From positions 3,669,001 to 3,733,000 of the forward strand of contig NZ_CP108569.1 of assembly GCF_036010505.1 (NCBI RefSeq): a stretch of 64,000 bases of DNA, read 5' to 3'. Under the pieces are notes generated by a model. It was given only the letters and a program-made list of their open reading frames with translations, was not told the origin of the DNA and ran no database searches. The translations under genes were made by a program, and so were the position numbers. Below are positions 1 through 64,000 of the stretch, one piece after another. Position 1 is the first letter of the stretch, and each line of letters begins with the position of its first letter. This DNA is from Streptomyces sp. NBC_01197. GTDB taxonomy: Bacteria; Actinomycetota; Actinomycetes; Streptomycetales; Streptomycetaceae.

Positions 1-1
1 C

Positions 2-115
2 GAGGACCAGCTCGCCGCCTTGGTGTCCCTGATCGCCGTCATCAACGCCTTCAACCGCGGCAACGTCATGATCAAGCAGGCCGGCGGCGAATACCGGGCC
101 GGAATGCTCGGATAA
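2..115 (+). CDS. AhpD-like/carboxymuconolactone decarboxylase family protein, C-terminal fragment (cut by window edge)
   Basis: Open from the first base to a TAA at 113-115, giving 37 residues. The tail LVSLIAVINAFNR followed by GGEYRAG is typical of the C-terminus of AhpD-like alkylhydroperoxidase/carboxymuconolactone decarboxylase proteins. The catalytic CxxC motif of that family would lie upstream, outside the window, so activity cannot be judged. A strong hairpin follows at 131-162. Family assignment rests on the tail alone. Confidence 0.6.
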   Translation, partial: EDQLAALVSLIAVINAFNRGNVMIKQAGGEYRAGMLG

Positions 116-130
116 GGCGTATCCGCTGTC

Positions 131-162
131 GGCCGGACCGGAGACATCCTTCCGGTCCGGCC
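131..162 (+). terminator. GC-rich hairpin terminator after the AhpD-like gene
   Basis: A perfect 12-bp stem (GGCCGGACCGGA at 131-142 pairs with 151-162) closes an 8-nt loop. It lies between two convergent genes, ending at 115 on + and at 265 on -, so it could stop both transcripts. There is no U-tract, as is usual for Streptomyces. Confidence 0.7.
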
Positions 163-264
163 GGCCGGGAACTCGGTTACAGCAACTCTCGGATGGCCCT
201 TCTGGGTCACGTCCCAGAACGGCACCGAGACATTATTTGCCGAACCGCGTGTAGGTCTCGCTGT

Positions 265-1761
265 TCAGTCCCCTCCCCCTTCCGGGGGACGGCCGCCAAG
301 GATCTCCGCCAGCGGGCGGTGCGGATCGTACGGAGCCCAGCCCGGGCTGCCGGTCCGGGCGAACGCGACCCAGGCACCGTGTACGTGGGCTGCGAGTCCT
401 GCTGGAGCGGGGCCGGGGCCCAGCAGGCGGGTGTCCCCGTGCAGCCGGGGTGCGTCGGCTGTGTCGAACACGAAGGGCAGTTCCACGGTGTGGGCAGCGC
501 CGAGTCGCCCGCCCAGAGCCGTCGAGCGGTAGCCGAACGAGTAGAGGTGCGTGCGGCCACCCGAGATCCGCGCGTGGGCCTGCGCCATGCGCGTCGTACC
601 GGCCGTGAACAGGGCCTCCCCCAGCAGGGCGGAGCGCAGCTCGCCCGGTGTCGAGCCCGGCCGTGCCGTGCGGTGCGCGGCGAGGGCGGATTCCGGGTCC
701 GCGTGGACCCGGCCGGCGACCGTGAGCAGGCCGGCTTCCGTGGTGGACTCCAGGTCACCCTGCGGTACGAGGTAGAGGTGCCCCTCCTCGGTATTGGTGC
801 CGATGAGCAGGTCGACGTCGGCGGCCGGGCCGTCGGCGAGACCGTCGGCGGGCTGGACCGGGAGGACCAGACTGAACGGGCTGAGCCCGGCCAGCGGGTC
901 CTGGGCGGTGCTGGTGCGCAGATCGAGGCCGGCCAGTGCGGGCAGGATCGCCAGGAAGCGCTCGTCCGGGATGGGGGCGAACGCCTCGGCGGTCGGTTCG
1001 ACGCCCAGCGCGGCGGCCGCGGCGGCGGCGACCCGTTGTGCCTGCTCCGGGGTGAACGCGCCGGTGCCGTTGCCGCTTTGGATAATCGCCCGGCGGAACA
1101 GGCCGCCGGCCCTGGGTGTCGCCAGCAGCCCGCCGATGAGCGTGGCACCCGCGGACTGGCCGAACACCGTGACGTTGCCGGGGTCGCCGCCGAATGCCGC
1201 GACTGTGTCCTGTACCCAGCTGAGGGCGGCGAGCAGGTCGAGCAGTCCGCGGTTGGCCGGAGCACCCGCCAGATCGAGGAACCCGGGGATGCCCAGGCGG
1301 TAGTTCACCGTCACGAGAACGACGCCGTCACGGGCGAACGCACTGCCGTCGTACAGCGCGGCCCGGCTCGATCCGGTGACGAACCCGCCTCCGTGCACGA
1401 AGACCATGACGGGGCGGCTGCCGCCATCGGCGGCAGGCGTGTGGACATCGACGGTCAGGTACTCGTCGCCGGGCACCCAGCCCGGTCCGAAGTAGGGCGC
1501 CATGTCGAGCCGGCCGAAGTCGCGGGCCGGCTGGGGAGCCGTGGGCGCGGGCCGCGTGCCGTCGCGGACACCGGCCCAGCCCGGGTGGGGGGCGGGTGGC
1601 GAGAAACGGCCGGCGCCGACCGGCGCCGCAGCGTAGGGGATGGCGCGGTGGCGCTCGCCGGTTCCGTCACGGACACCGCGCACGGCGCCGGCTGGGGTTG
1701 CGACCACCGGATATGCCAGTACCGGGTCTGCCGGAGTTACCGGATTTGCCTGTCGGAGCAC
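265..1761 (-). CDS. Type B carboxylesterase/lipase family protein
   Basis: 498-residue alpha/beta hydrolase of the carboxylesterase type B family, predicted to hydrolyse carboxylic esters. The oxyanion-hole motif HGGGF is near residues 123-127. The nucleophile elbow GQSAG is at about 201-205, with Ser203 as nucleophile. An acidic residue in GTNTEEGH (about 330-340) and a late His in AAHTVELPF (about 425) complete the triad. The start is GTG at 1761, preceded by AGGAAGAG about 8 nt upstream. No signal peptide is evident, so a cytoplasmic enzyme is likely. It lies 36 nt downstream of the metallo-hydrolase gene on the same strand and is probably cotranscribed with it. The substrate is unknown. 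Confidence 0.9.
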   Translation of the reverse strand: MLRQANPVTPADPVLAYPVVATPAGAVRGVRDGTGERHRAIPYAAAPVGAGRFSPPAPHPGWAGVRDGTRPAPTAPQPARDFGRLDMAPYFGPGWVPGDEYLTVDVHTPAADGGSRPVMVFVHGGGFVTGSSRAALYDGSAFARDGVVLVTVNYRLGIPGFLDLAGAPANRGLLDLLAALSWVQDTVAAFGGDPGNVTVFGQSAGATLIGGLLATPRAGGLFRRAIIQSGNGTGAFTPEQAQRVAAAAAAALGVEPTAEAFAPIPDERFLAILPALAGLDLRTSTAQDPLAGLSPFSLVLPVQPADGLADGPAADVDLLIGTNTEEGHLYLVPQGDLESTTEAGLLTVAGRVHADPESALAAHRTARPGSTPGELRSALLGEALFTAGTTRMAQAHARISGGRTHLYSFGYRSTALGGRLGAAHTVELPFVFDTADAPRLHGDTRLLGPGPAPAGLAAHVHGAWVAFARTGSPGWAPYDPHRPLAEILGGRPPEGGGD

Positions 1762-1797
1762 GGGCGACTCTTCCTGTGTGGAAAGGGCTTGAGGACA

Positions 1798-2751
1798 TCA
1801 GGACAGGCGGGAGAAGGCCGCCCACTCCTTGATCGCGAACTTCGACCCGCTGCGAGCGACCTCCGCGGCGCCGTGGCCGCCGAAGTGTGCCGGGAAGACG
1901 AGCGCGTTGCTCTCGGCGGCGCGGCCGAGCAGCTTGTGCCGGGTGGCGCGGGATTCCACCGGGTCCTCGCAGAAGCAGGAGTTGGTCTCCGGCTCGGCGA
2001 TCTGCAGCGCGGTGTGCACCAGGTCTCCGACGAACAACGCCCGATCGCCGCCGGATTCCAGGGTGAGCACGGACGAGCCGGGGGTGTGCCCGGGAGCGAG
2101 GTCGAGGCGCAGGTTCTTGTCGATCCGGTACGTCTCCTCCCACAGGTGGGTGAGTCCCGCCTGGTGGACCGGCGTGACGCTGTCCTCGAAGACGTTCTGG
2201 TTTCCCCGGCCCAGTACGGACTTGTTCTCGTTGGCCGGGTCCCAGAAGTCGAAGTCCCGCCGGTTCATCAGATACGTGGCGTTGGGGAAGGTCGGCACCC
2301 AGTTCCGGCCGTCCAGCCGGGTGTTCCAGCCGACGTGATCGATGTGCAGATGGGTGTTGACCACGATGTCGATGTCCTCGGGCCGCACCCCGGCGGCCGC
2401 GAGTTGGCCGAGATAGCCGGTATCCAGGCGGCTCCACACCGGTGCGTAGGGCCGGTCCTTGTGGTTGCCCACTCCGGTGTCGACGAGGATGGTGCGTCCC
2501 TCGCTGCGCAGCAGCCAGGACTGGATCGCCGACTGGCACTCTCCCGTCTCCGGGTTCCAGAAGTCGGGCGCCAGCCATTCGCGGTGCCTGTCCCACGAGC
2601 CGTCCTGGCTGCCCGGAAAGAACTCGCCCGGGGGCATCCCGACCGAGCCGTAGAACTCCTTGATGCGGGTGACGGTGACGTCACCGAAGGTGAGCTGCTC
2701 CGGGCTCTGATCCGAGATCTGTTCCGGGATCTGTTCCAGGTTCTGATCCAT
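1798..2751 (-). CDS. MBL-fold metallo-hydrolase
   Basis: 317-residue metallo-beta-lactamase-fold hydrolase. The metal-binding motif HLHIDH is near residues 134-139, with a second ligand region PGHTPGS, the GDLVH aspartate segment and a late HFGGHG. The family covers lactonases, thioesterases and related hydrolases; the substrate cannot be read from sequence. The start is ATG at 2751, with GAGGA about 9 nt upstream. A longer in-frame start at 2823 lacks such a site and would give an atypical N-terminus. Residues 4-19 are a short Glu/Gln-rich repeat (EQIPEQISDQSPEQ) encoded by degenerate 12-15-bp units. It is first in a two-gene operon with the esterase and divergent from the regulator at 2888. 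Confidence 0.9.
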   Translation of the reverse strand: MDQNLEQIPEQISDQSPEQLTFGDVTVTRIKEFYGSVGMPPGEFFPGSQDGSWDRHREWLAPDFWNPETGECQSAIQSWLLRSEGRTILVDTGVGNHKDRPYAPVWSRLDTGYLGQLAAAGVRPEDIDIVVNTHLHIDHVGWNTRLDGRNWVPTFPNATYLMNRRDFDFWDPANENKSVLGRGNQNVFEDSVTPVHQAGLTHLWEETYRIDKNLRLDLAPGHTPGSSVLTLESGGDRALFVGDLVHTALQIAEPETNSCFCEDPVESRATRHKLLGRAAESNALVFPAHFGGHGAAEVARSGSKFAIKEWAAFSRLS

Positions 2752-2887
2752 GTGTCCGTCCTCAGGTCCGGGGTACGTGGCCGAATGAGACCGATCCTGG
2801 GCACGCGGACGGGGACGCACCACTCCCCGCTTGTCCTACCCCTCGCAGGGTGTGGCTGGGGCCGGTCGCGCACCGAATACTGGGGTG

Positions 2888-3877
2888 ATGACCGGACCCG
2901 GACCCCTCGGCACCTTCCTCCAAGCCCGGCGGGCGCGGCTGCGCCCCGCGGACGTCGGCCTGCGCGACCTCGGGCCCCGCAGGCGGGTGGCCGGCCTTCG
3001 GCGCGAGGAACTGGCCCAGCTGGCGGGCGTCAGCGTCTCGTACTACGCACGGCTGGAACAGGGCCTGTCCCGCGGCGCCTCGGCCGAGGTGCTCGACGCG
3101 ATCGCCCGCGCTCTCCTGCTCGACGACCACGAGCGCGAGCACCTCGACCGGCTCGCCGGCGCCGCCCGCCACACTCCCCGGCCGCGCCGCCCGCGGCCCG
3201 AGAAGCTGACCGACGAAACACGCGACCTCCTCCGCGCCGTCGACGGCGTCCCGGCGCTCGTGCTCGGCCGCCGTACCGACGTACTGGCCTGGAACGCCCT
3301 CGGGCACGCCCTGCTGGCCGGTCACCTGGACCCACTCGGCCCGGACGATCCGGCGCTACGCCCGAACATGACCCGGATTCTGTTCCTCGACCCGCACTGC
3401 CGGGAGCTGTACGCGAACTGGACGCGCAAGGCCCGCGCAGTGGTCGGCAACCTGCGCATCGCCGTCGGCAGGCACCCGGACGACCCGCTGCTCGCCGGGC
3501 TGATCGGCGAACTGACCATGAGAAGCCCGGAGTTCGTCGCACTGTGGGCGGACCACCGCGTGGCACCGTGCGACGCCGCCACCTACGAACTGCGCCACCC
3601 CGTCGTCGGTACGGTGACGGTGACCCAGCAGACACTGTCCATCGCCCGCTCACCGGACCAGGCGCTCATCGTGTGCACCACCCCCGCCGGTTCCTCTTCC
3701 GAAGAGGCCCTCGCGCTCCTCCGGCAGGTGAGCGCAGGCCGGACGCCGCATGCGATCAGCCCAGGCGGCAAGCAGCGCAGTGCGTGCCTTCTCAAGACAT
3801 TGCCGGGCATGTCCGTGCCCGTTACAGCGTCATCCACCGGATGGGTGCAGGGCTCGACGCGCCGCAAGTCGCACTGA
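2888..3877 (+). CDS. Helix-turn-helix regulator with MmyB-like ligand-binding domain
   Basis: 329 residues. An N-terminal XRE-type HTH (LRREELAQLAGVSVSYYARL, about 37-56) is followed from about residue 100 by an MmyB-like domain, which is thought to bind fatty-acid-like ligands. The start is ATG at 2888; an upstream ATG at 2831 would add a non-homologous stretch. It is transcribed divergently from the metallo-hydrolase/esterase operon across 136 bp and is the natural candidate to regulate it. The family normally ends soon after the EEALALL-type helix. Here about 45 unrelated Arg/Ser-rich residues follow, so the 3' end may carry a frameshift or read-through extension. Confidence 0.85.
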   Translation: MTGPGPLGTFLQARRARLRPADVGLRDLGPRRRVAGLRREELAQLAGVSVSYYARLEQGLSRGASAEVLDAIARALLLDDHEREHLDRLAGAARHTPRPRRPRPEKLTDETRDLLRAVDGVPALVLGRRTDVLAWNALGHALLAGHLDPLGPDDPALRPNMTRILFLDPHCRELYANWTRKARAVVGNLRIAVGRHPDDPLLAGLIGELTMRSPEFVALWADHRVAPCDAATYELRHPVVGTVTVTQQTLSIARSPDQALIVCTTPAGSSSEEALALLRQVSAGRTPHAISPGGKQRSACLLKTLPGMSVPVTASSTGWVQGSTRRKSH

Positions 3878-4030
3878 CACAGATCGTCAACTGATCGATT
3901 CTCACGGGTCTGGTCGCTGTCCCGGTCCTGCGTAGGGTTCCAAGAAGACGGCAGTGCGGCATTCGCGCACTTGATCTGTTGCCGCGCCGAGTGTTCAGGC
4001 GCACCCACGCGAGAAGGAGACACACCCCCT

Positions 4031-4939
4031 ATGCGCGCCCTTGTGGTCGATCACAGTGAGGCCGGACCGATCCGGTTCACCGATGTCGATGAGCCCGTAC
4101 CGTCCACCAGTGAGGCGCTGGTGGAGATACGGCACATCGGTCTCAACTTCGGAGAGCTGAATTACGTGGACCAGTGGCCGGCCGGCGCTGTGCACGGTCA
4201 CGACGCGGCCGGCGTCGTGGTGCGCGCCGCATCCGACGGCTCGGGGCCGCCCGAAGGTACGCGCGTCGCAGTGGGAATGGCTCCCCACGCGTGGGCGGAG
4301 CGGGTGGCAGTCAGCCCCGCCTCGCTCGGCAGCGTCCCCGAGGGCGTGGACCTGGCCGACGCCGCCGCGCTGGGGATCGCCGGGGTCACCGCGTTCCGGG
4401 TGCTGCGCAAGCGTTCACTGCTGGCGCGCGACGTGCTGATCACCGGCGCCAGCGGGGGCGTGGGGCACTTCGCCGTCCAACTGGCGGCGCTGGCGGGTGC
4501 CCGGGTGACGGCACTCGTCGGTTCGCCGGAGCGGGCCGCCGGGCTCCGCCGACTCGGGGCCGACAAGGTCCTGACCGACCTGGCCGAGACCGGGGACCGG
4601 TTCGACCTCGTCCTGGACACGGTCGGCGGGCCGCTGGTGGCCCAGGCGTGGAGTTCCCTCGCCGAGGGGGGCACCATCCACCTGGTCGGTTACTCCTCGG
4701 GGCAGGAAACCACGTTCCCGTCAGGGGCCTTGTTCGGCTTCGGTGAGCCCCGCAGTATCGCCACCTACGGCGACATGACGCCGACCGGCGGGGAGCTGAC
4801 GGACCTGCTGGGCCTCATGGCCGCCGGGAGGCTCTCGGCACCGGTCGGACTGCGAGGCGACTGGCAGGGCGTGGACGACGCCGTACAGGCGCTGTTCGCG
4901 CGGAAGGTGCACGGAAAGGTCATTCTTGACGTGGTCTGA
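4031..4939 (+). CDS. Zinc-binding-dehydrogenase family quinone oxidoreductase (MDR superfamily)
   Basis: 302-residue medium-chain dehydrogenase/reductase of the quinone-oxidoreductase type. It has an N-terminal GroES-like substrate domain and a Rossmann NADPH domain with GASGGVG at about 139-145. The cysteine cluster of zinc-dependent alcohol dehydrogenases is absent, which suggests a zinc-independent NADPH:quinone or enone reductase. The start ATG at 4031 is preceded by GAAGGAGA at 4012-4019; an upstream in-frame ATG at 3971 has no comparable site. It ends 70 bp before the AraC-family gene on the same strand, so the two may be cotranscribed. Confidence 0.87.
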   Translation: MRALVVDHSEAGPIRFTDVDEPVPSTSEALVEIRHIGLNFGELNYVDQWPAGAVHGHDAAGVVVRAASDGSGPPEGTRVAVGMAPHAWAERVAVSPASLGSVPEGVDLADAAALGIAGVTAFRVLRKRSLLARDVLITGASGGVGHFAVQLAALAGARVTALVGSPERAAGLRRLGADKVLTDLAETGDRFDLVLDTVGGPLVAQAWSSLAEGGTIHLVGYSSGQETTFPSGALFGFGEPRSIATYGDMTPTGGELTDLLGLMAAGRLSAPVGLRGDWQGVDDAVQALFARKVHGKVILDVV

Positions 4940-5009
4940 GGCTGTTGACGAGGACACATGCGCCTCGCCCGCCGGTGGGCGGTTCGCCGTGGTGGACGAG
5001 AATGGACCC

Positions 5010-5927
5010 ATGGATGTGCTGGCGGAGGTCTTGCGTGTTTCGGGTGCGCGTGGGGCGCTCGGGGTCATGCTGAAGGCCGGAGGAACGTGGGGCCTGTGGC
5101 TGGACTCCTCTCCAGGAGCGGCACTGCACGTGGTGTCCCGCGGCACTATGTGGCTCCACGTCGCAGGCGGGAAACCTCTTCAAGTGCAGGCCGGAGACGC
5201 CGTCCTGGTGTCGCCGGGCACCGCACACGGGATAGCCGGGGGCGCCGGCGTGACGATGGGTTCCTGCGACCGTGAGGCGGCGGCCCGGTCTTTTGGCGAT
5301 GGCCGGGCCCTGCGGCTGGGCTCGGCGCCGGTGCAGACGGAAGTGATCGTGCTGCACTATGAGCAGGACCCGGAGGTGCGCACACCGGTGCTTACCTCCC
5401 TCGCTCGGCCGATGCACGTCACAGCCCGCGAGAACACGCAGCTCGGAAGGACCGTCGGACTTCTCGCTGCTGAGCTCGCACAGCCGCAGATCGGCACCAC
5501 CGCCGCCGTCAACAGCATCGTCGACCTTCTGCTCGTCCAGTTCGTACGCGCCTGGCTGGCCCGCCACCCGCAGGAGCAGTCCGGCTCATGGCTGGGAGCG
5601 ATGCGTGATCCGGTCGTGCGCCACGCTCTGGCATGTGTCCACGCCCAACCGGGACACCCGTGGACCACGGAGACCCTGGCCGCCGCGACGAGCGTCTCCC
5701 GGGCGACGCTGTCCAGGCGTTTCCGGTCCGCCCTCGGACAGACGCCGGGCGCTTACGTGACGCAGTGGCGCATCGACCTGGCGTCCGTCCGGCTCCGCGA
5801 TACCGATGAGCCGGTCGAGTCGATCTCCGGCGCGGTCGGCTACGCCTCTCCGCACGCTTTCAGCCGGGCCTTCAGACGTGCCCGGGGCACAGCCCCGGGC
5901 GAGTACCGTTCTCGACTTCGCACGTGA
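5010..5927 (+). CDS. AraC-family transcriptional regulator with N-terminal cupin
   Basis: 305 residues. A cupin-type sensor (about 1-170; starts MDVLAEVLRV as in many AraC/cupin_6 proteins) precedes a double-HTH AraC DNA-binding domain (about 205-300). The first helix pair is around LAAATSVSRATLSRRFRSAL and the second around ISGAVGYASPHAFSRAF. The start was placed at ATG 5010 because the longer frame begins at a TTG inside the preceding gene. It probably controls the oxidoreductase just upstream. The inducer is unknown. Confidence 0.87.
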   Translation: MDVLAEVLRVSGARGALGVMLKAGGTWGLWLDSSPGAALHVVSRGTMWLHVAGGKPLQVQAGDAVLVSPGTAHGIAGGAGVTMGSCDREAAARSFGDGRALRLGSAPVQTEVIVLHYEQDPEVRTPVLTSLARPMHVTARENTQLGRTVGLLAAELAQPQIGTTAAVNSIVDLLLVQFVRAWLARHPQEQSGSWLGAMRDPVVRHALACVHAQPGHPWTTETLAAATSVSRATLSRRFRSALGQTPGAYVTQWRIDLASVRLRDTDEPVESISGAVGYASPHAFSRAFRRARGTAPGEYRSRLRT

Positions 5928-6126
5928 TCGTGGTCGCCGGAGGCGTATCGGCTCCAGGTTCCTCCAGCTTCAGTGGCCAGGTGGTGTAACTGGACTTGAT
6001 GAGCCGGAACATTGCCATGCCCTCATCCCCATGCCGAGACATTGCCGAGAAGGTAGCCGGAAGCCACTTTCCCAGCATCTCTTCGAGGGGCCCCTCGTCG
6101 AGGCGTGCGCCAGCCATCCCGTCTGC
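5928..6126. other. Non-coding or decayed spacer downstream of the DUF397 gene
   Basis: No convincing gene. A minus-strand open frame (6117 to 5872) starts 9 nt after the DUF397 stop and contains FRLIKSSY, which recalls the KSSY motif of DUF397. The rest does not resemble the family, and the frame runs 56 nt into the 3' end of the AraC gene. It may be a decayed second DUF397 copy or chance. Confidence 0.3.
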
Positions 6127-6318
6127 TCAGTCAGAGAATTGCTGGCTCACCACGTGAGCGCGGAACAGGTCCCACGCGGTCGGTCCGACACCGATCACGG
6201 GCCCCGTCACGTCCTTCGAATCGCGCACGGCCGCCGTGCCGGGGATGTTGCGGGCCACCTCGACACATTCGCCGCCCGATGTGCTGTAGCTGGACTTCAC
6301 AAAGTCGAACTGAGTCAC
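6127..6318 (-). CDS. DUF397 domain-containing protein (orphaned)
   Basis: 63-residue protein with the DUF397 pattern: FVKSSYSTSGGECVEVA near the N-terminus, then AVRDSKD and a final AWDLFRAHV. In Streptomyces, DUF397 proteins are small partners of Scr1-type HTH regulators and usually sit immediately downstream of them. Here the start (GTG at 6316-6318) directly abuts the remnant of a divergent ATP-binding protein and no HTH gene is present, so the partner appears deleted. Length is normal for the family, so the protein itself may be intact, but no promoter or ribosome site is obvious. Confidence 0.75.
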   Translation of the reverse strand: MTQFDFVKSSYSTSGGECVEVARNIPGTAAVRDSKDVTGPVIGVGPTAWDLFRAHVVSQQFSD

Positions 6319-6320
6319 GG

Positions 6321-6434
6321 CGCGGGCTGCTCATCGTCCAGGCGCTGGCCGCCCGTTGGGACGTACAGACCCTGGCCGTGGGCAAGGCCGTCTGGGCCGA
6401 GCTGGACGTAGTGAGCGCCGCCTTGCGGACATAG
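6321..6434 (+). pseudogene. C-terminal remnant of an ATP-binding (HATPase_c/RsbW-like) regulatory protein
   Basis: The plus-strand frame ending TAG at 6432-6434 encodes RGLLIVQALAARW, then KAVWAELDV. This is the last beta-hairpin and helix of the small histidine-kinase-like ATPases common in Streptomyces, which normally end GRGL..V..LA..WG......KTVWAEL. Those proteins are about 140-150 residues. Only about 38 are recognisable here, and the upstream frame is unrelated sequence antisense to the DUF397 gene. It is interpreted as a 5'-deleted pseudogene. Confidence 0.65.
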
Positions 6435-6436
6435 CG

Positions 6437-6470
6437 CGGCCCCCGGACGCACAACCGCGTCCGGGGGCCG
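6437..6470. terminator. Bidirectional hairpin terminator before bkdC1
   Basis: A perfect 14-bp stem (CGGCCCCCGGACGC at 6437-6450 with 6457-6470) has a 6-nt ACAACC loop. It lies between the 3' ends of the ATPase remnant (+) and bkdC1 (-). Confidence 0.8.
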
Positions 6471-6488
6471 TTCAGTCGCTCGGGCCGC

Positions 6489-7904
6489 CTACGCCCAGGT
6501 GATCAGCCGCTTCGGCTGCTCCAGGATCGCCGCGATGTCCGCGAGCACCTTCGAGCCGAGTTCGCCGTCGACCAGGCGGTGGTCGAAGGAGAGCGCCAGC
6601 GTGGTGACCTGGCGGGGCTTGACCTTGCCCTTGTGGACCCACGGCTGGAGCTTGATCGCGCCGACCGCGAGGATCGCGGACTCGCCCGGGTTGAGGATCG
6701 GCGTACCGGTGTCGACGCCGAAGACGCCGACGTTGGTGATGGTCACCGTCCCACCCTGCATCGCCGCCGGGGACGTCTTGCCCTCGCGGGCCGTGGAGAC
6801 CAGTTCGCCCAGCGCACCGGCCAGTTCGGGCAGCGTCTTGGCGTGCGCGTCCTTGATGTTCGGGACGAGCAGGCCGCGCGGGGTCGCCGCCGCGATGCCC
6901 AGGTTGACGTAGTGCTTCCGCACGATCTCCTGGTTCGCCTCGTCCCAGGCGGAGTTGACCTCCGGGTTCCGCTTGATCGCGACCAGCAGCGCCTTGGCGA
7001 CCAGGAGCAGCGGGTTGGCCCGCAGCCCCTCGAAGGCCTTGTCGGTCTTCAGCTCGGCGACGAGCTTCATCGTGCGGGTGACGTCCACCGTGACGAACTC
7101 GGTGACGTGCGGCGCGGTGAAGGCGCTGCCGACCATCGCCTGCGCGGTGGCCTTCCGTACGCCCTTGACGGGGATACGGGTCTCCCGGGCGTCGGACGGG
7201 CCGGCGCCCGCGACGGCCGCCGGCTCCGGGGCCGTCGCGGGCGCCGGTTCCTGCTCCGCCGGGGCCACGGCCGCGTGGACGTCCTCGCGGGTGATGATCC
7301 CGTCCGGGCCCGAAGGGGTGACCGTGGTCAGGTCGATGCCCAGGTCCTTGGCGAGCTTGCGGACCGGCGGCTTGGCCAGCGGGCGGGCCACGGTGTGGCC
7401 GTTGACCGGCGCGGCGGCCGGTTCGGCGGCGGGCGGCGCGTAGTACGTGCCCTCCGGCGCGGCCTCCGGCTCCGGCTCCGCGCTCTTGCGCGCCCGGCGC
7501 TTGGTGGACGCCTCCGAGACCCCGTACCCGACCAGGACCGGCTGGCGGGCGGCGGGCGCCGCCTCCTGCCCGGGCTCCTCCCCGGACTCCTTCTCGGCGG
7601 GCTGCTCGATCTGCTGCGGGGCGGCGGCCGGTTCCGGCTCCGAACCGGGTGCCCCGCCCACCGTGATGATCACCTGGCCGACGTCGACCGTGGTGCCCTC
7701 CGGGAAGCGCAGCTCACGCACCACACCGTCGAACGGAATGGGCAGCTCCACGGCCGCCTTCGCCGTCTCGACCTCGCACACGACCTGGCCGTCGGTGACG
7801 GTGTCGCCGGGTGCGACGTACCACTTGAGGATCTCCGCCTCGGTGAGTCCCTCGCCCACGTCGGGCATCTTGAACTCCCGTACCGGGATCGCGATATCAG
7901 TCAT
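6489..7904 (-). CDS. bkdC1: Branched-chain 2-oxoacid dehydrogenase E2 (dihydrolipoyl acyltransferase), operon 1
   Basis: 471-residue E2 core of a BCDH complex. It transfers branched acyl groups from E1 to CoA, supplying isobutyryl-, isovaleryl- and 2-methylbutyryl-CoA for catabolism and as fatty-acid or polyketide starters. An N-terminal lipoyl domain carries the lipoylated lysine in VETAKA (Lys49). A long Pro/Glu/Ala linker follows, then a peripheral-subunit-binding domain (VRKLAKDLGIDL, about 180-210) and a C-terminal acyltransferase domain with the FDHRLVDG active-site motif. ATG at 7904 was chosen (RBS GAGGAG upstream); an in-frame GTG lies two codons earlier. It is last in the operon bkdA1-B1-C1, 14 nt after bkdB1. 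Confidence 0.95.
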   Translation of the reverse strand: MTDIAIPVREFKMPDVGEGLTEAEILKWYVAPGDTVTDGQVVCEVETAKAAVELPIPFDGVVRELRFPEGTTVDVGQVIITVGGAPGSEPEPAAAPQQIEQPAEKESGEEPGQEAAPAARQPVLVGYGVSEASTKRRARKSAEPEPEAAPEGTYYAPPAAEPAAAPVNGHTVARPLAKPPVRKLAKDLGIDLTTVTPSGPDGIITREDVHAAVAPAEQEPAPATAPEPAAVAGAGPSDARETRIPVKGVRKATAQAMVGSAFTAPHVTEFVTVDVTRTMKLVAELKTDKAFEGLRANPLLLVAKALLVAIKRNPEVNSAWDEANQEIVRKHYVNLGIAAATPRGLLVPNIKDAHAKTLPELAGALGELVSTAREGKTSPAAMQGGTVTITNVGVFGVDTGTPILNPGESAILAVGAIKLQPWVHKGKVKPRQVTTLALSFDHRLVDGELGSKVLADIAAILEQPKRLITWA

Positions 7905-7918
7905 GGTCACGGCGCTCC

Positions 7919-8899
7919 TCAGTACGCAAGCGAGCGGTCGACGGCGTCGAGCACCCGGTCCAGGCCCGGCAGGTACTCGTCCTCCAGGCGCGCCGGCGGG
8001 TACGGCACGTGGTATCCGCCGACCCGCAGCACCGGTGCCTCCAGGTGGTAGAAGCACCGCTCGGTGATCCGGGCGGCGATCTCCGCGCCCGTACCGAGGA
8101 ACACCGGCGCCTCGTGCACCACGACCAGCCTGCGCGTCTTCTCCACCGAGGTCTGCACGGAGTCGAAGTCGATCGGGGACATCGACCGCAGGTCCAGGAC
8201 CTCGACGGACTTGCCCTCCTCGGCCGCCGCTGCCGCCGCCTCCAGGCAGACCTTCACCATCGGGCCGTACGCGGCGAGCGTCAGGTCGGAGCCCTCGCGG
8301 GCCACCTTCGCCTTGTGCAGCGGGTGCGGGATGGCGTCGGTGTCGACCTCGCCCTTGTCCCAGTACCGCCGCTTCGGCTCGAAGAAGATGACGGGGTCGT
8401 CGCTCTGGATGGCCTGCTGCATCATCCAGTACGCGTCCGACGCGTTGGACGGCGAGACGACCTTCAGGCCCGCCACGTGCGCGAAGAGCGCCTCGGGCGA
8501 CTCGCTGTGGTGCTCGACCGCGCCGATGCCGCCGCCGTACGGGATACGGACGACGACCGGCAGCTTGATCTTGCCGAGCGCACGCGCGTACATCTTCGCC
8601 AGCTGCGTGACGATCTGGTCGTACGCGGGGAAGACGAAGCCGTCGAACTGGATCTCCACGACCGGCCGGTAGCCGCGCAGGGCCAGGCCGATCGCGGTGC
8701 CGACGATGCCCGACTCGGCGAGCGGGGTGTCGATGACCCGGTCCTCGCCGAAATCCTTGTGCAGCCCGTCCGTGACCCGGAAGACGCCGCCGAGCTTGCC
8801 GACGTCCTCGCCCATGATGAGGACCTTGGGGTCGGTGTCGAGCGCCTTGCGCAGCGACTCGTTGAGCGCCTTCGCGATGCTCATGTTTTTGCCGGCCAT
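7919..8899 (-). CDS. bkdB1: Branched-chain 2-oxoacid dehydrogenase E1 beta subunit, operon 1
   Basis: 326 residues, the usual length for E1 beta. It forms the alpha2beta2 thiamine-diphosphate decarboxylase with BkdA1. The N-terminal segment GEDVGKLGGVFRVTDGL and the conserved DTPLAESGI and PYGGGIG blocks are all present, followed by the transketolase C-terminal domain (LRSMSPID, FLGTGAEI, PYPPARLED). The start ATG at 8899 lies 2 nt after the bkdA1 stop, implying translational coupling. An internal ATG five codons later is possible. Confidence 0.95.
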   Translation of the reverse strand: MAGKNMSIAKALNESLRKALDTDPKVLIMGEDVGKLGGVFRVTDGLHKDFGEDRVIDTPLAESGIVGTAIGLALRGYRPVVEIQFDGFVFPAYDQIVTQLAKMYARALGKIKLPVVVRIPYGGGIGAVEHHSESPEALFAHVAGLKVVSPSNASDAYWMMQQAIQSDDPVIFFEPKRRYWDKGEVDTDAIPHPLHKAKVAREGSDLTLAAYGPMVKVCLEAAAAAAEEGKSVEVLDLRSMSPIDFDSVQTSVEKTRRLVVVHEAPVFLGTGAEIAARITERCFYHLEAPVLRVGGYHVPYPPARLEDEYLPGLDRVLDAVDRSLAY

Positions 8900-8901
8900 G
8901 A

Positions 8902-10065
8902 TCAGTTGCCCTCCTCGTCGGAGTCCGCGAAGGACGCCTGGTAGGCGGCGAACTGCGCGCGCTCCTCGTCGACGAGCGCATGGCCGTCGGCGTGGGTGTT
9001 CTCGAACATGGCCAGCGAGTCCGGGTCGGGCATCGCCCGTACGGCCTCCCGCACCCGCTTGCCGAGCGTCTCGCTCTCGGTCTCCAGGCCGGTGAAGAAC
9101 GCCTCGTCGGCGAACTTCTGCTTCTCCAGGTACGTCTTCAGCCGCTGGATCGGGTCCTTGGCCTCCCACGCCTGCCGCTCGTCGTCCGTGCGGTACTTGG
9201 TGGGGTCGTCGGACGTGGTGTGGGCGCCCATCCGGTAGGTGTACGCCTCGACGAGCGTGGGGCCCTCGCCCCGGCGAGCGCGCTCAAGCGCCGACTTGGT
9301 GACGGCCAGACAGGCCAGTACGTCGTTGCCGTCGACCCGGACACCGGGGAAGCCGAAGCCCTGGGCGCGCTGGTAGAGCGGCACCCGCATCTGCTTCTCG
9401 GTGGGCTCGGAGATCGCCCACTGGTTGTTCTGGCAGAAGAAGACCACCGGGGCGTTGTAGACCGCCGAGAAGGTGAACGCCTCGGCCACGTCGCCCTGGC
9501 TGGACGCGCCGTCACCGAAGTACGCGACGACCGCGGAGTCCGCGCCGTCCTTGACGATGCCCATCGCGTAACCGGTCGCGTGCAGCGTCTGCGAGCCGAT
9601 GACGATGGTGTACAGGTGGAAATTGTTGCTGTTGGGGTCCCAGCCGCCGTGGTTCACGCCGCGGAACATGCCCAGCAGATTGGTCGGGTCGACGCCGCGG
9701 CACCACGCCACGCCGTGTTCCCGGTAGGTCGGGAAGACGTAGTCGTCGTCCCGCAGGGCCCGGCCCGATCCGATCTGGGCGGCCTCCTGGCCGAGCAGCG
9801 AGGCCCACAGGCCCAGCTCGCCCTGGCGCTGGAGTGAGGTGGCCTCGGCGTCGAAACGGCGGGTCAGGACCATGTCCCGGTACAGCCCGCGCAGCTCTTC
9901 TGGCGTGAGATCCACTTCGTACTCGGGGTGCTCGACCCGCTCGCCCTCGGGCGTCAGCAGCTGTACGAGCTGGGGCTCATCGGGCGCCTTGGGCGTCCGT
10001 GCGGCGCCGGCTCGCTTGCTGCTGCGTCGCGGCTTGCGCGTCGCGGCAGTGCTCTCCACGGTCAC
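8902..10065 (-). CDS. bkdA1: Branched-chain 2-oxoacid dehydrogenase E1 alpha subunit, operon 1
   Basis: 387 residues. The thiamine-diphosphate motif runs from GDGASSQGD (about 184-192) to the FFCQNNQWAIS stretch ending near 219. The substrate and phosphorylation-loop region YRMGAHTTSDDPTKY follows. A basic, Pro/Ala-rich N-terminal extension of about 45 residues precedes the catalytic domain. The GTG start at 10065 has GGAGGAG about 10 nt upstream. It is first in the operon and divergent from the response-regulator gene across 329 bp. A second, diverged BCDH operon lies about 17 kb away; having two bkd clusters is known for Streptomyces. Confidence 0.95.
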   Translation of the reverse strand: MTVESTAATRKPRRSSKRAGAARTPKAPDEPQLVQLLTPEGERVEHPEYEVDLTPEELRGLYRDMVLTRRFDAEATSLQRQGELGLWASLLGQEAAQIGSGRALRDDDYVFPTYREHGVAWCRGVDPTNLLGMFRGVNHGGWDPNSNNFHLYTIVIGSQTLHATGYAMGIVKDGADSAVVAYFGDGASSQGDVAEAFTFSAVYNAPVVFFCQNNQWAISEPTEKQMRVPLYQRAQGFGFPGVRVDGNDVLACLAVTKSALERARRGEGPTLVEAYTYRMGAHTTSDDPTKYRTDDERQAWEAKDPIQRLKTYLEKQKFADEAFFTGLETESETLGKRVREAVRAMPDPDSLAMFENTHADGHALVDEERAQFAAYQASFADSDEEGN

Positions 10066-10229
10066 GTGCGTGCTCCTCCGTCGGTCCGGCCCCCGGGGTT
10101 GCCGGTAAGGCCAGTGCGGCTCGCCCGAATCCGGATCCCCCGCACGGGGTGGGTGCGATGCGAACCGGGAACAGGCGTGACAGGTGCCCCGGCGAGCACC
10201 CTCTGAAAAGGCACGTTACCCAGTGCGTC

Positions 10230-10279
10230 GCAGAACTGCGAAACCCCATTTGACCTGCGATTTTGCTTGGATTTCCAAG
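10230..10279. promoter_or_regulatory. Paired palindromes in the bkdA1/response-regulator divergent region
   Basis: The 329-bp spacer 10066-10394 holds two perfect-arm palindromes: TCGCAGAACTGCGA at 10230-10243 and CTTGGATTTCCAAG at 10266-10279. The second is flanked by further pairing (CGAT-TTT on the left, AAA-TCG on the right), extending the dyad to about 10258-10286. Centres are 36 bp apart. On the minus strand TAACGT (complement of 10212-10217) is a possible -10 for bkdA1. These look like operators for bkdA1, the response regulator or both. The binding protein is unknown. Confidence 0.5.
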
Positions 10280-10394
10280 TAAATCGAGAAATGGGCGAAC
10301 AATCACTGGTCACAGCCTTGCAGGCCGCCGGAACAGAGGCACGTTATACCGGGCACCCCGGGCACGGGAAGAGTTCGTATGGGAAACTGAATCC

Positions 10395-11066
10395 GTGCCC
10401 GAAGACGGAAAAATCAGCGTATTTCTCCTTGACGACCATGAAGTCGTGCGACGCGGAGTTCATGAGCTTCTGGTGATGGAGGACGACATCGAGATCGTCG
10501 GCGAGGCGGGTACCGCCGCCGACGCCCTCGCCAGGATCCCGGCCACCAGGCCCGATGTGGCGGTACTGGACGTCCGGCTGCCGGACGGCAGCGGAGTCGA
10601 GGTGTGCCGGGAGATCCGCTCGGCCGACGAGAACATCAAGTGCCTCATGCTCACCTCGTTCTCCGACGACGAGGCGCTCTTCGACGCGATCATGGCGGGC
10701 GCCTCCGGCTATGTACTGAAGGCGATCCGCGGGAGCGAGCTGCTTTCGGCCGTACGGGATGTCGCGGCCGGCAAGTCGCTGCTCGACCCGGTGGCCACGG
10801 CGCGCGTCCTGGAGCGGCTGCGCGACGGTGGCACCAGCAAAGGCGATGCCCGCCTCGCGAGCCTCACCGATCAGGAACGGAAGATTCTCGACCTGATCGG
10901 TGAGGGTCTGACCAACCGCGTCATCGGCGAACGACTGCATCTCGCCGAGAAGACGATCAAGAACTATGTCTCCAGCCTGCTCGCCAAACTGGGCATGGAG
11001 AGGCGCTCGCAGGCGGCCGCGTACGTGGCCCGGATCCAGGCCGGACAGGAGCGGGGCGAGCAGTGA
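10395..11066 (+). CDS. NarL/FixJ-family response regulator (DevR/DosR-like)
   Basis: 223 residues. A receiver domain has the acidic pair in FLLDDHE and phospho-acceptor Asp59 in VAVLDVRLPDG. A LuxR-type HTH follows (about 158-215) with LTDQERKILDLIGEGLTNRVI and KTIKNYVSSLLAKLGM, close to mycobacterial DevR/DosR. The start was set at GTG 10395 because the protein then opens directly into the receiver domain. No histidine kinase is adjacent, so it is an orphan here. It is divergent from bkdA1 and followed by a flavin-binding PNPOx-family gene, a gene type often found in DosR-like regulons. Confidence 0.9.
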   Translation: MPEDGKISVFLLDDHEVVRRGVHELLVMEDDIEIVGEAGTAADALARIPATRPDVAVLDVRLPDGSGVEVCREIRSADENIKCLMLTSFSDDEALFDAIMAGASGYVLKAIRGSELLSAVRDVAAGKSLLDPVATARVLERLRDGGTSKGDARLASLTDQERKILDLIGEGLTNRVIGERLHLAEKTIKNYVSSLLAKLGMERRSQAAAYVARIQAGQERGEQ

Positions 11067-11214
11067 GCCCCGGGGCGCGGGCGGCGACTGGCCGGCCTGG
11101 AATGGTTTGAAATGGCCCAGAACGGTTTGTTCGGCCTTATTCGGGACCTACGTCCTCAATCGTCGGGCAGCTGTCCCCTTACCGGCACGGCGTCCGGGGC
11201 GGACAGTGGAAGCC

Positions 11215-11631
11215 ATGCCCATCGAGGAACAGCGCGCCATCGCCCTGCTCAGCAGGGTGTCGTACGGCCGAGTCGCCGCCAGTATGCGCGCGCTCCCCTT
11301 CCTGGCCATCGCCCGGCACATCGTCTCGGACGGCTGCGTCATCCTGCGGCTGCACGCGGGCCACGGGCACCACGAGGCCTGCGCGGGCAGCGTCGTCGCC
11401 TACGCGGCGGACAACCTTGCCTCCGGGGACGTACACCTCTGGTCGGTCCAGTTCACCGGAACCGCCGAGCTGACCGTCCCGGCCCCCGAAGAGATCGCAC
11501 AGTTCGAAGCGGCCCCGGCCCGGGTGAACGGCGAGCCGTACGAAGCGGTCTATCTGCGTATCAGGCCGCGGTTCGCCACGCTGGACCGGATGGAGTACAC
11601 CGCTCCGGAAACAGCCGCCGTCTCCCGGTGA
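11215..11631 (+). CDS. Pyridoxamine 5'-phosphate oxidase-like flavin-binding protein
   Basis: 138 residues with the split-barrel PNPOx-like pattern: an N-terminal LLSRVSYGRVA, then PFLAIARHIVSDGCVILRL and the late WSVQFTGTAEL strand. Such proteins bind FMN or F420 and act as small redox enzymes or sensors; the reaction is unknown. ATG at 11215 was chosen because residues upstream are not family-like. It lies 148 bp after the response regulator on the same strand, and mycobacterial relatives are DosR-controlled, so regulation by the neighbour is a reasonable inference. Confidence 0.8.
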   Translation: MPIEEQRAIALLSRVSYGRVAASMRALPFLAIARHIVSDGCVILRLHAGHGHHEACAGSVVAYAADNLASGDVHLWSVQFTGTAELTVPAPEEIAQFEAAPARVNGEPYEAVYLRIRPRFATLDRMEYTAPETAAVSR

Positions 11632-11646
11632 TCTAACATCTGGCGA

Positions 11647-12666
11647 GTGCCGCGCTCATATGCACCACCGCATGTCGCAACACCGCCTGTCGGGGAGCTG
11701 CTGCGCCGCTACCGGTCCACCGGTGATGCGCTCTCCTGCGAGCCCGTCGCCCAGGGGCTGCTCAACCGCGGCTACCGGCTCGCCACCACCCACGGCGACT
11801 ACTTCCTCAAACACCACCTCGACGGCGACCCGGCCGCGATCAGCCGCCAGCACCGCGCCACCCAGCGCCTCCAGGTGCTCGGGGTCCCCGTCGCACCGCC
11901 GCTGGCCGACACGGACGGCGACACCGTCACGGTGATCGGCGGCCGCTGCTACGCGCTGCACCCCTGGATCGACGGGCGGCACCGGGAAGGTGCCCAGCTC
12001 AGCACGGCGTGCTCCCGGCGGCTCGGCGCGCTCCTCGGGCTGGTCCACACCGGTCTGGAACGGGTGATGGAGGCCGAGTCGGCGCCGCCCGAGCACGAGA
12101 GCGCCGACCCCGCCGACACCTTCGCGGTCATCGAGGAACTGCTCTCCAGGCTGGCCTGCCGGCAGTCCGGCCGCGACACCTTCGACGAACTGGCCGAACA
12201 CCGGCTGCGCGAGCGCCGCCGCCTCCTGGAGCGCCATGCGCACCGGCGCCCGCCGCCGGGCACGGCGGGCGGCTGGGTGCACGGCGACTTCCATCCGCTG
12301 AACCTGCTGTACCGGGGCGCCGAACCGGCCGCGATCATCGACTGGGACCGGCTGGGCGTGAAGCCGCGCGCCGAGGAGGCGGTCAGAGCGGCGGTGATCT
12401 TCTTCGTGCAGCCCACGGGCGAGCTGGAGCTGGCGAAGGTACGGGCCTACGCGCGCGCGTACCGGCGGGCCGCTTCGGCGGGCCCCGCGGAGCTGGCCGC
12501 CGCGGTCCACCGGGTGTGGTGGGAGCGGCTCAACGACTTCTGGACGCTGCGCTGGCGCTACCAGCTGCACGACCGCAGGGCCGACCCGCTGTTTCCTGCG
12601 GCGTCGGCCCTGGTGGTGTGGTGGACCCGTGAGTACGAGGCGGTCCGCGAGGCGTTCTCGGGGTGA
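11647..12666 (+). CDS. Aminoglycoside/choline-kinase-like phosphotransferase
   Basis: 339 residues of the APH/homoserine-kinase-like fold. The catalytic loop HGDFHPLNLLY (about 217-227) is followed by the metal-binding IIDWDRL (about 235-241). Earlier, the nucleotide-binding region has the invariant-type Lys in DYFLKHHL. The substrate is unknown; such genes are seldom true resistance determinants in core chromosomes. The GTG start at 11647 lies 15 nt after the previous stop, suggesting cotranscription with the PNPOx-like gene. It converges on the kinase gene at 12740. Confidence 0.8.
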   Translation: MPRSYAPPHVATPPVGELLRRYRSTGDALSCEPVAQGLLNRGYRLATTHGDYFLKHHLDGDPAAISRQHRATQRLQVLGVPVAPPLADTDGDTVTVIGGRCYALHPWIDGRHREGAQLSTACSRRLGALLGLVHTGLERVMEAESAPPEHESADPADTFAVIEELLSRLACRQSGRDTFDELAEHRLRERRRLLERHAHRRPPPGTAGGWVHGDFHPLNLLYRGAEPAAIIDWDRLGVKPRAEEAVRAAVIFFVQPTGELELAKVRAYARAYRRAASAGPAELAAAVHRVWWERLNDFWTLRWRYQLHDRRADPLFPAASALVVWWTREYEAVREAFSG

Positions 12667-12686
12667 GGCCCCTGGCCGGGGGCTCC

Positions 12687-12720
12687 TGAGCTACCGGCCT
12701 TACGGTCCGTGCCGGGCTCA
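12687..12720. terminator. Weak imperfect hairpin between convergent genes
   Basis: TGAGC-ta-CCGGC (12687-12698) can pair with GCCGGGCTCA (12711-12720), giving a 10-bp stem with a 2-nt bulge. Its position between two convergent stop codons fits a terminator, but the fold is modest. Confidence 0.4.
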
Positions 12721-12739
12721 GCCGCGCCCCTTGCGGAGC

Positions 12740-14422
12740 TCAGTTGCCCGTCGCGCCGGCCGCCGCGTCGCCCGTGGTGGTCCCCGTCGCGCCGCCGGCC
12801 GTGCTAGCCCCGTCCGTGGTGGCGCCGCCCGCCGGGCTGCCCCCGCCGGCGGTCGTCGAACCGTCCGACGCACCGCCGTTGTCACTGCCGCCGTTGTCCG
12901 TGTTGCCGCCCGTGGACGAGGTACCGCCGTCCGACGACGTACCCCCGTTGTCGGTGCCGCCGTTCGTCTTGCCGCCGGTGGACGACGTACCGCCGTTCGT
13001 CGACGTACCGCCCGAGGTGGACGGGGAAGCGGGCGGGGGCGACGAGGGCGTGTGGTTGCTCGGGGTGTCCGAGGGGGTGCCCGAAGGCTGCTGGGTGTAC
13101 TGGCCGCCGCTGGACGCGCCGGGGTCCGTGCTGGTGTCCGGCGAGGAGTCGTCCGACGGGGTGTCGCTCGGCTTGTCGACCTTGGAGTGGGAGGGCGCGG
13201 GCGACTTGTCGGTGGATGAACCACCGGAGCTTCCGCTGCCCGGCAGGCCCTGCGCGAGGACGATGCCCGCGCCGATGGCGACCACCGCGAGCACAGCGAC
13301 CACCCAGATCCAGCCACGGCCGCCCCGGCTCCTGCCCCTGCCTCCGCCGTCGTACGAACCGTCGTCCGGGTTCATCGGCGGCAGGATCGGGCCCTGCGAG
13401 GTGTCACCGTGCTGCGGATGGCTGAGCGCCGTGGTGGCCGCTGTGCCCATCGCCGGGGTGGAGCCGCCCTCGTGCATCACGACCGGGCCGGTGTTCCACG
13501 TACCCGTGTGACCGCCCTGCTGCTGGAGCATCTGCAGCGAGTACGCGACCAGCGCCCGCATCTCCTCGGCGCTCTGGAACCGGTCGTCCGGGTCCTTCGC
13601 GAGGGACCGCATCACGAGCCCGTCGAGCTCCGGCGGCACCGCGTCCGACACCTGCGACGGCGGGACCGGCATGTCCTGAACGTGCTGGTAGACCACCGAG
13701 AGCGGGGTCTCCCCGGTGAACGGGGGCCGCATCGCGAGCAGTTCGTACAGCAGGCAGCCCGTCGCGTACAGGTCGGAGCGGTGGTCGACGGCCTTGCCGA
13801 GCGCCTGCTCGGGGGAGAGGTACTGGGGGGTGCCCATGACCATGCCGGTCTGGGTCATCGTCGACTGCGCGCCGTGCAGGGCGCGGGCGATACCGAAGTC
13901 CATCACCTTGACCGCGCCGCCGTCCGTGATGATCACGTTGGCGGGCTTGATGTCACGGTGCACGATGCCGTGCTGGTGCGAGTAGGCGAGCGCCTCCAGT
14001 ACACCGGAGACGATGATCAGCGCCTGCTCGGGCGGCGGGGCCTCGGCGTTGATCAGCAGATCGCGGATGGTGCGGCCCTCGACCAGCTCCATCACGATGT
14101 AGGGGACGGTGTTGCCGCCCCAGTAGTCCTCGCCCGAGTCGTACACGGCGACCACGGCATGGTGGTTGAGGCCCGCGACCGACTGTGCCTCGCGGGTGAA
14201 CCGGGCCTTGGAGACCGGGTCCTCGGCGAGGTCGGACCGGAGCAGCTTGACGGCGACGGTGCGGCCGAGCCGCACGTCCTCGGCTGCGAACACCTCGGCC
14301 ATGCCGCCACGGCCGAGCCGGTGGGTCAGCCGGTAGCGGCCGTCGCCGACGAGTCCGCCGACGCCCCACGACTCCGGCACGTCCGACACCCCGCCGCCCT
14401 CTGCCTCGGATTCGGGTGCCAT
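12740..14422 (-). CDS. Membrane Ser/Thr protein kinase (PknB-type catalytic domain, no PASTA)
   Basis: 560 residues. The Hanks-type kinase domain spans about 30-290: glycine loop LGRGGMAEVF, Lys59 in VAVKLL, catalytic HRDIKPAN (155-162), DFG (175-177) and activation segment TMTQTGMVMGTPQYLSPEQ. A Gly/Arg-rich juxtamembrane segment leads to one membrane helix (about 368-390). A roughly 170-residue extracellular tail is composed almost only of Ser, Thr, Gly, Asp and Asn, with repeats of the GGTSSTGG kind. No PASTA or sensor domain is recognisable. ATG start at 14422. It is divergent from a second kinase and its own substrates are unknown. Confidence 0.93.
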   Translation of the reverse strand: MAPESEAEGGGVSDVPESWGVGGLVGDGRYRLTHRLGRGGMAEVFAAEDVRLGRTVAVKLLRSDLAEDPVSKARFTREAQSVAGLNHHAVVAVYDSGEDYWGGNTVPYIVMELVEGRTIRDLLINAEAPPPEQALIIVSGVLEALAYSHQHGIVHRDIKPANVIITDGGAVKVMDFGIARALHGAQSTMTQTGMVMGTPQYLSPEQALGKAVDHRSDLYATGCLLYELLAMRPPFTGETPLSVVYQHVQDMPVPPSQVSDAVPPELDGLVMRSLAKDPDDRFQSAEEMRALVAYSLQMLQQQGGHTGTWNTGPVVMHEGGSTPAMGTAATTALSHPQHGDTSQGPILPPMNPDDGSYDGGGRGRSRGGRGWIWVVAVLAVVAIGAGIVLAQGLPGSGSSGGSSTDKSPAPSHSKVDKPSDTPSDDSSPDTSTDPGASSGGQYTQQPSGTPSDTPSNHTPSSPPPASPSTSGGTSTNGGTSSTGGKTNGGTDNGGTSSDGGTSSTGGNTDNGGSDNGGASDGSTTAGGGSPAGGATTDGASTAGGATGTTTGDAAAGATGN

Positions 14423-14762
14423 CAGTCCTCGCCGTCGTGTAGGTCCGCGTCAGCGGTGGTACGCGGGTGATGCTCGGGTGGTCCTCGCGGCCCAGTGCCA
14501 CGCCACGCTACAGGCTCAGGGAGAGGGCCCGGTCCGGCAATGACCGGCTATCAAACCTGGAATCGCGTCGCCCATGCAAATCCTGCGCCCTTCCGGTAAC
14601 GCTTGCGAGACGCTTCGTACGCGTACGGTCACGGAACGGGCCCCCTGGCTTGACGTGTCCGTGGCCTCGGGCAGACTTTGCCCCGTGGGGCCGGGGTCAG
14701 CAGGCCGTCACCGGATCAGTACGCGGAGCGCCGTATCAGTGCGCCATAGGGGGAGCCACGCC
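14423..14762. other. 340-bp divergent promoter region between two kinase genes
   Basis: No coding feature. On the plus strand TTGACG (about 14651-14656) followed 17 bp later by AGACTT is a weak candidate promoter for the downstream kinase, whose RBS is GGGGGAG just before ATG 14763. No strong palindrome was seen. Confidence 0.35.
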
Positions 14763-16433
14763 ATGAGCCAGGACGGCGCGCAGGGGCGCTACGCGGGAGA
14801 CTCGGTCGCCGGAGGGCGCTATCAGCTCCGTGACCTGCTCGGCGAGGGTGGTATGGCGTCGGTGTACCTGGCGTACGACCAGGCGCTGGACCGGCAGGTC
14901 GCCATCAAGACGCTCCACACGGAGCTGGGGCGCGAGCAGTCGTTCCGCGAGCGGTTCCGGCGTGAGGCGCAGGCGGTCGCCAAGCTGTCGCACACCAACA
15001 TCGTCTCGGTCTTCGACACCGGCGAGGACACCCTCGGCGACGCCCTGATGCCGTACATCGTCATGGAGTACGTGGAGGGGCAGCCGCTCGGCTCCGTACT
15101 CCAGGCGGACATCGAGCAGCACGGCGCGATGCCGGCCGACAAGGCGCTGAAGATCACAGCCGATGTGCTGGCCGCGCTGGACACCAGCCATGAGATGGGC
15201 CTGGTCCACCGGGACATCAAGCCCGGCAACGTGATGATGACCAAGCGCAACATCGTGAAGGTCATGGACTTCGGCATCGCCCGCGCCATGCAGTCGGGCG
15301 TCACGTCGATGACGCAGACCGGCATGGTCGTGGGCACTCCGCAGTACCTCTCGCCCGAGCAGGCGCTGGGACGCGGGGTGGACGCGCGCTCCGACCTCTA
15401 CTCGGTCGGCATCATGCTGTTCCAGCTGCTGACGGGCCGGCTGCCGTTCGACGCGGACTCACCGCTCGCGATCGCGTACGCGCATGTACAGGAGGAGCCG
15501 GTCGCTCCGTCCTCGATCAACCGCTCCATCACGCCGCCCGTCGACGCGCTGGTCGCCCGCGCGCTGAAGAAGAACCCGAACGAGCGGTTCCCGTCGGCCG
15601 AGTCCATGCGCGACGAGTGCCTGCGGGTCATGACGTCGGGGCACACCGGCGCCGCCCCGATGGTCGTCGGAGGCGCGGTGCCGAGCAGTGGCGCGGGCGT
15701 CGGCTCGGCGGTCTTCCCGCCGGTGGACTCCTCGATGCCGCAGAGCGGCCAGGTCCAGACGCCGTACCAGCCGGGCACGTACGGCACACCGGCCCCGGCG
15801 CCGGCGTACGGCTACCCGCAGCAGGGCGGCTACCAGACCCCGCCGCCGCAGAACGGCTACCAGACACCCGCCGCCCAGCCGTACGCCGCACAGCAGTACG
15901 GCGGGCAGACCCCGCCGCCGTACGGTGTGCAGCCGGCCGCTCCGTCCTCCCCGGCCCGGCAGGGCGGCTCCGGCGGCGCGCGGCGGACGCCGCTGCTCGT
16001 GGGCGCGGTCGTGGTGGCGCTGCTGGCGATCGGCGGGGTGGTGGCGGCGCTGCACTACAGCGGATCGGACAACAACAACGCGGGCAGCTCGACGGGCGCC
16101 GGCACCACGGACTCCACGGACTCCAGCACGTCGGCCAAGGCCGGACACAAGGGGCCCGAGCGGGACCGGACGATGGAGACCACGGAGTGCTCGGACGCGC
16201 AGCCCGGCGTCACGGACCCGAACAAGATCGAGCTGCCGGACTTCACCTACAAGGACATCCTGTCGGTGAAGGCGTGTGCCCAGGCGGCCGGCTGGCACAT
16301 CACGACGAAGAAGGAGCCCAGCGGCCAGTGGGGCCAGGACGTCGTCCTCGACCAGTACCCGCTGGCGAAAACGGACGTCAGCCCCAAGGACCTCACCATC
16401 ACGCTCGGGATCTCGACGGGCGACGCGAACTGA
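14763..16433 (+). CDS. Membrane Ser/Thr protein kinase with single extracellular PASTA-like domain
   Basis: 556 residues. The kinase domain (about 20-285) has LGEGGMASVY, Lys49, HRDIKPGN (149-156), DFG (169-171) and TSMTQTGMVVGTPQYLSPEQ. A Pro/Gln/Tyr-rich cytoplasmic linker of about 110 residues follows, then one membrane helix (about 405-428). The C-terminal extracellular segment (ELPDFTYKDILSVKACAQAAGW through LTITLGIS) has the spacing of one degenerate PASTA-like repeat, a type that binds peptidoglycan or beta-lactams in PknB relatives. ATG at 14763 with RBS GGGGGAG. The activation loops of the two neighbouring kinases are nearly identical, so they may derive from a duplication or cross-phosphorylate. 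Confidence 0.92.
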   Translation: MSQDGAQGRYAGDSVAGGRYQLRDLLGEGGMASVYLAYDQALDRQVAIKTLHTELGREQSFRERFRREAQAVAKLSHTNIVSVFDTGEDTLGDALMPYIVMEYVEGQPLGSVLQADIEQHGAMPADKALKITADVLAALDTSHEMGLVHRDIKPGNVMMTKRNIVKVMDFGIARAMQSGVTSMTQTGMVVGTPQYLSPEQALGRGVDARSDLYSVGIMLFQLLTGRLPFDADSPLAIAYAHVQEEPVAPSSINRSITPPVDALVARALKKNPNERFPSAESMRDECLRVMTSGHTGAAPMVVGGAVPSSGAGVGSAVFPPVDSSMPQSGQVQTPYQPGTYGTPAPAPAYGYPQQGGYQTPPPQNGYQTPAAQPYAAQQYGGQTPPPYGVQPAAPSSPARQGGSGGARRTPLLVGAVVVALLAIGGVVAALHYSGSDNNNAGSSTGAGTTDSTDSSTSAKAGHKGPERDRTMETTECSDAQPGVTDPNKIELPDFTYKDILSVKACAQAAGWHITTKKEPSGQWGQDVVLDQYPLAKTDVSPKDLTITLGISTGDAN

Positions 16434-16452
16434 CGCACCCGCTCCGGCCGAC

Positions 16453-16501
16453 AGGCCCGGTACACCTGTCGGGCCCGGTACAGCTGTCAGGCCCAGTACA
16501 C
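16453..16501 (+). repeat. 18-bp tandem repeat, about 2.7 copies, downstream of the kinase
   Basis: Units AGGCCCGGTACACCTGTC (16453-16470) and GGGCCCGGTACAGCTGTC (16471-16488) differ at two positions. A third partial unit (from 16489, AGGCCCAGTACAC) forms the left arm of the terminator at 16490. It is non-coding. Confidence 0.7.
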
Positions 16502-16524
16502 GTACGGCGTGTGCTGGGCCTTTT
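16490..16524 (+). terminator. Intrinsic terminator after the PASTA-like kinase
   Basis: GGCCCAGTACACG (16490-16502) pairs with CGTGTGCTGGGCC (16508-16520) with one G-T wobble and a 5-nt loop, followed by TTTT. It is one of the few hairpins here with a U-tract. Confidence 0.8.
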
Positions 16525-16612
16525 GCCGCTCCCGAGATGCCGGAATTGCACCGGGATGTGACGCTGGGTCCGTCGTTTCTTCTGCTTTCTGCTGCCGGTG
16601 GGCCCGGCGGGA

Positions 16613-17518
16613 ATGAGGGGGCATCCAGTGATCGGTCTGGTGGCGCTTGCGGTGATGCTGTCCCCGGTCTCGGTGGGCACGGAGGTGCCGCCACCGGCAG
16701 TCGGCGTCACCGCCGGCCAGGGCACGTCCCCGGGTGCCGCTCCGAGCGACACGGCGAGCGCGGCCACGGCCCCAGCGGGTACGGCGGGGGGGCCGGACGG
16801 CGGAGCCGCCGACGAGGGCACGACCGGGATCACGGGCACGGCGGGCGACGCCGGCATGGCGGGCGACGCGGGCGACCCGGGCGGCTTGGGCAACGTGGGC
16901 GACTTGGGCGCGGAGACCGCCGGGACCGGCGGCGGCCCGGGCGCCGTCGGGCGGCCCGACGGCGAGGACACCGGGGGCGGCCGGGGCGGCGGCAGCAGGG
17001 ACACCGGCAGCAGGGGCGGCAGCACGACGGGAGCAGACCTCGGCGCAGGCGGACCGAAACCTTCCGGATCCGCATCCGGCAGCACCTCCGCGCGCCCGTC
17101 ACCTCGCGACTCACTGGCGGGCAGCCCCGCAGGTCAGGGCCGCCCAAGGCCGGGCAGGACCTCGGGCGCCTCGCTCTCCCCCTCCGGCGTACCGAGCCTC
17201 CCCGCCCGCCCGAGCGCCTCCGCCCATGTGGTCCACCCCTCCGTACCCATGCGGGCCCCCCACCCGCCGGCCGCCCGGCACCAGCACTCCTGGTCATCGG
17301 GCAACGACGAGCACACCGGGCGGGCAACGGATCCCGTCGCGCCGGACAGCCTGGCCCCCAGCGCCAAGGACATGGAAGCGGCAGGCAGGCACGCCACACC
17401 GCAGGCCGATTCCCGCGCGGCGGCACTTCCCCTGAAGGTGGGGGCAATGGGCGCCGGACTTGCCCTGATCGGTCTCGGCCTGGGCTTCCTGGGACTGCGG
17501 CTGCGCCGGGCGCAGTAG
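16613..17518 (+). CDS. Secreted or membrane-anchored low-complexity protein
   Basis: 301 residues from ATG 16613 (a GTG at 16598 is an alternative). The N-terminus (MRGHPVIGLVALAVMLSP) looks like a signal peptide or membrane anchor. The middle 220 residues are Gly/Ala/Pro/Ser/Thr-rich with no fold I recognise. The C-terminus has one hydrophobic helix (GAMGAGLALIGLGLGFLGL) ending in LRRAQ, as in a tail-anchored or sorting-type cell-surface protein, but no clear LPxTG or LAxTG motif. It follows the kinase in the same direction. Function unknown. Confidence 0.6.
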   Translation: MRGHPVIGLVALAVMLSPVSVGTEVPPPAVGVTAGQGTSPGAAPSDTASAATAPAGTAGGPDGGAADEGTTGITGTAGDAGMAGDAGDPGGLGNVGDLGAETAGTGGGPGAVGRPDGEDTGGGRGGGSRDTGSRGGSTTGADLGAGGPKPSGSASGSTSARPSPRDSLAGSPAGQGRPRPGRTSGASLSPSGVPSLPARPSASAHVVHPSVPMRAPHPPAARHQHSWSSGNDEHTGRATDPVAPDSLAPSAKDMEAAGRHATPQADSRAAALPLKVGAMGAGLALIGLGLGFLGLRLRRAQ

Positions 17519-17526
17519 CTTGCGTC

Positions 17527-17564
17527 GATCGACATACTCGGTATACATACTGAGTATGTCGATC
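17527..17564. promoter_or_regulatory. Long perfect inverted repeat over the padR-family start codon (probable operator)
   Basis: GATCGACATACTC at 17527-17539 is exactly complementary to 17552-17564 (GAGTATGTCGATC), separated by 12 bp (GGTATACATACT). The right arm contains the ATG (17556-17558) of the PadR-family gene. PadR proteins bind such dyads and usually repress themselves. Overlap with the start codon suggests direct blockade of initiation or a near-leaderless transcript. Confidence 0.85.
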
Positions 17565-18149
17565 CGTCACGGGCTACTGGCCCTCCTGGAGCGTGGCCCC
17601 CGCTACGGCTCTCAGCTCCGTACCGAGTTCGAGTCCCGGACCGGTTCCACCTGGCCGCTCAACGTCGGGCAGGTCTACACGACGCTCGCGCGCCTGGAGC
17701 GCGACGGCATGGTGGTCCAGGACTCCGAGGACGGCGCGGGCCACGCGCTGTACGCCATCACCGACGAGGGCCGCGAGGAACTCCGCAGCTGGTACGAGGC
17801 CCCGGTCGACCGCACCAGCCCGGCCCGCGACGAGCTGGCCATCAAGCTGGCGATGGCCGTCGGGGCGCCCGGCGTGGACATCCGCGCGGTGATCCAGTCG
17901 CAGCGCCACCACACGGTGAAGGCGATGCAGGACTACACACGGCTGAAGGCGCAGGCTCTGAACACCGAACCGGCCAACCGCGACGAGGTCGCCTGGCTGC
18001 TCGTACTGGAACAGCTGATCTTCCAGGCGGAGGCCGAGGCGCGCTGGCTCGACCACTGCGAGTCCCGCCTGGTCCGCCTGGCGGCCGCGGCACAGACAGA
18101 GCCCGCCCCGGCCACAGCACGGAAATCCCGTACAAAGACCCGCCGCTGA
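17556..18149 (+). CDS. PadR-family transcriptional regulator
   Basis: 197 residues. An N-terminal winged helix (MSIRHGLLALLERGPRYGSQL, then VYTTLARLERDGMV) and the C-terminal helical Vir_act_alpha_C domain identify PadR family subgroup 1. The start was set at ATG 17556, which gives the canonical N-terminus; residues from an upstream start at 17520 would be encoded by the palindrome itself. It lies upstream of an ABC exporter pair on the same strand. PadR-like regulators often control drug or lipid exporters, so this is the probable target besides itself. Confidence 0.93.
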   Translation: MSIRHGLLALLERGPRYGSQLRTEFESRTGSTWPLNVGQVYTTLARLERDGMVVQDSEDGAGHALYAITDEGREELRSWYEAPVDRTSPARDELAIKLAMAVGAPGVDIRAVIQSQRHHTVKAMQDYTRLKAQALNTEPANRDEVAWLLVLEQLIFQAEAEARWLDHCESRLVRLAAAAQTEPAPATARKSRTKTRR

Positions 18150-18163
18150 GCCCTCGTTGACCG

Positions 18164-18329
18164 CCCGTTCGGGCACCCGCCGGGCCCGTTCGGGAACGCG
18201 GGGAGTCTGTTCGGGCACCTGCCAAGTCCGTTTGGAACGGGCAAGCCCGCTCGGGCACCCTCCGGGTCCGTCCAGGAAGGCAACAGGCCCGTTCGGGCAC
18301 CGGACGGGCCTCGATCGGGCACCAGTCCC
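18164..18329. repeat. Degenerate 21-bp tandem repeat, eight units, between padR-like and ABC genes
   Basis: Unit starts are at 18164, 18185, 18206, 18227, 18246, 18267, 18288 and 18309. Spacing is 21 bp throughout except one 19-bp unit. The best-conserved core is CCCGTTCGGGCACC; every unit keeps a variant of the CGTTCGGG half-palindrome. The 300-bp gap 18150-18449 is otherwise without a gene. The 21-bp period is compatible with both seven codons and two DNA helical turns, which places all cores on one face of the helix. No start codon with RBS supports translation. Confidence 0.75.
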
Positions 18330-18449
18330 AGCACAACCGGGCATGCGCTCGTCCCGTCCAGCCACTTGCCCAGCCGGCGCGCACAACTGCCCGACTCCGC
18401 GGCTCACTTGCCACCCAGCCGACCGATCACCCGCACCCAGGGGGGACCC

Positions 18450-19186
<737 letters not shown>

Positions 19187-19190
<4 letters not shown>

Positions 19191-22078
19191 ACGTGTTCAC
19201 AGGCTGGCGCGCTGCCTTCCGTATCGCTCGCAGGGACGCACTGCGCGCCAAGGGCCGCAGCGCCCTGGTTGTCGCCATGATCGCGCTGCCGGTGCTGGGG
19301 GTCACGGCGGCGGACATCACGTACCGCAGTTCGGTCCCGACGCGGGCGGAGAAGCTGACCTCCGAGATGGGCGCGGCCGACGCGCTGTTCAGCGATGCGG
19401 GCATGGGCGGCGGCCCGATCGAGCAGATGCCGGCGGCCGACTCGTACCAGCAGGCCGACGCGGAGGGCAACGGCACATCCGGCGGGAAGACCGGTCAAGG
19501 GCAAGCCGGACAGCAGACCGCACCGCCGGACCTGAAAGCCGTGCTCCCCGAGGGGGCGCGCGCCATCACCCGGCAGACCGTGCTGTCGACCGTCACCACC
19601 AAGTACGGCATCAAGCCCACTGACGTCACCGAACTGGACACCTCGGACCCGCTGGTCAGCGGGATGATCAAGCTGGTGCGCGGCGCGTACCCGAAGACGG
19701 ACAGCGACCTCGTCGCCAACGACGGCTTCCTCAAGTCGGCCGGGCTGCACGTCGGTTCGCACACCACAGTCCGGGGCGCCGACAAGACCTTCACGATCAC
19801 CGGCGCCGTAGAGGTGCCCGCCAGTCTGAAGGACAGCTTCCTGTACGTGCGGCCGGGCGCCCTCATCAAGCCCTGGCAGCGGGCGGCCGCCGCCGACCAC
19901 ACCATCACGCCGCCCAGCCCCGGCCGCCTGTCCCTGTTCGTCAAGGCCGCCGGAGCCTCGGGGGTGAGCTGGCAGGACGTCCTCGCGGCCAACAAGCACG
20001 GCGTACTGGTCGAGTCCCGCAGCGTCGTTCTCAAGCCGCCGCCGGACGCCCAGGTCCCGATGGCGTCCCACATCGGCGGCACGGGGTCCGGCCACGGGCT
20101 CGAACTGACCGCGTCGCTCGCCACCGTCGTCGCCATGGCGATGCTGGAGATCGTGCTGCTGGCGGGCCCGGCCTTCGCGGTCGGTGCGCGCCGCTCGCGG
20201 CGCCAGCTCGGTCTGGTCGGCACCTGCGGCGGCGACCGGCGGCACATCCGCGCCGTGGTCCTCGCCGGGGGAGCGGTGCTGGGCGGAGCGGGCGCGGTCG
20301 CCGGTACCGCCGCGGGTGTCGCCCTGACGGTCGCGCTGCGCCCGGTGATCGAGGGGTGGTCGGGCAAGCGGTTCGGCAGCCTCGCGATCCACCCCGTGGA
20401 TCTGGTGGGTATCGCGGCGATCGGCCTGGTCACCGGCGTACTGGCGGCGCTGGTGCCGGCCGTCGTGGCGGGCCGGCAGCCGGTCGTCGAATCCCTCACG
20501 GGCCGGCGCGGAGTGCGCCGCTCCTCACGGGTGATGCCGGTGCTCGGGACCGTCGCCATCGTGCTCGGGGGCGCCGTGGCCGTCGTCGGCGGGCTCAAGG
20601 GCCGTGCGGTACCCGTCGCCGCCGGCTCGGTCGTCGCCGAACTGGGGGTACTCGCCTGCATCCCGGTGATCGTGGGCTCGCTCGGCCGGCTGGGCCGCTT
20701 CCTCCCGCTCGCCCCGCGGCTCGCCCTGCGCGACGCGGCCCGCAACCGGGGCCGTACGGCACCCGCCGTCGCGGCGGTGATGGCCGCGGTCGCGGGCACC
20801 GTCGCCGTCGCCACGTACACCGCGAGCACCCGGGCGGAGCAGGCGTACAACGCCCATCTCTCGCTGCCGGCCAACGTCGTCGCGATCAACGCCGACACCT
20901 ATTCGGAGCACGCGGACCCGGCGAGGGCGCTGGAACTGGCCCGCGGGCTCGCCCGGCGCGATCTGCCGGTGCGGGGCACGCCCGCGACCATCAGCCGGGT
21001 GTGGGCGGGCAGCGACTGCGACAAGTTCCCCAATGCGGACGCCGACGCCTGCGGCTCGTTCACCATGGCCAAGCCGAAGGCCAACATCTGCCCGCTGCAG
21101 GCGCCCGGCGGCAAGGACCTGGCGGCCAGGCTCTCCCCGGCCGGGCACAAGCGGCTGATGAACTCGCCGAAGTGCAAGGACGCGGAGTATGCCGACGACT
21201 ACTTCGGCAATGAGTCGGAGATCGTCGTCGGCGACAGCGCGACACTGCGTGTCTACGCCGGTCTGAACGACCCGGCCGCCGCCAGGGCGCTGGCCGCCGG
21301 CACCCCCGTACTGCTCAACAACGCGTACGCCGGGCCGGACGGCAAGGTCACCCTGAAAGCCGTCCACCGCTACACCGCCGAGGACAGGGCGAACCGCGAA
21401 CGGCACCCCGGAAAGGCCAGGACGACCGTCAGTCACCTCACGGTCTACCGGGCTGCCGCCCCGTACGCGGCCACCCCCGGGATCCGCATGATCATGCCGC
21501 AGACCGCCGCCGACCGCCTCGGACTGCACACGGGCCCGGTCTCCGCCGTCTACCGGGTCGCGCACCGGCCGACCGACGCGGAGAAGCAGCGCTTCGACGA
21601 CGGGATGTCACAGGCCGGAAACGGTGCCTACCTCTGGCAGAACGAGCAGCCGGAGGGCAGCGACACCACCATGCTGATCCTCGCGCTGTTCTCGGGTGTG
21701 GTGACGCTGGGCGCGGCCGCCATCACCACGGGCCTGGCGAAGGCCGACGCGGAGGCCGACCTGACGACCCTGAGCGCGATCGGCGCCCCGCCCGGCGTAC
21801 GGCGCACGCTCAGCGGCTTCCAGTGCGCGGTGGTCGCGGGAACGGGCGTGCTGCTCGGGACCGCGGCGGGTGCGATGCCCGCGGTCGCGGTGCGGCTCAC
21901 CGACCTCAAGCGGGCGCTGGACCAGATGCGGGCGCACCCGATGGACTCCGCGTACACACCGATCGTGCTGCCGTGGGAGACCATCGGCATCCTCGCCGTG
22001 GCGGTACCGGTCCTGGCCGGTCTGCTGGCTGCGGGCTTCACCCGGTCACGTCTGGTCCTGGCCCGGCGGGCAGGCTGA
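19187..22078 (+). CDS. FtsX/MacB-like ABC transporter permease
   Basis: 963 residues, long for the class because two FtsX-type units are fused. It has an N-terminal membrane helix, an extracellular domain (about 50-310), then a four-helix FtsX bundle with an internal break (about 310-540). A second extracellular domain follows (about 555-830; Cys-containing, with CDKFPNADADACGSF), and then a final three-helix bundle (about 835-960). It starts at GTG 19187, overlapping the ATPase stop. With the ATPase it should form an exporter or a mechanotransmitting complex. The substrate is unknown; PadR control is likely from gene order. Confidence 0.9.
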
Positions 22079-22153
22079 CGTGGCACACGCGGTGGATCAA
22101 CCCGGATCGGGGGTACAACCCCTCATGGAGTACGTGTGCGAGACAATGGCGGC

Positions 22154-22714
22154 ATGGAGATGCCGAGGAGTGAACGGTCGGAACAGCCGGAGGAGCACCC
22201 CAAGGTCCTCATCGTGGGACAGGACGGGATGGCGCTCGGCGGCGGGGCCGCCGGTGACGACGAGTCGCGCGAGGTCCCAGTGACAGAAATGGTGGAACAG
22301 CCCGCCAAGGTCATGCGCATCGGCAGCATGATCAAACAACTTCTGGAGGAGGTCAGGGCGGCCCCTCTCGACGAGGCGAGCCGGGTCCGGCTCAAGGACA
22401 TCCACGCCTCGTCCGTAAAGGAGCTGGAGGACGGTCTGGCCCCTGAGCTGGTGGAGGAGCTGGAACGCCTCTCGCTGCCGTTCACCAACGAGGCCATCCC
22501 GTCGGAGGCGGAACTGCGCATCGCGCAGGCACAGTTGGTGGGCTGGCTGGAAGGTCTGTTCCATGGCATCCAGACGGCGCTGTTCGCGCAGCAGATGGCG
22601 GCGAGGGCCCAACTGGAACAGATGCGCCGGGCGCTTCCCCCGGGTGCGGGCGGCCAGGAGGAAGAGGACGCGGACGGCGGCCACGGAGCGATCCGCTCAG
22701 GCCCGTACCTCTGA
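22154..22714 (+). CDS. bpa: Bacterial proteasome activator (Bpa/PafE family)
   Basis: 186 residues, matching the Bpa family (DUF2587). The central helical region begins VMRIGSMIKQLLEEVR and continues through SELRI-like helices to MAARAQLEQMRRAL. In Mycobacterium tuberculosis, Bpa forms a dodecameric ATP-independent ring that opens the 20S proteasome through a C-terminal GQYL motif. Here the protein ends GPYL, retaining the Tyr-Leu end. ATG at 22154 was used; another ATG two codons later is possible. It stands alone after the ABC permease, followed by a strong terminator. Confidence 0.88.
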   Translation: MEMPRSERSEQPEEHPKVLIVGQDGMALGGGAAGDDESREVPVTEMVEQPAKVMRIGSMIKQLLEEVRAAPLDEASRVRLKDIHASSVKELEDGLAPELVEELERLSLPFTNEAIPSEAELRIAQAQLVGWLEGLFHGIQTALFAQQMAARAQLEQMRRALPPGAGGQEEEDADGGHGAIRSGPYL

Positions 22715-22800
22715 TCCGGTCCGCCTCTTCCGGTCCGCCTGATTCCCCCCTGTTTCTGAACCCCCTGTCCGCCTCTTTGGCCTTTCGCCGAACCGAACAC

Positions 22801-22850
22801 CGACCGAGGCCCGGCCTCCCGCAGCAACACGCGGGGCCGGGCCTCGGTCG
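22801..22850. terminator. Strong bidirectional terminator
   Basis: A perfect 16-bp stem, CGACCGAGGCCCGGCC at 22801-22816 with its complement at 22835-22850, encloses an 18-nt loop. It separates the convergent bpa (+) and quinone oxidoreductase (-) genes. Confidence 0.88.
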
Positions 22851-22867
22851 TTGTGCTTCTTCCGGCC

Positions 22868-23845
22868 CTACGCCTGCAGCAGGACCTTCCCCACGTGCAC
22901 CCCGGAATCCAGCACCCGGTGCCCCTCCGCCGCGAGAGCCATCGGCAGCACCTGGTCCACCACGGGCCGCACCCGGCCGCCGGAAATCAGTGGCCAGACA
23001 TGTTCACGGACCGCGGCGACGATCGCCGCCTTCTCTCCCAGCGGCCGTGCCCGCAACGACGTGGCCGTGACGGCGCCCCGCTTCCCCAGCAGTACCGCGA
23101 GGTTCAACTCGCCCTTCACACCGCCCTGCATACCGATCACCGCGAGCCGCCCGCTGGTCGCCAGCGCCTCCACGTTCCGGTCCAGGTACTTCGCGCCGAC
23201 GATGTCGAGGATGACGTCGGCCCCGGCACCGCCGGTCGCCTTCCGGATCTCCTCGACGAAGTCCTGCTCGCGGTAGTTGATCAGTACGTCGGCGCCCAAC
23301 TCCGCACAGCGGGCCAGTTTCTCGGGGCTGCCCGCCGTCACGGCGACCCGGGCCCCAACCGCCTTGCCCAGCTGGATCGCCATCGTGCCGATCCCGCTCG
23401 ACCCGCCGTGCACCAGCAGCATCTCGCCGGGGCGCAGATGGGCGACCATGAACACGTTGGACCAGACGGTGCACGTGACTTCCGGCAGCCCCGCCGCCGT
23501 GACGAGATCGATCCCGTCCGGGACCGGCAGCAGCTGCCCCACCGGTACGGCGACTCTCTCCGCGTATCCGCCGCCGCTCAGCAGCGCACACACCTCGTCG
23601 CCGACGGCCCAGCCGGAGACCCCGGGTCCGAGGGCGGTGATCCGCCCGGAGCATTCCAGGCCGGGATACGGCGACGCCCCGGGGGGCGGGTTGTAGAAGC
23701 CCTGGCGTTGCAGCACATCGGCGCGGTTGACGGCGGACGCCACGACCTCGACGAGGACTTCGCCCTCGCCGGGGACGGGGTCGGGCACTTCGGCCCAGAC
23801 AAGCGCCTCGGGACCGCCGGGTTCGGGGATCGTGATCGCATGCAT
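22868..23845 (-). CDS. NAD(P)H:quinone oxidoreductase (MDR family, PIG3-like)
   Basis: 325 residues. The GroES-like domain starts MHAITIPEPGGPEAL. The conserved NRADVLQRQGFYNPPPG is typical of PIG3/TP53I3-like quinone reductases. The Rossmann motif GGSSGIGTMAIQL and the AELGADVLINY block follow. ATG at 23845 starts the conserved domain; an upstream start at 23899 would overlap the neighbouring channel gene. It lies 10 bp after the stop of the K+ channel gene on the same strand and is probably in one operon with it. Confidence 0.9.
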   Translation of the reverse strand: MHAITIPEPGGPEALVWAEVPDPVPGEGEVLVEVVASAVNRADVLQRQGFYNPPPGASPYPGLECSGRITALGPGVSGWAVGDEVCALLSGGGYAERVAVPVGQLLPVPDGIDLVTAAGLPEVTCTVWSNVFMVAHLRPGEMLLVHGGSSGIGTMAIQLGKAVGARVAVTAGSPEKLARCAELGADVLINYREQDFVEEIRKATGGAGADVILDIVGAKYLDRNVEALATSGRLAVIGMQGGVKGELNLAVLLGKRGAVTATSLRARPLGEKAAIVAAVREHVWPLISGGRVRPVVDQVLPMALAAEGHRVLDSGVHVGKVLLQA

Positions 23846-23855
23846 GATCGCGAGG

Positions 23856-24935
23856 CTACTCCGCACCGGCTCCGGCCGCCTTGGGGGAGACCCGGACAAT
23901 CGCGATCACCCGGTCGGTGAGCTGGAGCGGACTGGCTTCGGGATCGTCGTACCCGATCAGCCGGTGACCGCGCTTCACAGTGACGACCAGATCGTTCGCG
24001 TCCCGGACGCTCCGCCCCACCTCGTCCTTTATGACCGGCCGTTCGACCAGGTCGAGTCCGCTGCCCTGCTGGATCAGATCCTCCATCACGGTTCCCGCGC
24101 TCGGGCTGAGTACGGAGAGCCCGAGCAGCCGCCCCGCCGCACTGGCGCTCGTGATCACCGCGTCGGCCCCGGACTGGCGCAGCAGCGGAGCGTTCTCCTC
24201 CTCCCGCACCGCGGCGACGATCTTCGCCCCGCGGTTGAGCTGCCGCGCGGTCAGCGTGACCAGTACGGCGGTGTCGTCGCGCTGGGTGGCGATGACGATC
24301 TGCCGGGCACGCTGCACCTCGGCGCGGAGCAGTACGTCGCTGCGGGTCGCATCGCCGATGACGCCCGCGAAGCCCTCCGCGTTGGCGGCCTCGATGACCT
24401 TGCTGTTGGGGTCGACGACAACGATCTGCTCCTGCTTCAGGCCGGTCGCACACAGCGTCTGCATCGCGGAGCGGCCTTTCGTACCGAATCCGATGACGAC
24501 GGTGTGGTCACGCAAGCGGAGCCTCCAGCGGTTCAGCCGCCACTCCTCCCGGGTGCGCTCGGTGAGCACTTCGAGAGTGGTGCCGACCAGGATGATCAGG
24601 AAGAGCACGCGCAGCGGCGTGACGATGAGGATGTTGGTGAGCCTGGCACCGTCGCTGTACGGGACGATGTCGCCGTAACCCGTGGTGGAGAGGGTGACCG
24701 TGGCGTAGTAGAAGGAGTCGAGCAGGTCGACCTTGCTGTCGGCGTTGTCGTGGTAACCATCGCGGTCGAACCAGACGATGAGCGCCGTCACCGCCAGCAC
24801 CAGCAGCGCAATCAGCACTCGCCTGCCGACCTGCCGGAGGGGCCGCTCGACCACCCGACGAGGCAGTTTCACCCGGCGGGTGACCAGCTTCTCCCCCACC
24901 TGCCGGTCGAGGGCATCATGGCCGGGCAGTTTCAC
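23856..24935 (-). CDS. Potassium channel protein with TrkA-N (RCK) domain
   Basis: 359 residues. A first membrane helix (RRVLIALLVLAVTALIVWF), a pore helix with filter TTGYGD (about 84-89) and a second membrane helix form a two-TM K+ channel. The cytoplasmic RCK/TrkA-N NAD-binding domain follows (VVIGFGTKGRSAMQTL), then a TrkA-C-like end. The start was placed at GTG 24935: GGAGGAG lies 8 nt upstream, and this GTG overlaps the moeA stop (GTGA). That start codon lies inside a perfect parS site. Upstream starts (24956) have no RBS. Confidence 0.88.
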   Translation of the reverse strand: MKLPGHDALDRQVGEKLVTRRVKLPRRVVERPLRQVGRRVLIALLVLAVTALIVWFDRDGYHDNADSKVDLLDSFYYATVTLSTTGYGDIVPYSDGARLTNILIVTPLRVLFLIILVGTTLEVLTERTREEWRLNRWRLRLRDHTVVIGFGTKGRSAMQTLCATGLKQEQIVVVDPNSKVIEAANAEGFAGVIGDATRSDVLLRAEVQRARQIVIATQRDDTAVLVTLTARQLNRGAKIVAAVREEENAPLLRQSGADAVITSASAAGRLLGLSVLSPSAGTVMEDLIQQGSGLDLVERPVIKDEVGRSVRDANDLVVTVKRGHRLIGYDDPEASPLQLTDRVIAIVRVSPKAAGAGAE

Positions 24936-24942
24936 GTGAAAC
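24929..24942. promoter_or_regulatory. parS: parS, ParB-binding centromere site
   Basis: GTTTCACGTGAAAC, a perfect 14-bp palindrome identical to the established bacterial parS consensus core. Streptomyces chromosomes carry many copies clustered around oriC, where ParB loads for segregation. This copy sits at the moeA/channel gene junction and supplies both the moeA TGA and the channel GTG on the minus strand. Confidence 0.95.
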
Positions 24943-26368
24943 ACTCCTCCGCCCACGGGAGATCGAGGATCTCCAGCAGCTGGCCGGCTCGCGCGCCTCC
25001 GGACGGTACGACGGCGAGCCCGTCCGCCGCAGCGATACCGCGGAGCATCGCCGGCCCATGGAAATGCAGCGGGACCACCTCATCGGTCCGGTGCACCACT
25101 GGCACGAGCCGGGTGTCATACGGGTGGCCGTGCACCTCTTCGCTCACGGGCATGGCATAAGCCTCCCGGGCGGCGCGGCCGGCGAGCCCACGCAGCAGCG
25201 GATCGGCGAGCGTCAGCAGCCCGGATACGGCGGCCAGCGGGTTTCCGGGCAGTCCGACGAGATGGCGTCCGTCGGCCAGCCGGGCGAGCAGCATCGGATG
25301 GCCGGGGCGCACGGCGACGCTGTCGACCAGCAGCTCGGCACCGAGCTTGTGGAGGATGGGATGGACATGGTCGACGGGCCCGGCGGCGGTGCCCCCGGTG
25401 GTGATGACCAGATCGGCCCCGGAGCCCGCTACGGCTTGGCGGAGGGCATCGGCGTCGTCACCGAGACGCCGCGTGGCCAGGACCTCGGCGCCTAGTGTCC
25501 GCAGCCAGGGGCCGATCATCGGTCCCAGAGCATCCCGGATCAGCCCGTCGTGCGGGAGCCCGTCGGCCAGCAACTCATCGCCGAGGACCAGGACTTCTAC
25601 CCGGGGGCGGGGGAGGACCGGCAGCTCGTCGTAGCCTGCCGCGGCTGCCAGACCGAGCACCGCGGGGGTCACCAGTCCCCCGGTCGGCAGAAGCTGGTCG
25701 CCGGTGCGGCACTCCTGCCCCCGGGGCCGGATGTCCTGCCCGGTGACCACTTGGCGCCGCGCGTGCAGTTGTCCGGTGCGGTCATCCGTCCGGGCGTGTT
25801 CGGTGCGGACGACGGCGGTCGCTTCGCGCGGGATCCGGGCGCCGGTGGCGATCCGTACGGCATCTCCGTCGGCGAGCCGCCCGGTCCCGGCGTGACCGGC
25901 GAGGACGTCGTCCCGGTCGCTGATCCGCCAGGGTCCCGGCCCGGAGACCGCCCAGCCGTCCATGGCCGAGGTGTCGAAGGACGGCAGATCGGTGAGCGCG
26001 GTCAGCGGTCCCGCGAGGATCAGACCCAGCGCCCGGTCCAGTGGCGACCGCCGCGCGGAGACGGGCACCGCACGTCCCGCCCTCGCCGCACAGGCGCGGG
26101 CATCGGCCCAGGCCGCGGCGCGGTGCTTCTCCGGTGCGGCGGGCCGCTGCCCGGAGTGCGTCCCGGTCTGCTGTCCGGCCTGGTCCCCGGTCTGCTGCAC
26201 GGGCTGCTGCCCGGAGTGGTTCCCGGTCTGCTGCACGGGCTGCTGCCCGGAGTGGTTCCCGCTCTCGGCGTGGTGGTTCTCCGATGCGGCGGTCGGCGGC
26301 ACGGCCGGTGGCTCCCTGCGGACCAGCGCCAGCGCTTCGTCGAGGTCGCGGTCCTGCTGTCCGGTCAT
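24932..26368 (-). CDS. moeA: Molybdopterin molybdenumtransferase MoeA with repeat-containing N-terminus
   Basis: 478 residues. The MoeA core begins near residue 75 and includes SAMDGWAV, DAVRIATGARIP and RPRGQECRTGD. The MoCF-fold segment LVITTGGTAAG and the late GLPGNPLAAV and LVPVV blocks follow. It inserts molybdate into adenylylated molybdopterin in molybdenum cofactor synthesis. The N-terminal 75 residues are Gln/Gly/His-rich with 12-residue repeats (SGQQPVQQTGNH) not usual in MoeA. The ATG at 26368 overlaps the upstream mobA stop by 4 bp (ATGA). The stop codon lies in parS. Confidence 0.92.
   Translation of the reverse strand: MTGQQDRDLDEALALVRREPPAVPPTAASENHHAESGNHSGQQPVQQTGNHSGQQPVQQTGDQAGQQTGTHSGQRPAAPEKHRAAAWADARACAARAGRAVPVSARRSPLDRALGLILAGPLTALTDLPSFDTSAMDGWAVSGPGPWRISDRDDVLAGHAGTGRLADGDAVRIATGARIPREATAVVRTEHARTDDRTGQLHARRQVVTGQDIRPRGQECRTGDQLLPTGGLVTPAVLGLAAAAGYDELPVLPRPRVEVLVLGDELLADGLPHDGLIRDALGPMIGPWLRTLGAEVLATRRLGDDADALRQAVAGSGADLVITTGGTAAGPVDHVHPILHKLGAELLVDSVAVRPGHPMLLARLADGRHLVGLPGNPLAAVSGLLTLADPLLRGLAGRAAREAYAMPVSEEVHGHPYDTRLVPVVHRTDEVVPLHFHGPAMLRGIAAADGLAVVPSGGARAGQLLEILDLPWAEECFT
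26189..26260 (-). repeat. Two perfect 36-bp tandem units inside moeA
   Basis: 26189-26224 and 26225-26260 are identical in sequence and encode two copies of a 12-residue Gln-rich unit in the MoeA N-terminal extension. Perfect identity implies a recent duplication or active slippage. Related, less perfect units flank the array. Confidence 0.9.
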
Positions 26369-27225
26369 CCGGCGTCGGTCCCCTTGGCCTCTCCGGCCTC
26401 GTCGGCCCACCGGTTGGCGAGCGCGGCGGCCTTGCGTGCGGCCGTGGCGACAGCCTCGGGCCCGTCCTGTTCCGCCTTCGCCGCGGCATAGCCGACGAGA
26501 AAGGTCGTCAGCGGCGCGGCCGGCCTGGCCACGCCGTGTGCGGCATCGCGGGCCAGGTCCAGGAGGACGCCGGTGTCGACATCCAGCTCGATGCCCAGCT
26601 CGGCCTTGACTGCGGTGATCCATTCATCAAGCACGTACCCATGCTCCCTGATGTGGGCCCGCGCCGACGCCACGGCCTGCCAGGTGTCGCAGTCGAACGA
26701 GGCCAGGGGGTCCGCGGTGATCCGGGCCAGGTCGAGTCCGGCGGTGAGCAGCCGCAGGGGCAGCCCGGCGAGCGAACCGTGCTCGGCGGCGAGCAGCGCG
26801 AGCCCGCGACGCAGGGCGTCGGTGCGGTAGGCGGCGACGAGAGGCTGGTCCCGGCCGCCGGGATCGGTGAGCAACACCCCTTCGTGAGGCCCCGATCCGA
26901 GGGCGCCGAGCAGCGCAGGCACGGTGGTCTCCCCCAGAAACGGCAGGTCTGCGGAGAGTACGAGCACGGCTCCGGCCGACACTCCGCGCACCCCGGCTCC
27001 GAGCGCCGCCAGCGGCCCGCCACCGGCAGGCTCCTCGCGGGCCCAGACCACGGGTCGTACGGTCTCCCGCCGTCCCCCGACGACAACGGTGGTCCCGGCC
27101 CCGCGACAGGCCCCGAGCACCCGGTCGAGCAGCGTCAGCCCTCCCACGGTGAGGCCGGGCTTGTCGGCACCACCGAGCCGCTTGGCAGCCCCTCCGGCGA
27201 GCACCACGGCGTCATACAAGGTCAT
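26365..27225 (-). CDS. MobA-type NTP transferase fused to a DUF6457 domain
   Basis: 286 residues. The N-terminal 190 residues are a MobA-like nucleotidyltransferase: the GTP-binding loop LAGGAAKRLGGADKP and the metal-binding VLSADLPFLG are clear. The C-terminal 85 residues (LDEWITAVKAELGIEL to WADEAGEAKG) match the DUF6457 pattern, often a separate small protein next to molybdenum cofactor genes. MobA attaches GMP to molybdopterin. Overlap with moeA supports a cofactor role for the fusion. ATG start at 27225. Confidence 0.85.
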   Translation of the reverse strand: MTLYDAVVLAGGAAKRLGGADKPGLTVGGLTLLDRVLGACRGAGTTVVVGGRRETVRPVVWAREEPAGGGPLAALGAGVRGVSAGAVLVLSADLPFLGETTVPALLGALGSGPHEGVLLTDPGGRDQPLVAAYRTDALRRGLALLAAEHGSLAGLPLRLLTAGLDLARITADPLASFDCDTWQAVASARAHIREHGYVLDEWITAVKAELGIELDVDTGVLLDLARDAAHGVARPAAPLTTFLVGYAAAKAEQDGPEAVATAARKAAALANRWADEAGEAKGTDAG

Positions 27226-27363
27226 CCCGCGAGTATGGGCCGCGGCAGAGCTCTACGGAATGGCGCGGCGACATCCAGCCACGACATCCGCCCGCGACAC
27301 CCAGCCACGGCAGGCCGACCGGCCCCGCCGCGGGTGACCACCGGAGCCCTGCCGGCCCGCCCG

Positions 27364-28845
27364 TCAGACCCCCCGCAGCAGCACCGCCGGCTGCTCCACG
27401 CAGTCCGCCACGTACCGGAGGAAGCCGCCGGCCGTCCCGCCGTCGCACACCCTGTGGTCGAAAGTGAGGGACAGCTGCACCACCTGCCGTACAGCGAGCT
27501 CCCCCTCGTGGACCCAGGGCTTGGGCACGATCCTGCCGACACCCAGCATCGCGGCCTCGGGGTGGTTGATGATCGGTGTGGAGCCGTCGACTCCGAACAC
27601 CCCGTAGTTGTTCACCGTGAACGTGCCTCCCGTGAGCTCCGCCGGGGTCAGCGCCCCGCTCCTGGCCGCCTCCGTCAGCCGTATGAGCTCCCCGTTGAGC
27701 GACTCCGTGGTGCGCCCGTCGGCGTCGCGTACCACCGGCACCACCAGCCCGCGCTCGGTCTGCGCGGCGAAGCCCAGGTGGACCGACGGCAGGCGCACGA
27801 TCTCCCGCGCCTCCATGTCCACGGTCGAGTTCAGCTCGGGAAAACGCGCCAGGGCCGCCGTGCAGACACGGGCCAGCAGGGCCAGCACCGAGATCTTCGG
27901 AACCGTCGGACCGGCCGCCGCGTTCATGGCCGCACGCGCGGCCATCAACTCGGTGGCGTCCGCGTCGACCCAGCATGTCGCATCGGGGATCTCGCGACGG
28001 CTGCGCGCGAGCTTCTCGGCGACGGCACCACGCACCCCCCGCAGCGGGACCCGGCTCTCCGCCGCCGCTGTCGCAGTCGCCGTCGCGGTCGCGGTCGCAG
28101 CCACCGGTGCGGTGGCGGCCGCCACCGGTTCCGAGGCCCGGCCGGCATCCACCCGCCCGGTCCGGCCGGCCCCGTCGGCCGCGGGTGTACGTATCGCCTG
28201 CTCCACATCGGAGCGCAGAATCAGTCCGTCGGGTCCGCTGCCCGCCAACTCCCTCAGTTCCACGTCGTGTTCGCGCGCCAGCCGCCGGACCAGCGGAGAG
28301 ATCACCGGAACAGGACCGGCCCGGAGCGCGGACGGCGGGGCCGGATCCGGCCGGGTGCCACCAGTCACCCGTACCCGCCGCCGCCGCGCGGCCACCGCGC
28401 CACCCGTCCCGTACCCCACGAGCACATTCCCCGACGAGTTGTCATCAGCCCCCGAAGCCCCGGCGGAATCACCGGCACCGGCGCCGGCGCCGACAGCACC
28501 CATACCACTGACACCACTGACACCACTGGCATCACTCGCACCACTCTTGCTACGACTGGTGTCCGCCCCCACCTCCGGACCCACTGTCACCGTCAACAGC
28601 GGGGAGCCGACCGGCAGTTCGGCACCCTCCTCGCCGAACCGGGCCGTCACCATGCCCGCGTACGGACAGGGCACCTCCACCAGCGCCTTCGCCGTTTCGA
28701 CCTCGACGACCGGCTGGTCGACCGCGACGACATCGCCGATCTCCACCAGCCACCGCACGATCTCGGCCTCGGTCAGCCCTTCCCCGAGGTCCGGCAGCTT
28801 GAATTCCAGGCAGTTCACATCAGAAGCACCAGAAGCACTGGTCAT
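27364..28845 (-). CDS. bkdC2: Branched-chain 2-oxoacid dehydrogenase E2, operon 2
   Basis: 493 residues. A lipoyl domain carries the modified Lys in VETAKALVEV. A long Ser/Gly/Ala linker contains simple repeats such as GVSGVSGMG. An E3/E1-binding domain follows (ISPLVRRLAREHDVEL), then a second repeat-rich linker (ATATATATATAA) and the acyltransferase domain ending with FDHRVCDGGT. The usual HRxxDG motif is kept as HRVCDG. ATG at 28845 overlaps the bkdB2 stop (TGATG). The sequence is clearly diverged from bkdC1, so the two operons are not a recent duplication. Confidence 0.94.
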   Translation of the reverse strand: MTSASGASDVNCLEFKLPDLGEGLTEAEIVRWLVEIGDVVAVDQPVVEVETAKALVEVPCPYAGMVTARFGEEGAELPVGSPLLTVTVGPEVGADTSRSKSGASDASGVSGVSGMGAVGAGAGAGDSAGASGADDNSSGNVLVGYGTGGAVAARRRRVRVTGGTRPDPAPPSALRAGPVPVISPLVRRLAREHDVELRELAGSGPDGLILRSDVEQAIRTPAADGAGRTGRVDAGRASEPVAAATAPVAATATATATATAAAESRVPLRGVRGAVAEKLARSRREIPDATCWVDADATELMAARAAMNAAAGPTVPKISVLALLARVCTAALARFPELNSTVDMEAREIVRLPSVHLGFAAQTERGLVVPVVRDADGRTTESLNGELIRLTEAARSGALTPAELTGGTFTVNNYGVFGVDGSTPIINHPEAAMLGVGRIVPKPWVHEGELAVRQVVQLSLTFDHRVCDGGTAGGFLRYVADCVEQPAVLLRGV

Positions 28846-29849
28846 CAGCTCTGCGCCTCCCACTGCAATCGGGCGACCGCGTCCAGCACCCGGTCCACAC
28901 CGGGCAGATGGTGCCGCTCCAGCATGGGCGGCGGATACGGGATGTCGAACCCGGCGACCCGCAGCACCGGCGCCTCCAGATGGTGGAAGCAGCGCTCCGT
29001 CACCCGGGCGGCGATCTCCCCGCCGGGGCCGCCGAATCCGGCCGACTCATGGACGACGACCGCCCGGCCAGTGCGCCGCACCGAAGCGCACACCGTCTCG
29101 TCGTCGAACGGCACCAGCGAGCGCAGATCCACCACCTCCAGGTCCCAGCCCTCGTCACGAGCGGCCTCCGCCGCCTCCAGACAGACCGGCACCGAGGGCC
29201 CGTACGTCAGAAGAGTGGCGCTGCTGCCCGCGCGCCGGACCACGGCCCGGCCTATCGGCTCCACTGCGGCAGGCGCGTCCGGCGACCACTCGGCCTTCGA
29301 CCAGTAGAGCCGCTTCGGCTCCAGGAAAATGACCGGGTCGTCGGAGGCGATGGCCTCGCGCAGCAGCCCGTACGCGTCGGGGACCGTGGCCGGCGTGACG
29401 ACATGGAGCCCCGGAGTCGCCATGTAGTACGCCTCCGACGAGTCGCTGTGGTGCTCGACACCGCCGATCCCGCCGCCGTACGGCACCCGCACCACGATCG
29501 GCATCGGCAGCGCGCCCCGGGTGCGGTTGCGCATCCGCGACACATGGCTGACGAGCTGCTCGAACGCCGGATAGGCGAAGGCGTCGAACTGCATCTCCAC
29601 CACGGGCCGCAGCCCGTACATCGCCATACCGACCGCCGCCCCGAGAATGCCTGCCTCGGCGAGCGGCGTGTCCGTACAGCGGTCCTCGCCGAACTCCCTC
29701 GCGAGGCCGTCGGTGACCCGGAACACCCCGCCGAGCGTCCCGACGTCCTCCCCCATGACGTGCACGGTGGGGTCCTCGGCCATCGCGTCGCGCATCGCCC
29801 TCTGCAGTGCCTGCGCCATGGTGGCCGGCTTCACCGCGACTGTGGTCAC
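28845..29849 (-). CDS. bkdB2: Branched-chain 2-oxoacid dehydrogenase E1 beta subunit, operon 2
   Basis: 334 residues. Motifs parallel those of bkdB1: GEDVGTLGGVFRVTDGLA, DTPLAEAGILG, VPYGGGIGGVEHHSDS and PYPPPMLERHHLPG. The GTG start at 29849 overlaps the bkdA2 stop by 4 bp (GTGA), showing translational coupling. It partners BkdA2 in the ThDP-dependent decarboxylase. Confidence 0.95.
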   Translation of the reverse strand: MTTVAVKPATMAQALQRAMRDAMAEDPTVHVMGEDVGTLGGVFRVTDGLAREFGEDRCTDTPLAEAGILGAAVGMAMYGLRPVVEMQFDAFAYPAFEQLVSHVSRMRNRTRGALPMPIVVRVPYGGGIGGVEHHSDSSEAYYMATPGLHVVTPATVPDAYGLLREAIASDDPVIFLEPKRLYWSKAEWSPDAPAAVEPIGRAVVRRAGSSATLLTYGPSVPVCLEAAEAARDEGWDLEVVDLRSLVPFDDETVCASVRRTGRAVVVHESAGFGGPGGEIAARVTERCFHHLEAPVLRVAGFDIPYPPPMLERHHLPGVDRVLDAVARLQWEAQS

Positions 29850-30964
29850 CGCCCGGCCTCCGCTTCCAGCTCGGCGCGCAGCTGCTCCGACTGTTCGCGC
29901 AGCTGCGGCGTCGGGGCGTCATAGATCTGCGCGAAGAGGTCCATGGGGTCGAGCAGCGGCTCGGCGTTCATCCGTCCGCGGAGATCCGCTGCCATCGACT
30001 CGGCGGCCTCGGTGGCCGCACCCCTGCGCTCCTCGTCGAGCAGCCCGCGCCCGGTCAGCTCGCGCTCCAGGAGCCGGACCGGATCGTGTGCCCGCCAGGC
30101 CTCCACTTCGGCGTCCGCGCGGTAGCGGGTGGCGTCGTCGGCGTTCGTATGCGCCTCCATCCGGTAGGTCACCGCTTCGATCAGCGTCGGACCACCGCCG
30201 GTCCTGGCCCGCCGGACCGCTTCGGAGAGCACCTGGTGCATGGCCGCCGCGTCGTTCCCGTCCACGAGCCGGCCCGGCATTCCGTATCCGACCGCCTTGT
30301 GGGCGAGGGAGGGGGCCGCGGTCTGCTTGGCGAGGGGTACGGAGATCGCGAAACCGTTGTTCTGGACGAGGAAGACGACGGGGGCGCGCCACACGGCGGC
30401 GAAGTTCAGTGCCTCGTGGAAGTCGCCCTCGCTGGTCCCTCCGTCACCGACCATCGCCAGCGCGACCACGTCGTCCCCGGCCAGCCGGGCGGCGTGTGCC
30501 AGGCCGACCGCGTGCGGAAGCTGGGTGGCGAGCGGTGTGGACAGCGGGGCGATACGGCGCTCACGCGGGTCGTACCCGGTGTGCCAGTCGCCGCGCAGCA
30601 GCGTCAGAGCCTCCACCGGGTCCAGTCCGCGCGCCACGGCCGCGAGGGTGTCCCGGTAGCTGGGGAAGAGCCAGTCCCGGTCCTCCAGGACCAGCGCCGC
30701 GGCCACCTCGGATGCCTCCTGACCGGTGGACGACGGGTAGACAGCGAGCCTGCCCTGCTTGGTGAGGGCCGTCGCCTGCGTGTTGAACCGCCGGCCGTGC
30801 ACCAGGGCGTCGTACAGCCGGAGCAGCAGCTCCCTGTCGAGCCCGGCGGCGGCTTCCGTACCGAGCACCCGGTACGGCTCCGGGTCCGGGAGCAGCGGCG
30901 CGGGGTCGGTACGGATCTTCCATGCCGGGTAGGCAGTAGCACCGGGCAGCTCTTGGACCGTCAT
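29846..30964 (-). CDS. bkdA2: Branched-chain 2-oxoacid dehydrogenase E1 alpha subunit, operon 2
   Basis: 372 residues. The ThDP-binding stretch runs from GDGGTSEGDFHEALNFA to FLVQNNGFAISVP, and YRMEAHTNADDATRY is the substrate-loop region. ATG at 30964 was chosen because AGGAGGTG ends 6 nt upstream; a GTG nine bases earlier overlaps that RBS. It is first in the operon bkdA2-B2-C2. The promoter contains a PaaR-type palindrome (31022-31035) and a DnaA-box-like pair (31070-31091). It is divergent from an Lrp/AsnC gene, the regulator type known to control bkd operons in other bacteria. Confidence 0.95.
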   Translation of the reverse strand: MTVQELPGATAYPAWKIRTDPAPLLPDPEPYRVLGTEAAAGLDRELLLRLYDALVHGRRFNTQATALTKQGRLAVYPSSTGQEASEVAAALVLEDRDWLFPSYRDTLAAVARGLDPVEALTLLRGDWHTGYDPRERRIAPLSTPLATQLPHAVGLAHAARLAGDDVVALAMVGDGGTSEGDFHEALNFAAVWRAPVVFLVQNNGFAISVPLAKQTAAPSLAHKAVGYGMPGRLVDGNDAAAMHQVLSEAVRRARTGGGPTLIEAVTYRMEAHTNADDATRYRADAEVEAWRAHDPVRLLERELTGRGLLDEERRGAATEAAESMAADLRGRMNAEPLLDPMDLFAQIYDAPTPQLREQSEQLRAELEAEAGR

Positions 30965-31021
30965 GCCAGACACCTCCTCATGGGAGCGGGAGGGCGCACC
31001 GTCGTGTGATGCGCCTCACCT

Positions 31022-31035
31022 ACCGATTGTTCGGT
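31022..31035. promoter_or_regulatory. PaaR-type palindrome upstream of bkdA2 / lrp-like gene
   Basis: ACCGATTGTTCGGT keeps both ACCGA/TCGGT arms of the sites at 33921 and 38773, with one change in the central CG. It is 58 bp upstream of the bkdA2 start and about 100 bp upstream of the Lrp-like gene. I recall the corynebacterial PaaR motif as ACCGNNCGNNCGGT; this site fits except for one central base. Confidence 0.6.
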
Positions 31036-31069
31036 CGAAAGCGCATTTTGGCTACTGACCCCTTCAGCC

Positions 31070-31091
31070 TGTGGACAAACGGTTCTCCACA
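31070..31091. promoter_or_regulatory. Inverted pair of DnaA-box-like nonamers
   Basis: TGTGGACAA at 31070-31078 is the complement of TTGTCCACA, the preferred Streptomyces DnaA box. TTCTCCACA at 31083-31091 faces it after 4 bp. The pair lies in the bkdA2/lrp-like promoter region. Confidence 0.5.
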
Positions 31092-31136
31092 GCCTGGGAT
31101 AAGAGCAAGTCGTCCATGGTAGAGAGGCGGGGGCAG

Positions 31137-31637
31137 GTGGCAGCTGAACGAATGGCCGACGAGGGCGGGCCTCCTCCCGCGCGCTCGCTGGATGCCATCG
31201 ACCGCGACATCCTGCGGATCCTGCAGCAGGACGGCCGCGCGTCGATACGGTCCGTCTCCGACCGCGTCCATGTGTCGCGCGCCAATGCGTACGCCCGCAT
31301 CAACCGGCTGATCGAGGACGGCGTCATCCGCGGGTTCAGCGCCCGGGTCGACCACGAGCGCGCAGGCCAGGGGTCGTCCGCCTACATCACGCTCAAGATC
31401 GTCCAGAACTCCTGGCGCACGGTCCGCAAGCAGCTCACCGAACTGCCGGGCACCGCTCATATCGCGCTGGTCAGCGGCGATTTCGATGTGCTTCTGCTGG
31501 TGCACAGCGCCGACAACAGGGCGCTGCGTGAGCTCGTGCTGACGAAGATCCAGGCGATCCCGGAAGTGCTCTCCACCCGGACTCTGCTGGTCTTCGAGGA
31601 GACGGACCTGGATCCGGCCAAGCCTTCGGACGGATGA
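31137..31637 (+). CDS. Lrp/AsnC-family regulator (BkdR-like)
   Basis: 166 residues from GTG 31137 (an ATG at 31152 is an alternative; neither has a perfect RBS). An N-terminal HTH (LDAIDRDILRILQQDGRASI, then VHVSRANAYARINRLIEDGVI) precedes an effector-binding RAM/AsnC_ligand domain (SSAYITLKI to TLLVF). It is divergent from bkdA2-B2-C2. Lrp-type BkdR proteins adjacent to bkd operons act as amino-acid-responsive regulators in pseudomonads and have been reported in Streptomyces, so control of operon 2 is the leading hypothesis. Confidence 0.9.
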   Translation: MAAERMADEGGPPPARSLDAIDRDILRILQQDGRASIRSVSDRVHVSRANAYARINRLIEDGVIRGFSARVDHERAGQGSSAYITLKIVQNSWRTVRKQLTELPGTAHIALVSGDFDVLLLVHSADNRALRELVLTKIQAIPEVLSTRTLLVFEETDLDPAKPSDG

Positions 31638-31733
31638 GAACCGGGCCGGAAGCCGGGGCCCGACACGGCCGTCCCGCCCCCGTCCCGTCGCGTCACGCCC
31701 CCTCCGCGCCCCGGCACGCTCCGGCGCGCCCTG

Positions 31734-32333
31734 TCAGTGGGAGGGAGCCGTGCGCAGCCCTTCGAACGCCAGCTGCACGACGGTCTCCGCCAGCTGGTCC
31801 GCGTCGGGACCCGCGCCTTGCGCCGGGCGGACCCACTCGACCAGCGAGTTGATCATCCCGAAGAGCAGCCGGGTCGCCAGCCGGATGTCCACGTCGGAGC
31901 GGAGATCGCCCTCGGACACCGCCGCCTTCAGCAGATCGGCCACCCGCTGGTCGAACTCCCGGCGCCGCTCCATCGCCCAGCGCTCGGTCTTCGTATTGCC
32001 GCGCACCCGCAACAGGAGTGTCACATAGGGGAGTTCCGCCATCAGCACGTCGACCGTACGGCGCGTGACGTACTCGACCTGCTGGATCGCGCGCCCCCGC
32101 GCCGCCCCCGGCTCGTCGAGTACGCCGAAGAGCCCGTCTATGGCGCGGCTGACCGCTCGCCGCAACAACTCCTCCTTGCCCGCGACATGGTGGTAGATCG
32201 AGGACTTGGAGATGCCGGCGGCCCTGGAGAGGTGCTCCATGGACGTGCCGTCGTAGCCGCGCTCGTTGAAGATCTGCACGGCGACCGTCAGCAGGGTCTC
32301 CGGTGTGTACGTGTCCCGCTTGGGGGTGCTCAT
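31734..32333 (-). CDS. paaR: TetR-family regulator, probable PaaR
   Basis: 199 residues. The N-terminal TetR HTH runs YTPETLLTVAVQIFNERGYD through ISKSSIYHHVAGKEELL. A C-terminal ligand domain follows (LRVRGNTKTERWAMERRREF), like actinobacterial phenylacetate regulators. ATG at 32333 overlaps the upstream dehydrogenase stop (TGATG), so it is in one operon with it. The location in a phenylacetate cluster and the three shared palindromes nearby support a PaaR role, probably relieved by phenylacetyl-CoA. Symbol assigned by context. Confidence 0.82.
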   Translation of the reverse strand: MSTPKRDTYTPETLLTVAVQIFNERGYDGTSMEHLSRAAGISKSSIYHHVAGKEELLRRAVSRAIDGLFGVLDEPGAARGRAIQQVEYVTRRTVDVLMAELPYVTLLLRVRGNTKTERWAMERRREFDQRVADLLKAAVSEGDLRSDVDIRLATRLLFGMINSLVEWVRPAQGAGPDADQLAETVVQLAFEGLRTAPSH

Positions 32334-33865
32334 CAGACCGTTCCGCCCTTCTCCGGATGGACGTACGACTGCCGGTACAGCGCCAGCGACGGCGCATAGC
32401 GGCCGCTGGGCACGCGCGCGTGGAGCTCGTCGAGCAGTTCGTGCGCCCAGGCACGGCCGAGCTTGCGGCCCCATTCGACCGGCCCCAGCGGGTAGTTCAC
32501 GCCGAGCCGCATCGCCGTATCGATGTCCTGTGCGGATGCGACGCCCCTGGCCAGGGCGTCCGCCGCGAGGTCCACCATCATCGCGACCGTACGGGCGACG
32601 ATCATGCCGGGGACGTCCCCGATGACGCTGACCTTCTTACCGAGGCACTGGAAGAGGCCGATCGACTGGCGCAGCGTCTCCCAGCCGGTGACCTCGGACG
32701 CCGACAGCGCGATACGGGTGGCGGACCGGTAGTCGAGCGCCAGGTCGAAGTAGACGACGTCCCGGAACTCTGCCGAGGTCTGCCCGTCGGCGAGCACCAG
32801 CTGGCCGCCGCTGGGCAGCACGATCCTGCACCCCGCGTCCTCCTCGTCCTCGCGCACCGCGATCCCCGCCTCACGGGCCATCGCGACCAGTTCGGCCGCG
32901 GGCCCGAGATCGCCCTCCACCGTGATTCCGGACGGGGCCTCGGTGGCCGGGGCCGTGTGGGGCTCGGGCCGGCCTGCGCCCTCTCCGTACGCGTACCAGC
33001 CACGGCCGCTCTTCCTGCCCAGCCGCCCGGACTCGACGAGCCGCTGCTGCGCCAGCGAAGGACGGAATTTGGGGTCCTGGAAGAACGACTGCCAGACCGA
33101 GCGGGTGACCGCTTCGTTCACGTCCTCGCCGATCAGGTCGGTCAGCTCGAAGGGGCCCATCCGGAAGCCGCCCGACTCCCTGAGCACCGCGTCGATAGTG
33201 GCCGGGTCTGCGCCCCGCTCCTCGTGCACCGCGAAGGCCTCGGCGTAGAAGGGGCGGGCGATGCGGTTGACGATGAAGCCAGGGGTGTCGGTGCAGCGGA
33301 CCGGGGTCTTGCCCCAGGCCGTCGCCGTCGCCGACGCGCGCGCGGCGCTCGATTCGTCGGTGGCGAAGCCGCTGACGATCTCGACGAGAGGGAGCAGCGG
33401 CGCCGGGTTGAAGAAGTGCATCCCGAAGAAACGGTCGGGGTGCCTCAGCGCGCCCGCGATGGCGGTCACGGAGAGGGACGAGGTATTGGTCGCGAGCAGG
33501 CAGTCCTCGGTGACGATCTCCTCAAGAGTGGTGAAGAGTTCCTGTTTGACCGGGAGTTGTTCGAGGATCGCCTCGATCACGAGCGCGGCGTCGGCGAGCT
33601 CGGCCGGATCCGCGGCGGGCAGCAAGCGGTCCCGCGCGGCATCCCGCTGCGGCCCGTCCATGCGCCCCTTCTCGACCAGCCGGTCCAGCCGGGCGGTGAT
33701 GGCTTCGGCGGCCTTCTCCGCGCGGCCCGGCAGCGCGTCGTAGAGGCGCACCGGGTGCCCGGCGACCAGGGCGACCTGGGCTATGCCCTGGCCCATGGTG
33801 CCGGTGCCGACGACTGCGACGGTGCGGCTCGGCGCCAGGGCGGGAAGGTGTGCGGTGGCGGTCAT
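32333..33865 (-). CDS. paaH: 3-hydroxyacyl-CoA dehydrogenase (PaaH type)
   Basis: 510 residues. The Rossmann NAD motif VAVVGTGTMGQGIAQVAL is at about 16-33. The catalytic region FGMHFFNPAPLLPLVE and the GFIVNRI segment are clear. A second 3HCDH C-terminal domain (about 400-490, NYPLGPVEWGRKLG) makes this the long, double-domain form typical of PaaH/PaaC enzymes. These oxidise 3-hydroxyadipyl-CoA in the phenylacetate pathway. ATG at 33865. It is divergent from paaN across a 122-bp region that holds a PaaR-type palindrome. Confidence 0.92.
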   Translation of the reverse strand: MTATAHLPALAPSRTVAVVGTGTMGQGIAQVALVAGHPVRLYDALPGRAEKAAEAITARLDRLVEKGRMDGPQRDAARDRLLPAADPAELADAALVIEAILEQLPVKQELFTTLEEIVTEDCLLATNTSSLSVTAIAGALRHPDRFFGMHFFNPAPLLPLVEIVSGFATDESSAARASATATAWGKTPVRCTDTPGFIVNRIARPFYAEAFAVHEERGADPATIDAVLRESGGFRMGPFELTDLIGEDVNEAVTRSVWQSFFQDPKFRPSLAQQRLVESGRLGRKSGRGWYAYGEGAGRPEPHTAPATEAPSGITVEGDLGPAAELVAMAREAGIAVREDEEDAGCRIVLPSGGQLVLADGQTSAEFRDVVYFDLALDYRSATRIALSASEVTGWETLRQSIGLFQCLGKKVSVIGDVPGMIVARTVAMMVDLAADALARGVASAQDIDTAMRLGVNYPLGPVEWGRKLGRAWAHELLDELHARVPSGRYAPSLALYRQSYVHPEKGGTV

Positions 33866-33887
33866 GGGGCGATCTTCCCGTACTGAG

Positions 33888-33896
33888 TTATCCACA
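33888..33896 (+). promoter_or_regulatory. DnaA-box-like nonamer in the paaH/paaN promoter
   Basis: TTATCCACA, an exact match to the general DnaA-box consensus TTATNCACA, 25 bp from the PaaR-type palindrome. Confidence 0.45.
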
Positions 33897-33920
33897 GTCT
33901 GCGCGGACCCCCTTGTCCCG

Positions 33921-33934
33921 ACCGATCGTTCGGT
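33921..33934. promoter_or_regulatory. PaaR-type palindrome in the paaH/paaN divergent promoter
   Basis: ACCGATCGTTCGGT, followed by TACT, fits the ACCGNNCGNNCGGT pattern recalled for corynebacterial PaaR. A plausible plus-strand promoter, TTGTCC (33913-33918) and TACTCT (33935-33940), would place it exactly in the 16-bp spacer, a classic repressor position. Confidence 0.75.
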
Positions 33935-33987
33935 TACTCTAACTCTGTCCACCTGTCCTGCGCAGCTCGAAGAGGAGTTGTCCCGCG

Positions 33988-35661
33988 ATGCAGCTGACCG
34001 AGCTGTCCCAGACCCATCGGCCCACGCTCGACCAGGCCCTCGAAGCAATCCTTACGCGTGCGTACTGGACGCCCCACCCCGAGCACCCCAAGGCATACAG
34101 CGGTGACGGCAAAGCGGCTTTCGACGCCCTGCTGGGCGGGCGCATCGATCTGGGCCAGCCAGGCACCGACGACTGGACAGGCGGCGAAGTATCGCCGTAC
34201 GGAGTCGAGTTGGGCATCACCTATCCGCACCCCGACCTGGACGTCCTGCTGCCCGCGATGAGTGCCGGCACGGCGGCGTGGCGCGCGGCCGGCCCCGAGG
34301 CCAGGGCCGTGGTCTGCCTGGAGATCCTGGCGCGGATCAGCGCCCGTACACCGGAATTCGCTCACGCGGTCATGCACACCAGTGGCCAGGCGTTCATGAT
34401 GGCCTTCCAGGCGGGCGGGCCGCACGCCCAGGACCGCGGCCTGGAGGCCGTGGCATACGCCTATGCCGAGCAGGTCAGGACCCCGTCGTCGGCAGACTGG
34501 TCCAAGCCGCAGGGCAAGCGCGACCCACTGGAGCTGCGGAAGTCCTTCACGGCGGTGGGCCGCGGCATCTCCTTGCTGATCGGCTGCAACACCTTCCCCA
34601 CCTGGAACGGCTATCCGGGCCTGTTCGCCTCCCTCGCCACCGGAAATCCGGTCCTGGTGAAGCCGCACCCACGCGCGGTGCTGCCGCTAGCCCTCACCGT
34701 CCAGGTGGCCCGCGAAGTCCTCTCCGAGACAGGGTTCGACGCCAATCTCGTCGCGCTGGCCGCCGAACGGCCCGGCGAGGGGATCGCCAAGGCCCTCGCT
34801 GTCCGCCCGGAGATCAGGATCATCGACTACACCGGTTCGACCGCCTTCGGCGACTGGCTGGAGGCCAACGCGCGCCAGGCGCAGGTCTACACGGAGAAGG
34901 CCGGGGTCAACACGGTCGTCGTCGACTCCACGGACGACTACAAGGGCATGCTCTCCAACCTGGCCTTCTCGCTCTCCCTGTACAGCGGCCAGATGTGCAC
35001 CACCCCACAGAACCTGCTGATCCCGGCCGACGGCATCACCACGGACGCGGGCCACAAGTCGTACGACGAGGTGGTCGGCGACCTCGCAGCGGCAGTGGGA
35101 GGGCTCCTCGGCGACGACGCCCGGGCGAACGCGTTGCTGGGCGCGCTGGTCAACCCTGATGTACGGGACCGCCTCGAAGCGGCCGCGGATCTCGGTGAAG
35201 TGGCCCTCGCGTCACGGGAGATCGCCCACCCCGACTTCCCGGAAGCCGTGGTCCGTACGCCCGCGATCGTCAAGCTGGACGGCGCGCGGAAGCACTGGGA
35301 CACAGCGGAGGCCGACGCGGCCTACCTCTCCGAGTGCTTCGGACCTGTCTCGTTCGCGGTGGCCGTCGAATCGACCAGGTCCGCACTCGACCTGCTCCGC
35401 CGCACAGTCCGCGACAAGGGAGCCATGACGGTGGGCGCGTACACCACATCAACCGAGGTGGAGCGGGCCGTGGAGGAGGTCTGCCTGGAGGAGTGCGCCC
35501 AGCTCTCGCTGAACCTGACGGGCGGCGTCTACGTCAACCAGACCGCGGCCTTCTCGGACTTCCACGGCTCCGGCGGTAATCCGGCGGCCAACGCGGCGCT
35601 GTGTGACGGGGCGTTCGTGGCCAACAGGTTCCGGATGGTGGAGGTCCGCCGCCAGGCGTGA
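33988..35661 (+). CDS. paaN: Phenylacetic acid degradation protein PaaN (aldehyde dehydrogenase)
   Basis: 557 residues, matching the PaaN family in length and in its N-terminus (TLDQALEAILTRAYWTPHPEHPKAYS). This is a divergent aldehyde-dehydrogenase fold without the C-terminal hydratase of PaaZ. The likely catalytic cysteine is in SGQMCTTPQNLL, and the cofactor region includes TAFGDWLEANA. In actinobacteria it is thought to oxidise the ring-opened semialdehyde. ATG at 33988 has GAGGAG about 10 nt upstream. It is divergent from paaH and followed by a strong hairpin. Confidence 0.92.
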   Translation: MQLTELSQTHRPTLDQALEAILTRAYWTPHPEHPKAYSGDGKAAFDALLGGRIDLGQPGTDDWTGGEVSPYGVELGITYPHPDLDVLLPAMSAGTAAWRAAGPEARAVVCLEILARISARTPEFAHAVMHTSGQAFMMAFQAGGPHAQDRGLEAVAYAYAEQVRTPSSADWSKPQGKRDPLELRKSFTAVGRGISLLIGCNTFPTWNGYPGLFASLATGNPVLVKPHPRAVLPLALTVQVAREVLSETGFDANLVALAAERPGEGIAKALAVRPEIRIIDYTGSTAFGDWLEANARQAQVYTEKAGVNTVVVDSTDDYKGMLSNLAFSLSLYSGQMCTTPQNLLIPADGITTDAGHKSYDEVVGDLAAAVGGLLGDDARANALLGALVNPDVRDRLEAAADLGEVALASREIAHPDFPEAVVRTPAIVKLDGARKHWDTAEADAAYLSECFGPVSFAVAVESTRSALDLLRRTVRDKGAMTVGAYTTSTEVERAVEEVCLEECAQLSLNLTGGVYVNQTAAFSDFHGSGGNPAANAALCDGAFVANRFRMVEVRRQA

Positions 35662-35687
35662 TGCACCGGGGCAGCACCCGCCCCTCG

Positions 35688-35717
35688 GCCCGGGGTCTCC
35701 GACGCGAGACCCCGGGC
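35688..35717. terminator. Hairpin terminator between convergent paaN and SpoU-family gene
   Basis: A perfect 12-bp stem (GCCCGGGGTCTC at 35688-35699 with GAGACCCCGGGC at 35706-35717) has a 6-nt loop. Confidence 0.85.
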
Positions 35718-35843
35718 GGGCGGGATGGCGGTACCCCGGGCCGCCGCAACAAGTCCAGGCGCCCTGTCCGGACCCACGGCATGTCCGGGCCGTACGCGGT
35801 AGGCAGTATGCGGCCCGGTCCCGTCCCAGTACCAGGTGGGCGC

Positions 35844-36599
35844 TCAGTCGATCTTTGCGTACCGCTGTACCCAGGCGTGCATGGCGATCGCGGCGGCCGC
35901 ACCCGCGTTGATGGACCGCGTCGAGCCGAACTGCGCGATCGAGCAAACCCGCTGCGCGTGCTTCCGTGCCTCTTCAGTGAGCCCGGGGCCCTCCTGCCCG
36001 AACAGCAGCACACAACGTCGCGGCAGCTCGGTCCGCTCCAGTGGCACCGCGCCCGGCAGATTGTCGATCCCGATGATCGGCAGGCCCTCGGCCGCAGCCC
36101 ACGCGGTGAGCGACTCCGTGTCCGGGTGGTGACGCACATGTTGGTAGCGGTCGGTCACCATGGCTCCACGCCGGTTCCAGCGCCGCCGCCCCACGATGTG
36201 GATTTCCTTGGCGAGAAAGGCGTTGGCGGTACGGACGACGGATCCGATGTTGAAGTCGTGGCCCCAGTTCTCGACGGCGACATGGAAGTCGTGGCGCCTG
36301 GTGTCCAGGTCCGCGACGATCGCCTCCCGCGTCCAGTACCGGTACGCGTCGACCACGTTGCGGCGGTCCCCTGCGACGAGCAGTTCCTGGTCGTACTGCG
36401 CGCCCTCCGGCCACGGCAGGGGGTGCGGCCCGACACCGATTTCGGGCGCGAAGACATCGTCGTACTGAGCCGGCTCGCCGGAATGCTCCGACTGCGCGGG
36501 CGCATCCGGCGTTCCCGGCTCTGCAGGTACTTCAGGCGATTCGCGCTCCACGCGCGCTTCGAATGCTTCAGGTGCTTCGGGGGAGGGCTCGCTGGTCAC
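35844..36599 (-). CDS. SpoU/TrmH-family RNA 2'-O-methyltransferase
   Basis: 251 residues. An acidic, Pro/Glu-rich N-terminal tail of about 60 residues precedes the SPOUT domain. The three SpoU motifs are readable: NWGHDFNIGSVVRTANAF, VLLFGQEGPGL and SIAQFGSTRSINAGAAAAI. The enzyme methylates a ribose in tRNA or rRNA with S-adenosylmethionine through a knotted fold; the target base is unknown. The GTG start at 36599 overlaps the stop of the HTTM gene by 4 bp, so it is last in a three-gene operon with two membrane proteins. Confidence 0.9.
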   Translation of the reverse strand: MTSEPSPEAPEAFEARVERESPEVPAEPGTPDAPAQSEHSGEPAQYDDVFAPEIGVGPHPLPWPEGAQYDQELLVAGDRRNVVDAYRYWTREAIVADLDTRRHDFHVAVENWGHDFNIGSVVRTANAFLAKEIHIVGRRRWNRRGAMVTDRYQHVRHHPDTESLTAWAAAEGLPIIGIDNLPGAVPLERTELPRRCVLLFGQEGPGLTEEARKHAQRVCSIAQFGSTRSINAGAAAAIAMHAWVQRYAKID

Positions 36600-37825
36600 C
36601 CCACGAGCGTACGGGGCTGCTCGCCCTGCTCCCCCTCGGCCGGACGCAGCCTGCCCACCGGCCCCTTCCGCGCGGCTGCTCGTGCGCGGGCGGTCAGCAT
36701 TGCTGCGCGGCCGCCCAGCCAGAGCAGAAAACCGGTCGGCAGGAAGACCGCGTCCGCCGCGATCATCGCCATCGAGAAGAACGGCAGACCCAGCAGTACC
36801 GCGATACCGAGGTGCTCAAGGATCATCGCGACCAGCAGCACGTTCTTGACGCGCCGGTTGAAGAGGGTGAAGGGGAAGGCCACCTGAACGATGACCGTGC
36901 CGTACGTCAGCAGCATCACCAGCACGCCGCTGGTGGCGAGCAGCGAGGACAGTCCGGGCCAGGGCGAGAAGTAGTGCAGGTTGAGCGGGTAGTAGAGGGC
37001 CGTGCCGTCCTCCCAGCGGGAGCCCTGGATCTTGTACCAGCCGGCCGTCGAGTAGACCAGACAGACCTCGGCCATGATCACGACGAGGCCGGCGTTGTGC
37101 GCGAGGTTGGCGACCACGTCGAGGAAAGTGCGGGGCTCGCCCGGCACGATCCGGCACACCACCCACCACAATCCCTGGACCAGCCACATCACCCAGAAGA
37201 TCAGTTCCCAGCCGCCACTCATCTTCCCGAGCAGCGTGACGAGTGCGAGTGCGATACCGAGCGCGGACCAGAGCAGGGGGCCGACCCGGTCCCGGTACGG
37301 CTCGGGGGCGGAAACGCCACTGGTTCCGGCAGCCCGCGCGGCACGGGCCGCGCGGCGCGCATCCAGCGACCAGACCTGGGAACAGCGTGTCACCAGCAGA
37401 TAGATCGCCATGATGTGGACGACGTTGTCGCCGCCGTCGCCCACGAAGACGGACCGGTTCTGCAGTGACAGCACGCCGATCATGAACAGCGCGGAGGCGA
37501 AGCGTGTGTGCCAGCCGAGCAGCAGCAGCACGCTGGACAGCACGGCAACGGCGTAGACCATCTCGAACCACGCCGTGGAGTCCGACCACATCAGCACGGT
37601 GAAGGCATGATTGCCGGCGGTGAGCTGCTTCGCCATGCCCCAGTCCCACGGGGCGTGCGGTCCGTACAGCTCACGGCGGTGCGGCAGCTCCCGCAGGAGG
37701 AAGAACAGCCAGGTGGCGGAGAACCCGATCCTGATCACGGCGCTCTGAAAGCGGCCGAGCGGGGCCTCGGTGATGCGCTGGATTCCACGCGCGATCTTGC
37801 TGCTGAGGTCGCTGGCTGAGCTCAC
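36596..37825 (-). CDS. HTTM-domain (vitamin K-dependent carboxylase-like) membrane protein
   Basis: 409 residues with about eight hydrophobic helices. The N-terminal motif RIGFSATWLFFLLRELPHRR and a later YKIQGSRWEDGTALYY are the landmarks of HTTM proteins, distant relatives of vitamin K-dependent gamma-carboxylase. No bacterial function is established. The GTG start at 37825 overlaps the stop of the DUF5819 gene (GTGA), and its own stop overlaps the SpoU-family start. Tight coupling with DUF5819 implies a two-component membrane unit. Confidence 0.85.
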   Translation of the reverse strand: MSSASDLSSKIARGIQRITEAPLGRFQSAVIRIGFSATWLFFLLRELPHRRELYGPHAPWDWGMAKQLTAGNHAFTVLMWSDSTAWFEMVYAVAVLSSVLLLLGWHTRFASALFMIGVLSLQNRSVFVGDGGDNVVHIMAIYLLVTRCSQVWSLDARRAARAARAAGTSGVSAPEPYRDRVGPLLWSALGIALALVTLLGKMSGGWELIFWVMWLVQGLWWVVCRIVPGEPRTFLDVVANLAHNAGLVVIMAEVCLVYSTAGWYKIQGSRWEDGTALYYPLNLHYFSPWPGLSSLLATSGVLVMLLTYGTVIVQVAFPFTLFNRRVKNVLLVAMILEHLGIAVLLGLPFFSMAMIAADAVFLPTGFLLWLGGRAAMLTARARAAARKGPVGRLRPAEGEQGEQPRTLVG

Positions 37826-38676
37826 CGGTCGTCCTCCGTACGGTCCGCAGGGACAACCGCCCACCAGGGCAGGACCCGGTAGGAGACCCGTGTGTCGATC
37901 TTCTCCTGACTCCACGGGGGAGCCTTCACCGAAGACGTCGCCGAACGGACCTGTATCCGCTCGACCGAGGAACCGCTCTGCTGCCGGTCGCTCATCCGCA
38001 TGACGACGAGGCGGCGGATGTACCGCTCCGACAGCTCGCCCCGCATCCCGATCGGCTGGTTGTCGTTGTTGTGCGAGCCGGTGAAGAAGTCCCAGGCACG
38101 ACGGAGCTCGTTCTGGTCGACGTGGCTGGGGAGAATGTTGTGGCGGAGGGACGCCCCGTCCTCGGCCGACAGATCGGTCCAAGCGGTGGTGGTGATTTCG
38201 CCCCCCTTCGTCCTTATCTCAGCACGGGCCTGAACGTCGATGTTCTGCTGGAGTGGATTGGGTGCGAAGAGCTTCCAGTTCTGTTCGAACTCTGGATAGA
38301 TCCAGTCATTCACCGCCTTGCCGTACTGCTCGCTCACGGTGTTCGACGGCGCGACATGCAGAAAGACCATCGCGAGGTGGACGGCGGTCAGAACCCCGAT
38401 CAGCCCGAGCGCGATGGCTGCGGCCACCTGGTACGGAAAGGAGAGCGCGAGGATCCCTCGGGGCGCCCCGGCAGCTCCACGGGACTCGGGAGCCGCACGG
38501 GGTCCGGGAGTATCCAGAGGGTCAGCCGCGTCCAGGGAGTCAGGTGCGCCCAGAGGGCCAGGTGCGTCCAGAGGCTCGCGAGTGTCCAGTGGCTCGGCAG
38601 TGTCCGGAGGCTCTCGTGGCGGAGGTGGTGCTCCTGACCCGCTCGCTCCGGGCTCCCCACTGTCATACGAATCCAT
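37822..38676 (-). CDS. DUF5819 family membrane-anchored protein
   Basis: 284 residues. The first 75 residues are Pro/Ala/Asp-rich with about six degenerate hexapeptide repeats (PLDTRE, PLDAPG, PLGAPD, SLDAAD). One membrane helix (YQVAAAIALGLIGVLTAVHLA) follows. The exported domain contains FEQNWKLFAPNPLQQN, a signature also seen around HTTM partners, then TDLSAEDG and RYIRRLVVMRMSD. The fold is unknown. It is first in the DUF5819-HTTM-SpoU operon and divergent from paaA; the 126-bp spacer holds a PaaR-type site, so the operon may share phenylacetate control. Confidence 0.82.
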   Translation of the reverse strand: MDSYDSGEPGASGSGAPPPPREPPDTAEPLDTREPLDAPGPLGAPDSLDAADPLDTPGPRAAPESRGAAGAPRGILALSFPYQVAAAIALGLIGVLTAVHLAMVFLHVAPSNTVSEQYGKAVNDWIYPEFEQNWKLFAPNPLQQNIDVQARAEIRTKGGEITTTAWTDLSAEDGASLRHNILPSHVDQNELRRAWDFFTGSHNNDNQPIGMRGELSERYIRRLVVMRMSDRQQSGSSVERIQVRSATSSVKAPPWSQEKIDTRVSYRVLPWWAVVPADRTEDDR

Positions 38677-38718
38677 CCCGCCCCGATCCCCTTTGGTGCC
38701 CGCCGGTCTTCAGGCCAG

Positions 38719-38727
38719 TTATCCACA
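38719..38727 (+). promoter_or_regulatory. DnaA-box-like nonamer in the DUF5819/paaA promoter
   Basis: TTATCCACA lies just upstream of a perfect -35-type TTGACA (38731-38736) that could serve paaA, though no good -10 is visible at normal spacing. The PaaR-type palindrome lies 46 bp downstream. Confidence 0.45.
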
Positions 38728-38772
38728 GGGTTGACACCCTAAGGGCCCTCGCCCCACCATTGAAGTCCATGA

Positions 38773-38786
38773 ACCGAACGATCGGT
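38773..38786. promoter_or_regulatory. PaaR-type palindrome upstream of paaA
   Basis: ACCGAACGATCGGT fits ACCGNNCGNNCGGT perfectly and ends 16 bp before the paaA ATG, overlapping the probable transcription start or leader. Confidence 0.75.
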
Positions 38787-38802
38787 CGGTAGGGGGCACG
38801 CG

Positions 38803-39855
38803 ATGGCGACAGTGGCGTACGGGACGGACGGGGCATCACAGCCCTCGGCAGCCTCGGGCCTTTCAGCTGCGCCCGGGGCCGGGCCCGAGGAGACGAGGCA
38901 GGCCGCCTTCGACGCCGCTGTGGCCGCAGACGAGCGGATCGAGCCACGGGACTGGATGCCCGACGGGTACCGCGCCTCCCTCGTCCGCCAGATGGCTCAG
39001 CACGCTCACTCCGAAATCATCGGAATGCAGCCCGAGGCAAACTGGATCGCCCGGGCCCCCTCTCTGCGCCGTAAAGCGATCCTGATGGCGAAGGTCCAGG
39101 ACGAGGCAGGACACGGCCTGTATCTGTACAGCGCGGCCGAGACCCTCGGCACGGGCCGCGAAGAGCTGCTCGACAAGCTCCACTCCGGGCGCCAGAAATA
39201 CTCGTCGATCTTCAACTACCCGACGCTGACCTGGGCTGATGTCGGCGCAGTCGGCTGGCTGGTGGACGGCGCGGCGATCACCAATCAGGTGCCGCTCTGC
39301 CGCTGCTCCTACGGTCCGTACGCCCGGGCCATGGTCCGGGTCTGCAAGGAGGAGTCCTTCCACCAGCGCCAGGGCTTCGAGCTGCTGCTCACCCTCAGCC
39401 GCGGCACACCGGAGCAGCACGCGATGGCCCAGGACGCCGTGGACCGCTGGTGGTGGCCGTCGTTGATGATGTTCGGCCCGCCGGACGACGAGTCCGCCCA
39501 CTCCGCGCAGTCCATGGCCTGGAAGATCAAGCGGCACTCGAACGACGAGCTGCGCCAGCGCTTCGTGGACATCTGTGTCCCCCAGGCCAAGGCCTTGGGA
39601 CTCACTCTTCCCGACCCCGATATCCGGTGGAACGAGGAGCGGGGCCAGCACGACTTCGGCAGCATCGACTGGACCGAGTTCAAGGAAATCCTCAAGGGCA
39701 ACGGCCCCTGCAACGAACAGCGGATCACCCAGCGGCGCCGGGCTCACGAAGACGGAGCCTGGGTCCGGGAGGCGGCGACCGCGTACGCCGTGAAGACGGC
39801 AGCCGGCGCGGCCAAGAGCGCCGACGCAGCAGAGCAAGGGAAGGCGCGCGCATGA
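38803..39855 (+). CDS. paaA: 1,2-phenylacetyl-CoA epoxidase, subunit PaaA
   Basis: 350 residues. This is the catalytic di-iron subunit of the bacterial multicomponent monooxygenase that epoxidises phenylacetyl-CoA. Iron-ligand regions are [19 protein letters not shown] (about 100-118) and [15 protein letters not shown] (about 180-194), each with the Glu and His of ferritin-like carboxylate-bridged sites. Residues 1-30 are a low-complexity N-terminal extension. ATG at 38803. It starts the operon paaABCDE, whose genes overlap or abut throughout. Confidence 0.95.
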
Positions 39856-40163
39856 CCGCCACATCCGAGAACAGCCCGGCCGCCGGGGACTGGCCGCTGT
39901 GGGAAGTGTTCGTGCGCTCACGGCGCGGGCTGGCCCACACGCACTGCGGCAGCCTGCACGCTCCGGACGCGGAGATGGCCCTGCACCACGCCCGCGACGT
40001 CTACACCCGCCGGAACGAGGGCGTCTCGATCTGGGTGGTCCCCTCCACCGCTGTAACCGCGTCTTCGCCCGACGAGAAGGACTCGTTCTTCGAACCGGCC
40101 GGTGACAAGCCCTATCGGCACCCCACGTTCTACGAGATCCCGGAAGGGGTGCAGCACCTGTGA
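39852..40163 (+). CDS. paaB: 1,2-phenylacetyl-CoA epoxidase, subunit PaaB
   Basis: 103 residues. PaaB pattern: [40 protein letters not shown] and the C-terminal [18 protein letters not shown]. PaaB is a small non-catalytic subunit needed for complex assembly. ATG at 39852 overlaps the paaA stop by 4 bp. Confidence 0.95.
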
Positions 40164-40861
40164 CAGCGGCCCTCGCCCTCGGCGACGACGCACTGGTCCT
40201 CTCCCACCGGCTGGGCGAGTGGGCGGGTCACGCGCCGGTACTGGAAGAGGAGGTGGCCCTCGCCAATATCGCTCTCGACCTGCTGGGGCAGGCGCGGGTG
40301 CTGCTCTCCCTGGTGGGGGACGAGGACGAGCTGGCGTATCTCCGCGAGGAGCGCGCCTTCCGCAACCTCCAGCTCGTCGAGCAGGAGAACGGCGACTTCG
40401 CGCACACCATCGCCCGCCAGCTCTTCTTCTCCACCTACCAGCAGCTGCTGTACGACCGGCTTGCCGCCGGGGGCGGGCCGCTCGCGCCGCTCGCCGCCAA
40501 GGCGGTCAAGGAGGTCGCCTACCACCAGGACCACGCCGAGCAGTGGACGCTGCGCCTCGGCGACGGGACAGCCGAGAGCCATGAGCGGATGCAGCGGGGG
40601 GTGGACGCGCTGTGGCGCTTCACCGGCGAGATGTTCCAGCCGGTCGAAGGGGTGGACGTCGACTGGGCCGGTCTGGCGGGCAGTTGGTCCCGCTCCGTGA
40701 CGGAACTGCTGGCGCGGGCCACGCTGTCCGTGCCGACCGGGGCGCAGACCGGGGCCTGGTCGGCGGGGGCGGGCAGGCAGGGCCTGCACACCGAACCATT
40801 CGGGCGGATGCTCGCCGAGATGCAGCATCTGCACCGCAGCCACCCGGGGGCGACATGGTGA
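40160..40861 (+). CDS. paaC: 1,2-phenylacetyl-CoA epoxidase, subunit PaaC
   Basis: 233 residues, the structural ferritin-like partner of PaaA. LGQARVLLSLVGDEDELAYL and KAVKEVAYHQDHAEQW are family hallmarks; PaaC keeps the fold but lacks the full iron centre. The GTG start at 40160 overlaps the paaB stop (GTGA). Confidence 0.94.
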   Translation: MTAALALGDDALVLSHRLGEWAGHAPVLEEEVALANIALDLLGQARVLLSLVGDEDELAYLREERAFRNLQLVEQENGDFAHTIARQLFFSTYQQLLYDRLAAGGGPLAPLAAKAVKEVAYHQDHAEQWTLRLGDGTAESHERMQRGVDALWRFTGEMFQPVEGVDVDWAGLAGSWSRSVTELLARATLSVPTGAQTGAWSAGAGRQGLHTEPFGRMLAEMQHLHRSHPGATW

Positions 40862-41340
40862 CCACCACACCTCTCGAAGCGGAACTGCGCCGGCTCGCCG
40901 GAGGCGTCCCCGACCCCGAACTGCCGGTCGTGACACTTGAGGAGCTCGGAGTGCTGCGCGGCGTGGAGATCCTTGGCCCCGGCCGGGTCGCGGTCGAGCT
41001 CACCCCGACCTACACGGGCTGCCCTGCCATCGAGTCGATGTCCTCCGACATCGAACGGGTCCTCCACGAACACGGGATTCCTGACGTCTCGGTACGCACA
41101 GTGCTGTCACCGGCCTGGTCGACGGACGACATCAGCGCGGAGGGCCGACGCAAACTGGCCGAGTTCGGGATAGCTCCCCCGCGCCCGACCGGCCCTGTCG
41201 CCCTTGCACTGGCCATCCGCTGCCCCCACTGCGGTTCGACCGACACCGAGCTGCTGAGCCGGTTCTCCTCCACGGCCTGCAAGGCGCTGCGGCGCTGCGC
41301 CTCGTGCCACGAGCCCTTCGACCACTTCAAGGAGTTGTAG
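40855..41340 (+). CDS. paaD: PaaD, MIP18-type maturation factor of the epoxidase
   Basis: 161 residues. An N-terminal MIP18/DUF59 domain (GGVPDPELPVVTLEELGVLR, then TYTGCPAIESM) precedes a C-terminal zinc-ribbon-like segment with CPHC and CASC pairs (about 126-155). PaaD is thought to help assemble the metal or Fe-S centres of the epoxidase system. It starts at ATG 40855 or GTG 40858, overlapping the paaC end. Confidence 0.92.
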   Translation: MVTTTPLEAELRRLAGGVPDPELPVVTLEELGVLRGVEILGPGRVAVELTPTYTGCPAIESMSSDIERVLHEHGIPDVSVRTVLSPAWSTDDISAEGRRKLAEFGIAPPRPTGPVALALAIRCPHCGSTDTELLSRFSSTACKALRRCASCHEPFDHFKEL

Positions 41341-42411
41341 ATGTTCCATCCGCTCCGGGTCAGCGCGGTCGAACAGCTCACGGACGACGCCGTGGCCATC
41401 ACCTTCGCCATCCCCCCTGAGCTGCGTGCGGCGTTCCGCCACACACCTGGCCAGCATGTGGCCCTGCGCCGCGTCGTGGGTGGTGCGGAAATCCGCCGTA
41501 CGTACTCGATCTGTACCCCGGCAGCCGCAGCCACCGAACAGCCGGTCGTGCGGGTGGGGGTGCGGCTGGTGGAGGGTGGCGAGTTCTCCACGTACGCGCT
41601 CAAGGAGCTGAGCGTCGGGGACACCGTCGAAGTCATGGAGCCGATGGGCCGCTTCTCCTTCGAGCCGCGCCCCGGCAGGTTCGCCGCGATCGTGGGAGGC
41701 AGCGGCATCACCCCGGTGCTCTCCATCGCCGCGACGCTGCTGGCCCGCGAACCGGGTGCACGGTTCTGTCTGATACGCAGCGACCGCACCGCGGCCTCCA
41801 CGATGTTCCTCGACGAGGTCGCCGATCTGAAGGACCGCTGGCCGGAGCGCTTCCAGCTGGTGACCGCGCTCTCCCGGGAGGAGCAGCAGTCCGGTCTGCC
41901 ATCGGGGCGGCTCGACGAGGAACGGCTGACGGGACTGCTGCCGGAGCTTCTGCCGGTCGCGGACGTGGACGGCTGGTTCCTGTGCGGCCCGTTCGGTCTG
42001 GTGCAGGGCGCGGAACGTGCACTGCACGGGCTCGGGGTGGCCAGGGCCCGTATCCATCAGGAAATCTTCCATGTCGATGACGGCACCTCCACCGCCACGG
42101 CGCCCCTCGGGCCGGCATCGGCGGCCGCTCCGGCACACAGCACGCTGACCGCGACCCTCGACGGGCGCTCGGGCACCTGGCCGGTGCGAGAAGGGGATTC
42201 GCTTCTCGAAACGGTCCTGCGGAGCCGTTCCGACGCACCGTATGCCTGCAAGGGTGGGGTGTGCGGGACATGCAGGGCGTTCCTGGTCTCGGGTGAGGTG
42301 CGGATGGACCGCAACTACGCGCTGGAGCCGGAGGAGACCGAAGCGGGTTATGTGCTGGCCTGCCAGTCGCACCCGCTGACGCCGGAAGTGGAGCTGGACT
42401 TCGACCGCTGA
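41341..42411 (+). CDS. paaE: 1,2-phenylacetyl-CoA epoxidase reductase PaaE
   Basis: 356 residues. It has an FAD-binding domain (RRTYSICTP), an NAD(P)H-binding domain (GGSGITPVLSIAATLL) and a C-terminal plant-type 2Fe-2S ferredoxin domain. The cysteines are CKGGVCGTC with a distant fourth in ACQSHPL. It passes electrons from NADPH to PaaA. The ATG follows directly after the paaD TAG, so it is last of the five-gene operon. Ring-cleavage and beta-oxidation genes paaG, paaJ and paaK are not in the window. Confidence 0.95.
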   Translation: MFHPLRVSAVEQLTDDAVAITFAIPPELRAAFRHTPGQHVALRRVVGGAEIRRTYSICTPAAAATEQPVVRVGVRLVEGGEFSTYALKELSVGDTVEVMEPMGRFSFEPRPGRFAAIVGGSGITPVLSIAATLLAREPGARFCLIRSDRTAASTMFLDEVADLKDRWPERFQLVTALSREEQQSGLPSGRLDEERLTGLLPELLPVADVDGWFLCGPFGLVQGAERALHGLGVARARIHQEIFHVDDGTSTATAPLGPASAAAPAHSTLTATLDGRSGTWPVREGDSLLETVLRSRSDAPYACKGGVCGTCRAFLVSGEVRMDRNYALEPEETEAGYVLACQSHPLTPEVELDFDR

Positions 42412-42526
42412 AGCGATCCCGATCCCTGCGTCACCGCTGTTCCGCATCACGGCCCGTTGCCCTAATCTGACGCTGCATCAGGAATGCTGGGACAGACTGA
42501 ACAGGTCGGCGTGGGAGGGCAGGGCT

Positions 42527-43873
42527 GTGGACTTCACCTTCACCGAGGAGCAGCAGGCGGCCGTAGAGGTGGCAAAGGCAGTCTTCTCGGGTGTAGCGCC
42601 CGACGGAGTACCCAGCCCGGCGCTTACGGCGGGCGCGGTGGCCGAGGACTTCGACCGGGCCCTGTGGGGCAAGTTGGCGGATGCGGACCTGCTGAGCCTG
42701 GTCGTGGCGCCCGAGCACGGCGGGGCCGGGCTGGGGCTGATCGCGCTCTGTCTGGTCCTGCGCGAGTCCGCCCGAGTACTGGCCCGGGTGCCACTGCTGG
42801 AGACCAGTGCGGTGGCGATGACCGTGCAGCGTTACGGCACCGCGGAGTTGAGCGATGCGATCCTGCCGGCCGTGGGACGCGGCGAGCTGGTCCTCACCGT
42901 CGGCGCCAACGGGCGCACCGGCCACGATCCCGCCGAACTCGCCGTCACCGCACGGCGGGACAGGGGCGGCTGGGTGCTCGACGGGGTGCAGACCGCGGTG
43001 CCCTGGGCCCAGACAGCGGACCTGCTCGCGGTACCGGCCCACACGCCCACGGGAAGCTCCGTACTCGCACTGATCCCCCGGGAGCCGCAGGAGCCCGCTG
43101 GGAGCAGCGGCCCCGCTGGGAGCAGCGGCAGTGGGACCACGGAGACCACTGAGGCAACGGGGCAGCCTCAGACCGCTGGGACTGCTGAGGCCGTTGGGTC
43201 TGCTGAGGCTGTTGCGACTGCTGGGGCTACAGGGGCTTTTGAAACCAACGGGACTGGTGAAACCACCAGGGCCTCTGAAACCAACACGACCGTTGAAACC
43301 ACTGGGCTCACTCTGGCCGAGCAGATCTCCACCAGTGGAGAGCGCTTCGCGGAGGTACGGCTCGACTCTGTCCACCTCGCGGACCGCGATGTCATCGAGG
43401 CTGACGGCGCCTGGGAGTTGCTGCGTGATCTGCTGACCACCGGGACCTGCGCGCTCGCGCTGGGCCTGGGCGAGGGGGTGCTGACCATGACCAGCGCCTA
43501 CACGAGCAAGAGGGAGCAGTTCGGCTTCCCAATCGCCACCTTCCAGTCGGTCGCCGTCCAGGCCGCCGACCGCTACATCGACCTGCGCGCCATGGAAGTG
43601 ACGCTCTGGCAGGCGGCCTGGCGCCTCTCCACCAGCGCCGGCGGCCCACTTCCCGCGGCCGGGGACATCGCCGTGGCCAAGATCTGGGCCTCCGATGGCG
43701 TACGCCGGGTCGTCCAGACCGCACAGCATCTGCACGGCGGCTTCGGGGCTGACACCGACTACCCGCTGCACCGGTACCACGCCTGGGCCAAGCAGCTGGA
43801 GCTCTCACTAGGCCCGGCCGCAGCCCATGAGGAAGCACTGGGCGACTTGCTGGCCGCCCACCCACTGGGCTGA
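42527..43873 (+). CDS. Acyl-CoA dehydrogenase with a low-complexity insertion
   Basis: 448 residues. The N-terminal helical domain (MDFTFTEEQQAAVEVAKAVF) and the C-terminal flavin domain (YTSKREQFGFPIATFQSVA, LHGGFGADTDYPLHRY) are standard. In between, the beta domain carries an extra stretch of about 70 residues (about 188-262), nearly all Gly, Ser, Thr, Ala and Glu. The usual catalytic Glu position near LHGGFG is not obvious, as in some FadE-type paralogues. The GTG start at 42527 follows GGGAGGGCAGGG. A TAATCT about 65 bp upstream is a possible -10, so it may have its own promoter after paaE. Confidence 0.88.
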   Translation: MDFTFTEEQQAAVEVAKAVFSGVAPDGVPSPALTAGAVAEDFDRALWGKLADADLLSLVVAPEHGGAGLGLIALCLVLRESARVLARVPLLETSAVAMTVQRYGTAELSDAILPAVGRGELVLTVGANGRTGHDPAELAVTARRDRGGWVLDGVQTAVPWAQTADLLAVPAHTPTGSSVLALIPREPQEPAGSSGPAGSSGSGTTETTEATGQPQTAGTAEAVGSAEAVATAGATGAFETNGTGETTRASETNTTVETTGLTLAEQISTSGERFAEVRLDSVHLADRDVIEADGAWELLRDLLTTGTCALALGLGEGVLTMTSAYTSKREQFGFPIATFQSVAVQAADRYIDLRAMEVTLWQAAWRLSTSAGGPLPAAGDIAVAKIWASDGVRRVVQTAQHLHGGFGADTDYPLHRYHAWAKQLELSLGPAAAHEEALGDLLAAHPLG

Positions 43874-43883
43874 GCCCGCGTCT

Positions 43884-43907
43884 GCCGGCCCCGCGGCGGG
43901 GGCCGGC
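43884..43907. terminator. GC-rich hairpin between convergent genes
   Basis: GCCGGCCCC (43884-43892) pairs with GGGGCCGGC (43899-43907) across a 6-nt loop, between the acyl-CoA dehydrogenase (+) and rhodanese (-) stops. Confidence 0.65.
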
Positions 43908-43975
43908 CCCAGAGAGGGATCCCGGAGAGAGATCCCAGGGACTGGTACCAGGGGAGAACCCGGCGGGGCCGTCGG

Positions 43976-44320
43976 TCAGAGGACGTACGCCGGGTCCCCG
44001 CCGTCCGTCACCATCGGGCGCCCCGCGCCTTCCCAGGCGAGCATGCCGCCGTCGACGTTCACCGCGTCGATGCCCTGCTGCACCAGGTACTGGGTGACCT
44101 GAGCGGAACGACCGCCGACCCGGCAGATCACAAACGCCTGCCCGCCCTGGGCCACCGCCTCGGTCACCTCACCGAACCGCGCCACGAACTCGCTCATCGG
44201 AATGTGCAGCGCCCCCTCGGCATGTCCGGCCGCCCATTCGTTGTCCTCCCGGACATCGAGCAGCAGACCGTCGGCCGGTACCGCCGCGATATCCACCTGG
44301 GGCAGCGGGGCGAAATTCAT
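43976..44320 (-). CDS. Rhodanese-like domain protein
   Basis: 114-residue single rhodanese domain: LLLDVREDNEWAAGHAEGA near the N-terminus and the active-site loop CRVGGRS with the nucleophilic cysteine. Such proteins carry persulfide sulfur. ATG at 44320 has GAGAAGG 8 nt upstream. It lies 47 bp downstream of the J-domain gene on the same strand, so the two are possibly cotranscribed. Confidence 0.9.
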   Translation of the reverse strand: MNFAPLPQVDIAAVPADGLLLDVREDNEWAAGHAEGALHIPMSEFVARFGEVTEAVAQGGQAFVICRVGGRSAQVTQYLVQQGIDAVNVDGGMLAWEGAGRPMVTDGGDPAYVL

Positions 44321-44367
44321 GGATCTTGCCTTCTCTCGTACATACACGGCGGGGGTCACCGGGAACG

Positions 44368-45213
44368 CTACTGCACCATCTCCGCCAGCTCGGCCTCCCG
44401 CTCGGAGACCTGGGCGAGCAGCTGCTCCGCGATCTCCTCCAGCAGCCGGTCCGGGTCGTCGGGCGCCATCCGGAGCATCGCGCCGATCGCGCTCTCCTCC
44501 AGCTCGTGCGCAACCAGGGACAGCAGCTCCTTGCGCTGGGAGAGCCACTCCAGCCTCGCGTAGAGCTCGTCGCTCTCGCTGGGCTCGGCGGCCTCCTGGA
44601 CCGGGCCGGCGGCCCACTCCTCGCCCAGCTCCCGCAGCCCGGCCTCGTCCCCACGCGCGTAGGCGGCGTTCACGCGCGTGATGAACTCGTCACGCCGGTC
44701 CCGTTCCGCATCGTCCTGCGCCAGGTCGGGGTGCGCTTCCCGGACCAGCTCGCGGTAGAGCTTGCGGGCCTCCTCGCTGGGCCGTACCCGCTTCGGCGGC
44801 TGTACCGGCTGCTCGTTCAGCATGGCCTGCGCCTCGGGCGGCAGCCCCTCCGAGTCGATCCAGTCGTGGAACAGCTCCTCGACACCGGGCATGGGCAGCA
44901 CCATGGCCCGTGCCTCCTGAGCCTTGGCCAGGTCCTCCGGATCACCACTGCGTGCGGCTCTGGCCTCGGCGAGCTGCGCGTCGAGCTCGTCCAGGCGCGC
45001 GTACATCGGGCCGAGTCTCTGGTGGTGCAGCCGGGAGAAGTTCTCCACCTCCACCCGGAAGGTCTCCACCGCGATCTCGAACTCGATCAGTGCCTGCTCG
45101 GCGGCGCGTACAGCCTTCTCCAGCCGCGCCTCCGGCCGCTGCTCGCCCATGGGCTGCCCGCTCTGGTCGTCGTCGTTCCGGGTGGTCGTGCCCCCGGTGG
45201 CATCCTCCGTCAC
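44368..45213 (-). CDS. J-domain-containing coiled-coil protein
   Basis: 281 residues. Residues 25-100 are charged and predicted coiled coil (EARLEKAVRAAEQALIEFEI, LDELDAQLAEARAA). A J-domain-like segment (about 140-190) has KLYRELVREAHPDLAQDD with the HPD motif, then FITRVNAAYARGD. A second Glu-rich coiled region ends the protein. The HPD motif implies stimulation of an Hsp70 (DnaK) ATPase; the client is unknown. GTG start at 45213. Confidence 0.8.
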   Translation of the reverse strand: MTEDATGGTTTRNDDDQSGQPMGEQRPEARLEKAVRAAEQALIEFEIAVETFRVEVENFSRLHHQRLGPMYARLDELDAQLAEARAARSGDPEDLAKAQEARAMVLPMPGVEELFHDWIDSEGLPPEAQAMLNEQPVQPPKRVRPSEEARKLYRELVREAHPDLAQDDAERDRRDEFITRVNAAYARGDEAGLRELGEEWAAGPVQEAAEPSESDELYARLEWLSQRKELLSLVAHELEESAIGAMLRMAPDDPDRLLEEIAEQLLAQVSEREAELAEMVQ

Positions 45214-45247
45214 CCGTCCAGCCTACGGGCGCCCCGGGCCTACCGGG

Positions 45248-46675
45248 TCACACTCCCGGCTCGGCGGCCATCCGCCCGCACCGCACCGCTGCCACCAGAT
45301 CCGCGTGATCCGCCTCCGTACGGTCCGCGTAGGCCACCGCGAACGCGGCCACTGCCTCGTCCAGTTCCTCGTTCTTTCCGCAGTACCCGGCTATCAGCCG
45401 CGGATCCGCGCTGTGCGCATGAGCCCGGGCCAGCAGCGCGCCGGTCATCCGGCCGTAGTCATCGACCTGGTCGGCCGCGAGGGCAGCCGGGTCCACGCTG
45501 CCCTTGCGGTTTCTGAACTGCCGCACCTGGTACGGCCTCCCTTCCACCGTCGTCCAGCCAAGCAGGCTGTCGCTGACCACCTGCATCCGCTGCTGCCCCA
45601 GCACGATCCGGCGCCCGTGGTGCTCCGCCCGCCCGGACGGGAAACCGGCCGCGGGCAGATACGGCAGCAGCGCCGAGGCCCGCGCCTCCTTCACCTGAAG
45701 CACCAGTGGCTCGCCCCGGTGATCGAGCAGCAGAACCACATACGAGCGGGTTCCCACACTGCCGGTGCCCACCACTCGGAAAGCCACGTCATGGATCGCG
45801 TACCGCGCCAGCAGCGGGAGCCGGTCGTGCGGCAGGGATCCGAGGTACCCCGCGAGCGACCCGGCCACCGCTGCCGCCTCCGCGTCCGGCACCCGGCGCA
45901 GCACCGGGGGAGCGTCCACGAAGCGCCGGCTGCCGTCGCCGGACTCCTCCGTCGCCTTGGCGGCGAAGCGCGCGCTGGTGTTGCTGCGGGCCTTTTCGGA
46001 GACCCGCTCCAGTGTCCCGGCGAGATCGTGCGCGTCCGCGTGGGAGACCAGTTCCTCGTCGGCTATCGCATTCCACGCATCGAGCACCGGCAGCTTCGCC
46101 AGCAGCCGCATCGTGCGCCGGTAGGCCCCCACCGTGTCGAAAGCCGCCGCCCGGCAGGTGTCCTCATCCGCTCCGGCCTGCCGCCCGGCCAGAACCAGGG
46201 AGGCCGCCAGCCTTTTGAGGTCCCACTCCCACGGTCCGGTCTCGGTCTCGTCGAAATCGTTCAGGTCGATGACGAGGCGCCCCCGCGCATCGCCGTAAAG
46301 CCCGAAGTTGGCCGCATGCGCGTCACCGCATATCTGCGCGGCCACACCAGTGACCGGCGTACCCGCGAGATCGTGCGCCATCAGCCCGGCCGCACCGCGC
46401 AGAAAGGCGAAGGGGGTGGCGCACATCCGGCCCACCCGTATCGGCACCAGACCGGGCACCCGGCCCCGGTTCGACGCCTCGACCGCCTGGACCGCGTCAG
46501 GGCGTCTCCCGCCCGGGGCCAGCGCACCGTGAGAGGACCGGGGGACGCGGGACCGCAGCTCCTTGCCCACGCCCTTCGGTGAACGCGGCTGCCACGGCTG
46601 ATGCGGGCCGGGTGGGGCACCGGCAGCGCGCCGCGCGAATCCGGCCACTGCCGGGATACGAACCTGGTCGTCCAT
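45248..46675 (-). CDS. DUF2252 family protein
   Basis: 475 residues. DUF2252 landmarks: RVGRMCATPFAFLRGAAGLM, QICGDAHAANFGLY, NDFDETETGPWEWDLKRL and a late QVKEARAS. The GDAHxxNFG and DFD motifs resemble the catalytic and metal loops of aminoglycoside-kinase-like folds, so a kinase-type activity is possible but unproven. ATG at 46675. The 194-bp region upstream holds two direct TGTGGACAA nonamers. Confidence 0.88.
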   Translation of the reverse strand: MDDQVRIPAVAGFARRAAGAPPGPHQPWQPRSPKGVGKELRSRVPRSSHGALAPGGRRPDAVQAVEASNRGRVPGLVPIRVGRMCATPFAFLRGAAGLMAHDLAGTPVTGVAAQICGDAHAANFGLYGDARGRLVIDLNDFDETETGPWEWDLKRLAASLVLAGRQAGADEDTCRAAAFDTVGAYRRTMRLLAKLPVLDAWNAIADEELVSHADAHDLAGTLERVSEKARSNTSARFAAKATEESGDGSRRFVDAPPVLRRVPDAEAAAVAGSLAGYLGSLPHDRLPLLARYAIHDVAFRVVGTGSVGTRSYVVLLLDHRGEPLVLQVKEARASALLPYLPAAGFPSGRAEHHGRRIVLGQQRMQVVSDSLLGWTTVEGRPYQVRQFRNRKGSVDPAALAADQVDDYGRMTGALLARAHAHSADPRLIAGYCGKNEELDEAVAAFAVAYADRTEADHADLVAAVRCGRMAAEPGV

Positions 46676-46745
46676 GGAGCCCCCGCTCTCGATCAACACC
46701 GACTGCCGACGACCGTACCGCCGGCGGCCGGAACCCGTTCGAGCC

Positions 46746-46772
46746 TGTGGACAACTGCCCGGTTGTGGACAA
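46746..46772. promoter_or_regulatory. Two direct DnaA-box nonamers upstream of the DUF2252 gene
   Basis: TGTGGACAA at 46746-46754 and again at 46764-46772, 18 bp apart and in the same orientation. Both are exact complements of TTGTCCACA, the preferred Streptomyces DnaA box, in the 194-bp region between two minus-strand genes. Confidence 0.6.
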
Positions 46773-46869
46773 CTCAGCTGTACAGCGGCGCGGTTCAGCG
46801 GGGCAGCAGGAGCGGTTCAGCACAAAGGGAGGGCGGTTCGACGCGGGAGGAGGGGCCTCCGTAGTCCGC

Positions 46870-47979
46870 TCACACACCCACCGCTTCCTCCAGCTCCTCC
46901 TCTTCGGCTTCCTCTTCGGCTTCCTCATCAGCCTCTTCTGCGGCCGCCTCCGCCGCAGGGGCCGCCCACGCCACGTCCCGGGCGGCCGACTTCCGGCGGC
47001 CCGCCTCGACCAGCCCCGCAACGCCCATCACGACCAGCCCGGCCAGCAGCCAGAAGGCCAGGACCAGCAGATTGCCGCCGAGAGCGCGGCCACCGAAGTA
47101 CACATGGCTGCGCACACCCTCCACGAAGCCCGCGCCGTTCCAGAAGGCGTGCAGCGCACCGAAGAATCCGGGCTGCAGCTCGGGCCGGAAGATCCCGCCG
47201 GAACTCGTGAAGTTGAGCATGACGAACAGCACCATGACGCCGAGCGTCGTCCACCGCTTCAGGAAGGTGTGCAGCCCCACACCGACGAGCAGAATGCCTG
47301 CCGAGTAGATCCACGCCATGGCCCAGACCCCGAGGAGCCCATGGTCGACGAGATGGAACACCGGCCCGGCGAAGGCAGCACCGATCGCGCTCACCACCAG
47401 TGAAGTCCCGACCGCCAGCAGCGCCCTGATCCGCAGCGGAAGGACCCCGCCGGCTCCGCCGATCACCGCGACCGAGGCGTACGAGCCGATGCTCAGGGCC
47501 ACCAGCAGGAAGAAGACGCCCTGTCCTGTCGGGTCGCCGCTCGCGGTCGGCGCCACGTCGGTCACCTTGAGCGGTTCACCCTGCTGGGCCGCGACCTGCG
47601 TGAACACCTTCTCCACCGCGGTGGCCGTGGTGTCGGACGACGCGGAGGCGACGACCAGTTCGGGGCTCGTGCGGTTCGGCACGAAGGCGCCGTACACGTC
47701 CTGGTCCTTCAGCTGCTGCACCGCGGTGCCGCGGTCCGGGACGGTACGGACATCCAGCGCACCGTCACCCTTGTCGTGCAGCGTCTGCGCCAGCACCTGG
47801 GCGCTCGGCCCGGAGCCGACGACCGCGACCCGCAGTTCATGCGGCTGCGGAGAGTGGAACGCCCCCAGATACGCGAGCCCCATCCCGATGCACATCAGCA
47901 GGGGCATGACGAGATGGCCGAGGACATGGCGCAGAGCAGCCCCCGTACTGACGGCACCGTTCGTGGGGCCTGCGGACAT
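46870..47979 (-). CDS. YhgE/Pip-like (DUF3533-type) ABC-2-family membrane protein
   Basis: 369 residues. One N-terminal membrane helix and an extracytoplasmic domain (about 50-170) precede a bundle of five to six helices (about 175-330). This is the layout of YhgE/Pip and ABC-2 permease-like proteins. The last 25 residues are almost all Glu with Ala and Asp, an odd acidic cytoplasmic tail. The start ATG at 47979 has GGAGAGG upstream. It is divergent from a MarR-family gene with a clear operator between, so it is a likely MarR target and a candidate exporter component. The role is not proven. Confidence 0.78.
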   Translation of the reverse strand: MSAGPTNGAVSTGAALRHVLGHLVMPLLMCIGMGLAYLGAFHSPQPHELRVAVVGSGPSAQVLAQTLHDKGDGALDVRTVPDRGTAVQQLKDQDVYGAFVPNRTSPELVVASASSDTTATAVEKVFTQVAAQQGEPLKVTDVAPTASGDPTGQGVFFLLVALSIGSYASVAVIGGAGGVLPLRIRALLAVGTSLVVSAIGAAFAGPVFHLVDHGLLGVWAMAWIYSAGILLVGVGLHTFLKRWTTLGVMVLFVMLNFTSSGGIFRPELQPGFFGALHAFWNGAGFVEGVRSHVYFGGRALGGNLLVLAFWLLAGLVVMGVAGLVEAGRRKSAARDVAWAAPAAEAAAEEADEEAEEEAEEEELEEAVGV

Positions 47980-48063
47980 CGGACACCTCTCCTGCTGCGT
48001 GACTCACCGGTTGGCCGGGATTCAGTTGGCCACTAGCTAGTTGGCTTTTACAACTTCCATTTG

Positions 48064-48080
48064 AGTTGTACTATACAACT
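48064..48080. promoter_or_regulatory. MarR-type operator palindrome
   Basis: AGTTGTA-cta-TACAACT, perfect 7-bp arms, 20 bp before the marR-family ATG. A related half site (TACAACT, about 48049) and AGTTGGC repeats lie just upstream in the AT-rich 121-bp divergent region. MarR proteins typically bind such 16-20-bp dyads to repress themselves and the divergent gene. Confidence 0.8.
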
Positions 48081-48100
48081 AATAACTAGGAGGGCAAACC

Positions 48101-48544
48101 ATGACCGGCAAAGACCCCCGGGGCCACGACGCGTCCGTCGTCACCATCCAGCGCGAGCTGACAGCGTTCGCCCGGCGCGCCCGCGCTACGGCCGCCCGCC
48201 TCCACCCCGAGCTGCCCCTGGTCTCATACACGCTGCTCGCGCACATCGACGACAGCCAGGGCTGCCGTGCGACCGATCTCGCGGCGCATTACATGCTGGA
48301 CAAATCCACGGTCAGCCGCCAGCTCGCGGTGCTGGAGAAACTCGGTCTGGTCGAGCGGCGCCCTGCCGCCGACGACCAGCGGGTACAGGTGCTCCACCCC
48401 ACCGAAGCCGGCACGAGGAAGCTCGCCTCGTCCCAGGGCAGTCGGCGCGCGGCCGTTCGTGACCGGCTGGCGGACTGGAGCGAAGAGGACCTCGACCGCT
48501 TCGCGACCTATCTACTGCGGTACAACTCGGCGGAGTTGAGCTGA
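48101..48544 (+). CDS. MarR-family transcriptional regulator
   Basis: 147 residues. The winged HTH (CRATDLAAHYMLDKSTVSRQLAVLEKLGLVER, then the wing ADDQRVQVLHPTEAG) is typical of MarR. ATG at 48101 with a strong AGGAGGG. It is divergent from the YhgE/Pip-like gene. The ligand is unknown, probably a phenolic or other toxic compound. Confidence 0.93.
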   Translation: MTGKDPRGHDASVVTIQRELTAFARRARATAARLHPELPLVSYTLLAHIDDSQGCRATDLAAHYMLDKSTVSRQLAVLEKLGLVERRPAADDQRVQVLHPTEAGTRKLASSQGSRRAAVRDRLADWSEEDLDRFATYLLRYNSAELS

Positions 48545-48614
48545 GAGCCGTCCCACACCTCGAAGAGCCCCGGTGCAGAACACGGTGGGCAAGGTGGGTC
48601 CGGTCACGGCCTGA

Positions 48615-48962
48615 TCAGCAGGCGCCACCCGAACCCGGGAGATATGCCTCTGCCCACAGCCCGAGCTCCCTGAGGGCGGGCTCCAGCGCCCGGCCCGCCT
48701 CGGTCAGCCGGTAGGAGACGCGCAACGGGGGACCTTCGTCCACCTCGCGCACGAGCAGTCCTGCCGCCGCGAGCTCGGTCAGCCGGTCGGAGAGCATCCG
48801 CTCGCTGATCCCGGGAATGGCCCGCCGGAGGTCCGCGAAGTACACCGGTTGCTGCATCAGCACGGCCACGATCAGCCCTGTCCAGCGCTTGCCCAGCAGC
48901 TCGAAGACGCGCGTGATCGCCCCGCCGACCTGCTTGCACGCCCGCTCACTGTGTTCCGCCAT
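48615..48962 (-). CDS. HxlR-family transcriptional regulator
   Basis: 115 residues. HxlR landmarks: CKQVGGAITRVFELLGKRWT, ADLRRAIPGISERMLSDRL and REVDEGPPLRVSYRLTEAG. ATG at 48962 gives the canonical start. It is divergent from the azoreductase gene, a common arrangement in which HxlR senses quinones or aldehydes through its N-terminal cysteine (Cys8-type here). Confidence 0.92.
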   Translation of the reverse strand: MAEHSERACKQVGGAITRVFELLGKRWTGLIVAVLMQQPVYFADLRRAIPGISERMLSDRLTELAAAGLLVREVDEGPPLRVSYRLTEAGRALEPALRELGLWAEAYLPGSGGAC

Positions 48963-49087
48963 GCCCTCAGCGTACTGAGTGCCGACCACCCTGTGAGTAA
49001 CTGCGAAAAAGTAAGTGACTATGCTTATTATAGGCACGCATGGTTTTCAGCCAACCCCAGTCACGCTTTCGCTCAATGGAGAACGAC

Positions 49088-49702
49088 ATGGCCACCCTTC
49101 TGCACATCGACTCCGCCGTCTTCCCGCAGGGCTCCGCGTCCCGTGACATCACCACCGTCTTCGTGAACGCCTGGCGTGAGCAGCACCCCGACGGAGTGGT
49201 CGTTTACCGCGATCTTGCCGCTAATCCGCTGCCGCACCTGGACGCCGCCGCAGCGGCCGCGGGCGCCGAGTCCCCGCTCCGCGCCGAACTCGCCAACGAG
49301 CTCGCCGAGGCGGACGCCGTGCTGATCGGCGCCCCGATGTACAACTTCTCCATCCCCTCGACCCTCAAGGCCTGGCTCGACCACACGATCATCTCCGGCC
49401 ACAACAGTGGTGGAGCGGAGAGCCCGCTGGCCGGCACTCCGTTCACGGTCGTAGCCAGCCGCGGCGGCTCCTACGCTCCCGGAACCCCGCGGGAGGGCTT
49501 CGAGTTCGTCCAGAACTACCTGGAGAAGCTCCTGACGGCGATGTTCGGCGCCGAGGTCGACTTCATCGTCCCCGAGCTGACGCTGGCCGCCTCGCAGCCC
49601 GCCATGGCCGAGCTCGTCCCGCTCGCCGAGACCTCTCGCACCAAGGCGCTGGACGAGGCGGCGTCGAAGGCCAAGGCACTTGCCGCACGTCTCGCTGCCT
49701 GA
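49088..49702 (+). CDS. azoR: FMN-dependent NADH-azoreductase
   Basis: 204 residues, flavodoxin-like. MATLLHIDSAVFPQGSASRD binds FMN phosphate, and GAPMYNFSIPSTLKAWLDH and VASRGGSYAPGTPREG are AzoR signatures. It reduces azo dyes and quinones by two electrons. ATG at 49088 follows GGAGAACG. A TATTAT at 49026-49031 is a credible -10. Likely HxlR-regulated from the divergent gene. Confidence 0.92.
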   Translation: MATLLHIDSAVFPQGSASRDITTVFVNAWREQHPDGVVVYRDLAANPLPHLDAAAAAAGAESPLRAELANELAEADAVLIGAPMYNFSIPSTLKAWLDHTIISGHNSGGAESPLAGTPFTVVASRGGSYAPGTPREGFEFVQNYLEKLLTAMFGAEVDFIVPELTLAASQPAMAELVPLAETSRTKALDEAASKAKALAARLAA

Positions 49703-49810
49703 CGGACGGCACCACCGATCCGGCCGACACAGAGACCGGGCCCCCAACTGCAGTACGCACAGAAGCCGTACGCACCAGAACGGCGGACGCTCCCGGAGCG
49801 GCAGACACAG

Positions 49811-49848
49811 AAACCCCCGCGCAGCTCACATCGGCCGCGCGGGGGTTT
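49811..49848 (+). terminator. Intrinsic terminator after azoR, abutting parS
   Basis: AAACCCCCGCGC (49811-49822) pairs perfectly with GCGCGGGGGTTT (49837-49848) across a 14-nt loop. The last four bases are shared with the parS site that follows. Confidence 0.82.
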
Positions 49849-49858
49849 CACGTGAAAC
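49845..49858. promoter_or_regulatory. parS: parS, ParB-binding centromere site
   Basis: A second perfect GTTTCACGTGAAAC, about 24.9 kb from the first, in the 280-bp intergenic region between azoR and tatA. The rest of that region (49859-49982) shows nothing recognisable. Confidence 0.95.
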
Positions 49859-49982
49859 ACGAGGCCCGCCCCCCGAAGAGGCGGCGCCTTCGTGGTAGCC
49901 GCGCGGGCGCCGCGTCGGCCGGAGGCCCTGGGCAGCTCCAGGCGGCCTCAGGGGATCCTGGGCAAGCCGGGTCAGACCGGGA

Positions 49983-50291
49983 TCAGACCGCCTTCGGCGC
50001 CGTCTGAACACCGGGAGCCGTCGGCTCCGACGCCAGAGTCACACCCGAAGGCTCCACCGACTCCACCGAATGCGCTGCACCCGCAGCCGTTTCGGGCTCG
50101 GAGGCCGGAGCGGCGTGAGCGGTCGGCGAGGCCGTCCCCTCGTCCTTCATCGCCTTCGCCTCGCTCTTGAGAATGCGCATCGACTTGCCCAGCGCGCGGG
50201 CGGTGTCGGGCAGCTTCTTCGAGCCGAACATCACCATGACCACGATCGCCACGATGAGCAGGTGCCAGGGCTCCAGACCGTTGCGGAGCAT
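49983..50291 (-). CDS. tatA: Sec-independent (twin-arginine) translocase subunit TatA
   Basis: 102 residues. A short N-terminal membrane helix ([22 protein letters not shown]) is followed by the amphipathic helix [20 protein letters not shown], the TatA signature. A disordered Ala/Glu/Ser tail completes it. ATG at 50291; an in-frame GTG two codons earlier is possible. tatC is not adjacent, so this may be an additional TatA paralogue. Confidence 0.9.
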
Positions 50292-50436
50292 GTCCACCCC
50301 ACCCTTTCTTCTCGTCGGCCGACGGCCCGTACCGCCGGAGGCATCTCCAGAAAAGCTTGCTACATTGCGCAACTGTACAACCAAGGGGTGGGGCCGTTCG
50401 TCCCCTCTGTACGGACGGACGAATGAAAGCGCGCAG

Positions 50437-52119
50437 ATGAAAACGAGCGATCGGACCACACGCGGCAACGAGCGGATCCCCCGGCCCACGAGCCGAGGGA
50501 CGAGGAACGGCGAGAAGAACGGCGCCAACGGCCACCCGAATCAAGGGACGACGGGCCACGGACCGCCTCTCCGGGGACAGCACGGCGCCCACGGCACGGA
50601 CCGGGGAGCCAATCGCCGCAAGCGTCGGCCGCGCAGCCGCGCACGGCTGGTACTCGCCATAGCAGTGGCCGTTCTGGTGCTGGCCACCGCGGGCGCCGGA
50701 TGGGTGTACCTCCGGCTGAACGGGAACATCAACTCCTTCAGCTCGGACGGAATCTCCGCCAACCGCCCCGCAGCCTCGGCCAAGGGCCAGAACGTGCTGG
50801 TCATCGGCTCGGACACGCGCACCGGCGGCAACAGCGCCCTGGGCGGCGGCGACAAGAGCGACGTAGGGCGCTCCGACACGGCGTTCGTCCTGCACGTCTA
50901 CGCCGACCACAAACACGCGATCGCCGTCTCCATCCCCCGCGACACCCTCGTCACCATCCCGTCCTGCAAGCTGCCCGACGGCAGCTGGACCAAGCCGCAG
51001 CTCAACACGATGTTCAACGCGGCCTACTCCGTCGGCCAGACCACCAAGGGCAACCCCGCCTGCACTCAGAACACGGTGGAGAAGCTCACCGGTCTGCGCA
51101 TAGACCACACCGTCGTCGTCGACTTCGAGGGCTTCTCGAAACTGACCGGCGTCGTCGGCGGCGTCCAGGTGTGCCTGCCGCAGGACATCTACCAGCAGGA
51201 TCTCGACCCGAACCGCACCACCCGCGGCAAGCTCCTCTTCGCCAAGGGCGAGCAGAGCGTGTCCGGGCAGAAGGCGCTCGACTACGTACGGATCAGGCAC
51301 GGAATCGGTGACGGCTCCGACATGGGGCGGATCAAACGCCAGCAGGCCTTCGTCTCCTCCTTGATCAAGAAGGTCAAGGAGGACGGCTTCACGCCCACCA
51401 AGCTGCTGCCGCTCGCCGACGCGGCCACCCACTCGCTGACCGTCGATCCGGGCCTCTCGTCCGCCGACAAGCTGCTCTCCTTCGTGATGTCGCTGAAGAG
51501 CATCGATCTGCACAACACCAAGTTCGTCACCATCCCCTGGCGGTACCAGGGTGCACGCGTCGCCATGGTCGAACCGGCCGCGAGCGCCCTCTGGTCCGAT
51601 CTGCGGTCCGACCGGACGATCGACGGCAAGGACGCCAGCGGCAAGGACCACAAGAACGGCAAGAACCCGTCCCCCGCCCCCTCCTCGACACCGAGCCCCG
51701 AAGGCCCCGTCTCCGGCGCCGGAATCACTGTGAGCGTCCAGAACGGCACCACCGTCACCGGCCTCGCCGCCCGCGCCGCCCAGACCCTCACGGACCGGGG
51801 CTTCACCGTCAACGGGACGGCGACGGCCGGCACCCAGGACCACACATCCACCGTCATCACCTACGGGCCGGGCCAGCAGGGCAAAGCGGAGACCGTGGCG
51901 AGGCTCTTCGTGGGAGCGACGGTCCAGCAGGCGAGCGCCGCCGCAGGTACGCCGAACGCCGGGATCACCGTGACGCTGGGCCAGGTCTACGCCGACAACC
52001 CCTCGGCCACACCGAGCAGCGCCCCCTCAGCGCCCTCGTCCTCGTCACTGCCCTCGTCCGTGGCATCCGGCGCCCGCTCCGCGGCCGACGGGCCGTGCAG
52101 CAACGTGTCCTACGGATGA
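50437..52119 (+). CDS. LytR-CpsA-Psr (LCP) family protein with LytR_C domain
   Basis: 560 residues. A basic cytoplasmic N-terminus (about 70 residues, rich in Arg and Gly) precedes one membrane helix ([20 protein letters not shown]). The extracellular LCP domain has [34 protein letters not shown] and the Arg-rich [22 protein letters not shown]-terminal LytR_C domain follows (about 430-520), then a Ser-rich tail. LCP enzymes attach glycopolymers such as teichoic or teichuronic acids to peptidoglycan. ATG at 50437. The upstream 145 bp is divergent from tatA. Confidence 0.92.
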
Positions 52120-52205
52120 AACGCCCGAAGCGTACGGAATGGTCCTACGGATGCAACGTACCCAGCGGATGACGAGACGGTACGAGCGGACAGGGCCGTG
52201 AACCC

Positions 52206-54998
52206 TCAACTCACGTACGCGCGGCTGCTGTCGCAGCGGCGGCTGTCGTACCGGCGTCTGACCGCCCCGAGGCCCACCGCGTACAGGCCGAGCACCACCA
52301 GGAGCAGCGGATAGGAGAGCGCGGGCAGCGCCGCCATGCCCAGCAGCGGCCCCAGCGGCGAGAGCGGGAGCAGCAGTCCGACAGTGGCGAGAGCGGCCGC
52401 CGCCCAGCGGACCGGACTGGTTCCGCCGCGCTCTGCGGCCCGGCGCCCCGTACGCAGCAGGAGCATCACCAGCGACTGCGTCAGCAGGTTCTCCACGAAC
52501 CAGCCGGAGTGGAACACTGTCTCGCTGTCCGGGCCGCCAGGGCCGTGCACGGCGAGCGCCAGCACCCCGAACGTCGCGAGGTCGGCGACCGCGTTGAGCA
52601 CGCCGAACCCGGTGATGAAGCGGAGGAAGTCGCGCGACCGCAGAGTGGCGGGCCGGCGCAGCACCCCGGGGGCGGGCCGGTCGTAGGCGAACGCGAGCTG
52701 CGCCGCGTCGAAGCAGAGGTTCTGCACCAGCACCTGCGCCGGAAGCATCGGCAGGAACGGCAGCAGCAGACCGGCGGCGAGCATCGCGATGACGTTGCCG
52801 AGGTTGGACGAGAGCGTGACGCGCAGATACGTAGCGATGTTGCCGCTGCTGTGGCGTCCGGCCATCAGCGCGTGTTCGACGGCCGAGAGGTCCTTCGCGT
52901 GCTCGGCGAGCACCACGTCCGCGCCCTCCCGCGCCACGTCGACCGCGTCGCGCGGGCAGATCCCGACATCCGCCGCGTACAGGGCGGGCAGATCGTTGAC
53001 CCCGTCGCCGAGGAATCCGCAGACGCGGCCGTCCGCCCGGAGCGCGCGGACGATCCGCGCCTTGTGCTCGGGGGTGCAGCGGGCGAAGACGACCGTGTCA
53101 CGTACCGCCGAGGCCAGTTGGCCGTCCGTGAGGGCGTCCACGTCCCGGGCGGTGAGCACGGTCCCCGGTTCGAGCCCCAGTTCCTGGCAGGTACGGGCAG
53201 CGGTACCGGGGTGGTCGCCCGTCACGACCTTCACCGTCACACCCATCCCGGCGAGCGCGGGCAGCGCGTCAGCGGCGCTGGGAACCAGCGCGTCGCGAAG
53301 GGTCACAAAGCCGCGGAAGCTGAGACCGCGCTCGTCGGCAACGGTGTACGCCCGCTTGCGCGCCGGGCGCTCGGCGGTCGCGACGGCCAGCAGCCGGGCC
53401 CCGTTACGTACGTGATCCGTGGCCGCCGCGAGCAGCCGCTCCCGCTCCGCTCCGTCGAGCGCGCACCGCTCCAGTACGTTCTCGACTGCGCCCTTCACCA
53501 CGAGGGTGTCGACGCCCAGCCGGCCGGGACGGCGTACGACGGCGGTCGCCATGCGCCGCACCGGGTCGAAGGGCAGCGCGGCGATCCCCTCGTACGGCAG
53601 GAACTTCTCGCCGCCGGAACCGCCCGACCCGCCTGAACCTCCGGAGCCCCCGGAGCCGTCCGAGCCGGCGGACGCGGCGAGCAGCGCCTCGTCGAGCGGG
53701 TCGGGGGCGGGCAGGTCGGCCAGCTGGAGGGTCCACCAGGCGTTGACCGCGGCCCAGTGCAGCACGTCGTGGTCGTCCGCGCCGTCCGCGTCCAGCGCCC
53801 GGTCGACAACGGGCAGGTCCTGGGTGAGCGTTCCCGTCTTGTCCAGGCACAGCACATCCACCGCGCCCAGATCGTGCAGCGCAGGCAGCCGTTTGACGAT
53901 CACCCCGTGCCGGCGGGCGAGGAGGGAGGCGCCGCGCGCCAGACAGCTCGTGACGATCACCGGAAGCATCTCGGGGGTGAGCCCGACCGCCACCGCGACA
54001 GCGAACGGCAGCGTCTCAAGACCCCGCCCGCGCAGCGCCGCGTTCGCCATCAGCACCAGCGGCGGAGTGAGCAGCATGAACCGGATGAGGATCCACGAAA
54101 TACCGTGCACCGACCGGTCGAAGGCGCTCGGCCCGCGCGGCCCGGCCGCCCCGTGCCCGGCGGCGAACCTCGTCAGCGCCCCCGTCGCCACCACGACGGC
54201 GCTGCCGCTGCCCGATGCGACGCTGCTGCCCTGGAAGCAGAGATGCGCGCGGTCGAACCCGGTCTCGCCGGACGCCGGTCCGGACACCCGCAGGGGGACA
54301 TCGGCGGCCGACTTGGCGACCGCGGCCGACTCCCCGGTGAGCACCGACTGGTTCACACTCAGACCGACGGCCCGCAGCAGCCGCACATCGGCGGGTACCA
54401 GGTCGCCGGGGCCCAGCCGGACCACGTCGCCGGGCACCAGCTGGTCGACCGGCACCTCACGGGCCACCGGGACCGCGTCGTCCGCGGACCGCCGCAGCAC
54501 CGTCGCCGTACTGGCCACCAACTCCCGCAGCGCGCCCATCGAACGGTCCGCGCGGTGCTCCCCCGCGGCGCGCAGCGCACAGCTCACCACCACGAGCGCG
54601 CTGATCACACAGGCGGTCCCCCACGCCGCGACCAGCGACGACACCACACCGAGGCAGAGCAGCACGGCGGTGAAGGGGTCCCGGACGCTGCGCAGGAACC
54701 GTACGAGCCGCGGAACGGGCCGCCGGGCGGGCAGGGTGTTCTCGCCGAACTGCCGCAGCCGTGCCTCGGCCACCGCGTCCGTCAGCCCGCGCGGTCCGCT
54801 GTCCAGGGCGCGCAGCACCTGGAGCGAGGTCAGCGCGCCCAGATCCGGTACGGTGCCGTCGGCCGCCGGAACACCGTCCGCCACCCGCACGGCCCGGACG
54901 GAGACCCCGCAACCGGGCTCCGGGGCCGCGGCGGCGTCAGGTGCCTGTCCCACGGAGGAGACCCACTCCGGGAGCCCCGCCACCGGCCCGGTCGGCAA
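52206..54998 (-). CDS. mgtA: Magnesium-translocating P-type ATPase (MgtA/MgtB type)
   Basis: 930 residues, P-type class IIIB. The phosphorylation motif DKTGTLTQ, TGES in the actuator domain, CFQGSSV and the hinge GDGVNDLPAL are clear. The late helices contain LPMLPAQVLVQNLCFDAAQLA as in Mg2+ importers. The nucleotide domain holds a Gly/Ser repeat linker (GSGGSGGSGGSGG). The listed ATG (54998) overlaps the ArsR-family gene by 62 nt; a GTG at 54953 after GGGAGTGGG is a credible shorter start. It imports Mg2+ and possibly Ni2+ or Co2+. Confidence 0.9.
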   Translation of the reverse strand: MPTGPVAGLPEWVSSVGQAPDAAAAPEPGCGVSVRAVRVADGVPAADGTVPDLGALTSLQVLRALDSGPRGLTDAVAEARLRQFGENTLPARRPVPRLVRFLRSVRDPFTAVLLCLGVVSSLVAAWGTACVISALVVVSCALRAAGEHRADRSMGALRELVASTATVLRRSADDAVPVAREVPVDQLVPGDVVRLGPGDLVPADVRLLRAVGLSVNQSVLTGESAAVAKSAADVPLRVSGPASGETGFDRAHLCFQGSSVASGSGSAVVVATGALTRFAAGHGAAGPRGPSAFDRSVHGISWILIRFMLLTPPLVLMANAALRGRGLETLPFAVAVAVGLTPEMLPVIVTSCLARGASLLARRHGVIVKRLPALHDLGAVDVLCLDKTGTLTQDLPVVDRALDADGADDHDVLHWAAVNAWWTLQLADLPAPDPLDEALLAASAGSDGSGGSGGSGGSGGSGGEKFLPYEGIAALPFDPVRRMATAVVRRPGRLGVDTLVVKGAVENVLERCALDGAERERLLAAATDHVRNGARLLAVATAERPARKRAYTVADERGLSFRGFVTLRDALVPSAADALPALAGMGVTVKVVTGDHPGTAARTCQELGLEPGTVLTARDVDALTDGQLASAVRDTVVFARCTPEHKARIVRALRADGRVCGFLGDGVNDLPALYAADVGICPRDAVDVAREGADVVLAEHAKDLSAVEHALMAGRHSSGNIATYLRVTLSSNLGNVIAMLAAGLLLPFLPMLPAQVLVQNLCFDAAQLAFAYDRPAPGVLRRPATLRSRDFLRFITGFGVLNAVADLATFGVLALAVHGPGGPDSETVFHSGWFVENLLTQSLVMLLLRTGRRAAERGGTSPVRWAAAALATVGLLLPLSPLGPLLGMAALPALSYPLLLVVLGLYAVGLGAVRRRYDSRRCDSSRAYVS

Positions 54999-55314
54999 GC
55001 TGGCCGACCACGAGCCGTACGACGGTTACGACGTCGGGGTCGTCGACGAAGTACACCTGCCGCCGCCCCTCCCGCCGGGAACGCACCAGACCGGCCAGTT
55101 TCAGTTTCGTCAGATGCTGGCTCACCGCGGGGAGCGCGCCGCCCACCCGCTCGGCCAGGCCGCTGACGTCGCTCTCGCCCTGTGCCAGCGCCCACACGAT
55201 GTGCAGCCGGGCCGAGGAGGCGAGCAGACCGAACGCGGCGGCCGCTTCCGCGAGTACCTCGGCGGAAGGATCCGGGAACCTCTCGACGCCTGCCGCCACT
55301 TCGCCTTCCCCCAC
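54937..55314 (-). CDS. ArsR/SmtB-family metal-responsive regulator
   Basis: 125 residues with a winged HTH (LGLLASSARLHIVWALAQGE-like helix, then LPAVSQHLTKLKLAGLVRSR). The last helix (DDPDVVTVVRLVVGQLADR) lacks the usual His metal ligands and there is no cysteine, so the sensed signal is unclear. Its 3' end overlaps the P-type ATPase start, implying cotranscription and control of that transporter. Confidence 0.88.
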   Translation of the reverse strand: MGEGEVAAGVERFPDPSAEVLAEAAAAFGLLASSARLHIVWALAQGESDVSGLAERVGGALPAVSQHLTKLKLAGLVRSRREGRRQVYFVDDPDVVTVVRLVVGQLADRAGGGAPGVGLLRGTGT

Positions 55315-55403
55315 CGCTGGACCACCTTCCGGACCGCACCAGTCTAGGTCGCCGGGAAGCGGAGCATTTGCGTCCGGGAGCCCGGACCACTTAGCTTATC
55401 GGT

Positions 55404-55418
55404 ACGAAACTGTTTCGT
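55404..55418. promoter_or_regulatory. TetR operator palindrome upstream of the TetR/MFS operon
   Basis: ACGAAAC-T-GTTTCGT, a perfect 15-bp dyad starting 40 bp before the tetR-family ATG, in an AT-rich island. Location and form fit autorepression of the regulator and the following exporter. Confidence 0.8.
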
Positions 55419-55443
55419 TTTACTGGAGCTTTACGGAGTGGGT

Positions 55444-56055
55444 ATGCCGCAGCCCGAATCCCGGAGAACACGGCTGTCGCCCGAGCGGGAAGCGGAGATC
55501 TTCACTGTCACCCTCGACCTGGTCCGTGAGGTCGGCTACGAAGCCGCCCGCCTCGACACCGTGGCGCAGCGCTCCCAGTGCAGCAAGGCCACGCTGTACC
55601 GGCGCTGGCAGGGCAAGCCCCGGCTGGTGTCGGAGGCACTGCGGCACGGCAAGCCGTTCACCCTGGCCGGGCTGGACACCGGCTCCCTGCGGGGGGATCT
55701 GTACGAGATGACCTCCCGCATCGGAAAGGCCAGAAAGGACCACGCCCTGATGCGCGGCATCGCCCTGGCCGTCCGGCAGGACAGCGCGCTGGCGGACGCG
55801 ATGCACGAGACGCTGGTGCGGCCCGACCTGGAGGCCGCCCGCGGGATCGTGGACCGCGCCATCGCCCGCGGAGAGATCGATCCGGCCAATCCCGCCCTCG
55901 CATTCTTCCCCCACCTCATCCAGGGCGCGGGCTTCGCCCGGCTGGTCTTCGAACAGCGCGAGCCCGACGCCGACTACCTGCGCCGCTACGTCGACGCCGT
56001 CGCCCTCCCCGTGCTGCTCCGGGAGATCGACGGCAGCGCCACAGATACCACCTGA
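55444..56055 (+). CDS. TetR/AcrR-family transcriptional regulator
   Basis: 203 residues. TetR HTH: EAEIFTVTLDLVREVGYEAA, then TVAQRSQCSKATLYRRWQGK. A TetR_C-type ligand domain follows (about 80-200). ATG at 55444 has GGAG 5 nt upstream; a GTG at 55438 is also possible. It lies 7 bp before the MFS gene, so it is almost certainly cotranscribed with the exporter it regulates. Confidence 0.92.
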   Translation: MPQPESRRTRLSPEREAEIFTVTLDLVREVGYEAARLDTVAQRSQCSKATLYRRWQGKPRLVSEALRHGKPFTLAGLDTGSLRGDLYEMTSRIGKARKDHALMRGIALAVRQDSALADAMHETLVRPDLEAARGIVDRAIARGEIDPANPALAFFPHLIQGAGFARLVFEQREPDADYLRRYVDAVALPVLLREIDGSATDTT

Positions 56056-56062
56056 GAGGTAC

Positions 56063-58405
56063 ATGATGAGTTCCGCCCCCGCCGACGTGGCCGTCGGCCC
56101 CATATCCCCACCCGCCGCGCCACCGGCCCCATCGGCGTCGCCGCCCCCGGCACACCGCTGGTGGGCCCTCGTGGTCATCGGCCTCGCGCAGCTGATGGTG
56201 GTGCTGGACGCCACCATCGTGAACATCGCGCTGCCATCCGCCCAGCAGGACCTGGGATTCTCCAACGACGACCGGCAATGGGTCGTCACCGCCTACTCGC
56301 TGGCCTTCGGCAGTCTGCTGCTGCTCGGCGGACGGCTGGCCGATCTCTTCGGCCGCAAGACCACCCTGCTGATCGGACTGATCGGTTTCGCCGCCTCCTC
56401 CGCACTGGCCGGAGCCGCGGACGGCTTCACCATGCTGGTGGTGGGGCGTGCGCTCCAGGGCGCGTTCGGTGCGATGCTCGCGCCGTCGGCGCTCTCCCTG
56501 CTGACGACGACCTTCACTGACCCGAAGGAACGCGGCCGCGCATTCGGGGTGTTCGGGGCGATCGCCGGTTCCGGCGGCGCGGTGGGACTGCTGCTCGGCG
56601 GGGTGCTCACCGAGCACCTGAACTGGCGCTGGACGCTGTACGTCAACCTCGCCATCGCCGTACTCGCGGTGGCCGGGGCACTGCTGTTCATCCGGCGGCC
56701 GGCACCCGCCCAGCGCCCCAAGCTGGACCTGCTGGGCACCCTGCTGGTCTCCGGTGGGCTCTTCTGCATCGTCTACGGCTTCTCCAACGCGGAGACGTAC
56801 GCCTGGAGCGACCGGATGTGCTGGGGCTTCCTGGCGGGCGGTGTCGTCCTGCTGCTGGCCTTCATCGGCTGGCAGACCAGGGCCGTACACCCGTTGCTGC
56901 CGCTGCGGGTCTTCGCCGACCGGAACCGCAGCGCGTCGTACCTGATGGTGTTCTGCACCGGCGCCGGAATGTTCGGGATCTTCCTCTTCCTGACCTACTA
57001 CCTCCAGCAGATCCTGCATTACTCACCGGTGAAGACGGGCCTCGCCTTCCTGCCGATGATCCTGATGCTGATGCTGCTGGCTCAGCTGTCCCTCAACCTG
57101 CTCATGCCGAAGATCGGGCCCAAGATCATGGTGCCGGTCGGCACCCTGTTCGCAGCGGGCGGCCTGGCCTGGCTGACCAGGATCGACCTGTCCAGCAGCT
57201 ACAGCTCGGACATCCTGCCGCCTCTGCTCCTCATCGGCGCAGGTATCGGCATGGTGATGCCCCCGGCCATGTCGCTGGCGACGCTCGGTATCGCACCCGC
57301 GGACCAGGGGGTCGCGTCCGCGACCGTCAACACCATGCAGCAGGTGGGCGGTTCCATCGGCACCGCGCTGTTCTCCACCATGGCGACCACCGCCGCCGGC
57401 GACTACGTGAAGGACCACGGCACCTCCAAGCCGGCCCTCGCCGAAGCCGCCGTGCACAGCTACGCCACCGTCTACTGGTGGGCCGCCGGCCTGTTCGCGA
57501 TCGCCTTCCTGATCGCGCTCTTCCTCTACCGCAAGGGCCGGCCGCTGGCGGCCGCACCGGCAGCCACTCCGGCAGTCGCCAAGTCCCCCGAGGCCGCCGT
57601 GACCCCGCAGGACCGGCCGACCGCTGAAATCCCGGCCGCCGAGGCGCCCGCGGGCCCGCAGGCGAGTGTGCGGGGACGGGTGCTGGGTGAGCGCGGCGCT
57701 CCGGTGGCGTCGGCGGTGACGCTGATCGACCAGGCCGGCCGCCAGGTCGCGCGGGCCGTACCCGGGCCTGACGGCTCGTACGCGCTGTCCGCCCCGTACG
57801 GCAGGTACGTCCTGGTCGCATCGGCGCCCGACTGCCGCCCCAGGATCAGCGAACTCGTCCTGGGCGCGGAACCCGTCGACCACAACGTCCAGCTCGCGGG
57901 GACCGGCGGACTCTTCGGCACCGTCAGCGGGGCGGCCGGGCCCATCGAAGGCGCGCTGCTCGTCGTGACGGACGTGGAAGGCAGTGTGGTGGACTCCACG
58001 GTGTCGGCCGCGGACGGCAGCTACCGGCTGCCCGCGCTGCCGCCGGCCGCGTACACCCTCACCGCCGGAGCGGAGGGCCACCAGCCCTACGCCGCCCTGG
58101 TCACGGTGACCGGCTCCGCGCCCACCCGCCACGACGCGGCCCTCACGGCCGCGGCGACGGTGCGGGGCACGGTGCTCGGGCCGCAGGGAGCGCCGGTGAA
58201 CGACGCCCTGGTCACGCTGCTCGACGCGGCGGGCAACGTCGTCGGACGGCACACCACGGGCCCGGACGGCGTCTACACGTTCACGGGTCTCACCGGCCTC
58301 GACTACACCGTGATCGCCGCGGGGTATCCGCCCGCCGCGTCCCAGGTCGTCGTCTCCTCGGGCCCCCAGGACGGCTTCGACATGCTGCTGGGGCACTCGG
58401 ACTGA
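56063..58405 (+). CDS. DHA2-family (EmrB/QacA) MFS exporter with three C-terminal carboxypeptidase-regulatory-like domains
   Basis: 780 residues. The transporter part (about 30-495) has 14 predicted helices and DHA2 motifs: LDATIVNIALPSAQQDLGF, GRLADLFGRKTTLL and the motif-C region GAIAGSGGAVGLLLGGVL. After the last helix (FAIAFLIALFLYRKGR) comes a Pro/Ala linker and three tandem beta-sandwich units. Each begins VxGxVxG and has a DGSY or DGVY turn (about 538-605, 613-680, 690-760). These match CarboxypepD_reg-like repeats. Even helix number would leave them cytoplasmic, which is unusual. RBS GAGAGG; ATG at 56063 or 56066. Confidence 0.9.
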   Translation: MMSSAPADVAVGPISPPAAPPAPSASPPPAHRWWALVVIGLAQLMVVLDATIVNIALPSAQQDLGFSNDDRQWVVTAYSLAFGSLLLLGGRLADLFGRKTTLLIGLIGFAASSALAGAADGFTMLVVGRALQGAFGAMLAPSALSLLTTTFTDPKERGRAFGVFGAIAGSGGAVGLLLGGVLTEHLNWRWTLYVNLAIAVLAVAGALLFIRRPAPAQRPKLDLLGTLLVSGGLFCIVYGFSNAETYAWSDRMCWGFLAGGVVLLLAFIGWQTRAVHPLLPLRVFADRNRSASYLMVFCTGAGMFGIFLFLTYYLQQILHYSPVKTGLAFLPMILMLMLLAQLSLNLLMPKIGPKIMVPVGTLFAAGGLAWLTRIDLSSSYSSDILPPLLLIGAGIGMVMPPAMSLATLGIAPADQGVASATVNTMQQVGGSIGTALFSTMATTAAGDYVKDHGTSKPALAEAAVHSYATVYWWAAGLFAIAFLIALFLYRKGRPLAAAPAATPAVAKSPEAAVTPQDRPTAEIPAAEAPAGPQASVRGRVLGERGAPVASAVTLIDQAGRQVARAVPGPDGSYALSAPYGRYVLVASAPDCRPRISELVLGAEPVDHNVQLAGTGGLFGTVSGAAGPIEGALLVVTDVEGSVVDSTVSAADGSYRLPALPPAAYTLTAGAEGHQPYAALVTVTGSAPTRHDAALTAAATVRGTVLGPQGAPVNDALVTLLDAAGNVVGRHTTGPDGVYTFTGLTGLDYTVIAAGYPPAASQVVVSSGPQDGFDMLLGHSD

Positions 58406-58481
58406 ACCGGATCCGGGGCGGCGGCACGGTCTCAGCACCGCCGCCCCGGCCACCGGCCCCGAGACATACGGCACAAGACAG

Positions 58482-58521
58482 CGGAACGGCCCGCATCACG
58501 ATCATGATGCGGGCCGTTCCG
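58482..58521. terminator. Strong bidirectional terminator between the MFS gene and tRNA-Leu
   Basis: A perfect 17-bp stem, CGGAACGGCCCGCATCA at 58482-58498 with its complement at 58505-58521, has a 6-nt loop. It serves the plus-strand MFS gene and the minus-strand tRNA. Confidence 0.92.
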
Positions 58522-58557
58522 TTGGTGATACTGAACACCTTCACCGGTGTCCGATGA

Positions 58558-58643
58558 TGGTGCGCGAGGGGGGATTTGAACCCCCACGTCCCTAAGGACA
58601 CTGGCACCTGAAGCCAGCGCGTCTGCCGTTCCGCCACTCGCGC
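58558..58643 (-). tRNA. tRNA-Leu (anticodon CAG)
   Basis: On the minus strand the gene starts GCGCGAG (58643) and ends CTCGCGC plus discriminator A (58561). CCA is encoded at 58560-58558. The anticodon stem-loop CTGGC-TTCAGGT-GCCAG gives CAG, reading CUG leucine codons. A long variable arm (GTGTCCTTAGGGAC) and the T-arm GGGGGTTCAAATCCCCC complete the class II leucine tRNA fold. Confidence 0.97.
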
Positions 58644-58960
58644 AAGTGGTGTATCCGAGGCTCTCTCACTGGTTTGTGCGAGCGCCTGGCGACATCCGGA
58701 AGATTAGCACGCTGGACAGGGTGGATTCACATCCGTTCCCCTGGGGGAACGACCGCCCCCCGCCCGTGGAACGAGGCAGCGCTCCCCCCACTCCTCCTCA
58801 GTGCGCGCCGAGTGCGGGACACTGTTCGGGAGGCACCTCTACGATCCGTGTGAGAGGTGACACTTATCCACAGGGGAGACAAGGGGAACCAGCCGTTTTC
58901 CCCGTGCGTGGATACGATCAGTAAGCAGTACCAGGACGACAACGTCGGAGGAGGTGCCTC
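58644..58960. other. 317-bp region between tRNA-Leu and fhaA with a DnaA-box-like site
   Basis: No gene. TTATCCACA at 58864-58872 is a DnaA-box-like nonamer. TACGAT (about 58913-58918) is a possible -10 for fhaA, and on the minus strand TAATCT (complement of about 58704-58709) could be the tRNA -10. The fhaA RBS is GGAGGAGGTG just before 58961. Confidence 0.5.
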
Positions 58961-59785
58961 ATGGGAGTCATGAAGAAGTTCGAGCAGCGTCTCGAAGGTC
59001 TGGTCAACGGCACCTTCGCGAAGGTGTTCAAGTCCGAGGTCCAGCCCGTCGAGATCGCCGGCGCGCTCCAGCGCGAATGCGACAACAACGCCACGATCTG
59101 GAACCGCGAGCGGACGGTCGTCCCCAACGACTTCATCGTCGAACTGAGCACACCGGACTACGAGCGCCTCAGTCCGTACTCGGGGCAGCTCGGCGACGAA
59201 CTCTCCGGGCTGGTCCGGGACTACGCCAAGCAGCAGCGGTACGCCTTCATGGGCCCGGTCAAGGTCCACCTGGAGAAGGCCGACGACCTGGACACCGGCC
59301 TCTACCGCGTCCGCAGCCGCACCCTCGCGTCGAGCACCAGCCAGCAGGGCGCCGACCGCGGGCCCGCACCGGCCCCCCAGCGGGACGCCGGCGGTTACGG
59401 CTACCCGCCGGCCTCGGCCCCGCCCATGCCCGCCGCGCCTCCGCCCGGAGTCCACCGCCCAGCAGCCGGCCGCGCGCCCTCTCCCGGGCCCATGCCGAGC
59501 ACCCAGACGCGGCGCTGGATCGAGGTCAACGGCACCCGCCATCAGATCTCGCGCGCCACCCTGGTCCTCGGCCGCAGCACCGAAGCCGACGTGCGTATCG
59601 ACGACCCCGGCGTATCCCGCCGGCACTGTGAGATCCGCGCCGGTTCCCCCTCGACGATCCAGGATCTCGGTTCCACCAACGGCATCGTGGTAGACGGACA
59701 GCACACCACCCGCGCTACGCTCCGCGACGGCTCGCGGATCGTCGTGGGCAATTCCACCATCGTTTACCGGCAAGCCGAAGGGTGA
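58961..59785 (+). CDS. fhaA: FhaA: DUF3662 and FHA domain protein
   Basis: 274 residues. The N-terminal DUF3662 domain (MKKFEQRLEGLVNGTFAKVF to about 120) joins through a Pro/Ala-rich linker to a C-terminal FHA domain. Its phosphothreonine-binding residues lie in LVLGRSTEADVRIDDPGVSRRHCEI and LGSTNGIVVDG. Mycobacterial FhaA binds phosphorylated partners such as MviN in cell-wall growth control. It is first gene of the FHA-PP2C-SEDS-PBP cluster, which in actinobacteria is completed by PknB. Strong GGAGGAGG before ATG 58961. Confidence 0.94.
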   Translation: MGVMKKFEQRLEGLVNGTFAKVFKSEVQPVEIAGALQRECDNNATIWNRERTVVPNDFIVELSTPDYERLSPYSGQLGDELSGLVRDYAKQQRYAFMGPVKVHLEKADDLDTGLYRVRSRTLASSTSQQGADRGPAPAPQRDAGGYGYPPASAPPMPAAPPPGVHRPAAGRAPSPGPMPSTQTRRWIEVNGTRHQISRATLVLGRSTEADVRIDDPGVSRRHCEIRAGSPSTIQDLGSTNGIVVDGQHTTRATLRDGSRIVVGNSTIVYRQAEG

Positions 59786-59795
59786 AGCGGGGGCA

Positions 59796-60314
59796 ATGTC
59801 AGAGCTGACCCTGACGGTCATGCGGCTAGGTTTCCTAGCTGTTCTGTGGCTGTTCGTGATCGTGGCCGTCCAGGTCATCCGCAGCGATCTGTTCGGAACG
59901 CGCGTCACGCAGCGCGGCTCACGCCGCAACGCGGACTCCCGTCCTCCGCAGACCGCACGGCAGGCCGCCGCGCCGCCGCAACAGCGTCAGCAGCCGGCCA
60001 CCGGCCGCCAGCGCCGGGGCGCACCCACCAAACTCGTCGTATCCGAGGGCTCCCTCACGGGCACCACGGTCGCCCTCCAGGGGCAGACCGTCACCCTCGG
60101 CCGGGCACATGATTCAACGATCGTGCTGGATGACGACTACGCGTCGAGCAGGCATGCCAGGATCTACCCCGACCGTGACGGCCAGTGGATCGTCGAGGAT
60201 CTCGGGTCCACCAACGGCACGTATCTCGACCGGACCCGCCTGACCACCCCGACGCCGATCCCGCTGGGCGCACCGATCCGCATCGGCAAGACCGTCATCG
60301 AGCTGCGGAAGTAG
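59796..60314 (+). CDS. fhaB: FhaB (FipA-type) membrane-anchored FHA protein
   Basis: 172 residues. An N-terminal membrane helix (TVMRLGFLAVLWLFVIVAVQ), a Gln/Arg/Ala-rich linker and a C-terminal FHA domain (VTLGRAHDSTIVLDDDYASS, RHARI, DLGSTNGTYLDR). In mycobacteria FhaB/FipA links PknB and PstP signalling to division. ATG at 59796, 10 bp after fhaA. Confidence 0.94.
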   Translation: MSELTLTVMRLGFLAVLWLFVIVAVQVIRSDLFGTRVTQRGSRRNADSRPPQTARQAAAPPQQRQQPATGRQRRGAPTKLVVSEGSLTGTTVALQGQTVTLGRAHDSTIVLDDDYASSRHARIYPDRDGQWIVEDLGSTNGTYLDRTRLTTPTPIPLGAPIRIGKTVIELRK

Positions 60315-60444
60315 TCACGACAATGAGCGAGCGGAGCGAGCGAGCCGCAGCGGTTCCGGCAACGGGCCGGGGCGCGCTCCCGACCGGAGGGTGGGCAGTG
60401 TGGCTCGAGACCGGTTGTACCCGGAGCCGACAGGCGAGGTGCGC

Positions 60445-61938
60445 ATGAGTCTGTCCCTGCGCTTCGCCGCCGGATCGCACAAGGGCATGATCCGCGAGGG
60501 GAACGAGGACTCCGGCTACGCCGGCCCCCGGCTCCTCGCCATCGCCGACGGAATGGGCGGCCAGGCCGCTGGCGAGGTCGCCAGCTCCGAGGTCATCTCC
60601 ACGCTCGTCACCCTCGACGACGACGTCCCCGGTTCCGACATCCTGACCTCGCTCGGCATGGCCGTACAGCGTGCCAACGACCAGCTCCGCATGATGGTCG
60701 AGGAGGACCCCCAGCTCGAAGGCATGGGCACCACGCTCACCGCGCTCCTCTGGACCGGTCAGCGCCTCGGCCTCGTGCATGTCGGCGACTCCCGCGCCTA
60801 TCTGCTGCGGGACGGTGTCCTGACGCAGATCACCCAGGACCACACCTGGGTGCAGCGACTCGTCGACGAGGGGCGCATCACCGAGGAGGAGGCCACCACC
60901 CACCCGCAGCGCTCCCTGCTGATGCGCGCGCTGGGCAGTGGTGAACACGTCGAGCCCGACCTCTCCATCCGGGAGGTGCGAGCCGGCGACCGTTACATGA
61001 TCTGTTCCGACGGGCTCTCCGGCGTCGTCTCCCACCAGACGATGGAAGAGACGCTCGCCAGCTACCAGGGCCCCCAGGAGACGATCCAGGAGCTGATCCA
61101 GCTCGCCCTGCGCGGCGGCGGCCCCGACAACATCACCTGCATCGTGGCCGACGTCCTCGACGTCGACTCCAACGACTCCCTGGCCGCGCAGCTCAACGAC
61201 ACCCCGGTCGTCGTCGGCGCGGTCGCCGAGAACCAGGCGGCCCAGCACGACGGCGGGGCCATGCAGACCCCGGCGGGCCGGGCGTCCGGCCTCGGCCGCC
61301 AGGTGCCGCCGCCCGCGCCGGGCGGCTTCGGCCCGCCCGGAAGCGGCGACGGATACGGCGCGGCCCCCGACGGCGCGTTCGGCGCGTACAGCGACGAGGA
61401 CTTCGTCAAATCGTCCGGCCGCCGCAGGTGGATCAAGCCGGCTCTGTTCGTCGCGCTCGCCCTCGCCGTCATCGCCGGCGGCCTCTACGGCGGCTACCGC
61501 TGGACCCAGACCCAGTACTACGTCGGGTCCAACAAAGAGAACGTCGCGCTCTACCAGGGCATCAGCCAGAACCTCGCCTGGGTCAAGCTCTCGAAGATCG
61601 AGACCGATCATCCCGAGATCGAACTCAAGTACCTCCCGCCGTACCAGCGCAAGCAGGTCGACGCGACGATCACCGAAGGCAGCCTCAGCGAGGCGAAGCT
61701 CAAGATCGGCGAACTCGCCGAGCAGGCCAACGTCTGCAAGAAGGACGCCGAGCGCCGCAAGATCGAGGACGAGAAGAAGCCGAAGACGGACACCGGCAAG
61801 ACGACCGGCCCCGCAAGCACCCTCTCTTCCTCCAAGAGCGGAACAACCGCGAAACCCAAGCCCAGCGCCACACCCACGCCCGGCCCCAGCCTCTCGGAGG
61901 ATGAGCAGAAGCTGGTCCCGCTGTGCGGTAAGCAGTAG
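60445..61938 (+). CDS. pstP: PstP-type PP2C Ser/Thr protein phosphatase
   Basis: 497 residues. The PP2C domain (about 1-240) has the metal motifs REGNEDSG, IADGMGGQAAGEVAS, VGDSRAYLLRDG, ICSDGLSGVV and GGPDNITCIV. A Gly/Pro linker, one membrane helix (KPALFVALALAVIAGGLYGG) and an extracellular domain with a Lys/Thr/Pro-rich tail follow. It dephosphorylates PknA/PknB-type kinases and their targets. ATG at 60445 has GAGG 6 nt upstream; upstream in-frame GTGs give no conserved sequence. Confidence 0.94.
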   Translation: MSLSLRFAAGSHKGMIREGNEDSGYAGPRLLAIADGMGGQAAGEVASSEVISTLVTLDDDVPGSDILTSLGMAVQRANDQLRMMVEEDPQLEGMGTTLTALLWTGQRLGLVHVGDSRAYLLRDGVLTQITQDHTWVQRLVDEGRITEEEATTHPQRSLLMRALGSGEHVEPDLSIREVRAGDRYMICSDGLSGVVSHQTMEETLASYQGPQETIQELIQLALRGGGPDNITCIVADVLDVDSNDSLAAQLNDTPVVVGAVAENQAAQHDGGAMQTPAGRASGLGRQVPPPAPGGFGPPGSGDGYGAAPDGAFGAYSDEDFVKSSGRRRWIKPALFVALALAVIAGGLYGGYRWTQTQYYVGSNKENVALYQGISQNLAWVKLSKIETDHPEIELKYLPPYQRKQVDATITEGSLSEAKLKIGELAEQANVCKKDAERRKIEDEKKPKTDTGKTTGPASTLSSSKSGTTAKPKPSATPTPGPSLSEDEQKLVPLCGKQ

Positions 61939-61962
61939 AGCCGTAGGGGGCCTTTCACCACC

Positions 61963-63357
61963 ATGAGCGTTGTCACCAACACGACCACCATCGGCGCGAT
62001 CGAAGCACCGAGCCGTCGCAACACCGAGCTGTTGATGCTGGTATTCGCCGTCGCCATCTCGGTGTTCGCGTACGCCAATGTGGGCCTCGCGATCAACGGT
62101 TCGCTGCCGTCGGGCATCCTCGGCTACGGAACGGGCCTCGCGCTGCTCGCGGCCGTCGGCCACATCGTGGTGCGCAAGTTCGCGCCGTACGCCGATCCGC
62201 TGCTGCTGCCGCTCGCCACCCTGCTGAACGGCATCGGGCTGGCCATCATCTGGCGGCTCGACCAGTCGCCACTGCTCCAGCAAGCCAGACACTTCGCACC
62301 GGCCGCTCCCAACCAGCTGATGTACTCGGCGGTCGGTGTCGGCCTGTTCGTCGGCGTCCTCCTGCTGCTCAAGGACCACCGGATCCTCCAGCGATACACG
62401 TACATCTCCATGGTGGTGGCCATGGTGCTGCTGATCATGCCGATGTTCTTCCCCGCCGTTTACGGCGCGAGGATCTGGGTCAACATCGCCGGTTTCACCA
62501 TCCAGCCCGGTGAGTTCGCCAAGATCGCCATTGCGGTCTTCTTCTCCGGCTACCTCATGGTGAAGCGCGACGCCCTTGCCCTGGCCAGCCGCCGCTTCAT
62601 GGGGCTGTACCTGCCGCGCGGCCGTGACCTCGGGCCGATCCTCGTCATCTGGGCGATGTCGATCCTCATCCTGGTCTTCGAGACGGACCTCGGGACCTCG
62701 CTGCTGTTCTTCGGCCTCTTCGTCGTCATGCTGTACGTCGCGACGGAGCGCACCAGCTGGATCGTGTTCGGCCTTGTGATGTCCGCGGTCGGCGCCGTGG
62801 GCGTCGCCTCCTTCGAACCGCACGTCCAGCAGCGCGTCAACGCCTGGCTCGCCCCGTTCTCCAAGGCCACCATGGCGCAGAGTGACCAGGTCGCGAAGTC
62901 CCTGATGTCCTTCGGCTCCGGCGGAACCATGGGCACCGGGCTGGGCCAGGGACACTCGGACCTCATCGGCTTCGCCGCCAACTCCGACTTCATCCTCGCC
63001 ACCGTCGGCGAAGAACTCGGCCTCGCCGGCACCATGGCCATTCTGGTGATCTACGGACTGATCGTGGAGCGCGGCGTACGCACCGCGCTCGCCGCCCGCG
63101 ACCCCTTCGGGAAGCTCCTCGCCATCGGGCTCTCCGGGGCCTTCGCCATCCAGGTCTTCGTCGTGGCCGGCGGTGTCATGGGTCTCATCCCGCTGACCGG
63201 TATGACCATGCCGTTCATGGCGCAGGGCGGCTCGTCCGTAATCGCCAACTGGGCCCTGATCGGCATCCTGATCCGGATCAGCGACACCGCACGACGCCCG
63301 GCCCCGACCCCCGCCCCGTCAACCGACGCCGAGATGACCCAGGTGGTCCGACCGTGA
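61963..63357 (+). CDS. SEDS-family peptidoglycan glycosyltransferase (RodA/FtsW)
   Basis: 464 residues with about 12 membrane helices. SEDS motifs: WVNIAGFTIQPGEFAKIA, the catalytic-type Asp in FETDLGTSLLFF, and GLGQGHSDLIGFAANSDFILATVGEELG. The last is typical of RodA. It polymerises lipid II together with the class B PBP encoded next, with which it shares a 4-bp GTGA overlap. The cluster position matches the actinobacterial rodA-pbpA pair. Confidence 0.94.
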   Translation: MSVVTNTTTIGAIEAPSRRNTELLMLVFAVAISVFAYANVGLAINGSLPSGILGYGTGLALLAAVGHIVVRKFAPYADPLLLPLATLLNGIGLAIIWRLDQSPLLQQARHFAPAAPNQLMYSAVGVGLFVGVLLLLKDHRILQRYTYISMVVAMVLLIMPMFFPAVYGARIWVNIAGFTIQPGEFAKIAIAVFFSGYLMVKRDALALASRRFMGLYLPRGRDLGPILVIWAMSILILVFETDLGTSLLFFGLFVVMLYVATERTSWIVFGLVMSAVGAVGVASFEPHVQQRVNAWLAPFSKATMAQSDQVAKSLMSFGSGGTMGTGLGQGHSDLIGFAANSDFILATVGEELGLAGTMAILVIYGLIVERGVRTALAARDPFGKLLAIGLSGAFAIQVFVVAGGVMGLIPLTGMTMPFMAQGGSSVIANWALIGILIRISDTARRPAPTPAPSTDAEMTQVVRP

Positions 63358-64000
63358 ACAAGCCCCTGCGCCGAATCGCGATCTTCTGCGGTCTGCTCGT
63401 CGTCGCCCTGCTGCTGCGCGACAACTGGCTCCAGTACGTCCAGGCCGACAGCCTCAACTCCCGCGTGGAGAACCGCCGCGTCGAGATCGAGCGCTACGCC
63501 CACCAGCGCGGCGACATCATCGTGGACGGGAAGGCCGTCACCGGCTCGACCGTGACCAAGGGCAGCATGTACAAGTACAAGCGCACCTGGAAGGACGGCC
63601 CCATGTGGGCGCCCGTCACCGGATACGCCTCACAGGCGTTCGGTGCGACGCAGCTGGAGAGCCTGAACGACTCCATCCTGACCGGCAACGACGACCGGCT
63701 CTTCTTCGACCGCACGCTCTCCATGTTCACGGGTGAGAAGAAGCAGGGCGGCAACGTCGTCACCACGCTGAACGCCGACGCCCAGAAGGCCGCCTACAAG
63801 GGGCTCGGCGACAAGAAGGGCGCCGTGGCGGCCCTCGACCCGAAGACCGGGGCGATCCTCGCCATGGCCTCGACGCCCTCGTACGACCCGTCGACGTTCG
63901 CCGGGAACTCCACCGCGACCGACTCGAAGAACTACACCAAGCTCAAGGCCGACAAGAACGAGCCGCTGCTCAACCGGGCGCTGCGCCAGACCTACCCGCC
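63354..64000 (+). CDS. pbpA: Class B penicillin-binding protein PbpA (cut by window edge)
   Basis: The first 215 residues are visible. A short cytoplasmic start, a membrane anchor (RRIAIFCGLLVVALLLRDNW) and a pedestal domain with RVENRRVEIERYAHQRGDII lead into the transpeptidase domain, which opens at KGAVAALDPKTGAILAMAST. The catalytic SxxK lies beyond the window. The GTG start at 63354 overlaps the SEDS gene stop. It provides the transpeptidase partner of the upstream polymerase. Confidence 0.94.
   Translation, partial: MNKPLRRIAIFCGLLVVALLLRDNWLQYVQADSLNSRVENRRVEIERYAHQRGDIIVDGKAVTGSTVTKGSMYKYKRTWKDGPMWAPVTGYASQAFGATQLESLNDSILTGNDDRLFFDRTLSMFTGEKKQGGNVVTTLNADAQKAAYKGLGDKKGAVAALDPKTGAILAMASTPSYDPSTFAGNSTATDSKNYTKLKADKNEPLLNRALRQTYP

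Follow-up and report, generated by a model that had tools for sequence, protein, structure and literature searches.

A PaaR-type operator before bkdA2B2C2 suggests a link between the second branched-chain dehydrogenase of Streptomyces and phenylacetate catabolism

Gene content of the bkd-paa locus

Streptomyces species possess two operons under the annotation branched-chain dehydrogenase, and the need for two has been unclear. Both are present in the window, i.e. the whole 64,000-nt stretch of DNA analysed. Operon 1 (bkdA1B1C1 matches) lies at 9999-6501. Operon 2 consists of bkdA2 (29846-30964), bkdB2 (28845-29849), and bkdC2 (27364-28863), which encode the E1 alpha (SCO3831 type), E1 beta, and E2 acyltransferase of a second 2-oxo acid dehydrogenase and adjoin on the minus strand as one operon. 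Divergent from bkdA2 is a plus-strand gene (31137-31637) for an Lrp/AsnC-type regulator, BkdR, assigned to the SCO3832 type by position and family, followed on the minus strand by genes for a TetR-family regulator (31734-32333) and a paaH-like 3-hydroxyacyl-CoA dehydrogenase (32333-33865). The latter scores 600.2 bits against TIGR02279, below the cut-off of 669.4, and 634.6 against PRK08268, above the cut-off of 508. The plus strand then carries paaN (33988-35661; TIGR02288, 935.8 bits, cut-off 578.75), paaA (38803-39855), paaB (39852-40163), paaC (40160-40861), paaD (40858-41340), and paaE (41341-42411), the PaaE profile match (413.8 bits) falling just below its cut-off of 420.8.

The product of the TetR gene is a full-length TetR protein with a TetR_N domain; among solved structures, its nearest relative is SCO3833 (PDB 2IAI, E 8e-86). 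Outside the order, 29 of 55 class-level PaaR matches were read, contig ends giving less than ~10 kb in places; paaK, paaN, paaH or paaABCDE matches lie within ~10 kb of the PaaR gene in 26 of these loci, three (L233, L238, L254) show no paa matches within that distance, and a bkdA2-type operon occurs within ~10 kb in one. Judged by this neighbourhood and by the nearest solved relative, the protein is PaaR, in agreement with the initial annotation, which had called it PaaR-like.

Palindromes in the window and in the genome

Three palindromes of the form ACCGA-N4-TCGGT, the only matches to ACCGANNNNTCGGT in the window, occupy three divergent promoter regions: ACCGATTGTTCGGT (31022-31035) between bkdA2 (minus) and the lrp-like gene (plus), ACCGATCGTTCGGT (33921-33934) between paaH (minus) and paaN (plus), and ACCGAACGATCGGT (38773-38786) between a DUF5819 gene (minus) and paaA (plus). 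Both the palindromes and their placement had been described in the initial annotation, and the pattern scan and gene map bear this out. A chance origin can be rejected, as the mean count in 100 dinucleotide shuffles was 0.13 and none of the shuffles held three. Because the window scan yields these three sites only, operon 1 is without such a site, in line with the earlier prediction that operon 2 and not operon 1 is co-regulated with phenylacetate breakdown.

The initial annotation had further proposed a scan of the whole genome, and this returned 27 ACCGA-N4-TCGGT places vs 10 for the same pattern read backwards. A W-Y-R-W centre is found in only four of the 27, namely the three window sites and a site at 7202239, 67 bp before a paaK match, so that the W-Y-R-W-centred sites of this genome stand before paaK, paaN/paaH-paaR, paaA, and bkdA2/lrp. 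The other 23 places fall inside (19) or outside (4) open reading frames according to a crude ORF caller, in a count that does not include the paaA site and that places the paaN site inside an overextended paaH. The bkdA2 site is more than a loose fit to the palindrome pattern; its centre, TTGT, is unlike those of the paa sites, which are usually TCGT and ACGA, with TCAT at paaK (TCGT at paaK in L281 and L282).

The operators overlap or lie close to putative promoter elements. For bkdA2, a candidate -10 element (AACAAT, 31026-31031, minus strand) lies inside the operator in 110 of 110 distinct rows, a figure that follows from the choice of rows by the exact 31022-type site, and a candidate -35 element (TAGCCA, 31049-31054, minus strand) lies 17 bp away; its plus-strand reading, TGGCTA, recurs in 108 of the 110 rows. 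For paaN, the operator occupies the spacer between a putative -35 (TTGTCC, 33913-33918, kept in 77/80 rows) and a putative -10 (TACTCT, 33935-33940, kept in 74/80 rows). At paaA, it sits just downstream of a putative promoter (TTGACA, 38731-38736; CACCAT, 38755-38760) whose pattern recurs in 67 of 76 rows.

Conservation within and beyond Streptomyces

Among 121 Streptomyces genomes, which were not picked by the exact site and are thus free of that bias, 119 have a PaaR gene and the same 119 contain exactly one copy of ACCGATTGTTCGGT. Of 80 named Streptomyces loci, L075 ends before the bkdA2 region, and the other 79 all have the exact 14-mer as well. Loss of the 31022 site in relatives had been named beforehand as grounds for abandoning the proposed co-regulation; it is instead conserved throughout both sets. 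The paaN site is found in 80 of 80 loci and the paaA site in all 76 that reach it, and the paaK site is also present, both in the genome of the window and in further loci (e.g. L281, L282). Conservation around the bkdA2 site in the 79 loci extends from about -13 to +100 and is longer than the site itself; since the rows used for this block, for the flank alignment, and for the promoter elements were all picked by the exact site, site figures within them hold by construction. In most loci ~102 nt separate the site from the lrp match (a later start of the match widens the gap), and the distance from the site to bkdA2 varies.

Beyond the genus, G270 (another genus of the same family) and G121 (a different family) also carry the site between lrp and bkdA2; in G121 it is intact although the flanks have diverged and are no longer alignable by eye. 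Family f3 contains a supported clade of four bkdA2 copies; in G124, G134b, and G130 ACCGA-N4-TCGGT precedes bkdA2 without mismatch, and in G128 one arm of the palindrome has a single mismatch. PaaR is near bkdA2 in G124, G134b, and G128, and for G130 it is not in the stretch read. Genomes G124, G128, and G130 gave no lrp match at 1e-40, and at the lrp-linked f3 copies away from PaaR (G122, G123, G134a) the stretch read contained no palindrome of this kind. The operator therefore follows bkdA2, not lrp.

Genome G035 has no PaaR and no bkdA2 beside lrp. When its lrp region is aligned by eye, it shows an unaltered centre, ATTGTTCG, and three changes, confined to the arms, that break the palindrome. 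In G114, PaaA, PaaK, PaaR, lrp, and the bkdA2 type all went without a match, and two bkdA1-type copies are retained. Because both genomes also lack bkdA2 at this position, loss of the site cannot be attributed to loss of PaaR alone. G008 retains PaaR and the bkdA2 site, with paaABCDE and paaK matching only in fragments; G101 is similar, with fragmentary paaA and paaK. These fragments reflect either true decay or assembly errors.

Second-type operons and the substrate of the dehydrogenase

A related second type of bkdA2B2C2 operon, with an E1 alpha only 56-66% identical to that of the window, occurs in 10 of 391 Streptomycetales genomes. In eight of the ten its neighbours are paaN-type genes and an aminotransferase whose best PDB match is a putative phenylalanine aminotransferase and whose NCBIfam family name, over the cut-off, is histidinol-phosphate transaminase; the other two (G108, G134) have no paa neighbour. 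In three of the eight clusters paaA follows downstream, in the order bkdABC-paaN-J-ECH-H-ECH-A-B, along a single strand up to where the stretch ends, in L276 and L278, and bkdABC-paaN-J-ECH-H-A-B-C-D-E in L279. No paaA match was found within the stretch read in the remaining five (L272-L275, L277). G035, which has no PaaK match, carries bkdA2B2C2-enoyl-CoA hydratase-paaABCDE on one strand, with no aminotransferase in the stretch read. That these genes are the native operon moved was rejected, as trees (which retain an S. niveus E1 beta row partly out of frame) place them together with G134a of family f3, and they therefore look horizontally acquired. For the operon of the window itself, the genomic coupling seen is with paa genes.

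The E1 proteins of both operons match the same pyruvate dehydrogenase (PDH) and branched-chain dehydrogenase (BCDH) structures in the PDB in nearly the same rank order, and sequence consequently gives no substrate. The E1 alpha of operon 2 in the window is barely above the cut-off of the PDH model TIGR03181 (414.2 vs 411.35). The E1 active site is common to two subunits; blocks of E1 alpha and E1 beta were compared for both operon types, revealing one consistent difference (LAVYPSS-like vs LGLWASL-like), and nothing about the substrate was drawn from the comparison. Gene neighbourhoods suggest that the second dehydrogenase may turn phenylalanine-derived phenylpyruvate into phenylacetyl-CoA, and an arylpyruvate is, in our estimate, somewhat favoured as its main substrate. 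The initial annotation had already put forward phenylpyruvate as a possible substrate, and the second-type clusters lend this suggestion support from gene context.

Relation to described systems

PaaR is already known in Streptomyces. The S. pristinaespiralis protein (SSDG_03033; Zhao et al. 2015, via PMC10933834, PMC7089894) is, like the candidate here, a TetR repressor of paa genes, and its putative site in a review table, AACGA-N4-TCGGT, is one letter off ACCGA-N4-TCGGT; unlike our prediction, the portions available from these sources mention no bkd target. Burkholderia cenocepacia PaaR, from a different phylum, is also a TetR repressor, and its inverted repeat ACCGACCGGTCGGT, situated between putative -10 and -35 elements, fits the pattern seen here; the sections available from that source mention a genome scan and describe only PA genes as targets (PMC2770484). 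DNA binding by other PaaR proteins is released by phenylacetyl-CoA, according to the available part of a review (PMC9493321).

The bkdA2B2C2-bkdR genes of S. coelicolor (SCO3829-SCO3832) represent the same operon type with an Lrp-type regulator and, in the available text, are described as encoding a BkdR-controlled branched-chain dehydrogenase and as having predicted MtrA sites, a description in which a link to PaaR is absent (PMC12323332, PMC8176718). A precedent for the proposed reaction is PglB/PglC of pristinamycin biosynthesis, a PDH-like pair that has been suggested to convert phenylpyruvate to phenylacetyl-CoA; it belongs to an antibiotic biosynthesis cluster, and its comparison with BkdA2B2C2 is one of suggested activity (PMC7089894). 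A 2026 synteny paper notes paaN and bkd as neighbours, in a passage that, unlike the present analysis, brings in neither an operator nor PaaR, and neither a phyletic test nor a proposed substrate (PMC13118837). The open-licence literature, as far as its text was accessible, yielded no report of PaaR acting on bkd, and the accessible iModulon literature nothing on phenylacetate control in Streptomyces; bkd as a PaaR target thus appears new within the literature searched.

Proposed regulation and alternative explanations

We propose that PaaR, bound at four operators, would repress paaK, paaN/paaH-paaR, paaA-E, and also bkdA2B2C2, where the operator covers the putative -10 element. An inducer, presumably phenylacetyl-CoA by analogy with known PaaR proteins, would release it. 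BkdA2B2C2 would then oxidatively decarboxylate phenylpyruvate (from phenylalanine) to phenylacetyl-CoA, feeding the phenylacetate pathway while bypassing the ligase PaaK. That a PaaR operator acts on bkdA2 we hold to be very probable; the complete reading, i.e. repression of bkdA2B2C2 by PaaR together with formation of phenylacetyl-CoA from phenylpyruvate, is moderately probable.

One alternative concerns the substrate: PaaR might control bkdA2B2C2, yet the complex might be a branched-chain dehydrogenase of the ordinary kind, with expression tuned by phenylacetyl-CoA for other reasons (CoA balance, shared acyl-CoA effectors, starter-unit supply). The operator evidence, from the 119 PaaR genomes to G121, would be identical; the E1 proteins resemble PDH and BCDH structures alike, the adjoining BkdR is described in the literature as a BCDH regulator, and the site of G008 persists beside fragmentary paa genes. 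Nevertheless, E1/E2 proteins of this type are linked in the second-type clusters to paa genes and to a putative phenylalanine aminotransferase, the bkdA2 type and the phenylacetate genes are jointly absent in G114, and we regard an ordinary branched-chain role as unlikely.

The remaining alternatives concern the operator itself. Were its target the divergent lrp gene, with bkdA2 affected only through BkdR, the near-constant spacing to lrp and the variable spacing to bkdA2 would be accounted for, but in the f3 genomes without an lrp match the palindrome still precedes bkdA2 (with an arm mismatch in G128), it is missing from the stretch read at the lrp-bkd pairs of G122, G123, and G134a, which lie away from PaaR, and G035 retains lrp and not the palindrome arms; lrp as the only target was rejected on the f3 copies, and we consider this explanation very improbable. 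Short TetR palindromes resemble one another, and the TTGT centre is unlike those of the paa sites, as would be expected if another TetR-type or unrelated protein used the 31022 palindrome and its likeness to PaaR sites were convergent. The paa promoters too have their own usual centres, however, and PaaR and the site occur in the same 119 genomes, which leaves convergence very improbable. The long conserved stretch could also mean that the site is preserved solely for its promoter elements or as part of a conserved block, with no role for PaaR, yet in G121 the site persists between diverged flanks, and in the PaaR-less G035 the arms rather than the centre have changed; we give this little credence indeed.

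In a more far-reaching reading, the second 'branched-chain' dehydrogenase of the Streptomycetales would be an arylpyruvate dehydrogenase providing PaaK-independent entry of phenylalanine into the phenylacetate pathway, under PaaR and a BkdR that would then sense aromatic, not only branched-chain, amino acids, a generalization to which we assign an even chance. Placing operon 2 in phenylacetate metabolism would change models of polyketide starter-unit supply, the branched-chain sensing role given to BkdR, and models of phenylacetyl-CoA supply for phenylglycine antibiotics.

Against the proposed reading, the relocated paaA of G006 lacks a neighbouring W-Y-R-W site and has ACCGAGAGCTCGGT ~0.9 kb upstream instead. 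In its favour, ten Streptomyces genomes gave no PaaK match at 1e-50, and nine of these keep PaaA.

Palindromes and the local regulator

The initial annotation placed a palindrome (ACCGA-N4-TCGGT) in each of the divergent bkdA2/lrp (31022-31035), paaH/paaN (33921-33934) and DUF5819/paaA (38773-38786) promoter regions. All three are present there and are the sole ACCGANNNNTCGGT matches in the 64 kb, against 0.13 expected; none of 100 shuffles held three. The strain's whole genome contains 27 such places, compared with 10 for a reversed control pattern, and a W-Y-R-W centre occurs in four of them: the three window sites and ACCGATCATTCGGT at 7202239, 67 bp ahead of a match to paaK (phenylacetate-CoA ligase; TIGR02155, above cut-off). 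According to a crude GC-frame ORF caller, 19 of the other 23 places lie within ORFs and four outside.

The TetR-family protein encoded at 31734-32333 (minus strand) carries TetR_N and TetR_C domains, and its closest solved relative is S. coelicolor SCO3833 (2IAI, E 8e-86). Outside the order Streptomycetales, where 29 loci were read of 55 matches, paa matches lie within approximately 10 kb of the gene (less at contig ends) in 26 of the 29. The protein is named PaaR because of its likeness to SCO3833 and this paa neighbourhood, both of which back its earlier description as PaaR-like. Next to PaaR, the Lrp gene is of the SCO3832 (BkdR) type, and beyond it lies an operon of the SCO3831-3829 type. 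PaaA-D score above NCBIfam model cut-offs and PaaE slightly below (413.8 vs 420.8 bits).

Conservation of the sites and putative promoters

Absence of the bkdA2 site from relatives, which the initial annotation had named as evidence against its proposal, was not what we found. Among 80 named Streptomyces loci retrieved with the PaaR protein as query, this site is exact in 79/79 containing the region, the paaN site is present in 80/80, and the paaA site in 76/76 reaching it. PaaR was detected in 119 of 121 whole Streptomyces genomes (E 1e-20 or better), and the same 119 each hold exactly one copy of ACCGATTGTTCGGT, the bkdA2 site thus being conserved in 119/119 PaaR-bearing genomes. By eye, site and PaaR share a contig at approximately 3 kb or less, except in G084 (approximately 16 kb) and in G077 and G108 (different contigs). 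ACCGATCGTTCGGT occurs in 118/121 genomes; in G113, the additional genome lacking it, ACCGAATGTTCGGT stands ahead of a relocated paaN.

Conservation alone is weak evidence within the 79 loci because it extends over the entire segment from roughly -13 to +100. In G121, from another family, CCTACCGATTGTTCGGTCG is intact and its flanks are no longer alignable by eye. In G035, a Streptomyces genome without PaaR and with no bkdA2 beside lrp, the place reads ACAGATTGTTCGAA (aligned by eye), the centre being retained and three changes breaking both arms; here an ORF sharing 60% identity with window 27252-26476, which lies downstream of bkdC2, is found facing the region. These two comparisons separate site from block, and fit a minus-strand bkdA2 promoter TAGCCA-N17-AACAAT whose putative -10 lies in the operator, which would account for the single odd central base of this site. 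The putative -35 is retained in 108/110 distinct rows and the -10 in 110/110, by construction. The paaN operator occupies the spacer between a putative TTGTCC (77/80 rows) and TACTCT (74/80 rows), and the paaA operator of the window comes shortly after a putative TTGACA-N18-CACCAT, a pattern of this form being seen in 67/76 rows. With these putative promoters, the positions of all three operators would suit repression.

The predicted operator accompanies bkdA2

The PaaR-lrp-site-bkd order, with paaN nearby, is kept in G121 and in G270, which belongs to another genus of the same family as Streptomyces. In family f3, G124 has the order paaN-site-PaaR-ACCGAACCTTCGGT-bkdA2B2, G130 and G134b have palindromes ahead of bkdA2, and in G128 the palindrome carries an arm mismatch. 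The E1 alpha proteins of these four f3 copies form a single supported clade (100/99), and no lrp match at 1e-40 was found in G124, G128 or G130. At the lrp-linked f3 copies (G122, G123, G134a) the stretch read holds no ACCGA-N4-TCGGT. By these arrangements the predicted operator goes with bkdA2 and not with lrp.

PaaR is known as a paa repressor in Streptomyces (Zhao 2015, as described in PMC10933834 and PMC7089894) and in other bacteria, and a 2026 pan-proteome synteny paper notes that bkd genes have paaN and an Lrp gene as neighbours, suggesting a connection (PMC13118837, in the part available). In the literature retrieved, partly as excerpts, bkd was not described as a PaaR target. We consider it highly probable from sequence comparison that a PaaR operator acts on bkdA2, so that a known regulon would gain a new target and possibly a new entry branch.

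Coupling with the phenylacetate pathway

Matches to PaaA, PaaK, PaaR, lrp and the bkdA2 type are all absent from G114, which retains two bkdA1-type copies; these two divergent copies of the operon-1 type (bkdA1B1C1) are direct neighbours (L261, G114:C141:130900-150800). A PaaK match (1e-50) is absent from 10/121 Streptomyces genomes, nine of which retain PaaA. One of the ten, G035, has an enoyl-CoA hydratase gene and paaABCDE downstream of bkdA2B2C2, all on one strand. With this paa-linked E1 alpha as query, a related operon of a second type was found in 10/391 Streptomycetales genomes. In eight of the ten (L272-L279), an Lrp gene separates the operon from a flanking aminotransferase and paaN-type gene (the latter in L278 at 552 bits, below the 578.75 cut-off). 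On the other side, L276 and L278 read bkdABC-paaN-thiolase-ECH-paaH-ECH-paaA-paaB to the stretch end, and L279 reads bkdABC-paaN-thiolase-ECH-paaH-paaABCDE. The other five show no paaA within the stretch read: thiolase, ECH and paaH are seen in L272 and L274; in L273 the far side carries paaN, thiolase, ECH and paaH together with the palindrome ACCGAACATTCGGT; L275 has paaN, and L277 the paaN-type gene only. The second-type operons of G134 and G108 show no paa neighbours.

The best PDB match of the aminotransferase is a 'putative phenylalanine aminotransferase' (4r2n, 3.9e-107); the NCBIfam name for its family is histidinol-phosphate transaminase. In L272-L279, a BkdR-type Lrp gene (48-57% identical to the window's) adjoins the second-type bkd clusters and the aminotransferase, a placement that hints at a possible response of BkdR-type regulators to aromatic amino acids. 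A route without PaaK would run from phenylalanine via phenylpyruvate to phenylacetyl-CoA, ring epoxidation and beta-oxidation-like steps; for phenylglycine biosynthesis, a PDH-like pair has been suggested for the phenylpyruvate to phenylacetyl-CoA step (PMC7089894, in the part available). An arylpyruvate role of the bkdA2B2C2 enzyme is likely, if unproven.

Several observations weigh against this reading. Second-type E1 alpha proteins share 56-66% identity with that of the window, and function is therefore carried over by kinship; E1 structure matches and E1 alpha/beta block comparison did not give the substrate. No aminotransferase lies in the stretch read at the G035 cluster, and outside the order a bkdA2-type operon is near PaaR in only 1/29 loci, with an E2 fragment seen at one edge in addition. 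G008 retains PaaR and the bkdA2 site though paaABCDE and paaK appear fragmentary, G101 resembles it for paaA and paaK, and no W-Y-R-W site was found near the relocated paaA of G006. At L260 (G008:C1:547000-566900), paaA, paaC, paaE and paaK matched in fragments only, as if decayed; PaaR, paaN, paaH and the bkdA2 site are retained elsewhere (L259). BkdR is also described in print, in the portions available, as controlling a branched-chain dehydrogenase.

Other motifs and PaaR-like proteins

G081, G009, G031 and G065 encode an additional PaaR-like protein with 57-58% identity to the query; in G081 (L174) its gene adjoins a relocated paa cluster that has a paaK of its own and the palindrome ACCGAACATTCGGT. 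A DnaA-box-like nonamer, TTRTCCACA, is likewise present in all three PaaR promoter regions, at 31070-31078 (minus), 33888-33896 (plus) and 38719-38727 (plus). In relatives, TGTGGACAA is found in 107/110 bkdA2 rows (108/110 for TGTGGAC at one offset), TTATCCACA in 68/76 paaA rows and TTRTCCACA in 69/80 paaN rows. An additional regulator may account for this recurrence, or else the location in mid-chromosome. The window holds six nonamers against 0.19 expected, the further three lying at 46746-46772 (minus; two, starting 18 bp apart) and 58864-58872 (plus).
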